Positions 1 to 64,000 of a stretch of DNA of 64,000 nt are shown in pieces. Positions within the stretch are counted from its first letter, which is position 1, and each line of letters begins with the position of its first letter. The notes under the pieces were generated by a model. It had not been told where the DNA came from and did no database searches. It worked only from the letters and a program-made list of their open reading frames with translations. The DNA comes from Posidonia oceanica (Eukaryota; Streptophyta; Magnoliopsida; Alismatales; Posidoniaceae), in the NCBI GenBank assembly GCA_037176725.1, contig JAZBRS010000057.1, forward strand, positions 87,999,501 to 88,063,500, read 5' to 3'. The position numbers and the translations under genes are program-made.

Positions 1-1112
1 ATGTGGCGGGGGCTGTCGGGAACCCCGGGTTGTCGCAGCCTGACGGTGCCAACGCATGCTAAGTGGAGGTACTGTCTCAGCGCTGGAGTGAGCCTTCGCG
101 GAGTGGGATGATCAGAGAGGGTAGATGACTGGAAAATGCAGATGCGTGTGATTTGGTGTAGTTTGCCCTCAGTATCAGGGTGCTTTGGTGCCTGCTGTAC
201 AGAAAGGGAGCGGTCCTTAACTCACCGGACTCTACTCGGACTCCTGACTTGTTGGTGGCACTCTGGGGAAAGGTATGGGTGATGTTTGGCGGTGGTGTAG
301 AGAGGACGGGCTCCATGCCAAACTCTCAAGGACTTACACTCACTCCTAACTCTTTCTTCTCTCTCTTTTTTTTGTTTGTCGGTGTACAGGGCTTTCCTCG
401 TCCCCATTTTGGAAGCGAGGAGGACCTGACTCGGGCTTTGGCTCTTTTCTGGGGTAGGTGAGAGGTACGGGGTTACCCTGCTTGCCTTTATTCTCTTCTT
501 CTCTTTTCTCTTCTTTTTTTTTTTTTGCGGGAATGGGGCCTTTCCCCCTTCTCCCTTTTCTTTTCCATCATTCTCCTTTTGTTGTTGTTTTTTTTTCTTT
601 TTCCTTTTTTTCTTTTTTTTGGCTTGCAGGTTTCCGCTGTCCCCTCCCCCAGGGGAGATGGGCGTTAGGGTCTTTCGGGTACAGACTTCTGGCTCTCTCT
701 TTCTCTTTTTTTTTCGCACATCTAGGCTGGGGTATGTACTGCTTTCTGACCAACACCTAGCACTCTTCTAAAGGGTGTAAGTCCTTAGGGGTTTGGGCAT
801 TTCGCCCGCTCTCATTGAGTGGTGGCTCCCTCACTAGTCAAGACATCTAAGTAGTATCAGGTGAGGTCGGGAGACTCCTTTCGCAGCAGGCAAGCACCTC
901 CGGTTTTCATCACCGGGCAACTATGCGATGTATGGTTTGATGAGGAATGTGATCGGAATGAGCAGGGATGCACAGGAGTGTTGTGATGCCAGGAAAGGCA
1001 AGAGAGTGGATGAAGTAAAGTATGGAGGAGGTAGAGCAAAAAGAGATGCAAAGATATGCAAATGGCGAGAATATGACAAATGGGGGGAGGAATCCGCAAT
1101 GGCTACTCTCGG
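1..1112 (-). other. El1 3' non-coding region downstream of pol, strongly purine-biased
   Basis: This follows the pol stop codon on the minus strand. Positions about 345-720 are long C/T runs on the plus strand, so purine runs on the El1 sense strand. No LTR start (TGTAGACACC or TGTTGACACC type) appears here, so the 3' LTR must begin to the left of the window. The open frames in it are low-complexity Lys/Glu- or Ser/Phe-rich products of the homopurine tract and are not credible genes. Unlike El2-El4, no GATAAG/CTTATC-type hairpin array is present in the visible part. Confidence 0.6.
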
Positions 1113-1571
1113 CTACTGATAGTACTTCTTGAGGTAGCACATGTTGACCGGTTCAGACTGCTCGACCTGGTCCATGTCCTCAAGAGTTACTGCGCCGCCT
1201 GAGAAGATCTGCTTAACTACAAAGGGTCCGCGCCAATTAGGTCGGAATTTGCCTCGACCGTCTGGTAGGTGAATGGCACGCAGAACAAGATCTCCGGGCT
1301 GGAAGCTTCTGGGCCAGACTTTCTTCAGGAATGCTCTAGCCATTCGCTTTTGATAACAATGGGCATTGTGCATGGCTTGTAGTCTGTGCTCATCAATCAA
1401 GTTCAGTTGGACGCAGCGGTCTTCGACCCATTCTGCTTCTTCCAACTCAGCTTCTCGCAAGATTCGCAGCGAGGGTATCTCCACTTCAACAGGCAATACA
1501 GCTTCCATGCCATACACCAGCGAGTACGGGGTGGCTCCTGTCGAGGTCCGGATTGATGTCCTGTACGCCTA
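1113..1571 (-). pseudogene. pol: C-terminal part of El1 integrase, cut off by an in-frame TAG
   Basis: This continues the pol reading frame without a shift after a TAG at 1571-1569. It encodes the end of the integrase core and the C-terminal domain: a YGMEAVLPVEVEIPS segment typical of plant gypsy integrases, a K-FRPNW-GPF box near the end, and a final LKKYY. There is no chromodomain, as expected for Tat and unlike chromoviruses. The stop falls in the conserved core just after residues LPYAL, where relatives usually have tryptophan, so it looks like a single G-to-A change. Without read-through, El1 would make an integrase lacking this domain. Confidence 0.85.
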
Positions 1572-4500
1572 GAGTGCGTACGGGAGCTGATCGTGCCAAT
1601 CCTTGTGGGTTTCTGCCATCTTCTTCATGATCTTGATGATGTTCTTATTGGCAGACTCCACTGCTCCATTCATCTGAGGCCGATATGGTGAGGAGCGGTG
1701 ATGTTTGATTCTGAAATTCTGTAGGAACTCCTCAGTTCTTTTGGCAATGAAGTTCGTGCCGTTATCCGAGATGATGGAGTGAGGGACCCCGTATCGGGCA
1801 ACGATGTTGTTTCTGATGAACTTTTCGGTTGCCACTGCGGTGACTGTCCTGTAGGAAGCTGCTTCCACCCACTTAGTGAAGTAGTCAATTGCCACCATGA
1901 TGAAGCGATGGCCGTTTGAAGCAGCAGGGTGTATTGCGCCAATGACATCGATCCCCCAGGTGGAGAAAGGCCATGGCGAGGACATGTTGTGCAGCTGATG
2001 AGGGGGAGCCTTGATGAAATTGCCATGGATCTGACAGTTGTGGCATTTACGCACGAAACGGCAACAGTCCGCTTCCATGGTTTGCCAGAAATATCCTTGG
2101 AGCATGATCTTCTTGGCTAAGAGGACACCGTTCATGTGCGGGCCACAGGTCCCGGCATGCACTTGAAGCATTACGGTGTCAGCCTCTGGTTTGTCCAAGC
2201 AGCGTAGTAGCATCTGGTTGTACGATCTTCTGTATAACTGCCCACCCCCCAGTACATACTTTGACGCCAGACGCGCCAAGGTTCTCTTATCTTCTGCAGT
2301 GGTGCCAGATGGGACGCTACCAGACTCCAAGAATGCTTTGATGTCATGATACCATGGCTGCTCCACTGTCGGATCCGCTTCCTCAATATTCATGCAATGG
2401 GCAGGCTCCTCAATGCAGGTGACTGACACATCCACCATGCTATTGTTTGGTATGCTGAGCCAAGAAGCCAAGGTCGCTAACGCGTCTGCATACGCATTTT
2501 TTGCCCTGTTCATGTATGTGAAATCAATGCTCTTGAACTCCTCTATTAGCCTCAGCAGACATTCGTGATATGGCACGAGCTTGGGGTCTTTTGTCTTCCA
2601 GTCGCCATTCACCTGAGAGATTACCAACATGGCATCACCGTGTACGTGCAACTTCTGTGCTTTGTGTTCGAGGGCGACTTTCAAACCCAAGATGCACGCT
2701 TCGTATTCCGCTTCATTGTTCGTGCATGCGAAAGTCAGCTTCCTCGCAAAAGGAATCATCTGTCCATGAGGCGTGGTCAGCACTGCACCTATGCCTCGAC
2801 CCTTTTTATTGACGGCGCCGTCGAAGTATAGCCGCCACTGCTCTTGATCTTCAGGATCTTTCTCTTCTGAGTCCTCCGTCGCAAAAAAAATGTCCTCGTC
2901 AGGGAACTGCGTCTGGAGGGGTTGATATTCAGGCAGAGGGAAATCCGCGAGGTGGTCCGCCATAGCCTGGCCCTTCATAGACCTCTGTGTGACAAAAGTG
3001 ATGTCATATTGGGACAACAACACCTGCCACTTGACACACCTGCCCACTAGCGCCGGCTTTTGGAAGAGGAACTTGATGGGATCATGCCGGCACAAAAGCT
3101 GAACCGGGTACGCCATCATATAGTGCCTCAGTTTCTGTGCGGCCCAGACAAGGGATAAACAGGTTTTCTCCATCACGCTGTACCTGGCTTCACATTCATT
3201 GAATTTTTTGCTCAGGTAGTAGATGGCGCGCTCCTTCCTGCCAGACTCGTCGTGTTGGCCCAGGACGGCACCCATGGAATGCTGTGTGGTTGAGAGATAG
3301 AGGAGCAGAGGTCTTCCTGGTGTGGGAGGGACCAAGACAGGGGGTTTGACCAGTAGCTGCTTGATCTTCTCAAATGCGGCTTGACATTCTTCATTCCAGT
3401 CGATCTGCGCATTCTTGCTCAGGAGTTTGAAGATGGGCTCGCAGATGGGCGTGAGCTGTGCAATGAAGCGGCTGATGTACTGTAAACGCCCAAGTAGGCC
3501 TCGAACCTCCTTTTCGGTTCTAGGGGATGGCATCTCCACGATGGCTTTAGCTTTCATCGGGTCCACTTCAATCCCCCTTTGGCTAACAATGTAGCCGAGC
3601 AGTTTGCCAGATGAAACCCCGAATACGCACTTGTTGGGGTTAAGCCTCAGTCTGTACTTCCTCAGACGGTCAAAGAGCTTCTTTAGGCAGGTAAGGTGAT
3701 CCTCAGGCTCTTTGGTCTTTGCGATCATGTCGTCTACATAGACCTCCACTTCTTGGTGCATGAGGTCGTGGAAGAGTGTGGTCATGGCCCTTTGATATGT
3801 TGCGCCAGCATTCTTCAACCCAAACGGCATAACCTGATAACAGAAGACCCCCCAGGGGGTGATGAACGAAGTTTTTTCCATGTCTTCTTCTGCCATCTTG
3901 ATCTGATTATAGCCGGAGAAGCCGTCCATAAAGGATAGCATCTTGTGGCCTGCGGTATTGTCGACTAGGACGTCAATGTGAGGCAATGGGAAGTCGTCCT
4001 TGGGACTCACCTTGTTCAGGTCCCTGTAGTCGATACATACCCGGATCCGGCCGTCCTTCTTGGGCACTGGCACGATGTTTGCAAGCCATTTAGGGTAAAG
4101 GACGACCTTTAAAAAGTTAACATCAAGCTGCTTCATTATTTCTTCCTTGATCATGAGCAGCCACTGTGGTCGCCATCTTGTCAGTTTCTGCTTTACTGGC
4201 TTGGCATCTGGCTTCAAGGGCAAGTTATGAACCACTATTTCGACATCCAGGCCGACCATGTCTTCATAAGTCCAGGCGAAGACATCCGCATACTCCCTCA
4301 GGAATGCGATGAATTCTATCCTGACTTGTGGTGATAGCAGGGCACTGATGCGAACTTCTTTGGTTTCTTCGGCTGTGCCGAGGTTAATAGTCTCCGTTTC
4401 TTCCTCAACATGCAGATTGGGACCTTCTGGGTCGTCGTCATAGGGCCGGAACTCAGGCGATGGGTCATCATTCTCATCTTCGCTTGTATTATCTTCCTCT

Positions 4501-5486
4501 CCGTACGCAACAAGTTCCGAGAGAATCTCCTTTTCGAAAGTGGGGTTTGTCACATCGAAGGAGTGTAGGAGTTCTGCTTCTTGACCCTGGTGACGCCTCA
4601 GGATGGTCACGCCTACCCGAGTGTTTCGGAATCTTCGGTGTGCGACCTCTGCTCTGATGGCTTCTGTTGTCTGCTCTGCTGCATGTTCTGCTGACACTAC
4701 TGAAGGCCCTATTGACTTTGTGACTGATGCTGCTGGTGATTCTGCCACTGAAACTTCTGACAACTCTGTCACTGACTCTGCTCTTTGCTTTGTTACTGCG
4801 GCTGTGCGACCCGCTGGTGTCTCTTCTTCTGGATCTGTCAATGTACTTGTGGAAGGCATATGCTGTACAAGCCATCTGGACCCACCCTCGGCTTGAAGAG
4901 TAATGAGCTCGTCGGGTCTGAGAGAGTCCGACATCATTGAACTTCCTTCCAGAGCCATGATGGAGGTGGAGTCCTCTCGCAGAGGAGGATCCGTAACTAC
5001 GGCTTTTCCTTTCCTTTCTGCGGCTTGGTGTCGTGCCAAGTCTTCTACTATGGATTCGAGCTGTTCCTGGTAAAGCAACTCCAAATCCGACATCCATGAA
5101 TCGACTTGGGCTTCTACCGCCTCTTCTTCTTCCTCATCTGGAGGTGAATCGACATAGTAGGCGCCGAGGGCCTGAGGCACTGGCTCGGCTGCGAGATGGA
5201 TTGCTGTCTCTGATACTTGTATCTTCTGACTCACGGGCGCGCCTGATTGCGACTGTCCCGGCAAGGGAGACCCAGATGGTCTAGTCAGAGGGATCGCGGA
5301 TGGATAGGCTGCCAAAGTGACTGCTGCTGTTAGAGGATGGGCGGAGGTGCTCTCTTGAAGGCCCGAAGGCCGGGAGACCGCGATGCTCAGCTGGTTCTCC
5401 GTGACCGATGATGATGATGAGAGCGCGGCCTCCGATGCCATAGGATCTGGCCATGAAAATTGCCGGTCTGCGGCAAGGGGGTGCAT
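1569..5486 (-). CDS. pol: El1 pol: reverse transcriptase, RNase H, second RNase H and integrase core
   Basis: 1305 codons. Residues 1-370 are an acidic, Ser/Thr-rich linker of no known fold. RT spans about 425-640, with the catalytic YVDD at 583-586 and the FMDGFSGYNQI and MPFGLKNAGATYQR boxes. A first RNase H at about 715-850 has lost the usual first Asp (LYLSTTQHSMGAVL). A second, archaeal-type RNase H at about 885-1010 keeps D889, the NNEAEYEA box and D951. Integrase follows: zinc site H1110, H1117, C1148, C1151, and catalytic D1180, D1241, E1277. The degenerate first plus intact second RNase H is the Tat-lineage pattern. The enzyme copies element RNA into DNA in virus-like particles and inserts it into the genome. 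The frame is in phase with gag-pro upstream; the first Met is only a convention, since translation may arrive by read-through or after splicing. Confidence 0.93.
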   Translation of the reverse strand: MHPLAADRQFSWPDPMASEAALSSSSSVTENQLSIAVSRPSGLQESTSAHPLTAAVTLAAYPSAIPLTRPSGSPLPGQSQSGAPVSQKIQVSETAIHLAAEPVPQALGAYYVDSPPDEEEEEAVEAQVDSWMSDLELLYQEQLESIVEDLARHQAAERKGKAVVTDPPLREDSTSIMALEGSSMMSDSLRPDELITLQAEGGSRWLVQHMPSTSTLTDPEEETPAGRTAAVTKQRAESVTELSEVSVAESPAASVTKSIGPSVVSAEHAAEQTTEAIRAEVAHRRFRNTRVGVTILRRHQGQEAELLHSFDVTNPTFEKEILSELVAYGEEDNTSEDENDDPSPEFRPYDDDPEGPNLHVEEETETINLGTAEETKEVRISALLSPQVRIEFIAFLREYADVFAWTYEDMVGLDVEIVVHNLPLKPDAKPVKQKLTRWRPQWLLMIKEEIMKQLDVNFLKVVLYPKWLANIVPVPKKDGRIRVCIDYRDLNKVSPKDDFPLPHIDVLVDNTAGHKMLSFMDGFSGYNQIKMAEEDMEKTSFITPWGVFCYQVMPFGLKNAGATYQRAMTTLFHDLMHQEVEVYVDDMIAKTKEPEDHLTCLKKLFDRLRKYRLRLNPNKCVFGVSSGKLLGYIVSQRGIEVDPMKAKAIVEMPSPRTEKEVRGLLGRLQYISRFIAQLTPICEPIFKLLSKNAQIDWNEECQAAFEKIKQLLVKPPVLVPPTPGRPLLLYLSTTQHSMGAVLGQHDESGRKERAIYYLSKKFNECEARYSVMEKTCLSLVWAAQKLRHYMMAYPVQLLCRHDPIKFLFQKPALVGRCVKWQVLLSQYDITFVTQRSMKGQAMADHLADFPLPEYQPLQTQFPDEDIFFATEDSEEKDPEDQEQWRLYFDGAVNKKGRGIGAVLTTPHGQMIPFARKLTFACTNNEAEYEACILGLKVALEHKAQKLHVHGDAMLVISQVNGDWKTKDPKLVPYHECLLRLIEEFKSIDFTYMNRAKNAYADALATLASWLSIPNNSMVDVSVTCIEEPAHCMNIEEADPTVEQPWYHDIKAFLESGSVPSGTTAEDKRTLARLASKYVLGGGQLYRRSYNQMLLRCLDKPEADTVMLQVHAGTCGPHMNGVLLAKKIMLQGYFWQTMEADCCRFVRKCHNCQIHGNFIKAPPHQLHNMSSPWPFSTWGIDVIGAIHPAASNGHRFIMVAIDYFTKWVEAASYRTVTAVATEKFIRNNIVARYGVPHSIISDNGTNFIAKRTEEFLQNFRIKHHRSSPYRPQMNGAVESANKNIIKIMKKMAETHKDWHDQLPYAL

Positions 5487-5501
5487 GACTGCTCGAGCTG
5501 A

Positions 5502-8500
5502 CTATATTGCCTGTGATGCGGCTTCTGAAAAGGGCTGAGCTGTGCTGCTGACTAAACTCAGCGACTGACCTTTCTGCGAAGGTGGTAGCTGCACCGATGC
5601 GACAAGGGTTGCATGCGGACTAACTGACTGTGCTTGAGCTGGTGCCGATGGTGCTGACATGACTGCAGGAGAACCAGAGATTGCCAAATCTGCCAAGGGT
5701 TCTGTCAAGACTGCTGCTTCATGATCTATGGAAGGAGTGGCCAGATAAACCGACTGATGTGCTGTTGCATAGGGCTGGCTTTCACTGCAAGTCTGAACTG
5801 CCCCTGTTGTGCCCGACTGTTCCTCGTCCGAGTAGTAGTCCTCAACGCAGACCCAGTCCTCCTCCGATGGCGGAGGGCTTCGACACGGCTCCGACGGCAC
5901 TACGGCTTGAACTGCGCTTGAGTCCAGGATACCTGCGCTCGTGAAGTTGGCCAAGCTCCGAGGTATGACCAATCTCTGATTCCTTGCTTGTGGGCGCTTG
6001 CCTTTACCGGAGTGAGGGTCGTAACCTAGACCCTCGTTGTCCCTTCGTTCTTCCGCCAGGATTGGTTCAGCGATTCCTTGGCCATGTCGCCCGAGCGGTG
6101 TCCCTTTGACATAGCCCCATCTGTGACAAACGTTCTCGACCATCTGAAAGGGGTTGTTGTGAACGGCCAAGGAGTTGACACGTTCAAGATCTGGTAAAAA
6201 GTTAACCGGCTCGCACCGATTAACGTGATACAAAGCGTTCGAAAGATCAGGGTCAAAGGGGACAGTCCGCGAAGAGATAGAAGAAACCGCCTCGATCCGC
6301 TCCTTCTCAAAGTTCTCCGCCATGACTACGATAACATCGTCGCCTCGGCGGAACTTGATCATGCGATGGAGGGTCGAGGGGATGACCTGATGCTTGTGGA
6401 GCCAAGGGCGCCCAAGCAGAAGGTTGAAGTTCGGTTCCAAGTCGACGACGTAGAATTCCACATCGAATGTGACCGGGCCAATGATAAGAGGGATAACCAG
6501 AATCCCTAGAGCGTCATGGTGAGTGTTATCAAAAGCTGTCATTCCCTTTACAGCTGGAGTAATGTCCTCGGCCTTGAATCCGAGCTTGGTTGCTGTTCGC
6601 AAGGGACAGACGTTAAGGCCTGACCCATTATCGACCAGTGCAAGGGGAATGCGAAAGTTCTTGAATTGTACCGTGACGAACAAGGGTTGATTGTGATTAA
6701 TCCCTGCCGGAGGCAGCTCATCACTCGTGAAAGTGATGACCTGGGGCTCCGCGATCATTCCGACCATGCTTTCCAAGGCGGCAGGTTCTATGGCTTGGGA
6801 CACATGGGCGGCTTGGAACACGCGAAGGAAAGCTTCGCGGTGTTCAGCCGAGGTGTGTATCAGGTCCCAGATAGATATGTCGGCTTTAACTTTTTTGAGC
6901 TGGGATGTGATATCGACTTTAGGTTGGCATTTCTTGGTAGCAGGTGGTGCAGTTGTAGGGACAGGTTCAGCTGTGGTGGGCTCAAGAGGCTGGCCTGAAG
7001 GTAGTGGGACTGCAGGCTGGACCAAAGGCAATGATCTTGTAGGTTGTGGATGACTAGGTCTGGTTACTGGTGCCGGAGGTCTGTAGACCCTCCCCGATCG
7101 CGTCACTTCCGCACACATCTCTGTGGCGTAGCTGTAGGGTACGCGATGGGTATCCCGGGTTAGGTTAATAACCACGGGAGCGCGTGCGGCGAGCACGAGA
7201 GGGGTTACAGGCTGAGGAAGGCATGGGTAGGTGGGTAGTTGGGAAGGCAGACTAGGTGGGGACTGAGGTCTTGCTAGTAGGTGCACGGGAAGCTCTGGCT
7301 GAGGTCTGGCTAGGAGATGTATTGGGGCTTGGGCCTGGGAAAGCATGGCGGCTGATGCAGGAGAACGCTCCGGCCTGGCGCGCGGTCGAATCATATGGAC
7401 GCCCGACTCGGAACCGGCGATAGCTGCAAGATAAAGAGAGACTGGAAAGGGAGTAGAAACATCATGGATAAGTTCGGAAGGATCTACCACAGATGTGAGA
7501 GATCCAGAAGGAAACAAGGAGTGAATTCCTGAGGTCCCTGCGCCTCCTGAATAGGAGTGCTCCGGCAGGGGTCGGCGGACAACATTGGCTGGGGTAGATG
7601 CTGATGCAGGTGCATGAGATGGTGCAGAAGTGGATGCCTCGTGCGTGTCGATCACAATCGTTCCCGATTCGATCAAGTCCTGGATAGCATTCCGGAGAGT
7701 GAAACAACTATCAGTCGAATGCCCGACGCTTCGATGAAAGTCGCAGAAAAGGTTCGCCTTAAACCAATGCGGTAGTGGGTTTGGTGGCGGGCGAACCTCC
7801 GGAAATCGCAGGAGCGACGCAACCTTCGGGAGGACGGCACTGAGCGGTTCCACCAGTGGGGCGAACTTCCGCTTTTCTATGGGTGGCCGTCTCGGCCTCG
7901 GGAATTGTCCTTGCTGAACCGGTGCGGCAGGATAGACCGGTCGAGCGGTGGTAGTGATTTGTGGTGTAGGGTGTGCCCTAAGTGCAGGTGCGTAATAGAT
8001 CTGAGGAGGGGCAAGCCGGGACGCCAGACGGACGGGCGCAGCAGGGGAGTCGACGTATGCGACAACGGGCTTCGGCGGGTCCTTCCTCTTGGGACGGTTG
8101 TTGTTGAGACTGCTGTTGTTGTTGATGGCGCTGCTGCTACTACCGTCGTTGCTGGCGAGGGCCTGCCTGGCAAGCACAGAGAGTGCGGGGAAGTTGCCAC
8201 TCCGCAACGAACTCTCTACGCGAGTGCCAGCTCGGATCAATGCAGTGAAGGTCGTGACAGGTTGGATGCTAAGCAGAGCTCCAGTAGATGGCTGTGCCCC
8301 TTTTATGATGATCTCGATAGACTCCTCGTCGGAGGGCCTATCTCGAACTTGCGAGGCAAGGGCACGCCAGCGGCCGACGTACTCCCCGAACGGCTCGCCC
8401 GGATTCTGCTTGGTTGCGATTAAGTCCGCGCGCTTTGGGACCAGATCGAGGTTGAAGGAGTACTGTTCCAAGAACGCCTGGCTTAGGTCGTTCCAAGTCT

Positions 8501-9854
8501 TGATCGTAGCCATGTCAAGCGAAGTGAACCACTTGAGGACCGGACCAGACAAACTCTTCTGGAACAGGCGGATCAGCAACCTCTCGTCCGCCTGGAGTTG
8601 GGCGAGATCACCGCAGTACGCCTTCAGATGGGCTATGGGGCAGCCCCTACCATCATATTTCTCGAAGTCCGGTATTTTGAACTTCGGGGGGAGTACCGCC
8701 TCTGGGAAACAGCAGAGGTCTCGGAACTGGTAGGTCTGGTGGTCCGTGCCCTGCACTAGACGCAGTGCTTTCTCCAGAACATCCATCCTGTTGTTGATGG
8801 GGTCTGGAATAGCTGCTACAGATGATGGGGCAGCGGGGGCGGGGACCACGTATGCCCAATGGGTCGCACCGAGGTGCTCCTCCGGATCCACCATCACATC
8901 GCCTGGTGACGCAAGGTGATGGCCGGCATACCCGTGCTGTGGTGGAGTGCAAGGAGGGATGCATGTGGGATTCTGAGCCTGATGCAAAGGGGGAGGATAG
9001 ACGGTATGCTGTGCGGTGGGTGCAGGATGCTGGAGCATCAGCGGCCGTACCGGGGCGATGCCGGGGGACGGGCCTGCGAGATACTGTGCTCCCACCAGTC
9101 CGAACGACTGGCCACCAGGTGGCGGAGGTGTATGCTGTGTGAGGTGTGGTGCTGATGCAAGAGGCGGAATACGTGCCCCCATCGTCGGAACCGTGAGCAG
9201 TTGGGACGATGGTCTAGGCGGAAGTGCAGAGTGCAATGCAAGATGTGCGAGAGCAGGCCGCACAGGAACCTCAGGAACAACAGGAGGGGAAGGAGGGCGG
9301 ACTGATAGAGCTATACCCTGCAGCCGCTGGATAGTGTCCATCAGTTGCTGGTACTGCTCTTCAGGTGTCCCGTCAGTGGGAACACTGAATTGCAGCGCCG
9401 GCGAGGAACCAGAACCAAGAGATCCGGACTGTCCGGGAGACTGGAATCCTAAGGCGTGAGTCGCCGCAGCAGAAGGGTCAAAAGTGACAAAACCCTGAGA
9501 AGGTGGGGTCAGTGGTGCCTCCAGAACACGTGAAGTGGTCATCAAGATGGACTCGGCGACCGGATCGGGAGGAGTGAGCGTCTGCCACTGTCCCACAGCA
9601 AACTGGGGTGCCCCAGACGACAGAGGGGTAAAGCCTGGCGTCACAGAGGGCACAGAGGGGTTAGAAACGGGAACCGGAGGGGCCGGAGCGGGAACCACCT
9701 CCGAGGCAAGGGTGAGGGGGGTCTCGACAGTGCGCTGGGCCATTGCTGACCGAGAGCGGGTCAAAACGGGGCTGCGACGAGGGAAAAGGGGACGGACTCT
9801 ACGAGGAGCTATGCTCGCAAAGACGAGTAGCTCAGAAAAAGGATGGTCGAGCAC
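5502..9854 (-). CDS. gag-pro: El1 gag-protease polyprotein
   Basis: 1450 codons. Residues 1-380 are Pro/Ser/Ala-rich and disordered. A retrotransposon gag capsid domain lies at about 390-550 (KFKIPDFEKYDG start, then EPFGEYVGRWRALASQVRDR). A zinc-knuckle-like motif of the plant Tat/Athila kind (C704, H707, H712, C717; C-x2-H-x4-H-x4-C) follows at 704-717. The aspartic protease is at about 1055-1180, with the active-site box LVDNGS (D1075) in place of the common DTG/DSG, and the LLLGRPWL box at 1145-1152. A G-patch-like stretch (GYVKG..LGRHGQGI..) follows at about 1239-1280. Gag builds the particle and binds RNA; the protease cuts the polyprotein. The frame ends in TAG at 5504-5502 and pol resumes in the same frame. 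The chosen Met is the first in the frame. Confidence 0.9.
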   Translation of the reverse strand: MLDHPFSELLVFASIAPRRVRPLFPRRSPVLTRSRSAMAQRTVETPLTLASEVVPAPAPPVPVSNPSVPSVTPGFTPLSSGAPQFAVGQWQTLTPPDPVAESILMTTSRVLEAPLTPPSQGFVTFDPSAAATHALGFQSPGQSGSLGSGSSPALQFSVPTDGTPEEQYQQLMDTIQRLQGIALSVRPPSPPVVPEVPVRPALAHLALHSALPPRPSSQLLTVPTMGARIPPLASAPHLTQHTPPPPGGQSFGLVGAQYLAGPSPGIAPVRPLMLQHPAPTAQHTVYPPPLHQAQNPTCIPPCTPPQHGYAGHHLASPGDVMVDPEEHLGATHWAYVVPAPAAPSSVAAIPDPINNRMDVLEKALRLVQGTDHQTYQFRDLCCFPEAVLPPKFKIPDFEKYDGRGCPIAHLKAYCGDLAQLQADERLLIRLFQKSLSGPVLKWFTSLDMATIKTWNDLSQAFLEQYSFNLDLVPKRADLIATKQNPGEPFGEYVGRWRALASQVRDRPSDEESIEIIIKGAQPSTGALLSIQPVTTFTALIRAGTRVESSLRSGNFPALSVLARQALASNDGSSSSAINNNSSLNNNRPKRKDPPKPVVAYVDSPAAPVRLASRLAPPQIYYAPALRAHPTPQITTTARPVYPAAPVQQGQFPRPRRPPIEKRKFAPLVEPLSAVLPKVASLLRFPEVRPPPNPLPHWFKANLFCDFHRSVGHSTDSCFTLRNAIQDLIESGTIVIDTHEASTSAPSHAPASASTPANVVRRPLPEHSYSGGAGTSGIHSLFPSGSLTSVVDPSELIHDVSTPFPVSLYLAAIAGSESGVHMIRPRARPERSPASAAMLSQAQAPIHLLARPQPELPVHLLARPQSPPSLPSQLPTYPCLPQPVTPLVLAARAPVVINLTRDTHRVPYSYATEMCAEVTRSGRVYRPPAPVTRPSHPQPTRSLPLVQPAVPLPSGQPLEPTTAEPVPTTAPPATKKCQPKVDITSQLKKVKADISIWDLIHTSAEHREAFLRVFQAAHVSQAIEPAALESMVGMIAEPQVITFTSDELPPAGINHNQPLFVTVQFKNFRIPLALVDNGSGLNVCPLRTATKLGFKAEDITPAVKGMTAFDNTHHDALGILVIPLIIGPVTFDVEFYVVDLEPNFNLLLGRPWLHKHQVIPSTLHRMIKFRRGDDVIVVMAENFEKERIEAVSSISSRTVPFDPDLSNALYHVNRCEPVNFLPDLERVNSLAVHNNPFQMVENVCHRWGYVKGTPLGRHGQGIAEPILAEERRDNEGLGYDPHSGKGKRPQARNQRLVIPRSLANFTSAGILDSSAVQAVVPSEPCRSPPPSEEDWVCVEDYYSDEEQSGTTGAVQTCSESQPYATAHQSVYLATPSIDHEAAVLTEPLADLAISGSPAVMSAPSAPAQAQSVSPHATLVASVQLPPSQKGQSLSLVSSTAQPFSEAASQAI

Positions 9855-11043
9855 AGGTGTCTCAGTAGAGATGTCAGCAAAGGAGAGACCCGAGCTCCAG
9901 CTAAGGAGATCGCCTACTGAACTCTGTTAAAGACACAACAGGAAACTAGGGTTAGAAAAGAAAGAGATGCAAAATGCATTAAGTTATGGCATGAATGTCA
10001 TGTATGCTTTCTAGTATGCCCCCCTCACCTAACTAGTGTTTCCTAGCAAGGTTGTCTACTCCGGGTATCCCTGGGTGTACGGGTCACCGACTCAAGTCAG
10101 AAAAGTAGGCTCCCTGTCTAACTCCCGGCCCAAAGCTCAGGTAATGACAGGGTGGTGCGTTGGTGGCCTCTACCCCGCCAAAGCGTGGGTGGTACCCTCC
10201 ACTAACACCGACACGGCCCCGGACAAGGGGGGACAGATCGACTGACTCACACCATGCCAAAGCATCGGGGTGAGAAGCCGGAACCATCCTTCGCAGACTA
10301 GTAGGTGGACTCAGAGGAGAAGAATGCATGCCCTATATGATGCTTATGCGAATGATTAAAGTTTTTTATCTTGCACATTTTATTAACCAAAAGGGAGTGA
10401 AGGATTGTTCAGAGTCTCTAGTTGTTCCTAGAAGTTCTTTTACTTGCATTTTTTAGTTAACCATGGGGAGAACAGACAAGTTTCTACTATCCTAAGCATG
10501 GCATGCGCGAAAGGGAAGAAAATCAGGCAAGCATGGCAAGCAAACAATCATACAACACAACAAAAGGCAAGTGCATGGCATGTGCGAGTGTTTGTGAACA
10601 TAATGGTGAAGAAAAACATTCATCAAGTCAAAAGGCATGTATGCAAGGTATGTGCGTGCGTAGTGACATAGCAAAGGTGTAAAAGAAGCATTCAGCATTC
10701 AAAAAGCATGTATCGTCGCCAAACAAGTATGTAGACACGCAATGTGCGAGAATTAAAGCAATAATAAGCAAGTAAGGCAAAGAAAATAAAGACAAGTAAG
10801 CCGTAAAGGAAATAAGAGCATAAGCAAGGCAATAAGTAAATAAACAAGCACAGAAGCAAAGCCAAGCAAAAGAGAGCGCAAACCGAGATAAAAAGGGTGC
10901 AAAGCCTAGGCAAAGTAGCCACAAGGCGACTTTCTAGGTGTTTGCACAGAAAGGCGAGCAAAACAGACAAAGGAAACACAAAGGCAAACAAAGGAAGCAA
11001 ATCCCAAACGAGCGAAAGCGGAGGCGAAAGCCGGAGTCTAGTA
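9855..11043 (-). other. El1 untranslated leader between primer site and gag
   Basis: About 1.2 kb with no convincing gene. Two blocks are clearly related to the El4 leader: 10140-10340 matches about 44580-44790 (shared plus-strand string GGTGGTACCCTCCACTAACA and nearby text), and 10490-10680 matches about 44930-45120, a TGCATGG/AAGCAAG-rich block. Conservation of the leader between an autonomous element and a pol-less one suggests packaging or translation signals, but that is inference. Confidence 0.65.
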
Positions 11044-11061
11044 TCCCCAGCGGAGTCGCCA
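11044..11061 (-). promoter_or_regulatory. El1 primer binding site, tRNA-Arg type
   Basis: Minus-strand TGGCGACTCCGCTGGGGA lies one base inside the LTR end (...TTACTACA then G). Its complement ends in GGAGTCGCCA, matching what I recall of the 3' end of plant tRNA-Arg with CCA. Ogre/Tat elements are known to use tRNA-Arg. This is where minus-strand DNA synthesis would start. Confidence 0.85.
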
Positions 11062-11227
11062 CTGTAGTAATCCCGGTGTTCGGATCGTCCATGCACGATG
11101 CCAAAGCTCGCGTGCACCGATCGGAATCAGGCTCACTATAAGCGGCTATATCCGAGAAGGAAGACCTAACTCGAAAACATTTAAAAGAGGGAAAGAGGGA
11201 AAGAAAAGAAGAAGATAAGACAAAATC

Positions 11228-11237
11228 GGAGTCGCCA
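11228..11237 (-). promoter_or_regulatory. Primer-site look-alike inside the El1 LTR
   Basis: A second TGGCGACTCC, read on the minus strand inside the sequence GGTGGCGACTCCGATTTTG, lies about 165 bp before the true primer site and inside the LTR. Equivalent copies exist at 28961-28970 (El2/El3 LTR) and 45500-45509 (El4 LTR), each with T as the last base. Confidence 0.7.
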
Positions 11238-11819
11238 CCAAGTCTATTAAATCGGAAGACGAGGAAAACCGGGGAAATGCGTGAATAATCACGCAAAACC
11301 AAGCAAAGGATGCAAAGCGAAGCAATGCAAAAGAAATAAGATGCAAATGAATGCAAATGAGGTGACTCGTGCCTAGGACAAGGGCAATATGGTCATTGCG
11401 GGCCAAGAGAGGGTAAGGACTCCTGTTACGCGCGGGGAAGGTGTTAGGCACCCCCGACACGCCCGAGAATCGGTCTTTCTAGGCTTACGCTCGCATATGC
11501 AGGGAAATGCAGACTTTGAATGCCTAAGTGCCAACGAATGCCTGTCTAAGTGCTCAAAGGTGTGCTCTAAGTGATGGAAAACGATGCAAGGAAGTAAACG
11601 TGCAATCTAAACGCTCAGCAACGCTGTCCGTGTTCCGAACCGGGCGAAACCTGGCTCGTGAGAACTCCGGACAGTAAGCATCATCGCCCTATGTGTAAAT
11701 GCAGGCGAAAAGACGAAACAGCGAGAAAACCATGCAATGCAATCGACATGCAAGGGAAAACGGCGTAAAACAGTGCGGGGAACGAAAGAAATATGCAAAA
11801 AGATGCGAGAACAGGGTTG

Positions 11820-13130
11820 ACATGCAAAATGGGGCAAGAAATGGAACAAGAACGCAAAACCGTGCGAGAAAACGAAAGAAGGGCGCAAAACTGGGCAAGA
11901 AAACACCAGGGCACGCAAAACGGGACGAGAAAACGGAAGGGCACGCAAAACGATGCAGGAAAACAAGACCGCGCGCAAAACGAGGCAAGAAAACTAAAGG
12001 GCACGCAAAACGGCGCAAGATAGAGGAGCGGCGCGCAAAACGAAGCGATAAAACATGAAAACACGCGAAACGAGACGAAAAAAAACTAAAGGGCACGCGA
12101 AACGGTGCAGGACAAAGATGCGGTACGCGAAACGGAGCGATAAAACGTGAAAACACGCAAAACGAGAAAAAACTAAAGGGCACGCAAAACGGTGCAAGAC
12201 AAAGAAGCGGCGCGCAAAACGGAGCGATAAAACATGATGGCACGCAAAACGGGGCGAAAAACTAAAAGGCACGCAAAACGGTGCAAGGCAAAGGAGTGGC
12301 ACGCAAAACGGAGCGATAAAACATGAAAACACGCGAAACGAGACAAAAAAAACTAAAGGGCACGCGAAACGGTGCAGGACAAAGAAGCGGTGCGCAAAAC
12401 GGAGCGATAAAACGTGAAAACACTCGAAACGAGACGAAAAAACTAAAGGGCACGCAAAACGGTGCAAGACAAAGAAGCGGCACGCGAAACGGAGCGATAA
12501 AACATGATGGCACGCAAAACGGGGCGAAGAAATCAAAAGGCACGCAAAACGGTGCAAGATAGAGAAGTGGCGCGCAAAAAGGAGCGATAAAACATGAAAA
12601 CATGTGAAACGAGACGAAAAAACTAAAGGGCACGCAAAACGGTGCAAGACAAAGAAGCGGCGCGCAAAACGGAGCGATAAAACATGATGGCACGCAAAAC
12701 GGGGCGAAGAAATCAAAAGGCACGCAAAACGGTGCAAGATAGAGAAGCGGCGCGCAAAACGGAGCGATAAAACATGAAAACACGCGAAACGAGACGAAAA
12801 AAACTAAAGGGCACGCAAAACGGTGCAAGACAAAGAAGCGGCGCGCAAAACGGAGCGATAAAACATGATGGCACGCAAAACGAGGCGAAGAAATCAAAAG
12901 GCACGCAAAACGGCGCAAGATAGAGAAGCGGCGCGCAAAACGGAGCGATAAAACATGAAAACACGCGAAACGAGACGAAAAAACTAAAGGGCACGCAAAA
13001 CGGTGCAAGATAAAGAAGTGGCACGCAAAACGGTGCAAGACAAAGAAGCGGCACGCAAAACGGGGCGATAAAACATGATGGCACGCAAAACGAGGCGAAG
13101 AAATCAAAAGGCACGCGAAACGGTGCAAAT
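11820..13130 (-). repeat. LTR-borne satellite: about 30 bp monomers in 180 bp higher-order units
   Basis: Monomers vary around a GCACGCAAAACGG core followed by alternatives such as GCGATAAAACATGA, TGCAAGACAAAGAAG or GCGAAGAAATCAAAAG. From 12451 the order of variants repeats every 180-181 bp (same phase at 12451, 12631, 12812 and 12992), that is six monomers per unit; the spacing 12181 to 12451 is one and a half units. The related LTR at 23288-29088 has only a few scattered monomers (about 28200-28440), so the array expanded in the El1 lineage. Confidence 0.88.
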
Positions 13131-14269
13131 GGCATGCAAGATGAATGCAGTGCAGAAGTTCAGGAAGATATACCTGGAGATCCGGGAGTCTGATCGGAGA
13201 TCTGTTTGGTCCGTGCTGAAGAGCGATTCGCTGCGGTCACCTGGGCAGCTTACTTGAGGAGATCCGACGGTCGGATTGAAAGATATCGCAACTTCGGAGC
13301 GGCAGGGCCAGAACAGAAGAGGAGAACAGATCTAAGTGTTCAGGAGGTCCTAGGGGTGTGCTGAAGGTCCTCCCAAGTGAAGGGGAGTTAGAAGTGCTTG
13401 GTGTATGCAAAGGGGAGCTTAAATGCAAGATTAAATGGATGCGGAATGCAATGCAAAGCCAGAGAAGACAAGGAAAAGCCATTTGGAAAGAACGGGGGTT
13501 TAAAAGCATTTTTGAAGAAAGAAAGGGGCTAAAATGCAAATTTTCCAGAAAACAGGGGTTCTAGGGAGTCTGGGAATGCAAGTGGGGGCCTACATGCAAT
13601 TTTTGCAAACATAGGGGCTAAAATGCAACTTGGGGGCAAAACAGTCTTTTCACATGATTTTTCGAAAGATGCAAGGCTCCATGTGTGATTTTCAAATCAT
13701 GCAGGGGTCAAATATGCAATTTTATATAGTAAACATGCTCTGAAATCAGTAGGCAGGACTAATGTGCAATTTTTAGAAAAAACAGGGTTAGAAATGCAAT
13801 GCAGTAAGCTAAAAATGCATGCAAGAGCTACTGTCCATTTAAAATGGACCTATGTGTGAATGCACAAAAACAGAGGGTAAAATATGCAATGCAGTATGCA
13901 AAAATAAAAAATAAATCCTAAGTTCTACAGTGCATGGACTTAAATACAAAAATAGAAAAAAGCAGGGGGCCGGGATGCAATACAGTATGGTAAAATATGA
14001 GTAAATAAATGAACTGACTTGGTACAGGACCTAAATGCAAAAAAAGGAAAACAGGAGGACTAAACCGCAAAATATCATAACAGCACAGCACAGTAAATGG
14101 ATCTATTTGCAAATATTGAAGAACATAAACAGATCGTGCAATTTAGCAAAGTATTTAATTAAAAACCAAGCAGAATGAACGAAATAAGGACTGGAATGCA
14201 AATAGGCAGAAACTAAAGCCAGACATGCAATTTTAGGGTAAAATACCTAAGCTAAGCAAAATATCGCTA

Positions 14270-15780
14270 CAGTGTAAACGCAGGCCGTCGGCCACTGTAG
14301 CAACTGCTACCAGTGGCCGACAAGGGGGACAGGGGGGCACTCCGGGGAGACGACTCGGCGGGCGAGCTTCACCAGGCCTTGGCGGAGCTCGGGCGAGGTC
14401 CAGCGTGCGGCGACGCTGCCAGGAGCGGAGCTGGGGATTCACCGGAGGTCTGAGTCTGATCGGAGGCCAGGAGGACGACCGGAGCGTCGTCGGCGCGAGC
14501 TGAAGGCTGGGCTGCAATCCTGAGGTTAGTGCGGAGCTAGGACGACCAACGGGAGGTCGTTCCGCAGCTCGGCGCGACGGGACGAACATCGAGCTCGCCG
14601 GGGAAGAAGGTCAGCGACGGCGCTGACCTCGCGAAGGCGGTTGCAGAACCCCTTTTTGAGGGGTGGAAAAGCAAGAAGGGAAGAAACCTAGATTACCAGC
14701 GAAGAGAAATACCTCCTCTGCTGTCTGGCGCGCTCCCCCGACCTTAGCTGTTGTTGCAGAGACCGGCGGTGGTGGTCTAGCTGCTGCAGGTGCTCCCGGC
14801 AGCACGTGACGATCGGGAACGGTTCTTGGAGATGTTCTGGAGCTCCCTGGGTGCACAGGAGCGAGTTCTGCAGACGGTGGAAGGAGTCGAGCCTTTTGGG
14901 TTCACTAAGGGCTGCTGGAGGTGGGTGGAGGTGTCCTCTGCCCTCTGGATCGAGCGGAGGCCTCCGGTGGGTAGCTGGGTGCTTGTTGAAGGATTCTGGG
15001 GGCTTGGTTCTGGCAGTGGAGGTCTGTGGAGGGAGATGGTAGTTGGGTTGGTTTCGGACAGAATCCCGGCGTAGGTGTTTGCTATGGATTGCTCGGGCTA
15101 TGGTGAGGGTGAAGGCCAGTGCTCGGGGGTCTGAGAAGGTGGGGTTTCAGTGAGTTTCTGGGTAGGTTTTGGGGAGGAATGGGGGTCTGTGTAGGAGGGA
15201 ATTCCGGAGGAGGATGTGTTGGGTTCCGGTTGGGCTTCAGGTGGCGTTCCGGCGAAATGCGGGCTGTGTTCGGTGTGGAAAGGAGGGGAAGAGTTGCAGG
15301 GGGTCTCGGGTGAGATTGGGGGGCGGATTTCGAATGGTTCCGGAGGTGTTTTGGATGCTGGTTCGCTGTGGAAAGACCGGCCGAGGGTCCGGCGTTTCCG
15401 GGTGGATTTCAGAGAAGAATTCGGTCGCTCTCTCGCTCGGGATCTCTTCTGGAATGGTCGTCCCTCTTCCCGGTGAAAAATCCTTTTCTTCTCCTCTCCT
15501 TTTCTCCTGAAATACCCTCTGATTTCTCCTCCTCTCCTGTCCCGAGTCCTGACCACAACCACACCTTCTTTAGCTTTGCAGGCCTGCGACCAATGGACGC
15601 TGCGGAGAGGCGATGGCAGGTGCGAGGACGACGCTTCGGCGCGCGCCTGGCTGGAGCAGGAGGTGACAGGTCGGGGCAGCGTTGCAGGAGCGCAGGCGGC
15701 GTGCACTGTTGCACTGCCAGCGCGCGGGAGAAGGTGAGGAAGACGGAGGGCTGTAGCAACGGGCTGCGGGCCGAATTTTG
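14270..15780 (-). other. GC-rich block of the El1 LTR, no gene recognised
   Basis: GC-rich sequence with short open frames on both strands (for example 15706-15098, Pro/Ser/Arg-rich). Parts align by eye with 24900-26450 of the other LTR, such as the GGGACGACCATTCC/GGAACGACCATCAG region. By analogy with the TATAAG at 25194 the transcript start may lie near 15490-15530, but the TATA equivalent here is poor. The frames are not conserved well enough to call proteins. Confidence 0.5.
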
Positions 15781-17372
15781 AAAAAAAGGAGAAAAAAGAT
15801 GAACGGGCTGATAAGCCCAGTAAGGAGGAAAAGGGAAATAAAAAAGAAGGAAGGAAGAAAGATGGAAAGAAAAAATAGGAGAAAATAGGATAAAAATAAA
15901 TAAAAATATGGGATGACTTGGGTCGTAGGTTGGGGGTATATCTGGATTTTTAATGACTGTTTTTTAGGTTAATTAGTGGGTTTTAGGCTTGATTAGGGCT
16001 TTAGGGTTTTATTTTGTTTTTGATTTGTTTTCCACTTGATTAGGGGTTGGTTAAATTCTTTTAAATTGTTTTTAAAATTGTGTTTTCTTGTTAAGTATTT
16101 CAGGATGTTAATTAGGATTTTTAGGATTTATTTTTATATTATTTTGAGTGGGTTTTGGACTTTTAGTTCTAGTCTTTTGTATTTTCCTTTTTTAAGTCTT
16201 TTGATCCATGCTTTTGTTTTTTTATTTGTTAATTCTTCTTGATGTTTTTTGGTTGGATTTTTCCTGATTTGATTAAGTATTTTAGGTCTTTTAACTGTAT
16301 TTTCTTTTCCCTTTTTAATTAAGTTCTTATGTTGTTTTTCTCATGTTTATTAGGTTAAGCCTCTTGTCTCCTTTAATTACTTGCTTTAGCATTTGATTTT
16401 TTTAATTCTTTCCCTTGGGGTTTGTTTTTTAATTCTTTTAGTGGGGTTTTCATTTTTGGTAGATTCTGATTTCATTTCAGTTTTTTAGTTGATTTTACAG
16501 TATTTTATTTTAGTTTGTTTTGCATTTTTTAGTTTGCATGCTTGATTTTCCTTTTTGCTTGATTTAATTAAGTTTAGGTTTTTAATTATTTATTTAATGT
16601 TTTTAATTGCTTTTTCTGGGGATTCTGATTTGTTTCTTTTAGGCCTTGGGGTTCTACAGATTTTTAAGGATTTTTGAGGTTTTTTTGCAAAGGGAGGAAG
16701 AAGAAAAGAAAAAGAAGAAGAAAAGAGGAAAAAAGGGAATAAAAGGGAAAGAGGTAGGTTTGAGGGAAAAGATTTTTTAAAATTCAAGAAGGATGGTAAA
16801 AATAAAATAAAAATAGGAATAAGATAGAGAAGGGATAGGAGTACAAAGGGGGCCCGCTGCCAAGCCAGAAGGAGGGCGAGAAGGGGATGAAAAGAGAGAC
16901 GATAATCAGGAGAGAGAGAGGAGAGAGAAAACGATAATCCCGGAGAGAGAAAACGATAATTCCAGCGAAAAGGGGTCTTAAAGGTCTCCGAAAGGGGTGA
17001 AAATTTGGCGGGTGCGGGGTCTAGGGTTCCTAGTTCTGGTCCTGGAGTTTTGGTTCAGTTTTGAGGAAGTTTTGGAGGGGTTTTGAGGGGTAGAAAAAGG
17101 GTAGTTTTGCCTAAGTTTCCTAGGGCTTTTGGGAGGGGTCTGGTTTGAGATTTTGCAGGCTTTTTGGTGGGTTTGCTAAGTCATCAGGGGTGAGTGTTCC
17201 TATGGATTTTGGCGGGTTTTCAGGTTCGGGAAAGGGGGGTAAGCTCAGGTCAAGTTCAAGCTTATTTTGAGGAGTAGGATGAAAAGGATTGTGTAGGTTT
17301 GGGTCTGGGTTCGGGTCCAGCAGCCACCGGAAGGCTCCAAACGATCCAGCCTGTCAAAATGGGGTGTCAACA

Positions 17373-17974
17373 CCTGTCCTCACCACATCACCACCTATAA
17401 TGCCAACAACCTATTCCTGAGCGCCACCAATAAGCCGAGAGTCTGAGTAGGGCCCAGTGAATCAAGGACCACTCCCTTCCTCTGCAGCAGGCACCAGAGC
17501 ACTCCGTACGCTGAGGGCACCCAAGCATCCACCCCAGCATACCCATCCATTCAAACATACTTATTCATCCAATAATATTCATCCTCATAAGCATATCACC
17601 TGCATCATGCATACATGCATCTTCTTTCATTCCTTTCCTCTTCCATCAATCTCTCCCGCTCTGCAACGCGCTTTGGCCCTGAGACAGTACTCCTCCCCAG
17701 CAGAGGCACATCGACGACACTCAGGCTGCGCCGGTCCAGATCACCTGCCGGCCCTCGCCCCCGCATTCGCCGAACTGCTGCCAATTCCCTTTGTTTATTT
17801 GTGCTTAATTGCTATGTTCTGTTATCAACTGCTGGATGCATATGGAACTACATTTTCAGTCTCAGCTACTGCTTGTTGTCAAAGATTATATGCCTGCGAG
17901 ATCTGACTGTTTATTGATAGCAGGTACTTTCAAGTTTCTGCAGCTATCTGCCTGTCCCTCTGCAAACCAGCGTA
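17373..17974 (+). other. El2 leader remnant upstream of the DUF7745-like gene
   Basis: About 600 bp without a credible gene; a 149-codon frame at 17457-17906 is His/Pro/Thr-rich and has no recognisable domain. The last 50 bp before the gene align with 29090-29133 in El3 (AGCT-TCTGCCTG then GGGTTTCCCCACTTT-like text). Left of 17373 the element is cut by El1. Confidence 0.5.
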
Positions 17975-19177
17975 ATGGGCTTTCCTACTTTGCTGACTCC
18001 CGCACATTGCTCGGAAACCCTGCGAGAATGGATCGGCAGGCTCACTCAAGTAGACTGTGAACAGCCGCGCCTGTGGGGCATACCAACCAAGCTGCTAAAG
18101 GCTGCTGATGTGGAGGTCAGCCGCCACCTTCTGTGTGCCGCCGCGAGATTCTGGAAGCCGGCGCATCATGTCTTCCGTTTCAACAAAACTGAGCTGACAC
18201 CTACACTGGAAGAGGTGCGTCGGATATGCGGCTTTTCAAAGATCTTGGGGCCACCTGTTTTCATGAGGCGCGACGGATATCTCCGGGTCCTGAGCCAACT
18301 GACTGGTCTCTCCACTCAAGCCTGCCAACAGAAGCTAATCTGCACCAGTGGACCAGAGCCTATGCTTCGCCTTGCATACTTTGATAATATCTTGAACAAG
18401 CGCGCTGACCTCGGAGATGAGCTGTGGCTCCGAGGATTCGTCATCCGCTTTCTAGGCGAACTAATCTTTACTCATGGCCGACTGACAGTGGCCATCGAAG
18501 TCGTAGAAATTGCACTAGCTGTGGTGACGCAGCACATAGATCTGGCACCAGTTGTCTTGGCAGAGACTTATCGCGGGCTGGACCGCATTTCTCATCGCTG
18601 CCGCCACTTCCACGGTTGCGGAGCACTCATACAAGTCTGGCTGACCGCGCACTTAGAGATGAACTTTCTGCGCCCTCAACTGCACGCCTTCGAAGCCTAC
18701 TGCAGTAGCGCCCGTACCAGAGCAGAAAAGAGCGTCAAAGACGAGTACGAGAGGCTGTCAGCACTGACTGACGACGCTGTGATCTGGCGCATCGTTCCCT
18801 CTACAGCAGAGCCATTCACAATCTTCTTCAGCGCGCGTGACACGCGGCTGATCATTCTTCCAGGCTTCACAGCAGGCGTAGAGTACCATCCAATCAGGGT
18901 CATGCGCCAGTTCGGCTTCCAGCAGGGCGCCTTCATTGACAATACAGTGCCCGAGCTTCTACAGACTTATCCTCTCAGCACCACTGCCCCGACCAAGAAG
19001 CTTGCTAGTCTGATGCAGCACGGGGTCCAATCCACAGACATTGCAGCTGTGAGAGGTACTGGATGCACTCCTGATTATGAAGCTGAAGTCCGGCAGCTCT
19101 GGCCAATCACTGAAATTCCGCCAGGCGGCCCCTTATTCCCCAACTCCAGACAGCCAAAGAAGGCCCGGGTTGACTAG
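17975..19177 (+). CDS. DUF7745/plant-mobile-domain-like protein carried by El2
   Basis: 400 codons, intact. The segments KTELTPTLEEVRRIC (71-85), WLRGFVIRFLGELIFTHG (151-168) and, at 198-224, TYRGLD..., CRHFHGCGALIQVW match the conserved pattern of plant DUF7745 proteins, relatives of the plant mobile domain family, which is known to be shared between host genes and transposons. Biochemical function is unknown, and no catalytic motif, signal peptide or membrane span is visible. A basic tail (QPKKARVD) ends the protein. The start is supported by the El3 homologue, which aligns from this codon onward (ACG there). The gene takes the place of gag-pol between leader and 3' arrays. Its intact frame, against a ruined copy in El3, suggests either recent insertion or selection. 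The family assignment is from pattern memory. Confidence 0.75.
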   Translation: MGFPTLLTPAHCSETLREWIGRLTQVDCEQPRLWGIPTKLLKAADVEVSRHLLCAAARFWKPAHHVFRFNKTELTPTLEEVRRICGFSKILGPPVFMRRDGYLRVLSQLTGLSTQACQQKLICTSGPEPMLRLAYFDNILNKRADLGDELWLRGFVIRFLGELIFTHGRLTVAIEVVEIALAVVTQHIDLAPVVLAETYRGLDRISHRCRHFHGCGALIQVWLTAHLEMNFLRPQLHAFEAYCSSARTRAEKSVKDEYERLSALTDDAVIWRIVPSTAEPFTIFFSARDTRLIILPGFTAGVEYHPIRVMRQFGFQQGAFIDNTVPELLQTYPLSTTAPTKKLASLMQHGVQSTDIAAVRGTGCTPDYEAEVRQLWPITEIPPGGPLFPNSRQPKKARVD

Positions 19178-19479
19178 GCCCTTGTGCGACCGTGATGTGG
19201 TCTTCCTTCAAATTGTGCTGTACATTTCTAGCCTGCCGCAGGCATTGTACTTATCAAGATCATATCAATGGAAACTGTTTCTGCTTTCTGCTTGCACATC
19301 AAGACTCTTTGCTGCATTGCATATCATCATCATCATTATCTTGGGCCCTCTAATCAGACTTGCAGACATCCCAACACGGCGAAGTCCTCAGCACCCAATC
19401 CGGAGCCCAGAGCATCTGCAGGCCCGCGACATCAAGCTCCGCCGTCTGGCATCCCCAGCTGGTCATCCCCAGCTGGATC

Positions 19480-20390
19480 ATTATCCTTGCGGGCTGGCAC
19501 CCCAAACTGCCCGGTGAAAGGTCCGTCAACCTGTCATCCTCCTCAGCTGTTCATCCTCAGCTGAGTCCCTTGCGGACTGGCACCCCAAACTGCCCAGCGA
19601 TGGGTTCGTCAACCTATCATCCATCCACTCACTTATCTATCTTTGCATCCTGATGCCAGGGGCGCATCGACCATCCCCTGGTATCATCCCGATACCAGGG
19701 GCATCTTTTGGCCGTCCTATGGTATCATCCCCAGCTGATCATCCCCAGCTGAGTCCTCTTCTCGGCTAGTCATCCCCAGTCGAGTCCCCAGTTGGTCGCC
19801 CCCAGCTGGATCATTGTCCCTTGCGGGCTAGCACCCCAAACTGCTCGGCGAAAGGTCCGTCAACCTGACACTTTTCTCGGCTGGTCACCCCGGCTGAGTC
19901 CCCAGCTGATCGCCCTTAGCTGCGTCCCTTGCGGGCTAGCACCCCAAACTGCTCGGCGAAAGGTCCGTCAACCTGACACTTTTCTCGGCTGGTCACCCCA
20001 GCTGAGTCCCCAGCTGATCGCCTTCAGCTGAATCCCTTGCGGGCTAGCACCCCAAACTGCTCGGCGAAAGGTCCGTCAACCTGACACTTTTCTCGGCTGG
20101 TCACCCCAGCTGAGTCCCCAGCTGATCGCCCTCAGCTGAATCCCTTGCGGGCTAGCACCCCAAACTGCTCGGCGAAAGGTCCGTCAACCTGACACTTTTC
20201 TCGGCTGGTCACCCCAGCTGAGTCCCCAGCTGATCGCCCTCAGCTGAATTCCTTGCGGGCTGGCACCCCAAACTGCTCGGCGAAAGGTCCGTCAACCTGA
20301 CACTCTTCTCGGCTGGTCATCCCCAGCTGAGTCCCCAGCTGATCGCCCTCAGCTGAGTCTCTTGCGGGCTGGTACCCCAAACTACTCGTC
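19480..20390 (+). repeat. 108 bp tandem repeat in El2
   Basis: Units contain TTGCGGGCTAGCACCCCAAA, then GGCGAAAGGTCCGTCAACCT, then CGGCTGGTCACCCCAGCTGAG. The GCGGGCT word recurs at 19931, 20039, 20147, 20255 and 20364, giving a spacing of 108-109 bp. The first part (19480-19800) is less regular. Short inverted pairs such as CAGCTGG...CCAGCTG lie inside the unit. No protein is proposed. Confidence 0.9.
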
Positions 20391-20674
20391 TGACAAGCAC
20401 GACACTCTTGTCATCACTCTCTGCTTTCGATGCCAAGGACACGCAGGCCAACCCCTGGTGTCATCCCGACACCAGGGGCATCTTTTGATCGCCCCTTGGT
20501 ATCATTCTTTCCCTCTTTCCCCTATGACGTTCCTGGCGTCATGGGATGATTTCTTCTCATCATTCCCTTACCCCTTCTTTGCCGGCCGATAAGTCCGATA
20601 TCTTATCACTCTCATCATTCCCTTACCCCTTCTTTGCCGGCCGATAAGTCCGATATCTTATCACTCTCATCATT

Positions 20675-21605
20675 CTCTCATCCCCATCTTTAGATTAACT
20701 TCTAATCATGATCTCATCCCCCTCTTTAGCTTAATTTCTCATCATGATCTCATCCCCCTCTTTAGCATAACTTATCATCATGATCTCATCCCCCTCTTTA
20801 GTCTAATTTCTCATCATGACCTCATCCCCCTCTTTAGTTTAATTTCTCATCATGATCTCATCCCCCTCTTTAGATTAATTTCTCATCATGATCTCATCCC
20901 CCTCTTTAGTCTAATTTCTCATCATGATCTCATCCCTCTCTTTAGTTTAATTTCTCATCATGATCTCATCCCCCTCTTTAGATTAATTTCTCATCATGAT
21001 CTCATCCCCCTCTTTAGCATAACTTCTCATCATGATCTCATCCCCCTCTTTAGATTAATTTCTCATCATGATCTCATCCCCATCTTTAGATTAACTTCTC
21101 ATCATGATCTCATCCCCCTCTTTAGTTTAATTTCTCATCATGATCTCATCCCCCTCTTTAGTCTAATTTCTCATCATGATCTCATCCCCCTCTTTAGCAT
21201 AACTTCTCATCATGATCTCATCCCCCTCTTTAGATTAATTTCTCATCATGATCTCATCCCCATCTTTAGATTAACTTCTCATCATGATCTCATCCCCCTC
21301 TTTAGTTTAATTTCTCATCATGATCTCATCCCCCTCTTTAGTCTAATTTCTCATCATGATCTCATCCCCCTCTTTAGTTTAATTTCTCATCATGATCTCA
21401 TCCCCCTTTTTAGTTTAATTTCTCATCATGATCTCATCCCCATCTTTAGATTAACTTCTCATCATGATCTCATCCCCCTCTTTAGCTTAATTTCTCATCA
21501 TGATCTCATCCCCCTCTTTAGCGTAACTTCTCATCATGATCTCATCCCCCTCTTTAGCTTAACTTCTCATCATGATCTCATCCCCCTCTTTAAATCAACT
21601 TCTCA
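20675..21605 (+). repeat. 36 bp tandem repeat in El2, about 25 copies
   Basis: The unit is TTTCTCATCATGATCTCATC followed by CCCCTCTTTAGTTTAA, 36 bp, repeated about 25 times with point variants in the TTTAGNNTAA part. It contains the palindrome ATCATGAT. It is flanked on both sides by copies of a GCCGGCCGATAAGTCC / GATATCTTATC unit (20576-20660 and 21627-21720). Confidence 0.92.
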
Positions 21606-21739
21606 TCATTCCCTTACCCCTTCTTTGCCGGCCGATAAGTCCGATATCTTATCATTCTCATCATTCTCTCATCCCCTCTTTGCCGGCCGATAAGTCCGAT
21701 ATCTTATCATTCTCATCATGATCTTGCCCCCTCTTATCA

Positions 21740-22735
21740 ATCTATCAATCACTCGTGCTAGGCTGATATCCGAAACTATCTCAGGCTGATATTCCTAAAC
21801 TATCTTCTAGTCGATCCATGGTCGGCCCGCAGTTGTGTTATACGGCTGACATCCAGTAACTGTCCCTCGTAATTGCACTTTTCCAGTTGATAGGTCTGTA
21901 AACTATCCACCGGTTGACAGGACCGTAAACTGTCGTTAGGCTGATACTCCTAAACTATCGCGTGCAATTACGTTATACGGCTGACATCCAGTAACTGTCC
22001 CTTGCAATTGCGGTTTCCAGTTGATAGGTCTGTAAACTATCCTCCAGTTGATAGGTCTGTAAACTATCCACCGGTTGACAGGACCGTAAACTGTCGTTAG
22101 GCTGATACTCCTAAACTATCACCCGCAATTGCATTATACGGCTGATATCCAGTAACTATCCCTCATCATTGCGCGTTTCCAGTTGATAGGTCTGTAAACT
22201 ATCCGTCGGTTGACAGGACTGTAAACTGTCGCTCTAGTTGATAGGTCTGTAAACTATCCACCAGTTGGTAGGACTGTAAACTACCACGCGCAATCATGTT
22301 ATACGGCTGACATCCAGTAACTGTCCCTCGCAATGCCGTTTCCAGTTGATAGGACTGTAAACTATCCTCCAGTTGATAGGTCTGTAAACTATCCGCCGGT
22401 TGACAGGACCGTAAACTGTCGCTCCAGATGATAGACTGTAAACTATCCGGCATTGCGTTATACGGCTGATATCCAGTAACTATCACTCATGGTTTGTGGC
22501 TTCCAGTTGATAGGTCTGTAAACTATCCTCCAGTTGATAGGTCTGTAAACTATCCACCGGTTGACAGGACCGTAAACTGTCGTTAGGCTGATACTCCTAA
22601 ACTATCACCCACAACCATGTTATACGGCTGATATCCAGTAACTATCACTCACAACTGCTCTGGTTGACAGGACCGTAAACTGTCACTCCCGGTTGATAGG
22701 ACCGTAAACTATCCGGACGATAAGCCCGTCACCTT
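21740..22735 (+). repeat. 27 bp hairpin minisatellite in El2 with changing stems
   Basis: Units of about 27 bp each form a short inverted repeat around a near-constant loop: GATAG...CTATC (22023-22041), GACAG...CTGTC (22077-22095), GGTAG...CTACC (22267-22285), interspersed with GGCTGATATCCAGTAACTATC-type units. Both arms change together while the loop (GTCTGTAAA / GACCGTAAA) stays the same. Confidence 0.85.
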
Positions 22736-23204
22736 ATCATTTTTTTTTCCTTTTCGGCGTGACCTTGTCCCAGGAAGATGGAGTCACGCACCCCCTTTCC
22801 TGCGATAGGAGAGTTGGCCTCTCTCCCCTCGCACCCTTCTCTCTGCGAGCTTGCTCCCCGGGCGGGGACCAGCTGCACCCTGTTTTCCTCCGCTTTGTCG
22901 TGCAAGTCTGGCCTCCCTGCTAGATATTCGCACCACATCGCGCGTTTTTATCAGTTTTTTCTGCATCATCTCAGCACTTTCTTAGCTAGCACTGCATATC
23001 ACATTAGCATCATCAGTATCACTTGCACAGCATCAGCATTTTCTTCTAGCTGCACTAACTTTTGTACTAACTCTTGCATTGCACTCACATCAGCATACAT
23101 ACACACAGCACAGCATCCATCTGCACTGGCATCTTGCATTGCGGCAACGGGCTACGATCTTCGGTGCATCCGCCGAATAAGTAGCTCACGCCTATAGCAA
23201 CCTG

Positions 23205-23287
23205 CTGCTCCCGCCAGTCAGATGGGGTGTCTTGTCAACCCTGAGCAGCGGCCACGCTCCGCTTGCCCTCGCTCAAGGAGGGGCATC
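23205..23287 (+). promoter_or_regulatory. El2 pre-PPT box and polypurine tract
   Basis: The PPT AAGGAGGGGCA (23275-23285) and TC precede the LTR start at 23288; it would prime plus-strand DNA synthesis. Upstream, AGATGGGGTGTC (23220-23231) is the exact reverse complement of GACACCCCATCT inside the LTR start (23292-23303), so a 12 bp stem can form with the PPT in the loop. The whole box is conserved at 32525-32612 and, reversed, at 38238-38330. Confidence 0.85.
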
Positions 23288-23999
23288 TGTTGACACCCCA
23301 TCTTGGCAGGCTTGGACCCTTGGAGCCCCCCTGGTAATTGTTGGATCAAACCCCAACCAAACCCTAACCCTAACCCTCCTCTCTACCCTTCAAAATCAGC
23401 CTATTTTGACCTAAACCTTTACCCCCCTTCCCAACCTCAAAACCTAACCAAAATCCATAGGGAAACCCACCACTATCCATTCAACAAGCCTATCCAAGAA
23501 CTTAGAAATTTCTAAACCCAACCCATCCTTGAAAACCCTAGGAAACCTAGGAGAAACTACCCTTCTTCTACACCTTGAAACCCCTCCAAAACCCCCTTTA
23601 GAATCAAACCAAAACTTCAGACCCAAGACTTCAAATCCTAAACTAACCACTCACCAATTCTCACCCCATTCCCAGACCATTAAGACCCTCTTTCACCCAA
23701 ATTATCCTTTTCTCTCTCTGGGATTATCATTTTCTCTCTCCTCTCTCTCTCCTGATTATCATCTCTCTTTTCATCCCTTTCTTATCCTTTTTCTGGTCTG
23801 GCTGTGGGCCCCCTCTGTGCTTCTATCCCTCCTCTATCTTATCCCTATTTTTACTTTATTTTTAACACTTTTTCTGAATTTTTAAAAATCATTTTCCTCC
23901 AACCTATCCTTTTTCCTTTTATCTCCCTCTTTTTTCCATTTCTTTCCTCCTTCTCTTTTCCTTTTCTCCCTTTTGCAAAAATCCACAAAAACCCATAAA

Positions 24000-24780
24000 A
24001 ATCTGCAAAACCTCAAAACATAAAAGGAGCAAATCAGAATCCTAAGAAAAACAATTAAAAAATGTTAAACAAGCAATTAACAACTTAAACTCAACTTAAG
24101 CAAGCTAAAAAGGAAACCAAGCGTGCAAACTAAAAAATGCAAAACAAATCAAAAGAAAACACTGAAAAATCAAGCAAAAAGCTAAAATAAAATCAAAACC
24201 CACCAAAGGTAAAAACCCATCAGAAGAATTAAAAAACAAACCCAAAAAGAAGAATTAAAAAATCAAATACTAAAACAAGTAATTTAGGAAGGCAAAAGAC
24301 CTAACCTAATAAACATAAGAAAAACAAGTTAAAAACTTAATTAAAAAAGAAAAGAAAAACACATCTGAAAGACTTAAAAAACACCCTATCAAACCAGAAA
24401 AATCCAACTAAAAACTTCAAGAAAAAACCAATAAATAAAAATCAAAACGCAACTTAAAAGACTTAAGAAGGAAAAAACCCTAAAAAGACTAAAACTTAAG
24501 AACCTAAAACCAACCCTAATTAATACGAAATAAATCCTAAAAAATCCTAATCAATATTCTAAGTGTCCAACAAGGGAAATACAATTTTTAAAACAATTTA
24601 AAAAAGGTTTAACCAACATTTAATCAAGTGAAAACCAATTAAAAACAAAACCAAAACCCTAAAACCCTAATCAAGCCCAAAACACATTAACCAACTCAAA
24701 ATAACCATTAAAAATCTTAATTAAAATCCTAACCTACAGCAAAACTCTTCTAATATTTTTACTTATTTTTAGTTTATTTT
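24000..24780 (+). other. A-rich block of the LTR, no gene
   Basis: Very A-rich, with many AAAACC and AATTAAAA words and no open frame worth calling. It corresponds to the T-rich plus-strand DNA at 15900-16600 in the oppositely oriented El1 LTR. A CTTT microsatellite follows at about 24815-24850. Confidence 0.6.
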
Positions 24781-25193
24781 TACCTATTTTATTTCCCCAT
24801 TCTACCCTCTCTTTCTTCCTTCCTTCTTTCTTTCTTTCTTTCTTTCTTTCCTCACTGGGCTCAATCCGGCCCGTTTCTTCTTTCTTTTCTTTTTTCTTTC
24901 TTTTTTCCCGGCCCGCAGCAGTCCGGCCCGCTTCCTTCTCCTCCTTCTTCTTCCTCGCGCTTCCACTGGTTTTCTTTCTTCCCGCGAGCTGCTGCCAACA
25001 GTCCTCCCTCTCCTTTTTAAATTTCAAGCTCCCTCTCCATCAGATCATGCAACAGCAGCCCGCCGCTCTCTCATCTCTCAGTGCCTTTTCCGGAGGCTTT
25101 GAATGCCGGTCGACTCGCCGACATCCATCGCGTCTGCTGCAGTGCCGCCGATGAGTTTGAATTCAGCAGCGCGCCAGCAGCGGCTCCTCCTGA

Positions 25194-25199
25194 TATAAG
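25194..25199 (+). promoter_or_regulatory. Candidate TATA box of the 23288-29088 LTR
   Basis: TATAAG inside CTCCTGATATAAGCCC is followed about 30 bp on by an A/G-rich leader (GAGAGGGATCAGAGAGAGAG), a common layout for plant core promoters. It would make U3 about 1.9 kb long. There is no experimental support, and the El1 copy is degraded at this point. Confidence 0.45.
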
Positions 25200-28100
25200 C
25201 CCTTTCTTCCTTCAATTTCGAGAGGGATCAGAGAGAGAGGAACGACCATCAGTGCGAGTAGTCAGAGAGAGCAAGCCACCTGAGATTTATCAGACCAGAA
25301 TTTCACTTCTTCCCCACCTGTGCGACCCGTTCTCCCTTCTTCCTCTTCATCCTTCTAGTTCAGGAGAGAGCAGAAGAAAGTTCGAGAGTCCAGTGCATCC
25401 CGGAGAGGCCACCCAATCCCAGAGCAATCCCCTCCTGAAACCTCTCCCATTCCTTCCTCAAAACTCAGCAGACTCTTCCCCTTCTTTTCCAAATAAACCA
25501 ACACCCTTCCTGACCTTCATCCTTCTCCCAATTCCTTCCCCAAGTTCACCCAGAAACCCAGCAGCCCTCCTCCACCATTTCCCGGCCTTTCACCACCCAG
25601 AACACCCCGAATTCACCCGAACTTCCACCACTGAAACCAACTGCAACCCAACACCTTCCCTCCTGAAATTGCCTTCACCACAGTCCACCGCATCTCCCCG
25701 AATCCTTCCCCGACACTCACCTGCACTTCACCTTTCCAGGCCACCCGATCTTCAGCCCTTTCCCTCACCACAGACTCCAAACGCCACCACAAACAGTTGC
25801 TTCACCCACTGATCAGAAACCGACCCGACCTTCAATCTCCACCTACACTCTACAGAAACCCAATTCGACCGCCCAGAACCCTTCCCCAGACCTCCAGCAA
25901 TCCCCCGGAGCACTCCATCCAGCCTGGGGAGCAGCAAACACCCTCCCCGGTCTCCGGCTGTCATCCTCTGAACCCACAAACACCGATCCCTCGTCCGAGC
26001 AGCTGAGGTCCCTCCTGACCGCTCGAGAAGCTTCGGAGCGTCATCCTGAGGACGTCCGGACCACCGCGAGCCGCCAGCATCCTCTACAGCAACCGGACGA
26101 CGAGCTCCGGCCGGCTCCTGCACTACTGAGATCGGGGGCACGCTCCGGACACGACCAGAGGTAAATCTTCCCTCCCCTAGCTCCCTCTCCTCCTCCTGTT
26201 GCTTTTCTGCTGGTCAGAACCAAGCTCCGAGCCTCCCGGACGCCGCGGCAGCTCGCCGGACAGGTCTCCTTCTCCGGCGCCGGCTGCTCTTCCTCCGGAC
26301 ACTCCGACCAACAGAGCGAGCTCCGGACCGTTCCCAGAGCTCCGGACGATCGCCGACGTCGTTCTCTGCCCTCCCGCGCCTCCTCAGCCTCCCCTGTCGG
26401 CGACCTCGAGTACTGCCGGCGTTCTGCTATAGTACTCGTCGCCGTCGACCAGTTACTGTGCATTTATTTTATCCTAGCTAAAGTTTTTAAGTAAATATTG
26501 CATATTTGGTTTAAGTTTCTGTCATTTTACATTCCAGTCCTTATTTCATCTAATCTGCTGTGCTTTTTAACCGAAATCATATTAAATTGCATAATCTGTT
26601 TATGGTTTTCAGTATTTGCAAGTTGGTCCATTTACTGTGCTGTGCTGTTATAATGTTTTGCATTTTAGCCCCTCTGTTTTCGTTTTTTGCATGTAAGTCT
26701 TGCACTAAATCATTTCATTTAAATGCATTAACTTTACCATACTACATTGCATCCTGGCCCCCTGCATGTTTTTATTTTTGCATTTAAGTCCCATGCACTG
26801 TAGAACTTAGGATTTATTTTTTATTTTTGCATACTGCATTGCATATTTTACCTTCTAGTTTTGCATATTTGCATTTAGGTCCATTTTAAATGGACAGTAA
26901 CTCTTGCATGCATTTTTAGCTTATTGCATTGCATTTTTGACCCTGATCTTTTTAAAAATTGCACTGTGGTCCTGTCCTTTATTTTTCAGGGCATGTTTTC
27001 CATACTAAATTGCATTTCCAGCCCCTGCATGATTTCAAAATCACACATAGGTCCCTGCACCTTTTAAAAAATCATGTGAAAAGACCATTTTGCCCCTAGG
27101 TTGCATCTTAGCTCCTATGCCTACCAAATTGCATGCAGACCTTCTACTAGCATTCCCAGACTCCCCAGAATCTTGTTTTCTGGAAAATTTGCATTTTAGA
27201 CCCTAGTTTTTCCAAAATTGCTTTCTGATCCCTTTCTGCTTTCAAAACCTCTTTTAATGCATACCCTCTTTTCAAAACAACTTTCTGAGCCTAGTTTTTT
27301 GCCAAATAGACCTCTGTCTTCCCCTGTTTTCGAAATCCTTTCCTGTGGGCCCCTGTTTTCTGGAAAATTTGCATTTTTAGCCCCTTTCTTTTTCAAAATG
27401 CCTTCTGAAATCCTGGTTTTTCCCAGTTTCTTCTCTTTGCCTTTTCTTGCTTTTGCATGCATCCTGCATTCATTTAGTCTTGCATTCTAGCATCTTCTTG
27501 CACACACCAAGCACTTTTAGCTCCCTTCCACTTGGGAGAACCTTTTTGCACATCCCTAGGACCTCCTGAACACCTAGATCTGTTCTTCTCCCCTGTTCTG
27601 GCCCTCCTGTCTTGAAGCTGCGATATCTTCCAATCCGGCCGTTGGATCTTCTCAAGTAAGTTGCCCAGGCGACCGCAGCAAAGCGCTCTTCAGCATGGAC
27701 TAGACAGATCTCAGATCAGGCCCCCGGATCTCCAGGTATGTCCTCCTAAACCCCTGCATTGCATTCATCTGCATGCCATTTGCACAGTTTTCCGTGTTTT
27801 CGCTTTCTGTCTCTTTGAGCATGTAGAATAGGGTCTCCCCTTTCTGCTTGTATCTTCCAATCTCCGTTTCGCGTACTCCCGAGTCTTTTGCGTCATGTTT
27901 TCCCTGGATTTACCACTTAATATGACTTTCTTCCCCCTTTTCCACGATCCGATCGCATCGCGAGCTTTGGACAGCATGCGAGACACACCGTGGAATGGTT
28001 TGGTGGGAAACAGTCGCTAAGAGGTGGTAATCCCTCCGTTTGCACACTCTCTCCTCTGTAGGTCTTCACACCTACCCTGAGTGGTCCTAAACGACGTTTG

Positions 28101-29133
28101 TTTTTACACACACGTTGTTTTGACTCCCCTTTAGCCTTTTCTAATCTCTTTCTGCATTCTTGCATTCGCATGGCTTTTCTGAGGTTTTTGCTTCGCTGTT
28201 TTGGCACCGTTTCGCGTGCCCGCTCTCGCTTTTGCACCGTTTCGCGTGCCCTTCTGTTTTCTTGCCTCGTTTTATGCGCTGCCTTGTTTTCCCACTTGTT
28301 TTGCGTGCCGGTTTCGTTCTCTTGCACCGTTTTGCGTGCCATTCTGTTTTCTTGTCTTGTTTTGCACGCCGTTTTCGCTCTTTTGCATCGTTTTGCGTGC
28401 CTTTCTTGTTTCTCGCCTTGTTTTGCATGTTTTACGTCGTTTTCCCTTGCATGTCGATCGCATTGCATGGTTTTCTCACTATTTTGTTTTCTCGCTTGCA
28501 TTTGCATATAGGGCTGTGATGCTTACTGCCTGGAGTTCTCACGAGCTAGGTTTCGCCTAATTCGGAACACAGACAGCGCAGCTGAGCACTTAGAGAGCAC
28601 GTTTACTTCCTTGCTTTGTTTCTTCCCACTTAGAGCACACCATGAGCATTCATTCAGGCATTTATAGGCACATAGGCATTCAATCCTGCATTTCCCTGCG
28701 TATGCGAGCGTAAGCCTAGAAAGACCGATTCTCGGGCTTGTCGGGGGTGCCTAATACCTTCCCCGCACGTAACAGGAGTCCTTACCCTGTCTTTTGGCCC
28801 GCAATGACCGTACTGCCCTTATCCTAGGCTAGAGTCATCTCATTTGCATCTGCTTGCATCTGTTTTCCTTTGCATTGCTTTGCTTTGCATTTCTTGCTCG
28901 GTTTTGCGCGTTAATTCACGCATTACCCCGGTTTTCCTCGTCTTCCGTTAATAGACGTGGTGGCGACTCTGATTTGTCTTATCTTTCCTTTTTCTCCTCG
29001 ATTTCAAGTGTTTTCGAGTTGAGCCTCTTCCTCGGATCTCAATCGCCGCTATATATTAGCGAGCCTGGTTCCGATCGGGATCGCTACACTAGCTGCCTGC
29101 ATTCTCTCTCTTGCAACGGGTTTCCCCACTTTA

Positions 29134-30269
29134 ATGACCCCGACACACTATTCCAAAATGCTTCGAGAGTGGATTGGCAAACTCACCGAAGAGGACCGCG
29201 AGAAGCTGCGCCTGTGGGGCATACCGTCCAAACTATTGAGGGCTGATGATGTGGAGGTGAGCTGACATCTCCTATGCGCTGCCGCAAGGTTTTGGACGTC
29301 GGCACACCATGTCTTCCACTTCGGAAGAACAGAGCTGACACCCACGCTGGAGGAAGTACGCTGGATCTGCAGCTTCTCCAAGCTCATGGGACCAACTATT
29401 TTCATGAGGCGCGACAGATATATTGCGATCTTGAGCCAACTGTCAGGACTCTCTACTGACAACTGCCAGCAAGGATTGATCTGCCTTGATGGGCCCAAGC
29501 CAATGCTCCACCTGGGATACTTTGATGAAACTGTCGAGAAGCGTGCTGAGCTCGAAGATGAGTTGTGGCTCCAGGGATTTGTCACCTGCTTTCTAGGCGA
29601 GCTGATTTTCACTCATGGCCTAATGACCGTTGCAATCGAGGTTACTGAGATTGCACTTGCTGTGGTGACCCAGCAGATCGACCTGGCAGTCGTCCTAGCA
29701 GAGACTTATCGCAAGCTGGACCGCGTCTCACACCACTATCGCCACTTCCACGGCTGCAGAGCCCTCATACAGATCTAGCTGGCTGGGCATCTAGAGATGG
29801 ATATTCTGCGCCCCTAGAGACATGCCTTTGAGACATATTGCAATAGCAGCCATGCCAAAACTATCAAGAGCATCTAGGAAGAATACGAGAAGTTGTCAAA
29901 GCTAACGGATGATGCAGTAACCTGGCATATCATCCCATCCGCGGCTGAGCCATTCACTGTCTTCTTCACGTGGAATACCATCCTATCCGGGTCTTGTGGC
30001 AATTCGACTTCCAGCAAGGTGCCTTTGTTGATAGCACAGCGCCTAGGCTTCTCCAAACCTATCCTCTCAGTTCAACTACTGCTACAATAGAACTTGCCAG
30101 CCTAATGCACCATGGAGTGCAGTCGGCGGACATTGCGGCTGCAAAAAGCTCAAGGTGCACCCCTGAGTATGTGACTGAGGTACAGGGATTCTGGCCCATC
30201 AACGAGATCCCACCTGGCGCACCTCTATTCTCTGATTCCAGGAGATCAAAGAGAGCCCGAACCAGTTAG
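29134..30269 (+). pseudogene. Decayed DUF7745-like gene in El3
   Basis: It aligns end to end with the intact El2 gene. Visible lesions: TGA at 29263, TAG at 29776, 29815 and 29875, and a deletion of 46 bp near 29965 (relative to El2) that shifts the frame. Conserved blocks remain: TELTPTLEEVRWIC, LWLQGFVTCFLGELIFTHG, TYRKLDRVSHHYRHFHGC and the end SKRARTS. The ATG used here corresponds to a CTG in El2. Three of the four stops are TAG, consistent with C-to-T decay in CAG/CTG sites. Confidence 0.85.
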
Positions 30270-30884
30270 GGCATTTGTACAATTGCTTGCTTGTTCAGTT
30301 TTCTGAGACATGTTGTGTTTTGATCGGCCTGCTATAGGCATGTAACCAGGGCTTACTCAATGCAAAGATGTTTTGTGCCATCTGTTTGTGTTTCATGCTT
30401 AGCCTTATGCATATATGTTCTTGCCGGTCATGCCTTATGGCCTCTGCCCATGCTTGCCACCAGAATGCTGCAAGAGGCACACTGAGTAGCTCACAGAGTT
30501 AGGAGCAGCGACCAGGATTCTCAGCACAAGGAAGGTGCAAGAAAGCCCCCACATCCATCCAGATGTCAGAATCTCTGTAGACCAGCGCCATTAAATCAAG
30601 CAAGGCCGCTGAACACCCTCATTTGGGTCTCTCCCAGGCTAGTATCCCTAACTACTCATTTGACAAATACGTCAATTTTGTCTCTATCCTTTGCATTTCG
30701 ATGCTAATGGCGCTTCGATTGTCTCCTGGTATCATCTTGATACCAAGGGCATCTTTTTTTGGCTGTCCTGTGGTGTCACTCCCCCATCTTTCCCCCGTTG
30801 ACATACCTGGCTGTCACGGGTTCATCTGCTGATGCCCCCTTTCCTTTTCTTTTCCTTTCTTATCACTTTGTTTTCTTTTCTCGG
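30270..30884 (+). other. El3 DNA between gene and arrays, nothing recognised
   Basis: About 600 bp of non-coding sequence. Near 30720-30790 there is text related to El2 19650-19730 (CTCCTGGTATCAT / GATACCA-GGGGCATCTTTT), so it is the counterpart of the El2 region just after its gene. No gene or RNA is seen. Confidence 0.5.
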
Positions 30885-31440
30885 CTGATGATCTGAAACT
30901 CATCACGTCCTGGCCAATAAGTCCGATATCTTATCACTTTGTTTTCTTTTCTCGGTTGATGATCCGAAACTCATCACTTCTTGGCCGATAAGTCTGATAT
31001 CTTATCACTTTGTTTTCTTTTCTCGGCTGATGATCCGAAACTCATCACTTCCTGGCCAATAAGTCTGATATCATATCACTTTGTTTTCTTTTCTCGGCTG
31101 ATGATCCGAAACTCATCACTTCCTGGCCGATAAGTCCAATATCTTATCACTTTGTTTCTTTTCTCGGCTGATGATCCGAAACTCATCACTTCCTAGCCGA
31201 TAAGTCTGATATCTTATCACTTTGTTTTCTTTTCTCAGTTGATGATCCGAAACTCATCACTTCCTGGCCGATAAGTCTGATATCTTATCACTTTGTTTTC
31301 TTTTCTCGGTTGATGATTCGAAATTCATCACTTCTTGGCCGATAAGTCCGATATCTTATCATTTTGTTTTCTTTTCTCGGTTGATGATTCGAAACTCATC
31401 ACTTCCTGGTCGATAAGTCCGATATCTTATCACTTTGTTT
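30885..31440 (+). repeat. 71 bp tandem repeat with two hairpins per unit
   Basis: About eight units, with the GGCCGATAAG or GGCCAATAAG word near 30913, 30983, 31054, 31125, 31195, 31266, 31337 and 31407. Each unit has GATAAG-tccgatat-CTTATC and GATGA-tccgaaac-TCATC (for example 31029-31046) separated by a T-rich spacer TTTGTTTTCTTTTCTCGG. Confidence 0.88.
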
Positions 31441-31850
31441 TTCTTTTCCGGTTGATAGGACCGTAAACTATCGCTTCCAGTTGATAGGACCGTAAACTAT
31501 CGCTTCCGATTGATAGAACCGTAAACTATCGCTTCCAGTTGATAGGACCGTAAACTATCACTTCCGATTGATATTACTATAAACTATCGCTTCCGGTTGA
31601 TAGGACCGTAAACTATTGCTTTCGGTTGATAGGACCGTAAACTATCGCTTCCGATTGATAGGGCCGTAAACTATCGCTTTGGTCGATAAGTCTAATACTT
31701 ATCACTCTTCCATTGCTTTTCCGGTCAATAAGTCTGAAACTTATCACTCTTTTCTCCCCCTTTTGTGGTCAATGGGTCCGAAACCTGTCATTCGTTACAT
31801 CGTGCCCCTTCCGGTCGGTATGTCCGAAACTTACCAATCACCATCCTTTG
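31440..31850 (+). repeat. 29 bp hairpin repeat and stem variants in El3
   Basis: About nine units of CCGGTTGATAGGACCGTAAA followed by CTATCGCTT, each a GATAG/CTATC hairpin, then units in which the stem changes: AATAAG/CTTATC near 31730, and GGTA/TACC at 31817-31835 with the loop TGTCCGAAACT. Confidence 0.85.
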
Positions 31851-32544
31851 CGTAGCTTCACTCCATGCAGACGAAGTCCCACTTGCTTTGCCCCTTTTCT
31901 TGCTTTGCTTCTCTTCTCAGCAGGAAAAGATGCCCCTTTTCTTGCTTTGCTTCTCTTCTCAGTAGGAAAAGATGCCCCTTTTTCTTTGCTTTCTTGCTCA
32001 AAAGGAAGAGATGCCCTCCTCTTCTTCCACGCATTCGCAGAATTTGCCCCTTCTTTTTGCTCAGCTCTAGCCATTTGCTTGCCTCCTCGGGTGAGGGCAA
32101 GCTGTCATTCTTCTCTTTCGGGCTGGTAGCCCTAACTGCCTGGGCAACATCCGTCATAATGTCAGGCGTCCTTTTTTCGGGCTGATACCCCTAACTATCC
32201 GGCGACGAGTCTGTTAACTCTCTAGGCTGATAACCTAAACTATCCGGTGATGAATCTGTCAACTCATAATCATTTGCATTCGCATCATACATTAAGTTCC
32301 AATGCCCCAACATCACATGTTGGGTGATTTACACCAGCATCACATGCATACCAACATCGCATGCATACTTGCACCGCATTTTCTGCATGCGTCCCCAGCC
32401 GGATCGCATCTTACATTACTTTTACATACATCAATACTGCATTTCCTTTTTGTTAGCATCAGCATTTCCTTTTCGTTAGCATCTCCATTTGCATCTGCCA
32501 AATAAATGACTCATGCCAATAGCCTTTGCACTCCTACCGGTGTC

Positions 32545-32612
32545 AGATGGGGTGTCTTGTCACCCCTGAGCCACGGTCTCGTTGTGCTTGACCTCGCTCA
32601 AGGAGGGGCATT
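32545..32612 (+). promoter_or_regulatory. El3 pre-PPT stem and polypurine tract
   Basis: The left arm AGATGGGGTGTC (32545-32556) can pair with GACACTCCAT in the LTR start (32617-32626). The single C-to-T change in the right arm still allows a G-U pair in RNA. The PPT AAGGAGGGGCA (32600-32610) sits in the loop. Confidence 0.8.
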
Positions 32613-35006
32613 TGTAGACACTCCATTTTGACGGACTTTCAGTTGGAGAATCTCAAGTGATCTATTCAAATTGTGGCATAGTGAAACCCGATTTCTCACC
32701 TAAACCTAACCCAAAACTTTGACCTGATATCACTCAAACCTCAAACCCAAATCAACCCAAAACATTCCAAATACCTAGAATCCAACATCACAAGCCTTCA
32801 TAAAGCCCAAAACCCATTGGTGGGTCAAGGACAAGGAAATGGGCCTAGATTACACTGTACATGCCCAGTCCACTGAGTTGCATGCTTGGTCGCCACTCGC
32901 AGGGGCGACTAGACCCTATCGCCACTAGCAAAGTCGACTAGACCTAGTCGCAACTCAAAGCGGTGACTGGGTTTGTCGCCAGCGAGACCGGTGATTTTCT
33001 GCAACTCAGACCACCACATGAATTTCTTCCGACCTGCCACCACCGGTCCCCTCCTCCGCCGCGTGGCCTGCCACCCCGTCCTCTCCCACACTTACTTTCC
33101 ACTACCTCCACGCACTACACACCAACAACCACTTACTTCCTTGCCACCGGTCACCCTCTTCACCGATGGCCTTCCCGCTGTCTCCCAAGCCACTGACCGG
33201 TCGTCCACTTCCTCTGCAACTGATGACTTCTTCGTCGTCCTTCCCTGCCCACACCTGCCAACCACTTACTCGGCTGCAGAACCTAGCACCAAACCCGCTC
33301 TCAGCCACTCTCACTACCACCACCTGCTCCATTGAGCTCTTGGTCGGCAAACAAAACCATGTTGAACCCATCACTGTTGAACCACCACACATACAATTGA
33401 GAATCCCTAGAGAGAATTCGAGCATCCCAGAGTGATTCCCTTCTTCCCTGGTGCGTTCCAGTGAGAATTCAAGCCTTCCCAAGCCTCCCACACCTTGCCA
33501 TCCCACATGAACCCATCGCCGGCCTTCTTCCCCAACTCAGTTCGTCTTCTCCGACAAGCCACAGAGGTGATACACCTCACCCCATTGCCTGTCTGAGGGT
33601 TTGGGAATGTTCCCGGAACTCCTCCCTTCACGGCTGAGTGACTCGACCGCTTCCTTGCGCTCTTGGCCATGCCAACGGTCGATGACGCGCGGCAACACTG
33701 GCCAACGGCCAGCAGGGGCGGGAAAGAGGCACTTGCCTCTTCTCTTAGCCCACGGATGCTTCCCTTACATCCCCCTCATCCTCGCAATGCTTCCTAACCT
33801 ACTCATAGGGTCGCTAGCCGCTCACATGACCGGCCATCGATGAGCTCCGGCAGCGCAAGGAGGAGGAGGTGGGTGGAGCATTCTAAGCCGCCATTTTCCA
33901 CACCGAAGGTGTGGCTAGGTTCGTGGGAACGTCGTCGACGTTCTCCGATTCTCCCTGGCCTTTTCCAGTTCACCTGGAGCGCGTAGTTCGCCGTTGAAGT
34001 TTGTTCATCGGACTACCAAATCAGCCGCCGCTGCAAGTGGCGACTGACCTGCAACTTTGAACTGTCACTGGTCGATCTTTGGGCCGATGCTCCAGGCGAT
34101 CCAGCCCACCATTTTGCTTGATGTTTGTATGTCTATGATCATGGATGAATGCTCTTTAATGTCATATACTTGGTTGCTTCTTTTGTATCACGTGTGGTGC
34201 GAGATTTGGCGCCAAAGTCCGCTGTTTGGACTACCTGATTGCAGAGGTGTCGCCGATTTCACCGGCGACTAACCTACAACTTTGGCAGTCCACTGGCTGG
34301 ACTTTGAGCCGGTGTATCTCGTTACCCAAGCCTCTGTTTTAGGTATTTTTGTTTCCTTGTAATCGTGGTTGATTGCTCTACAGCTTCGCATCTTTAGTTT
34401 TCAATCTTGAATGGCTTTGGGTGTGGGATTTGGTCATGGAGTTTGGTCCTGGACTACTAGTTGAGCCGCCGCTCACACCGGCGACTCGACTATATTTTAA
34501 CAGTCCACTGGCTGAACTTTCGGCCATCGTATCTCGTTACCCATATTTCTCTTTTACAACATAATTGCATAGTTTTAATCTTGGGTATGCCATCTTTAAT
34601 CCTGTATGCTTGGTTTCATGTTTTGCATATTCTACATAGCTCATTTTTTGCAGCAAAGGCTACTGCTTGGGAGCATTGTGCATGGCCTTGTCGCCTGTGA
34701 GCATGGCGACTTGTTCATGCGCCACTCACAGTGGTGACCTGGTCAGTTGTTGCTCTCAACGGCGACCCACGTTGCAGTCCAGGTAGTGGGCTGTGCCGCT
34801 CGTCGCCTTCTCGCCTTGTTTGATCGACTTGCTTTAATGTCGACTTTAATCCTAGAAATGCTATCTTTATTGTTATGTTGCTAATTTTATGTTTCGTGTG
34901 GTTTTTCTTAGTTTTCTCGGTGATGATTGTTACTGTATTGGTAGCAGAATATGTGCTCCATGTCGCCTGTTCTACTGGCGACAACCACTGCCGCCGCTCA
35001 GGCGAG
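32613..35006 (+). repeat. Truncated 3' LTR of El3, a different LTR subfamily
   Basis: It begins TGTAGACACTCCATTTTGACGG after the PPT. It is interrupted at 35006/35007, where El4 sequence in the opposite orientation begins, so its right part is missing. It contains several inverted repeats built on GTCGCC/GGCGAC (32889-32995, 34018-34050, 34240-34275, 34465-34490, 34685-34745, 34962-35005), three of them about 225 bp apart with related spacer text (CAGTCCACTGGCTGGACTTT, TATCTCGTTACCCA). No gene was recognised in its short frames. Confidence 0.7.
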
Positions 35007-38000
35007 GGATGCAAAGAGGGGGCAAAGGGATGCGATGCAACATAATGCGATGCTATGCTATGACTCGTGCCTAGGATGAAGGAAAGGTCGATGCGGGTCA
35101 AGAGAAAGGGCAAGGACTCCTGTTACGCACGGGGAAGGTGTTAGGCACCCCCGATACGTCCGAGAGTCGGTCTTTCTTAGGCAATCTCGCGCGCTAATAC
35201 AGGAAGGTGCTGGCCTAATGCCTAAATGTAATGAATGTCTGCCTGCTATGCATGGGAAATAAACGTGCTATCTATGTGCTCAGCAGCACTGCTAGTGTTC
35301 CAAACTGGGCGAACCCTGGTTCGTGAGAACTCCTAGTCAGTAAGCATCATAGCCCTAATGCAGATGCAGGCGATAAAACAAAACTACAGGGAAAACCAGA
35401 CAATGCAAGCGACATGCAAGGGGCAAACCAAAGCAGGCGTGAAAAATGGTGCGAAAGCATGGAGAACGAGGCAAAAGCGCGGAAAACGATGCAAAGGCGC
35501 AGAAAACGATGTAGGGGCACGGAAAACAATGCAGGGGAGCAAAAAACAATGCAAAGGCATGGAAAACGATGCAAAAGCGAGGTACAAAACTAAAATAGGG
35601 GTCAGGTAGCATGCATGGGGGTAGCAGTACGCATAAGAAACCATAAAACATGGAAAACGGCGAACGAAATCAAGTCGGCGTTTTAAAATCAAATTCAGCC
35701 TACTGCAAGCGTTGGACGCTGGCAACACCGGCGTCCAACGTTGGTCGCTGGCACTGCTGGCGTCCAACACCTACTGGAGGCAAACAGCATGCAACTTTTG
35801 AAAAAGGATGCATTCTAGCTATATGAATGCAATGCAGATGCAGAAATGCAGCAAAATGGGTGCATGACATGCAGGGCAAACATGGCAACAAAACAGAAGC
35901 AGATTCAGAGCAAGGGGCAAGCCAAAATTAGCAATTAAAACAAGCAGGGCGTTGGACGCCCGTGGGCATGGCGTCCAATGTTAGACACCAGAGAGACAGG
36001 CATCCAACACAGGCCAGAGGAAAACAAGACAAATAAGCATACAGATGACAAATAAAATACTGGAGCATGCATTTGGACTACTGTAGACAAGCATAGACTA
36101 AGCATGCAAGCATAGGATACAAAAGAAACCAAGAAACCCACCATCTGCAACATGTGCCAGGCATGGAGCTCAACCAGAGCGTTGGACGTGAGCTGAACCA
36201 GCGTCCAATGTTGGACGCCAGGAACAGCAACGTACAACGCACTGGGAGGCACAAACACACAAGAACTTTCATAAAATTTAGCATATGAACTAAGGAAGTT
36301 GAGGAGTAGATGCTACGAAGGCTAAGCAAGCGTATGAACACAGGAATCATGCAAACATGCATATCAGAGCAACATGCAAACATCTAAAAGCAAAGTAGAA
36401 GAACAGGGACATTAGACGCTGGTGACAGCAGCGTCCAATGTTGGACGCTGAAGTCCCCGACGTCCAACGCCTGCAGAATGCAAACCCACCTGTACATGGG
36501 GGAGCTCGGCTCTAAACCCCATCTAACATACATGCGAGCTACTAATGACATGCCAGATCAAGAAAGAAGCATTCACCAAGCATATAATCCATGAGAAGTA
36601 AGAAAGGAAGAACATGCATAGGAGTAAAGGATAAAAACCCAAGAAATGGATAGCATGCAACTTAAGAGGACATTAGCAAGCCTAAGCATGGTTGCCATAG
36701 GGGCCAGGCATCACTAAGCATACATGGATCATGCATAGATATCAAAAAGAGGAAAGGTGCAAGCATGGCAGCAAAATAGAATTAACAGACATGTTGGACA
36801 CTGGATGAACCAGCATCCAATGTTGGACGCGGCTCACCCAGGCGTCCAACGCAGGCAGACAGCAGATGACTTAAAGCATGCAAAAAAGATTTAAGGCATG
36901 ATCCAAACAAGAAAGTAGGCATGGCATAGCATCTGAGAACACGTAAAGAAGGCATGCAGCTTGGGTTTGCAAAAAAAACAAGCAATAACAAAGCATGGCA
37001 AAGCAAGGGCAAAGCAAGGGCAAAGGCAAACAAAGCAGGGTGTTGGACGCTGGCTACTGCCGCGTCCAACACACTGAAGATCCTCCTGGCCACGAATCGC
37101 GACCAAAATGATCCAAAGCTGGAACCTAAGGATCCTGGAAGCAAGAGGGGGTCGAGACGAACACGCCGGTGTGTTCGAAGCCGGAAATGGTTGGCCAGAT
37201 CAGGCCACCCATCTCCACCACCTCGCTGCCGGAGGCTGAGCCAATTCCGGCCAACCAAGGCGGCGTGCAAGTGTATTAACTAACCTAGCATGTTGCTACA
37301 TGCGTGCACTAGCTAAGGGAAGCGAGAACCTACCTATGCGTGGCCTAGAACGGCGTGTCGAGCTCACGGCCGGCGCTGTGGAAGATGGCGGCAGGGCTGA
37401 CTTCGGCGAGCTTGCTTGGCTTGCTGGGGGCATGGGAGAGGGCGACGACGGTTCGGGAAGGAAGGTGGATACTTGGTCTTTGCTCTGGAGGTGGTGAATT
37501 GGAGAGGGAGTGGTTGTGCTGGTCTCTGTGTGTGTGCAAAAGTGGCTGTTTGGCATGGTTTTGTGTTGGGTGCATGGGTTCTACTGCAAATGGCAGCGGC
37601 TTGCAGAGGAATGGCAAGCGATGGCAGGGCTTTGCAGAGCTTTTGGGTGAGGGGAAGGCACGAGGGTGGCAGGTGGGGGCGTGGGCATGCCAGAGGGTGG
37701 CGCCGGAGATGCTGTGGCAGAGGAATCAACGGTGGATGGCAGTGAGGAGAAGAGAGAGCGGGAAATGGGCTGGGGAAGAAAAGATGGATAGTAAGTGGAG
37801 TAACTCGGCCTTGGAAGGTAGTGGATGGCCTGGAGTGCAAGAGGGGACGGGTAGTAAGTGCGGAGGGGCGGTGGAGTGGACGGGAGGTGAGCCGAAGGAG
37901 GCGGAGTAGCCGCCGCTGCAACCGAGTCGTTGGACGCTAGAGCAGAAGGCATCCAACGTTGGATGCTAGCACAGGGCGCGTCCAACGTTGGATGCTGCCT

Positions 38001-38237
38001 ATTCTAGCATACAACAAACCCAAGATGCAAAAGGCTGAAATGGGCTTGGGCTTGGGCCTAGAAAGGGTTTAAAAATGTGCAAAAAGGCTTGGGTTAAGGC
38101 TTTGGGGTTTAGGTAAGGTTTAGGTTTGGTTTTGGGGTAGAAATGGATTTGCCTAAAAAGGAGTGCCATCCCAGAATCCAAACGAGCCTGTAGGACAAAG
38201 CCAACAACTTCCAGGCTATCAAAATGGGGTGTCTACA
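35007..38237 (-). repeat. El4 3' LTR, missing its final 227 bp
   Basis: It matches 45574-48816. On the minus strand it begins TGTAGACACCCCATTTTG at 38237 after the PPT. It contains seven GTTGGACGC/GCGTCCAAC hairpin modules (near 35710, 35950, 36180, 36410, 36792, 37041, 37928). Relative to the 5' LTR it lacks one 28 bp hairpin at about 37066. The GC-rich part, 37060-37990, has open frames on both strands but nothing recognisable. Confidence 0.9.
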
Positions 38238-38238
38238 G

Positions 38239-38305
38239 ATGCCCCTCTCTGAGCGAGGTCAAGCGTAGCGAGACCGCTGCTCAAGGTAGACAAGACACCC
38301 TATCT
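38239..38305 (-). promoter_or_regulatory. El4 PPT and pairing arm
   Basis: The minus-strand PPT TCAGAGAGGGGCAT (38252 to 38239) precedes the LTR start. The far arm (plus-strand GACACCCTAT, 38294-38303) can pair with the LTR start (plus-strand ATGGGGTGTC, 38225-38234 region) with one mismatch or wobble. Confidence 0.75.
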
Positions 38306-38379
38306 GACACTGGCAGGAGCACAAATTGCTGTTGGCATAAGTCTCTTATCCAGTAGATGCACCAGAAATCATGACTCGA

Positions 38380-39784
38380 TGCCACAATGCAAATGCAGAT
38401 GCGAGATGCTAATGCGATGCAATGCATGCTAATGCAGAAGTTAGTGCAGATGTTATGTTAGTGCAGATGCTAATGCAGAATTGGTGTGCGATTCGAATGC
38501 TGATGCTGAACTAGTATGAACTAGTGCGCGTGCGGGTGCTATGCATGAGGAGATGCTATGCTGATGCATGGTGGGTGCTGGTGCTAATGTTGATGCTGGT
38601 GCTATGGGTGCTTGCTATTCTTGTGAGTGCTAATGCTAATGCTGTGCGTGCTTGTGCCAATGCTGTGCGTGCCGGTGCTGCGAATGCAGCCACCAAATAG
38701 GGAATGCTAGGGCAGTGCAATGTGATGCATGCTGAAGTGAGGGAAAGCAGGAAGTTCTACGATGCAATGCGACAAGTTGGCTGCTTGTCCAAACTTGCGC
38801 AAAAAGCGACTCCGGAAGGACTACCGTACTTGCCGCTCGGGCAGGTTGGCCGCTAGTCCGGGGGAGACTAAAGGGTCCTTGTCCGTTTGGGACAAGTGAA
38901 GCAAGTAGGAGCTCGCGAGGCCGTGAGAAGGAGAAAATGCTTGCCCCCAGCCGAGGCAGCAAATAGGCAGAAGAGGTAGAAGGGGCCATGCAATGCAAAG
39001 GATGTCCTAAACAATGCAAGAAGGTGAATGCAAATGCAGATGAATGCAAACACTAGATTGCTGTGCTAATGCAAATGGTATGCTTATGCTAACGCTTACT
39101 GCACTGTGCTCCTCTGGGGGAAAGCGGGATGGTGCATGCACGTGTAAAAGTGGAAATGCAATGCAATGCTGTCGCCGGCCAATGCAAGTAGGCCAGGCAA
39201 CGGGGGTGCCATTCGCAAAGCTCGGCTGTAGACAAATGGCAATGCAAGCGCATGGAGTACAGCAGAAATTAAATATGCTAAAAGTAAAGCAAGGGATGTG
39301 CATGCAGTGGTGGGTACGAAATGCTCGGGAAAGCAGAATGCAGAAGTTGGTGTAAGGACCACAGAGGAGCGGCAGCACAATAAGGCTGCAATGCATGAGA
39401 TGTTATGTAGTGAAATGCAGGGTAACGCCGGGCACGCGGAACCGAGAAAATGATCCCAAGGCCGTGCACTACTGCGGGTGCCATCCAAAGCCGGCAAGCT
39501 GTGAAAGTCCTACGGGTGCCGAGGATGTTACCTTAAGCAATACGCGAACCAGCAGTCCGGATCCTAAGTACGCAATGTCCATGTAATGATGAGATGCACT
39601 ACTGGGACTGACTCTACAAGGCATACAAAGAAGCTATATGATGCTATGCAATGCGAATGCTGTGAAATGCAGTATACAAATAGTGGAACGCGGGGCACGC
39701 GAAACTGGGAAAACGATCCTAGTTGCGCGATGTCCGCGAGGTGATGAAATGCTAATGCCATGCAACAAAATGCTATTACACTAA
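38380..39784 (-). other. El4 ATGC-rich spacer before the PPT
   Basis: Plus-strand text rich in GATGCTAATGCAGATGC words; the counterpart in sense orientation of the GCATCAGCATT-rich stretches at 22950-23150 (El2) and 32260-32500 (El3). Near 39420 and 39690 there are two related blocks (ACGCCGGGCACGCGGAAC / ACGCGGGGCACGCGAAAC). No credible gene. Confidence 0.55.
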
Positions 39785-40475
39785 GATGAAATGGGTGATA
39801 GGTTAACGGACCTATCGCCGGATAGTTAGGGCTATCAGCCCGTGAGGAGTTAACGGACTCATCACCGGATAGTTGGGGCTATCAGCCCACGAGGAGTTAA
39901 CGGACTCATCACCGGATAGTTAGGGCTATCAGCCCGCGGATGGTGATAGGCTAGCGAGTCTGTCAAGCAAGAGGGGTGATTACAAGTGGGATAGCTTGTA
40001 ACCACGAATGCAACGGGAATACCATACCCGAAGGTGTGGCAGAGGTCTATAGACGCTCCCGTAATAGTTAGGGATGTCAGCCCTAATGCAGATGGAAATG
40101 GGATACTAGGGGATAGCTGAAGTGCCCTTGGCATCAAAATGCAAGGTGGAGACAACACTAACGGGTTTGTCGGCCGAGTAGTTAGGGCTACCAGCCCGAA
40201 TGCAGTGAAATGGATGTAAGGGCTCACCATGCAAAGTGCAATGATGGTGGGGGATGCAATGGAATAATGCAAATGCAGGGTGATAAGTTAACGGACTTAT
40301 CGCCGAATAGTTTGGGATATCAGCCCGAATGCAATGTGGATATACAGGATGACATTTTAACGGGCGTTAGCCGAGCAGTTAGGGCTGCCAGCCCGATGCA
40401 GAGGAATGCAGAGTGATAGGTTAACGGACCCATCGCCAAGCAGTTAGGGTTGCCAGCCCAGATGCAGAAATGATG
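39785..40475 (-). repeat. El4 hairpin array A
   Basis: Irregular units containing GATAGTTAGGGCTATC-type and GATAGGTTAACGGACCTATC-type inverted repeats, with variants using CAGTTAGGGCTG and TAGTTAGGGCTA. Read on the minus strand they match El3 text at 32165-32265 (GGGCTGATACCCCTAACTATC). Confidence 0.82.
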
Positions 40476-41900
40476 CAGAAAGGAAACAGGAATCCATCAT
40501 GATAGGCGTGCAATGGTCTCAATGCGGGCACGCCTCGTGGCGTCACGAGGTGACAAACGAGGTACATGCCGGTCATCACGGACCTGCCCACGCAGTGGGC
40601 GGCAAAATTTGAAAATCACGGGGCCTCTGAGCGAGGCAGGCAAAAATGCTCGTCCTTAGCTCCGATTTTCGAAAACAAGGAGAAGAGAAGATAAAGATAA
40701 CAATATACTACAGTATGCATGTTTTGGTGGCTTTGGACTCAAAGCAACTGTGCCACGAGGGTACTTCTGCAATTCTTGACTCAGGAGATCTCGATCCTCG
40801 AGCGACGCCATGCCGAGTTGTGGTCGATAGCTCTCTTTCTCACTCTTGGTTCGGGATGAGGCCTTGGCTTTGCAGAGTATAACCTTTGGCTGCAAGGTAG
40901 CAGAAGCGTTGCATGCAGCTTCTTAGCCTCTGTCTCAATTCTTCGGGGACCGACTATTGCTTTTGACGCTCACAGAGTAGATCTTTCTTTTCCCCTCATG
41001 AGTGACTGGAGTTACATCTAGCCTGCCAGGGGAGTAAAGTTGTCTGCAGAGGAGATTGAAGCATGCTGCTGCGCTCGGAGGGTGGGGCCAGGTCCTCCTG
41101 ATCATGCATCTCGTGTAGTTGCCAGTGTGGCGCTTGTAGCTGAAAGCTGAGGGGGCTTCGACGCTCTTCCAAGTCACTCCTCTCATGAGCGCCTTCTTTC
41201 TTCAACTTCTTTCTGCATTTTTCTTTTGTGCTCAGCATGCATATCATGTTGTCATTTCTTTTGCTCACATGACCTCTATTCTTTTGGATACGCATGTCTT
41301 CGCCCTCTTGGGGTAGCAGTCCCGAATGAGGCATTGAGAATTCAGCTGATTGGCGTACACCTTCAGCCTCTGCCATGTGTCGACAGCCTCTGGCTATGCT
41401 CTGCTCTACTTTGGTCCTATCCATAATCGGTGGACTCTCTTGATAAAGGTGGATCTTGCTTTGGGGCCTTTGAGCTCCGTGAGACGCTCTGTTTTGCTCT
41501 AGCCTCACTCTGTAGCCACATGCAAGAGATGCCACCGCTCGGGTGAGACCTGCTTGAGACTGTCACTGCTTGACATCCTCTAGGTGCTGCTTGTTTGTCC
41601 AAAGCCGGTTTCTGATTATACAAATGTTTGTAGGTTTTGTATATTTTAGCAAGGGAAAGGACAAACATGCTTTTGGGTTTTGCATTGGTTTTGTATTTTT
41701 ATGATTTTTGTTTAGGAAAACATAAAAGGGAAAACTAGCAGAAAGGCGAAGAAAATATTTTTGCTGTTTTTTTTTTATTTTCTTAATTTTTTTGGCTTTA
41801 TGCTTTACAGGATGCAAGAAATGATATGTACATGCAATAAATGGCAATGCATGATGACAAATATGTGCAAGATGGTGGATATGCATGTAAAGTGATTGAT
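40476..41900 (-). other. El4 DNA between the two hairpin arrays, function unknown
   Basis: About 1.4 kb. A 179-codon minus frame (41535-40996) is Gln/Glu/Lys/Arg-rich with no domain I recognise and no matching frame elsewhere in the window. Codon content does not look convincing, so it is not called as a gene. From 41680 to 41800 the DNA is T-rich on the plus strand. Confidence 0.4.
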
Positions 41901-41904
41901 ATGT

Positions 41905-42165
41905 GCAGGTGATAAGTTGACGGACTTATCACCGAATAGTTAGGGATATCAGCCCGAATGATAAGTTGACGGACTTATCACCGAGCAGTTAGGGCTGCCA
42001 GCCCAGTGATGATAGGTTAACGGACCTATCACCGGATAGTTAGGGGTATCAGCCCAGATGATAAGTTGACAGATTTATCGCCGAGCAGTTAGGGCTACCA
42101 GCCCAGTGATGATAGGTTAACGGACCTATCGCCGAATAGTTAGGGGTATCAGCCCAGTGATGGAT
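41905..42165 (-). repeat. El4 hairpin array B, about 48 bp units
   Basis: Five to six units alternate two hairpins. The first is GATAAG/CTTATC (41911-41930) or GATAGG/CCTATC (42011-42030) around the loop TTRACGGA; the second is built on ATAGTTAGGGATAT or CAGTTAGGGCTG, followed by CAGCCC. Both arms of the first hairpin change together within the one array. Confidence 0.88.
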
Positions 42166-42349
42166 GCATGCAGGAAAAAATGCAAGTTTTTAAGGTTTTT
42201 GTTGTTTTTATGCTTTTTATGATTTTCTGACATGGCAAGAAAACACAAAAACAAAACAAAACAAAAAAAAAAGACAGTGCAGGAAAGAAAAGAGAGGTAA
42301 GAGGGACTTACCTGTCAGCGACCTCGGGAGGGGGTGTTGGGTCTGCCCC

Positions 42350-44290
42350 TACGCTGCTGATGCTGTCGGTGAGATCCACTGTTGGCAGTGCGAGGAGCAC
42401 TGGGGGCTACTGGATGCTAGAGGAAAGGCTAACCTGGATGGTGTTGCGACTGGGCTTGCTGTTGATTTTGCCGTTGCGCTTCCGAGCATCCCCTGGGCAA
42501 ACAGGGAGAGATAGGAAGAGGGGGATTGCACCGATGGGATCGGAAGGACCCACTGGGGCAGAGCTGGATTCAAAGAAGACTGGGGTAAGCCCCCGAGGTT
42601 CCGGCATCCTCGAAGCCCGCGGGCTCAAAAGAGGAAGGGCCAGCTACGCTAGGGTGTGCGAGTGCAGGTTCAGGTGTATGAGCAGCCTCCTGCGGACTGA
42701 CGACGAGGGTCCCGTTGTCAATCAAGTCCTGAACGACATCCCGGAGAGTGAGGCAATTATCCGTCAAATGCCCCATGGCTCGATGGTAATCGCAATGCTT
42801 GCTCGCATCGTACCACCTCGGAAGGGGATTTGGTGGCGGGCGAGTTTCCGGAAGCCTCAGGAGCGACACAACCTGGGGAAAGACGGCGCTTAGCGGCTCA
42901 CCGAGTGGGGTGAAGTCGCTCTTAACGCGGCGGACTCGTCTCTGCCTAGGCTGTTGTCCTTGCTAAGCTGGTGCGACGTGATGCACTGGCTCAACGGTGA
43001 CAGTGTGTGCAGGGGGTGCATAAATAGGTGCGTACACTAGCGGAAAAGGGTCCGGCTGACTTTCTGCAAAGACAGGCACTTCAGGAGGATCAGAACATGC
43101 GGCGGCATGCTACTCGGAGCAGTCAGAAGCGGAGTTGTTGCTGCTGTTGCTGCTACTGCGATTGCTGGTGTTGTTGGCCTGCCTAGCCAATGCAGAAAGT
43201 GTGGGGAAATGCCCACTCTGCAGTGAGCTTTCCACGCGGGTGCCAACCCTAATCAGCGATGCAAAACTAGTGATGTGCTGGATGCAAAGCAGAGTCCCAG
43301 TCGCTGGCAGCGCCCCTTTGACGATCATCTCGATAGAATCCTCCTTGGAGGGTCTATCTCTGACCTGGACGGCTGTGGAGCGCCAGCGACCGACATACTC
43401 CCCGAATGGCTCTTGGGGCCTCTGCGGGATGGCGACGAGATCCTCCCTCTTGGGGATCAAGTCGAGGTTGAAGCATATTTCTCAAGGAAAGCCCGAGAAA
43501 GACTAGTCCAAGTTTGAACCGCAGCCATGTCAAGGGACGTGAACTACCTGAGCACGGGGCCGGTCAAACTCTTCTGGAATAGGCAGATAAGGAGCCTTTC
43601 ATCAGCTTGAAGCTGAGCAAGGTCCCCGCAATATGCCTTCAGATGCGAGATGGGGCAGCCTCTACCATCATATTTATTGAAGTTCGGGATGCGGAACTTC
43701 GAAGGGAGTGCGGCCTCCAGAAAGAGACAAAGGTTGCGAAATTGGTAAGGCTAGCTGTCTTGGCCTTGCACTTGACGAAGTGCTCTCTCTAGATCACCCA
43801 ACCTGGTAAGGAAGGCGTCTGAGGCTACTGCTAGCGATGGTTGTGCAGCAGAGGCAAGGACCACGTATGCTGTGCGGGTTGTGCGAGAGCGCTCCTCCGG
43901 ATCCACCGTCACGCCACCTGGTGTCGTAGTGTGAGGGCCAGCATACCCGTGCGGGGGTGCAAAGTGCGGTGCTATGTATGCAAGAGTTTGAACTTGATGC
44001 AAGGAAGATGGATAGATAACATGCTGTGCAGTGTAAGGTGCAGTGCGGGGGAGCAGCAGCTGTTGCACCGGCACGGTGCCGGGCAACGAGCCTGAGGGGT
44101 GCTGTGCTCTTGCCAATCCAGAAGACTGGCCACCAGAGGAAGGAGTTGCATGCTGTGCATAGTGCTGTGCAGGTGCAGGAGGCTGATAATGCACCCCCAT
44201 CGCCAAAGAGGGAGAGGGCTCGCCGGTATGCTAGGCCATAGCAGATGGCGAGCGAAAGCAAACAGGTCTGCGGCTGAAGGCAGGGACACA
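42350..44290 (-). pseudogene. gag: El4 gag, decayed and N-terminally shortened
   Basis: Three minus-strand blocks in different frames match El1 Gag: 44206-43751 (GGQSSGLARAQ..., PEERS, LERALRQVQGQD), about 43740-43110 (YDGRGCPISHLKAYCGDL, EPFGEYVGRWRSTAVQVRDR), and 42869-42570 (zinc motif C-x2-H-x4-H-x4-C in HCDYHRAMGHLTDNC). Roughly the first 200 residues of the El1 protein have no counterpart, and several frameshifts and stops are present. The protease and everything after it are absent. The element would depend on Gag from relatives. Confidence 0.88.
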
Positions 44291-44399
44291 AGACCGAAGC
44301 CGAGCTACTGTCGGAGGCGACAGACAGCTTAGAGACAGAGAGGGACGCTCAGGAACCTAGCTAAAGGAACCCGCACCTACCTGCAAAACAAATAAACGC

Positions 44400-45326
44400 G
44401 TCAGAGGTTGGATGCAAAAAGAGTTATTAGGGGTGGCATGATGCGAATGAATGCCCTAATATGCGCTCTCTCACCATGCATGTCCTGAGTAGATGACCTA
44501 CCAGGACGCACTCAAGGGTAATGGGATTATGCAGACTCCAGGTTAGAAAATAAGGCTCCCGTCTCGACCCTGCCAAAGCTCAAGTATAACGGGTGCTGTG
44601 TTGGTGGCCTCGACCCTGCTAGAAGCATGGGTGGTACCCTCCACTAACACCGACGCGACCCCTAGACAAAGGAGGACAGACCGACTAACTTGCGCCACGC
44701 CAAAGCGTTGGGGGCAAGAGGCTGGGACTATCCTTCTCAGACTGTGGGTTGACTCAGATGAGAAGAATGCATGCTTTCTAAAATGCCGATACAAATGCTT
44801 TAGAGCGTTTTACTTGCGTTTTATTTAACCAAGGGGAAAAAATTACAAGTTTTGGCTCTAGTTGTGCTTAGATGTTATTGCTTTGCTTTATTGTGGCTTT
44901 TAGATTAAACAAGAGGGAAGCAAGCAAGTTTCTACTATCCTGGGCATGGCATATGCAAATGGGAGAGAAACAAGAAGTCATGGCATGCAAGCAATTCACA
45001 CAGCAAGGCAAAAAGCATGGGCATGGCATGTGCAAGTGTATGTGGACACGATAGTGAAAAGAAAACACTTATCATATCAAAAAGTAAGTATGCATGGTAT
45101 GTGCATGCATGGTGACATAGTATTTGTGTAAAACAAAACACATATCATACAAAAAGCATGTATAGTGTGCCAAGCAAATATTTAGGCATGTGATGTAGGA
45201 GAATAAAGTAGCGCAAGCAATCATGGCATAAAGCAAGTAAATAAACAAGCAAGCAGGTAAGCAGGCAAGGCAAGCAAAGCACAAAAGCAAGCGGCGAGAA
45301 GGCCAAGACGAAAGCCAGAGTACAAG
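44400..45326 (-). other. El4 leader, related to El1 leader
   Basis: No gene. Two blocks share text with El1: GGTGGTACCCTCCACTAACA near 44630 and the GCATGGCATGTGCAAGTGTA region near 45020. The order relative to the primer site is the same as in El1. Confidence 0.65.
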
Positions 45327-45327
45327 G

Positions 45328-45345
45328 TCCCTAGTGGAGTCGCCA
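45328..45345 (-). promoter_or_regulatory. El4 primer binding site, tRNA-Arg type
   Basis: Minus-strand TGGCGACTCCACTAGGGA, one base after the LTR end TTACTACA. It differs from the El1 site at two positions (CGCTGGGG to CACTAGGG); the first may match a different tRNA-Arg isoacceptor and the second looks like decay. Confidence 0.8.
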
Positions 45346-45346
45346 C

Positions 45347-48300
45347 TGTAGTAATCCTGAATTCTGATCGTCCATGCACGATGCCAAAACCTCGCGTGCA
45401 CCGATCAAAATATGCTCACTATATGCAGCAGGATTCGAGGGAAGAAGCTTGACTCGGAAACGCTGGCAAAAGAAGAAAAAAGAAATGATAAGACAAATCA
45501 GAGTCGCCACCAGGTCTATTGAATTGGGAGACAAGGAAAACCGAGGGTAAAGCATGAAAAGACATGCAAAACCGGATGCAAAGAGGGGGCAAAGGGATGC
45601 GATGCAACATAATGCGATGTTATGCTATGCTATGCTATGCTATGACTCGTGCCTAGGATGAAGGAAAGGTCGATGTGGGTCAAGAGAAAGGGCAAGGACT
45701 CCTGTTACGCACGGGGAAGGTGTTAGGCACCCCCGATACGTCCGAGAGTCGGTCTTTCTTAGGCAATCTCGCGCACTAATACAGAAAGGTGCTGGCCTAA
45801 TGCCTAAATGTAATGAATGTTTGCCTGCTATGCATGGGAAATAAACGTGCTATCTATGTGCTCAGCAGCACTGCTAGTGTTCCAAACTAGGCGAACCCTG
45901 GTTCGTGAGAACTCCTAGTCAGTAAGCATCATAGCCCTAATGCAGATGCAGGCGATAAAACAAAACTACAGGGAAAACCAGACAATGCAAGCGACATGCA
46001 AGGGGCAAACCAAAGCAGGCGTGAAAAATGGTGCGAAAGCGTGGAGAACGAGGCAAAAGTGCGGAAAACGATGCAAAGGCGCAGAAAACGATGTAGGGGC
46101 ACGGAAAACAATGCAAAGGCGCTGAAAACGATGCAAAAGCGAGGTGCAAAACTAAAACAGGGGTTAGGTAGCATGCATGGGGGTAGCAGTACGCATAAGA
46201 AACAATAAAACACGGAAAACAGCAAACGAAATCAAGTCGGCGTTTTAAAATCAAATTTAGCCTACTGCAAGCGTTGGATGCTGGCAACACCGGCGTCCAA
46301 CGTTGGACACTGGCACTGCTGGCGTCCAACACCTGCTGGAGGCAGACAGCATGCAACTTTTGAAAAGGGATGCATTCTAGCTATATGAATGCAATGCAGA
46401 TGCAGAAATGCAGCAAAATGGGTGCATGACATGCAGGGCAAACATGGCAACAAAACAGAAGCAGATTCAGAGCAAGGAGCAAGCCAAAATTAGCAATTAA
46501 AACAAGCAGAGCGTTGGACGCCCGTGGCCATGGCGTCCAACGTTAGACGCCAGAGAGGCAGGCGTCCAACACAGGCCAGAGGAAAACAAGACAAATAAGC
46601 ATACAGATGACAAATAAAATACTGGAGCATGCATTTAGGCTACTGTAGACAAGCATAGACTAAGCATGCAAGCATAGGATACAAAAGAAACCAAGAAACC
46701 CACCATCTGCAACATGTGCCAGGCATGGAGCTCAACCAGAGCGTTGGACACGAGCTGAACCAGCGTCCAATGTTGGACTCCAGGAACAGCAGCGTACAAC
46801 GCACTAGGAGGCACAAACACACAAGAACTTGCATAAAATTTAGCATATGAACTAAGGAAGTTGAGGAGCAGATGCTACGAAGGCTAAGCAAGGATATGAA
46901 CACAGGAATCATGCAAACATGCATATCAGAGCAACATACAAACATCTAAAAGCAAAGCAGAAGAACAGGGACGTTAGACGCTGGTGACAGCAGTGTCCAA
47001 CGTTGGACGCTGAAGTCCTCGGTGTCCAACGCCTGCAGAATGCAAACCCACCTGTACAAGGGGGAGCTCAGCTCTAAACCCCATCTAACATACACGCAAG
47101 CTACTGATGACATGCCAGATCAAGAAAGAAGCATTCACCAAGCTAATAATCCATGAGAAGTAAGAAAGGAAGAACATGCATAGGAGTAAAGGATAAAAAC
47201 CCAAGAAATGGATAACATGCAACTTAAGAGGATATTAGCAAGCCTAAGCATGGTTGCCATAGGGGCCAGGCATCACTAAGCATACACGGATCATGCATAG
47301 ATATCAAAAAGAGGCAAGGTGCAAGCATCGTAACAAAATAGAATTAACAGACATGTTGGACACTAGATGAACCAGCGTCCAACGTTGGACATGGCTCACC
47401 CAGGCGTCCAACGCAGGCAGACAGCAGATGACTTAAAGCATGCAAAAAAGATTTAAGGCATGATCCAAACAAGAAAGTAGGCATGGCATAGCATCTGAGA
47501 ACACGTAAAGAAGGCATGTAGCATGGGTTCGCAAAAAAAAAAGCAATAGCAAAGCATGGCAAAGCAAGGGCAAAGGCAAACAAAGCAGGGTGTTGGACGC
47601 TGGCTACTGCCGCGTCCAATGTTGGACGCACCAGCTTGGGCATCCAACACACTGAAGATCCTCCTGGCCATGAATCGCGACCAAAACGATCCAAAGCTGG
47701 AACCTAAGGATCCAGGAAGCAAGAGGGGGTCGAGATGAACACGTCGGTGTGTTCAGAGCCGGAAATGGTTGGCCAGATCAGGCCACCCATCTCCCCCACC
47801 TCGCTGCCAGAGGCCGAGCCAATTCTAGCCAACCAAGGCAGTGTGCAAGTGTATTAACTATCCTAGCATGTTGCTACATACGTGCACTAGCTAAGGGAAG
47901 CGAGAACCTACCTGTGCGCGACCTGGAACGACCTGTCAAGCTCGCAGCCAGCGCTGCGGAAGATGGCGGCAGGGCTGACTTCGGCAAGCTTGCTTGGCTT
48001 GCTAGGGGCACAGGAGAGGGCGGCGATGGTTCAGGAAGGAAGGTGGATACTTGGTCTTTGCTCTGGAGGTGGTGAATTGGCGAGGGAGTGGCTGTGCTGG
48101 TTTGTGCGTGTGTGCAAAAGTGGCTGTTTGGCATGGTTTTGTGTTGGGTGCATGGGTTCTGCTGCAAATGGCAGCGACTTGCAGAGGAATGGCAGGCGAT
48201 GTCAAGGCTTTGCAGAGCTTCTGGGTGAGGGGAAGGCACGAGGGTGGCAGGAGGGGGCGTGGGCATGCCAGAGGGCGGCGCCGGAGATGCTGGTGGCAGA

Positions 48301-48816
48301 GGAATGAACGGCAGATGGCAGTGAGGAGAAGAGAGAGTGGGAAATGGGCTGGGGAAGAATAGATGGCTAGTATGTGGAGTAACTCGGCCTTGGAAGGTAG
48401 TGGATGGCCTAGAGTGCAAGAGGGGACGGGTAGTAAGTGCGGAGGGGCGGTGGAGTGGACGGGAGGTGAGCCGAAGGAGGCGGAGCAACCGCCGCTGCAA
48501 CCGAGTCGTTGGACGCTAGAGCAGAAGGCATCCAACGTTGGATGCTAGCACAGGGCGCGTCCAACGTTGGATGCTGCCTATTCTAGCGTACAACAAACCC
48601 AAGATGCAAAAGGCTAAAATGGGCTTGGGCTTGGGCCTGGAAAGGGTTTAAAAATGTGCAAAAAGGCTTTCGTTGAGGCTTTGGGATTTAGGTAAGGTTT
48701 AGGTTTGGTTTTGGGGTAGAAATGGGTTTGCCTGAAAAAGAGTGCCATCCTAGAGTCCAAACAAGCCTACAGGAGAAAACCAACAACTTCCAGGCTATCA
48801 GAATGGGGTGTCTACT
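45347..48816 (-). repeat. El4 5' LTR, 3.47 kb
   Basis: It runs from a slightly mutated start (AGTAGACACCCC at 48816, expected TGTAGACACCCC) to TTACTACA at 45347. It carries the hairpin modules at about 46271, 46511, 46741, 46971, 47353, 47591 and 48507. The module at 47591-47650 is complete here but is missing one hairpin in the 3' LTR. The LTR-internal primer look-alike lies at 45500-45509. Confidence 0.88.
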
Positions 48817-51453
48817 GGCAGGAAACAAAACGTCGGAGGAAAACCATACAATGCAAGGATGCGGCAAGCAAGGGGAAATCGAGTAAGGATGCAGAAGTAA
48901 ACAAAACAGATAGTCGATGAGTAAACAGAGAAACAAAACTCTGCACATAGCCTGCTCTGGGCTCAGGTTGCGCACTTGCAAGTCGTGCTGGATCTAGACG
49001 CCTTATACACGCGCTCAAAGGTCACGTGTATAATATACGTTAGATCCTGTCACTCACAGGACGCGTTCCCAGAATCACAAAGAAGATCAATGTGCTCAAA
49101 ACACAAATACTTGGCAAACAGCGATAAAACCAAGTAAACAGAGATCGAGGATGCTGAAACAGAATGCAGGGACTAAGATGCAATGTTCTGGAAAGTGCAT
49201 GCAATGCAATAGTTAAGTCCTTAATGCAATTTGGACTATGATGCAATATGGGAGAAATGCAAAGGGGGAACATGCAATATAGCAAAAGGCAGGGGGCAAT
49301 ATGCAGTATGCCCCAAAAGGTAGAGGGCAATATGCAGTATGCCCAAAAGGTAGGGGGCAACATGCAAAATGCCCATGAAATGATAAGCATGCAATAGTTT
49401 AGGTTCTGGACCTAAATGCAATAAAACTAAGCCGCTGGACCTAAATGCAATGCAGCATGAATGCTATGTATGCAACTGCAGGACCTATATGCAGTAAAGC
49501 TATAATGCAAGACTAAAATGCAATGCAAGCATAATTGCAATATAGTTTAAATGTGATTTAAATGCATGTATGCATGCAAATGGACTTATGTGCAAATATG
49601 CAAAACTGGAGGACTTAACAGTAATGCAATATAGTTTACATGCTCATTTAAATGAATGAATGCATATACACTGGACTAAAATGAAATAAACTAAACCACA
49701 GGGCTTTTCTGTAATGCAATATAGTTTAAAAATGCATTTAAATGATTGATGAATGCATAGTGGACTTAAATGCAATTAAAATAAGTTACTGGGCTTTTTT
49801 GCAATGCAATATAGTTTAAAATGCATTTAAATGAATGAATGAATGCATAATGGAATGCAATAAAAGTAAGATGCTGGATTAAAATGCAATGCAGTATGAT
49901 TCTAAATATGATTTAAATGAAATCTAAATCAAATCAGGACCTAAATGAAAAGAAAATAACTAGCTGGACTTTATTTCAATGCAGCAAAATAACAAATTAA
50001 AACTATATGCTGCTACAGTTCTACAGTGTCGCCCGACACTGCAGACCTGCGTCGGGGAAGAAAGGGGCAGCCGCGACGGTGTGGCGCACTTCCGGCCAAG
50101 TGGAGGCGTCCGGAGGCTGGAGGCGGTCTGTCCGGAGGTGAGGGAGGCGTGAGCGGCACGCGGAGGCGTTAGCGGCGCGCGGTAGCGTCTGGAGTGCTCT
50201 GTCAACCTCGGTGTGCAGTTGTAGGCATTGTTGCGGGTGGAGGAGGGGCTGCTGGCATCGGCTAGGCTCGCTCGCTGCATGGTTGAGCTTCTGGAGGTCT
50301 GAAGAGGCGATCTGGAGGCGAGGGGAGCGTCTGGTGCTGCGGAGCTCGCTCGCGGCTGGTGGACGGCGCCGGGGAAGAAGATGGATTCTGGCGAGGCGAA
50401 AAGGAGCACAAGGCACGAAATGCAAAAGAAATAGGCTAGGAAGCAAGAGAGGCATGCAACGAAGCTAATGGGAGTGTCCCTTACCTGAGTGCGCGCTCGG
50501 AGAGGTCTGTCGACCTCGGATGGGTGCGACGGTGGTGCTGTGGACAGAGGAGGCGCTGGAGGCACTGGAAGGCTACTGGCGCGGTCCGGGGAGGTTGCTG
50601 GCTTTGCGGAGAAGGCCTGGGAGCTAGTGGATTGTCCGCTTTCCCGGTCTGTGCTCGGATTGAAGAAATGGGTCTCAAAGGCTATTTTCCTCTTATTTTC
50701 TCTCTATGGCTCTCTCAGAGGGTTTGGCCTCCTCAAGTGGGTTCGTGGAGGATGGTTTGAGGTGGAAAGGAGTTGTGAAGGAGTGTGGATCTGCTGTGCT
50801 TGTGTAGAGAAGATGGGCTGTAGTTGCAGCTGGGAGGAAAGAAACGGGTTGCTGTGAGGAGCTGCTGTTGTGAATTGGGCTTGCTCTGGTGCTGTGAATG
50901 CATGGAGATGTGGTGAAGCCAACCGCGAGCAATGGAGAATTGTGGGGAAGCAAGCCAATTGAAAGAAGGAGGAGGATGCCATTGTTTTATTGAGGAGGAA
51001 AGCAATGGTTGCCGTTGATTCAGATCTTAGATCTGAACGGCCAGCCAAGATGAAGGTGGTGGCAGGAGGCTGAGGTGGTGGCAAGCTGTTGGCTGGAGTG
51101 CGACAGAGGAGGTGGCTTGCAGGAGGTCGTGGGTTGGCTGCAAAAATGTGTGAGTGCTGTGGAGGGAGATCGTGGTTCACTGTTTGATTGAAGAAGGGAA
51201 AAATGAAATGAAATGTGGTTTGGGCCTGGATAACGGGCCTGGGGTGAGAAGGAAAAGAAAGGGAAAGAAATAAGGAGGGTTGGCTGCAGTGTGATGGGCT
51301 GAAATAAAAAAGAGAGGGCTGTGGGCTTGCAGTGGGATTGGTTGTGATGAAAATAAAGGGAAAAAGGTTTGAGCTTTGGTGGGCTTGTGTGGGCTTGGGG
51401 TATGATTGGGTTTAATTGGGATTAGGGTTTTGGTTCAAAATGGGGTGTCTACA
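48817..51453 (-). repeat. Fragment of another minus-strand LTR of the El1-like family
   Basis: Its 5' edge is TGTAGACACCCCATTTTG at 51453. Going left, it follows the family block order: T/G-biased start, GC-rich block (about 51180-50030), then a block of ATGCAATGCA / GGACTTAAATGCAAT words (49960-49140) resembling 13380-14270. It stops at 48817 where the El4 LTR begins, so the rest, including primer-site end and element body, is not found. It abuts chromovirus LTR at 51454. Confidence 0.7.
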
Positions 51454-52369
51454 GAGGGTTAGGTACGAGTCCGAGGTTGTGGCTACGAAATGGTAGGGCC
51501 CTGGGTTGGAATCCCAGGTGGCACAAGTTGAGGACGTCGAGAGGACGTACCCTAGTTGAGGACGTCGAGAGGATGTACCCTATGTTTGTCCTAAAATGGA
51601 CCTTTGGAGGGTTCATAGAGTAAGAATCCGGGACAAATGAGCTCCTACACAGGGTGGCTTGTCCGTGGTGATGCAGTGCACTTCAGTGGCTGCTTATGGG
51701 CTGGTCGGTCACTGGTGGCCACGGTGACACGACAGGATTTCACGCTGGGTGCGTGTGTTGTGGTTTTCTTTGCTCGGATTCAGATTTACCGGCTTTGGTC
51801 TATAAAAGACCGTGGTTTTGAGATGTGGTTTTGTGGTGGTTTTCTGCACTTGGAAGGGTGTCGAGTAACCATGTGCATCATGGATTTCATAGAATGCACA
51901 TGCTTTGAAAGAAAAGTTGTTATGGTTTTTGAAAAGCATGTTTTAAAAAGGAAATTTTGTGTTTCTCTGTTATAGAGTTTTGCTGATGTTGGTGCCTTTG
52001 CAGACTTCTGGCTTGGGACTGCCAAGAGAGGCAGCTGTGTGGTTTTGGGAGCTGGTTGCTACTAGTTTCAGTTTTCGGTTGGTTGTTTTCCTTATTTTTG
52101 GTAGGCATGTGCTGGGTGACAATTAGATGTCACTCATGCGTGTTTCCTTTAGTTTTCTTTCAGGTGCAGATCGAGGAGCTGCAGTCCAGTCTAGTGCACA
52201 TAGTTGGAGCCGCACACCGTAGGTTCTGGTTAAAAATAGGTTTTGTTGAGTTTGTTTCAGTTATTTATCCATTATTTATTAAAGTTCCTGCAAATTTTTG
52301 GTTAGATATTTATTTGTTGAATTATTATGGGTAGTTTGATGCTTGTTGTGGCATCGGGGGCATTACAAG

Positions 52370-52381
52370 TGGTATCAAAGC
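52370..52381 (+). promoter_or_regulatory. El5 primer binding site, tRNA-iMet type
   Basis: TGGTATCAAAGC is one base off the canonical TGGTATCAGAGC that pairs with the 3' end of initiator tRNA-Met, two bases after the LTR end. This is the usual arrangement in plant chromoviruses. Confidence 0.85.
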
Positions 52382-52446
52382 TCTAGGTACACTAAGTGCA
52401 TTAGCTTATGGTGTCCGGTCTAGTGGCTCGCTCAGTAGGACTACAT

Positions 52447-52451
52447 GATAT
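52447..52451 (+). repeat. Target-site duplication of El6, left copy
   Basis: GATAT immediately before the El6 LTR start (TGTACATACC); the identical GATAT follows the 3' LTR at 62077-62081. Confidence 0.9.
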
Positions 52452-53803
52452 TGTACATACCCCGTTCTGGCACTCTCCTTGTATTTTTAGGTACCACTGC
52501 ACTAAATCATGCACCACTCATCATTAGAAGCAATTTGCTCAGCTTAAGTACTCTCCAAAAGCTCAATTGCCAGTCTGGGACGTTATATACGTGAATCCTT
52601 GCGTTTAACGTATCCAGTTCAATCTCCTTCCATGTTAGCCCAACTTTTCTTTTGGACCCAAAGCAATTATTCAAAGTCGAACGGGTCAATGTTCCTTATC
52701 CATAGAGCCATAATTACCTCTTTATTTGATTGAGACATGTCCCCATGATTAAGAGGCCAAATTTGGCAAGTTTGCAACCTAGGTGTGTTATACGCTGGAA
52801 ATCCGGCGTATAACGTTAGACTCTGAGAATCCAGCGTATAACGTTAGACTCTGAGAATCCAGCATATAACACCTCTAAATTGTGTTCCACAACTTTCCTT
52901 ATTTGGCCAAATACAAAATCCGTGTTTTTGCCTTCTTTAGACTCTGTTGACCAATCAATGCAATTAACACCAGTTTAATGACACTTAATCAAGTTTTAAT
53001 TGGGGAATATTCCTTTATCCTGGCAGTTATGCCTCGGAGGTCATTATACGCTGGGATTCCAGCGTATAACACTTCTAAAACAGGAAATTTTGCTGACTTG
53101 GCCTTTGTATCCATATTTGTTCCTCCCCTGCTTCTATAAAAGCAGAGGTACCCCCACAGGGTCAGGGGACGGGTTTTTGGAGAGAGGAACACAATTTTAG
53201 AGGGAAATTTATGAGAGAGAAGTTGTGGAAATCAAGTGAGTTGAGAAAGAGTTTTGAGAGAGCTTGAGTCCTCTTCCATCTTCAACCACGCCAACGGCGT
53301 ATTGCATTCTGTTGCATACCATCCATATCAAAAGGGGGTTTTCTTTTTAATAGTTTGCATATCATATTTCCTTTCACATATTGTTGTAGCTGCTCATATT
53401 CGTACATAGTTGCAACTGGGGGGCTAAAACCCCTTGGATAAGTCTTTTCCTTTTTTCTTTTTTCATATCACTTTTTTATTTGCTTTGAATCGTATACTAC
53501 ACTTTATTAATCCGCATCTTTAAATCTATTTTACAAGGAAGAAGAAGAAGAAGAAGAAGAAGAAGAAACTCACCAAGCACGGGCACCCTTGGGCAACGTT
53601 GGCGTTGTCCCAAGGTAGCTGAATCCGCAACTCATATCACATCTCCCAAGGCGTCTCGAGGGCCCGCGAAAGCGAACCGAGAGTGGCGATCACACCAATT
53701 CCATCACCTGTGGAGTGACGGAGTTGGATACAAAAAGCGGACCCCGAGAAAGAGCAAATAGAACCAAAACAAGCCTCTTCTCCTCCAAAACCCCATATCC
53801 ACA
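52452..53803 (+). repeat. El6 5' LTR, 1352 bp
   Basis: Starts TGTACATACCCCGTTCTGG, ends CCCATATCCACA. Contains GTTATACGC/GCGTATAAC hairpins at 52787-52870 and 53043-53070, a TATA box at 53135, and a GAA microsatellite at about 53538-53567 that is longer than in the 3' LTR. Confidence 0.93.
53135..53142 (+). promoter_or_regulatory. El6 LTR TATA box inside an inverted repeat (5' copy)
   Basis: TATAAAAG lies between CCCCTGCTT and AAGCAGAGG, so the TATA box sits in the loop and upper stem of a possible hairpin; one arm base is mutated here compared with the 3' LTR. Downstream sequence is A/G-rich, as in many plant leaders. Confidence 0.75.
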
Positions 53804-55294
53804 GATTGGCAATCACGATGGGATGGCTAGAAGTGCCCCCGTGCAAGGTGAGTAATTTCTTTCTTCTTCTTCCTTGTATCTTCATTTCAAGTTTTTTTTT
53901 TGTTTGTTTTAAGGTAGCGGTGAAATTCCTCATAGTGTTTTGAGGCACCGTGATCCTTTCGTTTTTTCTTCTACGTCCAAATAACTGAAATCACCTCCCA
54001 TTTTCTCTGGGATTCTTGGGAGTGGAGGTGATTCGTAAAAGCCACTGATTTTCTGTAAAAAAACTCTGTCAGTACGTTATACGCGTGATCTGGTGCGTCT
54101 GACATTGGACGCTGCAATATCCGCGTCTAACGACTACTGAACAGAAACCTTTCTGTTTTAAAATTTTTCTTAGTTTTCTTTTCATAACTGGCCCAAGGAC
54201 TGAGGTGTGAGCTGATCAACTTTGCCATAGGGACCGGAATCTCATTTTCCTTTAGGTGCTTTACAAAAAAACCAAATAAAAATTGAATTTTTCTGAATGA
54301 CTTGCATGGCCCTATTTAGGGAACTAATTTGATTGTGTCTTTTCTTGGATTACATAAAGTAACCACTTGAATCATGAGCACCTCTGTTGCAAAGAACTTA
54401 AGAGAGGTGTTTGTGTTGTCACTTGCTTTCACAAGGGGCACTCTTCTCTCCCTTGCTCCGTGTGGAAGTAAGTCAGAAACCCAAGTCTAGATTTGCATTC
54501 TTCCCTCCCCCTTCGGTGGTTTGTTTATTTTATTGTTGTTGATACGTGAGAGACCCGATTAATACTGAGTACGCTGGGCTTTACCTCTACGAGGTAGGGA
54601 CCTAAGTGTATTCGGGCTCCCCCTAACATCCTCAGGAGTTGAGGTAGGGGGTAGTACCAAAAAAAAATATTTACCCATTTTGTGAGGATCCATAGAAATC
54701 CCTGAAAAGAAAGCCATACCTAAGCCTTAAGGTACCCTGAGAGCTACGCAGGTTTAAGACACTAATCTCAAAGCGAAAACATAAATCAAAATTTTAAATC
54801 GCTGTCTGAAAGTGTTTCTGTGAAGTTTTCTGAAACAGGGTGTTAGACGTTGAAATCTCTGCGAATAACGTTAGATGCAGGAAATAGTGTGTCTAACACA
54901 TTCTTTTCTTGGCTGCTTATTTTTAGCTTTTCTGTGTGGATTAATTGTAGGGTAAAACATTGAAAGAAAAAAAAACCATAAACAGGACAGTAGCAGTTTT
55001 ATATTCAGTTTTTACTTTTTAGGAGCCTATATTAAATCGCAAAATTTTGTAATTTCCTTTTTTTGTAAGCACTTGTAACCCTTCCATTATATATATAAAA
55101 AAAGAGAGAAAACAAAAAAGAAAAAAAGGAGAGAAAGAAAAAAAGGAAACGAGAGGAAAAAGAGAAGACAGGAAAAGAACGGAGGAATACTGTTGAGGGT
55201 GTTGTACGCGTGAATTACTACGTCCAACGTTGTATGCGCATTTTGAGGCGTATTACACCCTGAATCAAATTCCAACTCATTTTCAAAAGTTGCT
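53804..55294 (+). other. El6 leader
   Basis: About 1.5 kb without a gene. The candidate primer site TGGCAATCACGATGGGA begins at 53807, but I cannot assign a tRNA. Double-hairpin modules are at 54073-54133, 54841-54899 and 55200-55259. A purine-rich stretch lies at 55090-55190. Confidence 0.6.
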
Positions 55295-57802
55295 ATGATG
55301 CTGAACCAAACCTTTGAAGCTGAACCTAAGGAGGAACCTATCATGAAGATGTTCCATCCAACCACTGGAAAAGAAATGGATCCCGACTCGATCCAATATC
55401 AAGCCGTGTGTCGCTTCCTTTACAGCAACACCAACCAACCTGGCCCAACAGGCACATCAAATCAACAAGATCTCCATCATGGTCAATACCTCTCTGGTGA
55501 AGGACTACGAAGGCCCGTTGCAAACCACATCCCTGAAGGTCTATACCAGGGACATCTTGGAAGTGCACAACCGGACACCGAACACCAAGGGCAGAGAAAC
55601 GACCCCAATGGAATATTCCAAACAAGGGGCCATCCTTGGTTCTTTGAGCAATCACAGCAGCAGCCACATGGCCAGTATAAAGGACGAGTCAACCCATTGT
55701 TCTCCAGTCAACCAGAACGGTTCCCTCAGGCTATAAATTCAAATGCTCAAGCAACTTAGATAGGTAGCACCGACTTGGCAGAAATTAGGAAGATGCTTAG
55801 CGCATTAGGAGTTCACACTCAAACTCCACCTTCCTTCGATATGGGCAAGTTCCCTTCCTTTCGGCTACCTCCGGGCTTCAAATATCCTAAGATGCCTCGA
55901 TTTGATGGAACTACAAATCCTCAAAGCCACATTATGAGATTCCAAATGGAGGCTGTGCCTTACTGCCATAACCTAGGGCTCCTTATCCACATGTTCTTCT
56001 ATTTCCTTGAAGGAGAGCCCATGGAGTGCTTCATGTCACTGAGCAAGGAAGAATTAAGCAGCTTCAAGCAAATTCAAGAAAACTTCTTGCTCAAGTACCA
56101 GTATAAGGTGGAGCCCAAGCCAACCTTCCTTGACTTGGCAAAAGAAATGATGGAACCTAGCGAAGACTGGTTCACTTATGCCAATCGATGGAGAGATATG
56201 GCTGCAAGATCAGGCCTAGAAATCCTAGAAAGACAAATGGTCCAAAAGCTAATAGCAAACACCACAGGACCAATGAAGAAAGGACTTGCCAATGCCTACT
56301 GCCCATCCATTTCAGCATTATATGAGGTGGCAGCATCTGTCTAGGAGAATATCCATGAATTTGAAGAGCCACAACTGATTGAAGATGATATTGAAGATGA
56401 CATCGATCAAACCATGGTTAATCAAATTCAAGGAGTGTGCAACAACTATTATGGCGATGAAATGCAACAATGGAGGCAACCACAACCCATTCCATGTTTA
56501 TGGCAAGCTCCAGCCCAGCCAGTACTGCACCACGTGCCACGACCAGCACTGCACCAAGTGCCACAGCTAGCGCTGCACCAAGAGCCAGTAACTGCACAGG
56601 TGCTAAGAGTACAGCAAGCTCAACCAACATGGAGGCATCAACCTTTGACATGCTCAAGCAAGCCAATAAAATATACGGAGGAGGTAAAGACACCACTCTT
56701 GCAAGGTAGTCGAAATATGTGGGGCATTTTCAAGAAAGACAAGCCATTGCCAATGCCCGACCCTGAGCCAGAGCCAATGCCAGAGCCAGCACCCGAGCTA
56801 GAGCAAGAATCATTGCCAATGCCCGATCCTAAGCCAGAGCCAATGCTAGAGCCAACACCCGAGCTAGAGCAAGAATCATTGCGAATGCCCGATCCTGAGC
56901 CAGAGCCAATGCCAAAGCCAGCACCCGAGCTAAAGCAAGAATCATTGCCAATGCTCGATCCTAAGCCAGAGCAAATGCCCGAGCCAGCACCCGAGCTAGA
57001 GCAAGAATCATTGCCAATGCCCAATCCTGAGCCAGAGCCAATGCCAGAGCCAGCACTCAAGCTAGAGCAAGAATCATTGCCAATGCCCGATCCTGAGCCA
57101 GAGCCAATGCCAGAGCCAGCACCCGAGCTAGAGCAAGAACCATTGCCAATGCCCGATCCTGAGCCTGAGCCAATGCCAGAGCCAACACCTAAGCTAGAGC
57201 AAGAACCATTGCCAATGCCTGACACTGAGCCAGAGCCAATGCCAGAGCCAGCACCCAAGCTAGAACAAGAACCATTGCCAATGCCTGACCCTGAGCCAGA
57301 GCCAATGCTAGAGCCAGCACCCGAGCTAGAGCAAGAGCCATTGCTAATGCCCGACCCTGAGCCAGAGCCAATGCCAGAGCCAGCACTCGTACTAGAGCCC
57401 GTGCCCATGCCAAAGCTAGTACCCGCGCCAGAGCCAATGCGAGAGATCATGTCAGTGCCACCAAAGGCATCCAACCTTGATGTTGTGATGACAGAGTTAG
57501 GGGCAGAGAATGAGCTTACTATGCTTTCCTACATCAAGGAACTGCTACTTCATCCACCTAGGCCTCTTGACATATCAGTTTGTGGAAAGTGTATCCCTGC
57601 CATGAAATGGTGCTCATGTAAGCACATACTAAAGAAGCAGATTCCATGCATCAACAGGGTCAACTTTGCTCGCAAGCCAAAAATCAAAAGGATGCCCCAA
57701 CTAATGTGGCTTGCGACGCAAGGGGTAGAGCACCATGCTCATCCATCAGGCTGCCCTCCTCTCTCAGGACGAGGCACGGATTTCGTGTTTGACACTGGTT
57801 AG
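55295..57802 (+). pseudogene. gag: El6 gag with Pro/Glu-rich repeat extension, two in-frame TAG stops
   Basis: One frame runs throughout but is stopped by TAG at 55757 and TAG at 56342. The first part (55295-55759) is Gln/Pro-rich. The middle (55775-56344) is a retrotransposon gag capsid domain: FKYPKMPRFDGTTNP, FYFLEGEPMECF, FKQIQENFLLKYQ, FTYANRWRDMA. The last part (56414-57802) has about ten 22-residue repeats of the type [22 protein letters not shown], then a Cys-containing tail ([13 protein letters not shown]) of unknown meaning. There is no protease active site. Whether any product is made is doubtful. Confidence 0.85.
56745..57435 (+). repeat. 66 bp coding minisatellite in El6 gag
   Basis: About ten tandem units encode 22 residues each ([20 protein letters not shown] core). 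The unit length is a multiple of three, so the frame stays open on several strands and frames, which explains the Gly/Ser- and Ala/Leu-rich antisense frames here. Confidence 0.92.
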
Positions 57803-57949
57803 GGAGCCGGAAGAGAGAGGCCTCTACTGATGGAGGCTACACTAGGGACATCCCCCTAGTTATTGTGAATAAACTTCATCTTTATTTTCCTGTTTTTCTT
57901 TTATCTTGTTCAAGCATGAAAAATACATAAATAAAACACATCCCTTCAC

Positions 57950-58140
57950 GTAATAAAAGTGTAATTTAATGAGAAGGAATTTCCTTCCACGCAAGCATGG
58001 GAAGCTGAGACCAAATTGGGAAGGACCATACTTGGTGGTTGAGGCATATCTAGGCAATGCCTATTTGTTTGGCCAAATAGGATGGCACTAGGCTTGAATA
58101 TCCCTGGAATGCGCTGCACCTCAAACGGTACTATCCTTGA
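57950..58140 (+). pseudogene. pol: El6 remnant of integrase C-terminus
   Basis: It encodes RKHGKLRPNWEGPYLVVEAY and, after a frameshift and stops, WNALHLKRYYP followed by TGA. This is the K-LRPNWEGP...HLKRYY signature found at the very end of plant gypsy integrases. Everything between Gag and this point (protease, RT, RNase H, integrase core) is gone, so El6 arose by an internal deletion of more than 3 kb from a full element. Confidence 0.85.
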
Positions 58141-59515
58141 CATGCACACAGAGCCACTAGATTGCCCGTGCTTGAGAACCTACTGTTACCAAAGCCTAAG
58201 AGTCATACCTTAGCCTCACCTCACAAACACCTTGTGGGAGAAGGAGGGAAAATGGTCCAACACTGAGATAGAGGCAAATCACAAGAAGCCCCCTCCCAGT
58301 TCATGAACAACAAGTCCGCACACATCCCTTGAGTCAGACACATTACCCTAGTACAAAATGGGTAGGCGTCTAAGGCTAAAACTTAGAAACGCAGAAAAGA
58401 GGGGAGTGTACCAAATAGAAGAGTGTCTTGGTCTGTCAAGGAACAAGTATCCATTGGCCGAGCACTCAAATGGGGAGAGACTACTTGCCAAAATACCCAG
58501 AAAAATAAAAGAGAAAGAAAAGAAGGCAGCAAAGAAGCTGTCCATGTGCAAGAAAAGAAAGAGAATGGAAAAGAAGGCAGCAAAGAAGCTGTCCAAGAGT
58601 CAAAACTGAAATGCTAGGGAAATACTAAGTGCAGTAGGAATCAACCTTGAATTAGGAGGGGTATAGGCTTCAAATCTTTAGCCAAAATCTTAGGATAGGA
58701 CATTGACCTTCCTTCCACCCACATCCTGCACTGTATACTAAGAAGCAAGGGGCAGAAGCCTAGGTCTAGAGACTGTTAGGCGCCAAAGCAAGCCTGAAGC
58801 ATCCATAGCTCCAAGATGCACAAGGGATTCAATTATCAAGGTTTCCCGACCATGAGGTCTCCTATTTCCCAACTCCTTGGAAGATTCTTCTTCTCCTAGA
58901 AAATCCAAAAAATGATAAAACCAAAAATCCAAAAATTATAAAACCAAAAATCCAAAAAAATTATAAAACCAAAAATCCAAAAAAATGAGAAAACCAAAAA
59001 TCCAAAAAATGAGAAAACCAAAAATCCAAAAAATGAGAAAAACAAAAAATCCAAAAAAATAGCAAAAGATCAAAATTCCAAAAATAGTGAGTAGGGTAAA
59101 ATCTACCCAACCAACATCACCTCAAAAAACTGATAACAAGTAGGCCGATGATGCAAAAATCTAGGAAATTTTATGACTTCGCGTCGTACTTGACCCCTCC
59201 TATTCAGGACGATCATTTGGTATTCGCCTGCGAGCCAAGGTTGGGATCTCGAGAAGAGACAGCCCCTCGTCTGGCATGCCATCTTTAGACAACAAAGATG
59301 AGGCCAAAGCTTGTTATCCAAAAACCTAATTTTCGTTTGTTTATTTCATGTTAATTATTTCTTTATGCTTACTTTGGACTAGGGGCAATAATAACCCTAG
59401 ATGGAATAACAAGTTTGCCAAGATTGTGCAGAAAAATCTTTCCAACGTTGGATGCAGAAACCACAGTGGATAACGTTATCCGCGCCATATCAGGCGTATA
59501 ACGTTTTAAAGCAAA
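58141..59515 (+). other. El6 3' non-coding region with A-rich repeats
   Basis: No gene recognised. A 40-odd bp segment (AAGAAGGCAGCAAAGAAGCT) is duplicated at about 58520 and 58572. From 58900 to 59090 an AAAACCAAAAATCCAAAAA unit repeats about eight times. A double-hairpin module is at 59440-59503. Confidence 0.6.
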
Positions 59516-59756
59516 ATGCAACCCGGAGCATAACCAGGTCACCAAAGCAAAGAACCCCGGAGCATAACCGGGTCACCAAAGCAAAGCAACCCGGAGCATA
59601 ACTGGGTCACCAAAGCAAAGAACCCGGAGCATAACTGGGTCACCAAAGCAAAGAACCCTGGAGCATAACCGAGTCACCAAAGCAAAGCAACCCGGAGCAT
59701 AACCGGGTCACCAAAGCAAAGCAACCCGAAGCACAACTGGGTAAACAAAGCAAAGC
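59516..59756 (+). repeat. 34 bp hairpin repeat in El6
   Basis: About seven units of ACCCGGAGCATAACCGGGTC plus ACCAAAGCAAAGCA. The arms ACCCGG and CCGGGT can pair around AGCATAA; variants such as CTGGGT keep a G-U pair. Confidence 0.88.
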
Positions 59757-60145
59757 CAATGGTATTAGTGGACCCATCGTTCACTAACACTCGGGTCAGA
59801 AGACGATGGTCTTTGTCGAGAATGTAGGCGACATTCGATGAAAGGACACTTGATTCTAGCGAATAAAGCCAACGGTACAAGCGGACCCATCGTTCACTAA
59901 CTCCCAGGTCACAAGACGACGGTCTCTATCGAGAATGTAAGCAACATTCAATGAAAGGACACCTGATTGTGACAAATAGAGCCAACGTAGCTAGCAAAGA
60001 AGAGGTCAACCCCCTTTGCCCAACACTTGGGAACATCATGGACCTCTCGCTCACCAACCCGCGTATCATAAGACGACGGTCCCCGTAGAGAGTGTAGGCT
60101 ACACTTGATGAAAGGGCACCTGATTATGACAAATTGCATTCACGC
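59757..60145 (+). repeat. Three long direct repeats in El6
   Basis: Three diverged copies of about 115-150 bp share GACCCATCGTTCACTAAC, AAGACGA-GGTC, GAGAATGTA-GC-ACATT and GATGAAAGGACACTTGATT words (starts near 59757, 59868 and 59980). Confidence 0.75.
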
Positions 60146-60354
60146 ATGTGTCAGTCTGCCTTAGGTGGTGAAAAAAATTCTTGAGCCAACCTGGTATACA
60201 AATTGAAGCCGGCAGTGATGGAGGAACCTCATTATCTAGGGTCATGCATTGCATATCATGATCATCTCCTTTGCATTCCTGCCAGCACGCATCCATGCAA
60301 AACGCATTGCACTGCATTCGCGTTGAGTGGTCGTCGGAAACATTAGCTATCCAT

Positions 60355-60602
60355 CTTTTAAGTTTGACCCCTACGGGCAACCCTCGTGGCAAGTCTTTTA
60401 GTTTGACCCCCGCGGGCAATCCCCATGGCTAGTCTTTTAGTTTGACCCCCACGGGCAATCCCCATGGCAAGTCTTTTAGTTTGACCCCTGCGGGCAATTC
60501 CCGTGGCAAGTCTTTTAGTTTGACCCCCGCGGGCAATCCCCGTGGCAAGTCTTTTAGTTTGACCCCCTTGGGCAATCCCCTTGGCCGTGTTTCTTTAGCC
60601 GA
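60355..60602 (+). repeat. 39 bp repeat in El6
   Basis: Six to seven units of TTTAGTTTGACCCCCGCGGG plus CAATCCCCGTGGCAAGTCT, just upstream of the PPT region. Confidence 0.9.
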
Positions 60603-60678
60603 CCCTCTTTGTGTCTCGTCCAAGTCTGGTGGCAGCAGGCATTGGATTTCTTTTAGGATCCCTGGGTAGTGCCACACG

Positions 60679-60739
60679 GGGGTATCGTGTCACCTTATAG
60701 CTAGATTCGTGCCATAGCCACCTACAAGGAGGGGCAATC
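60679..60739 (+). promoter_or_regulatory. El6 PPT and pairing arm
   Basis: The PPT AAGGAGGGGCAATC (60726-60739) precedes the LTR. GGGGTATC (60679-60686) is the exact reverse complement of GATACCCC in the LTR start (60744-60751). Compared with El2 (GGGGTGTC/GACACCCC) both arms carry the matching change. Confidence 0.85.
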
Positions 60740-62076
60740 TGTAGATACCCCGTTCTGGCACTCTGCTTGCATTTTTAGGTACCACTGTACTAAATCATGC
60801 ACCACTCATCATTAGAAGCAATTTACTCAGCTTAAGTACTCTCCAAAAGCTCAATTGCCAGTTTGGGACGTTATATACGTGAATCCCTGCGTTTAACGTA
60901 TCCAGTTCAATCTCCTTCCATGTTAGCCCAACTTTTCTTTTGGACCCAAACCAATTATTCAAAGTCGAATGGGTCAATGTTCCTTATCCATAGAGCCATA
61001 ATTACCTCTTTATTTGATTGAGACATGTCCCCATGATTGAGAGGCTAAATTTGGCAAGTTTGCAACCTGGGTGTATTATATGCTGGAAATCCAGCGTATA
61101 ACGTTAGACTCTGAGAATCCAGCGTATAACACCTCTGAATTGTGTTCCACAACTTTCTTTATTTGGCCAAATACAAAATCCATGTTTTTGCCTTCTTTAG
61201 ACTCTGTTGACCAGTCAATGCAATTAACACCAGTTTAATGACACTTAATCAAGTTTTAATTAGGGAATATTCCTTTATCCTGGCAGTTATGCCTCGGAGG
61301 TCATTATACGCTGGGATTCTAGCGTATAACGTTATACGCTGGATTTCTAACATAGAATACTTCTGAAACAGGAAATTTTGCTGACTTGGCCTTTGTATTC
61401 ATATTTGTTCCTCCCCTGCTTCTATAAAAGCAGGGGTACCCCCACAGGGTCAGGGGACGGATTTTTAGAGAGAAGAACACAATTTTAGAGGGAAATTTAT
61501 GAGAGAGAAGTTGTGGAAATCAAGTGAGTTGAGAAAGAGTTTTGAGAGAGCTTGAGTCCTCTTCCATCTTCAACCACGCCAATGGCGTATTGCATTCTGT
61601 TGCATACCATCCATATCAAAAGGGGGTTTTCTTTTTAATAGTTTGCATATCATATTTCCTTTCACATATTGTTGTAGCTAGTCATATTCATACATAGTTG
61701 CAACCGAGGGGCTAAAACCCCTCGGGTAAGTCTTTTCCTCTTTTCTTATTTCATGTCACTTTTTTATTTGCTTTGAATCGTATACTACACTTTATTAATC
61801 CGCATCTTTAAATCTGTTTTACAAGGAAGAAGAAGAAGAAACTCACCAAGCACGGGCACCCTTGGACAACGCTAGCGTTGTCATAAGGTAGCCGAATCCG
61901 CAACTCATATCACATCTCCCAAGGCGTCTCGAGGGCCGGCGAAAGCGAACTGAGAGTGGCGATCACACCAATTCCATCACCTATGGAGTGACGGAGTTGG
62001 ATACAAAAAGGGGACCCCGAGAAAGAGCAAATAGAACCAAAACAAGCCTCTTCTCCTCCAAAACCCCATATCCACA
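60740..62076 (+). repeat. El6 3' LTR, 1337 bp
   Basis: Starts TGTAGATACCCCGTTCTGG, ends CCCATATCCACA. Compared with the 5' LTR it has one hairpin fewer near 61110 and one more near 61326-61355, and a shorter GAA tract. The TATA box TATAAAAG lies at 61423-61430 between perfect arms CCCCTGCTT and AAGCAGGGG. Confidence 0.93.
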
Positions 62077-62081
62077 GATAT
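62077..62081 (+). repeat. Target-site duplication of El6, right copy
   Basis: GATAT directly after the LTR end, identical to 52447-52451. After it the chromovirus leader continues with GAGTCGTCTGCACC. Confidence 0.9.
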
Positions 62082-63940
62082 GAGTCGTCTGCACCTGAGT
62101 TATTTTATGGCTTTGTGTGAAATTGTGGTCGATTGCAGGATGCCGCTGTGCAGAAGTGGTAAGGGGAAGGCTCCTTCATCAAGCTCAAAGGCCTGGGAGG
62201 AGAGCAGATGGTGTGTAATGCAAGAGGAGCTTAGAAGCATGATGCACGGAATCATGCAATCCTTCGGAAAGGGCTGCTCCGATGGGTCCAATGGCGATCC
62301 ATGGCTGAGCCAACTGAGTCATCTGTGTGCTCTGACTTTCAATGGTCGGGATAGACCCAAGGAGTGCGAGGCCTGACTGCTGCGGATAGAGAAGATTCTA
62401 GAAAGTATGGAGTGCTCAGAAGAGAGATGGGTACGATTGGCCTCCTTTCTGCTTAAGGGCGACACTGATCAGTGGTGGAGGGCCACACAGTGTTTGAAGT
62501 TTCCCAACGCTGATCTCCTGATGATCTCTTGGCAGGACTTCCGAGATGCTTTTTATGAGAAATACTTTCCCGACTATAAAAGAGACAGACTAGACCGGGA
62601 ATTCAGAGAATTGCAACAGGGGAACTTGTCTGTGGCTGAGTACGAGGCTACTTTCTCTCGCCTAGAGTGATTCACCCAAACCTTCGATTTAGAGGAGCAT
62701 AGAGCCAAGAGATTTATGTAAGGCTTGCAGCCGAGACTGAGAATGAAGGTCATGGGTTACCGATGTCAGACTTTGTTGGATGCGGTGGACTTAGCATTCC
62801 GCTTTGAGAAAGAATACAAGCAGTACAAGGAGAGCCAGCCAAAGGGAAAGGGCAAGATGTTCACCCCATGATCATCTATTTCTAGGGTGCCAAGCTCTGA
62901 CAGTTCCAGGAGCTCAAGAAAGAAAAGGAAGGAGAGCTCCAACACATTTACTCATGGAAGGCGTAGTTTCACTAGAAAGAGTAGTGCTAAAATTAGTCAG
63001 ACCGGGTCCAGTAATGGTTCGCAAGGGGAGAGAACTTGTTTTCTCTACTGTAAGAGAAGACACATAGTGGCACTTTGCCCTCATCGACAGTAGGTCGTAG
63101 TATGTTATAACTACGGAAAGTAGGGACATGTGTAGAAGGACTGCCCGAATCCACCCAAGAAAGTCGGAGATGCACCGCACCAACCCACCAAAGGACATGT
63201 GTTCACAATATCCACTCCAGATGTCGGATCCTTAGGGGATGTTGTGGAGGGTAAGGAACAACAATGAGTTGTATTTTGTAACCCTCCACTTTTGTTATAA
63301 CTATGTGTAACCTGTGTTTGCACTTAATGATAATTGTTGTTTGTGGTTGTGGTCTACGCTATCTCTAGGTTCTTTTCTGGTAGCAGACCGAATGGCTAGA
63401 GTGTTGTTTGACTCAGGGAGTTCATTATCTTTTATCTCTGAGTCTTTTGCAGCGGAGATTGGGTACAAGCCAGCGAGGTTGGCTTTTCACCTCAATGTGG
63501 TGACACCATTGGGGGAGCACAGCCTAGCATGGAGATATTTGCAATCAGTTGGCATCAGGCTAGGTGATAAAAGTTTCAAGGCCAGTCTAATAATAATGGA
63601 CATGCAGGAGTATGATATCATACTAGGCATGGATTGGCTGACACAGCATTCAGCAATGATTGACTGTACTAAGAAGAGGGTGCAGCTAGAATGCCTAGGG
63701 CAAGGTTTCTGCTCTATTTAGGGAGTGAGACCGAGGGAGCCTAAGCAGGTGAACTCCACGATAAAGGCCTACCGCTCCCTAGCAAAGGGTAGTGTGGGGT
63801 ATTTGGCTAGTATTGTTGTATCCTCCTCATCGACTTCAGGGGTACAAGAAATTCTAGTCGTCTGTGAGTACCCTGATGTTTTTCCAGAGGAGTTACCTGG
63901 AGCACCGCCACATAAAGAGGTGGAATTCTTGATTGATTTG
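62082..63940 (+). pseudogene. gag-pro: El5 chromovirus gag-protease, decayed, cut by an LTR insertion
   Basis: One plus-strand frame with several stops (TGA 62374, TGA 62668, TAA near 62717, TGA near 62869, three TAG between about 63089 and 63135, TAG 63719). Gag capsid: LLKGDTDQWWRA, WQDFRDAFYEKYFP, REFRELQQGNLSVAEYEA. Two CCHC-like knuckles (near 63035-63075 and 63100-63140, partly mutated). Protease: RVLFDSGSSLSFIS with the DSG triad at about 63410, then ILGMDWLTQHSAMIDC. The start of the RT linker (CEYPDVFPEELPGAPPHKEVEFLIDL) is cut at 63940. These motifs and the iMet primer site fit a Tekay/Del-type chromovirus. A 118 bp segment between gag and protease looks like an intron. Confidence 0.85.
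63251..63368 (+). other. Candidate intron between gag and protease of El5
   Basis: GTAAGG...TCTCTAG, 118 bp, T-rich, containing stops in the Gag frame. Its removal joins ...GDVVEG to SFLVADRMARVLFDSG in frame, giving the usual chromovirus spacing between Gag tail and protease. 118 leaves remainder 1 on division by 3, and the reading frame does change by one across it. Confidence 0.55.
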
Positions 63941-64000
63941 TGTAGACACCCCATTTTAGCCAAGGGGTCACAGCTGGCTGGGGACACACTGGGAGCACTC
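63941..64000 (+). repeat. Start of a further LTR inserted in El5 pol
   Basis: TGTAGACACCCCATTTTAGCC, the family LTR start, interrupts the chromovirus frame just before its RT domain. Only 60 bp are visible; the rest lies outside the window. Confidence 0.75.

Follow-up and report, generated by a model that had tools for sequence, protein, structure and literature searches.

In the seagrass Posidonia oceanica, Tat-clade Ty3/gypsy retrotransposons appear to carry a conserved cis-acting fold at the border between the polypurine tract (PPT) and the 3' LTR, and we consider it somewhat probable that this fold helps to define the plus-strand primer. Judged by comparison of its copies, the fold is real in the source genome, widespread and supported by covariation; its proposed role in plus-strand priming is likely. 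The starting point was a stretch of 64,000 nt (the window), for which a preliminary description had proposed a structure that frames the PPT/LTR border and is kept by paired changes. Cognate-arm, fold and tree tests all support that proposal.

An LTR start of the type TGTWGAYACYCC (three mismatches or fewer) is matched nine times in the 64-kb window, where 1.3 matches are expected by chance, and four of the nine are the starts of 3' LTRs lying behind the PPT AAGGAGGGGCATC or a near variant. In these four elements, El2, El3, El4, and El6 (Table 1), the 3' LTR opens with bases complementary to a stretch 54 to 71 nt upstream of it, and the PPT lies in between. The spacing from left arm to PPT is 39 to 43 nt, and the right arm starts at LTR base 5 in all four; in a further family, T, introduced below, it starts at base 6. 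The arms lie where the preliminary description had located them: an exact complement in El2; the same left arm in El3, facing a right arm with two C-to-T changes that are both compatible with G-U pairing; a near-complete pair in El4, with eight contiguous pairs and a core interrupted by one A.C mismatch; and, in the El6 stem GGGGTATC/GATACCCC, a matched change from G-C to A-T on both sides, with the pairing extended outward by GTGCCA/TGGCAC. "Covarying in four elements" nevertheless overstated the case, as El6 is the only one of the four with a two-sided change, and El4 breaks a pair. GATAT is present outside both El6 LTRs, as seen by eye; this target duplication fixes the start of the LTR. 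The El2, El3, and El4 junctions are plain homologues, matching by blastn over 143 to 179 bp at 77 to 81%, and so are not independent of one another. For El6 the blastn alignment to them covers just 29 bp, at the PPT and LTR start; an nhmmer match to them follows by construction, since El6 had been in the model.

Table 1. Coordinates of retrotransposon features and predicted helix strands (P1, P2) in the window
Feature	Position	Strand	Sequence	Basis or remark
El1 coding region: gag, protease-like, RT, RNase H, second RNase H, integrase	1113..9926	-		Pfam; integrase end by comparison
El2 region, plant mobile domain ORF	17921..19177	+		Pfam PF10536, E 2e-21; Ogre feature
El2 P1 left arm	23220..23231	+	AGATGGGGTGTC	Exact complement of 23292-23303; RNA fold
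El2 P2 left strand	23239..23246	+	CCCTGAGC	Pairs with GCTCAAGG, one C.A mismatch; matched changes between families
El2 P2 right strand	23271..23278	+	GCTCAAGG	Overlaps PPT start
El2 PPT and ATC spacer	23275..23287	+	AAGGAGGGGCATC	11-base core recurs genome-wide
El2 3' LTR (start 23288, with PPT)	23288..28992 (end approximate)	+		Start common with El1 5' LTR; far end from partial BLAST matches to El1 LTR
El2 P1 right arm, LTR bases 5-16	23292..23303	+	GACACCCCATCT	Sequence, RNA fold
El3 P1 left arm	32545..32556	+		Identical to El2 left arm
El3 PPT and spacer	32600..32612	+		
El3 3' LTR start, with PPT	32613	+		
El3 P1 right arm	32617..32628	+	GACACTCCATTT	Two C-to-T changes relative to El2, both G-U compatible
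El4 P1 left arm	38294..38305	-	AGATAGGGTGTC	One A.C mismatch in core
El4 PPT and spacer	38238..38250	-	AGAGAGGGGCATC	Variant PPT
El4 3' LTR (start 38237, with PPT)	35007..38237	-		LTR pair 93% identical; 5' LTR about 45574-48816
El4 P1 right arm, LTR bases 5-16	38222..38233	-	GACACCCCATTT	
El6 outer left arm	60669..60674	+	GTGCCA	Pairs with TGGCAC 60756-60761
El6 inner left arm	60679..60686	+	GGGGTATC	Sequence, RNA fold
El6 possible P2 left strand	60693..60700	+	CCTTATAG	Complementary to CTACAAGG 60722-60729, one mismatch; absent from El6 minimum-energy fold
El6 PPT and spacer	60726..60739	+	AAGGAGGGGCAATC	
El6 3' LTR start, with PPT	60740	+		
El6 inner right arm, LTR bases 5-12	60744..60751	+	GATACCCC	Sequence, RNA fold

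Duplex energies between each LTR start and its own upstream stretch were compared with those of 2000 random stretches of the window; 2, 15, 19, and 13 of these reached the element's own value in El2, El3, El4, and El6, respectively. By the same measure the five LTR starts in the window without the PPT were ordinary (513, 1655, 1146, 395, and 1609 of 2000). RNA fold z-scores were -2.40 for El2, -2.84 for El3, and -2.56 for El4, and only -0.65 for El6, whose own RNA fold is not clearly better than its shuffles.

The source genome (2.96 Gb, 80 contigs) was searched with three patterns. AAGGAGGGGCANNTGT, which comprises the PPT and TGT and includes no stem arm, matched 11,183 times, against 6 matches for the reversed pattern. 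Two narrower patterns, which contain right-arm bases (LTR bases 5 to 9 and 5 to 10), gave 3,594 and 4,841 sites, respectively, with zero control matches. We assembled 163 distinct junctions (90 + 9 + 40 + 20, plus the 4 window sites). Ninety came from the first 100 PPT-plus-TGT places; the other ten comprise L113 and L121, which entered via the 3,594-site pattern, and eight that are absent from the set. The 3,594-site pattern contributed 9 new junctions among 30 loci, 21 of which repeated earlier sites, and 40 further sites; the last 20, from the 4,841-site pattern, were picked for variety. All non-window test sites lie on contigs C1 to C3, and L001 to L008 were viewed and left out of the tests. 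The 163 junctions fall into family D (El2-like; 87), family T (LTR start TGTAGATATCCC; 66), family E (El6-like; 8), and two singles, L170 and L180. Among the 90 sites taken with the PPT-plus-TGT pattern were 66 T, 23 D, and 1 other that proved D-like. Two junctions, L180 (upstream sequence not homologous) and L188 (left arm deleted), were excluded from the tree counts and included in the count of folds against shuffles. L180 (G000:C2:31640285-31640560) has a D-type LTR start immediately preceded by a PPT-like GAGGAGGGGCATC, and its upstream sequence clusters with no other fetched junction.

Integrase placed after RT-RH is the Ty3/gypsy order. The pol of El1 has this arrangement; the Pfam order is RVT_1, RNase H, RVT_3 (a second, archaeal-type RNase H), and integrase, and the protease-like match falls just below the cut-off. 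By LTR match, the apparent 5' LTR of El1 belongs to the El2 family, and this LTR, together with the second RNase H between RNase H and integrase, points to the Tat clade of Ty3/gypsy. A second RNase H has been named as a mark of Tat, and a plant mobile domain ORF was reported in 57% of Ogre elements (PMC6317226). Such an ORF is present in the El2 region (Table 1), and the El3 region has a match to the domain at 29266-29778 (E 1.5e-7), below the curated cut-off. On their predicted domains, the best-assigned elements are Tat-clade Ty3/gypsy (Ogre/Retand), and the plant mobile domain makes the El2-family elements most likely Ogre. Pfam detected no pol domain in three El6 ORFs or in seven ORFs upstream of an E-type site (L190), and applied to nine ORFs near T and D sites it assigned neither family. 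At one T-type locus (L189), an integrase C-terminus 46% identical to that of El1 lies about 4.9 kb before the PPT and could belong to a nested element; no second RNase H was seen near this locus, and its long pol-to-LTR distance is a likeness to Retand (PMC11963269). The fold may span deeply separated Tat lineages, as suggested by this one, possibly nested, T-type locus. Two patterns and one protein scan of viral contigs returned no relatives outside the source genome.

The stem withstood folding against shuffled controls. Scored as at least six pairs between the LTR start and the stretch upstream of -40 in a single-sequence RNA fold, it was predicted in 147 of 161 family members (D, 80/87; T, 59/66; E, 8/8), compared with 124 of 483 controls in which the upstream sequence was shuffled (D, 57/261; T, 59/198; E, 8/24); for the two other junctions the counts were 1/2 and 2/6. 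Three helices can be distinguished. In P1, LTR bases 5 to 20 (to 26 in one family) pair with a stretch about 54 to 75 nt before the LTR. In P2, the AAGG that opens the PPT, with the bases preceding it, pairs with CCTT-type bases further upstream. An apical hairpin flanked by the P2 strands, P3, occurs in two of the three families (T, GATCTTG-TTC-CAAGATC; E, GCTTCG-TGC-CGAAGC) and also in L170 (TGATTTTG-TAC-CAAAATCA); the printed RNA folds gave no clear counterpart in D. The layout is visible in 25 printed folds, with the exceptions of El6 and L047, which are without P2 and P3; L021, L058, and L071 are without all or most of P1, and L188 has lost the left arm. Departures from perfect pairing are a 3-nt bulge in El2, wobble pairs, and one additional G in E. 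Sixty of 63 matched T sites have a C.A mismatch at LTR base 8, and 60 of 83 matched D rows have one at the third P2 pair, counts that cover regex-matched rows only, with some letters fixed by the regex (P1 rows: D, 79/87; T, 63/66; E, 6/8; P2 rows: D, 83/87; T, 59/66; E, 8/8; L170, 1/1).

Between P1 and P2 lie the PPT core and the border, where ATC meets TG; PPT bases pair, partly through G-U, with an upstream pyrimidine stretch. In the RNA folds this upstream pairing takes up 7.1 of 12 PPT nt in D, 7.5 in E, and 10.4 in T. Pairing of the PPT with the LTR involves 0.4 nt in D, 0.2 in T, and 0.0 in E, versus 4.8, 2.0, and 5.1 in the shuffles. Total PPT pairing is not above that of the shuffles in D (8.6 of 12 nt in both) or E (8.2 of 12 nt in both) and is higher only in T; in the folds predicted for D and E, the shuffles differ in the partner of the PPT only, not in the amount of its pairing. 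Of the five border nucleotides, 3.7 are open in D, 4.75 in E, and 3.45 in T, versus 2.6, 2.9, and 2.1 in the shuffles. In the predicted RNA, the PPT is mostly paired with upstream sequence, and the PPT/LTR border is the open part. The preliminary description had the PPT in a loop, a picture that fits the minus-strand DNA fold better than the RNA folds, which pair most of the tract. The RNAalifold consensus lacked P1 in both the D and the T+E alignments, preferring a PPT:LTR hairpin, GGGG to CCCC.

If the fold helps to define the plus-strand primer, it could act at two stages. In the genomic RNA, the upstream strands would prevent the PPT from pairing with the LTR start (GGGG:CCCC) and would keep the border open. 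On the first-strand cDNA, with the template cut by RNase H, P1 and P2 would re-form as DNA hairpins beside the PPT hybrid; the PPT would then be the sole RNA still annealed, and the LTR would begin at a fixed base. A tentative proposal, which we hold with low confidence, is that the selected molecule is the first-strand cDNA itself, in which DNA hairpins P1 and P2/P3 would flank the PPT, strip flanking RNA fragments, and leave a single primer with fixed ends. With RNA parameters, the minus strand folds better against its own shuffles than the plus strand (mean z, -3.30 versus -2.36) and is the better strand in 48 of 63 representatives (Wilcoxon p 5e-7); the result for E alone is not significant. 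With DNA parameters it is better in 17 of 27 D (p 0.07, not significant), 25 of 27 T, and 8 of 9 E representatives. Several common departures, such as the C.A of T at LTR base 8, are G.T wobbles on the minus strand. This preference is only a lead, because, if the LTR and PPT are fixed for other reasons and the left arm alone drifts, transitions would produce it wherever the right arm has A or C; against the minus strand, moreover, much of the pairing between PPT and pyrimidines relies on G-U pairs of the plus-strand RNA. Counts of G-U versus A-C were abandoned as a strand test, being confounded by which arm is free to change.

Alternatively, the fold may serve the genomic RNA in some other way (export, packaging, dimerisation, or 3'-end stability), the PPT being present there only because of its place at the 3' end of the internal region. 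Two observations count for this explanation: retroviral RNA export elements are located near the 3' LTR, and, folded as RNA, three of the window's four elements outdo their shuffles. Against it, P1 and P2 start 4 nt into the LTR and within the PPT, respectively, and PPT and LTR hardly pair at all in comparison with the shuffles. We regard it as unlikely and prefer a role in primer definition.

Selection on pairing was examined with arm swaps and on a tree. Cognate arms paired at -23.8 kcal/mol and swapped arms at -20.5 kcal/mol in 34 cluster representatives, a difference reached in 0 of 20,000 permutations. Within D, the advantage of cognate arms was reached in 12, 0, and 1 of 20,000 permutations (27, 42, and 56 representatives), and within T in 49 of 20,000. 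Cognate pairing was not better than swapped pairing in E alone (12,738 of 20,000; n = 8), and the outer arm of D alone was not significant (5459 of 20,000 at 80% clustering, more at other clusterings). Across 46 D rows, 84.6% of P1 cells pair, compared with 41 to 54% when the arms are slid; column shuffles of D gave a modest result (covariation score reached by 9 of 500, cells paired by 28 of 500), and most P1 pairs seldom vary within this family. In the same number of D rows, 84.7% of P2 cells pair, but P2 shows no covariation there.

On a tree of 161 junctions, the 23 base pairs of P1 and P2 underwent 18 matched Watson-Crick changes, versus 4.7 expected from random partnering of the same columns (0 of 20,000 draws). 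P1 alone gave 11 versus 4.1 (202/20,000) and P2 alone 7 versus 1.6 (25/20,000); in 74 rows, P3 gave 3 versus 0.7 (636/20,000), and all helices together 8 versus 1.5 (9/20,000). Both sides of P3 change in step in 18 rows (T, E, and L170), with A-U in 10 against G-C in 8 and none broken at one pair, for example; in T+E, four of its six pairs show two-sided change in 6 to 8 rows and breakage in no more than 2. P1 changes between families are favoured in these counts, because the register of P1 between families was set by pairing. The counts for D alone (6 versus 2.1; 513/20,000) and T alone (4 versus 1.1; 1010/20,000) have no such freedom of register, and these single-family tests are weaker than the pooled one. 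A stricter same-branch count for P1 is also weak (4 versus 1.5; 1282/20,000). There are 249 losses of Watson-Crick pairing on the tree; frequent breakage of pairs is expected for dead copies. The covariation anticipated for a larger alignment is borne out by the 18 pooled changes, with the qualifications that the single-family tests are weaker and that RNAalifold prefers another consensus.

Matched changes would also result, in one step, if a mutation mechanism kept the arms alike, one arm being copied onto the other through template switching at a near-palindrome, with no selection for the fold. The departures from pairing are long-lived, however (the T mismatch at base 8, the extra G in E, the El2 bulge, and the wobbles all persist), and P2 and P3 also show matched changes between families; we find this explanation very unlikely. 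Shared ancestry alone, with an inverted copy of the LTR start arising once upstream of the PPT and then being inherited, would account for the homology of El2, El3, and El4, for the rarity of variation at most P1 pairs in D, and for the weakness of covariation tests in single families, but it is already weakened by the better pairing of cognate than of swapped arms and by the excess of tree-counted matched changes over random partnering, and we give it little credence.

The preliminary description knew of no account of such a structure; the idea of a repeat framing the PPT is, in fact, not new. Bousios et al. (2010; PMC2829016) reported that a precisely placed inverted repeat surrounds the PPT/3'LTR junction in almost half of classic Ty1/copia elements and, with three exceptions, in their Sireviruses; in their proposal, it serves to present the tract to RNase H. 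Their repeat has since been cited in a paper that mentions an HIV case and asks for a systematic search (PMC3601003). As here, one arm lies upstream and the other inside the 3' LTR, the terminal PPT lies between them, and the proposed role is the same. In the Ty1/copia repeats, no gap separates the left arm from the PPT, and the mean distance from the LTR edge to the right arm is 28 bp (18 in classic elements); here about 40 nt intervene between left arm and PPT, and the right arm starts at LTR base 5 (base 6 in T). The present fold, in Ty3/gypsy rather than Ty1/copia hosts, also differs in having a second helix, formed in part by PPT bases, and an apical hairpin in two families. What is new is the lineage, the geometry, and the covariation evidence, and, beyond the earlier observation, the second helix starting in the PPT and the apical hairpin of two families. 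Reading by the second RNase H, which the preliminary description had suggested, is not needed to explain such a repeat, because Ty1/copia elements, which are not known to have a second RNase H, carry such a repeat as well.

In SIV and HIV RNA, the PPT lies within a conserved RNA motif with its G-rich 3' half paired, and it has been argued that a primer acting as an RNA/DNA hybrid is unlikely to depend on RNA structure (PMC3616985); the available text of that paper describes no three-helix fold with the LTR start. The PPT of yeast Ty3 is base-paired in RNA, and the boundary nucleotides are reactive (PMC11381356); its pairing is of lower probability, and the available text gives no inverted repeat with the LTR. 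The open-licence PubMed Central literature, to the extent of its available text, yielded no report of such a fold for Tat or other plant Ty3/gypsy elements; a paper on Retrosat2 (PMC3485330) offers, in its available text, protein structures only. The tract itself does not fully explain how RT chooses one purine tract and the exact base at which the LTR starts. That two superfamilies bracket the tract with folds of differing geometry would point to structure near the PPT having been favoured on more than one occasion, an idea that becomes testable with short RNAs and oligonucleotides. The fold also offers a sequence signature for true 3' LTR borders in large plant genomes.

Several further features were recorded. 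GTWGACA of the LTR start could also pair with TGTCWAC, and the two seemed by eye to covary; this alternative was dropped as a stable helix, the key column being A/A in 29 of 46 D rows. Between LTR bases 2 to 8 and the upstream TGTCWAC in D, an upstream T is accompanied by A in the LTR in 6 of 6 cases, and a T in the LTR by an upstream A in 9 and a G in 1. The LTR starts at 63941 (+) and 51453 (-) are of the same type, without this PPT upstream, and by eye are probably those of 5' LTRs; the former appears, also by eye, to lie inside pol-like sequence of another element. The gag ORF of El1 (5502-9926, minus strand) contains a G-patch domain downstream of the protease-like match, and the very long LTR of this element (about 6.2 kb) includes a 30-bp repeat array at 11867-13138. 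A 36-bp repeat array, with 27 register copies listed, occupies 20521-21756 in the El2 region, and repeats of 66, 36, and 30 bp lie at 56613-57506 within a 485-aa ORF of El6 that has a weak, below-cut-off match to a repetitive protein family.
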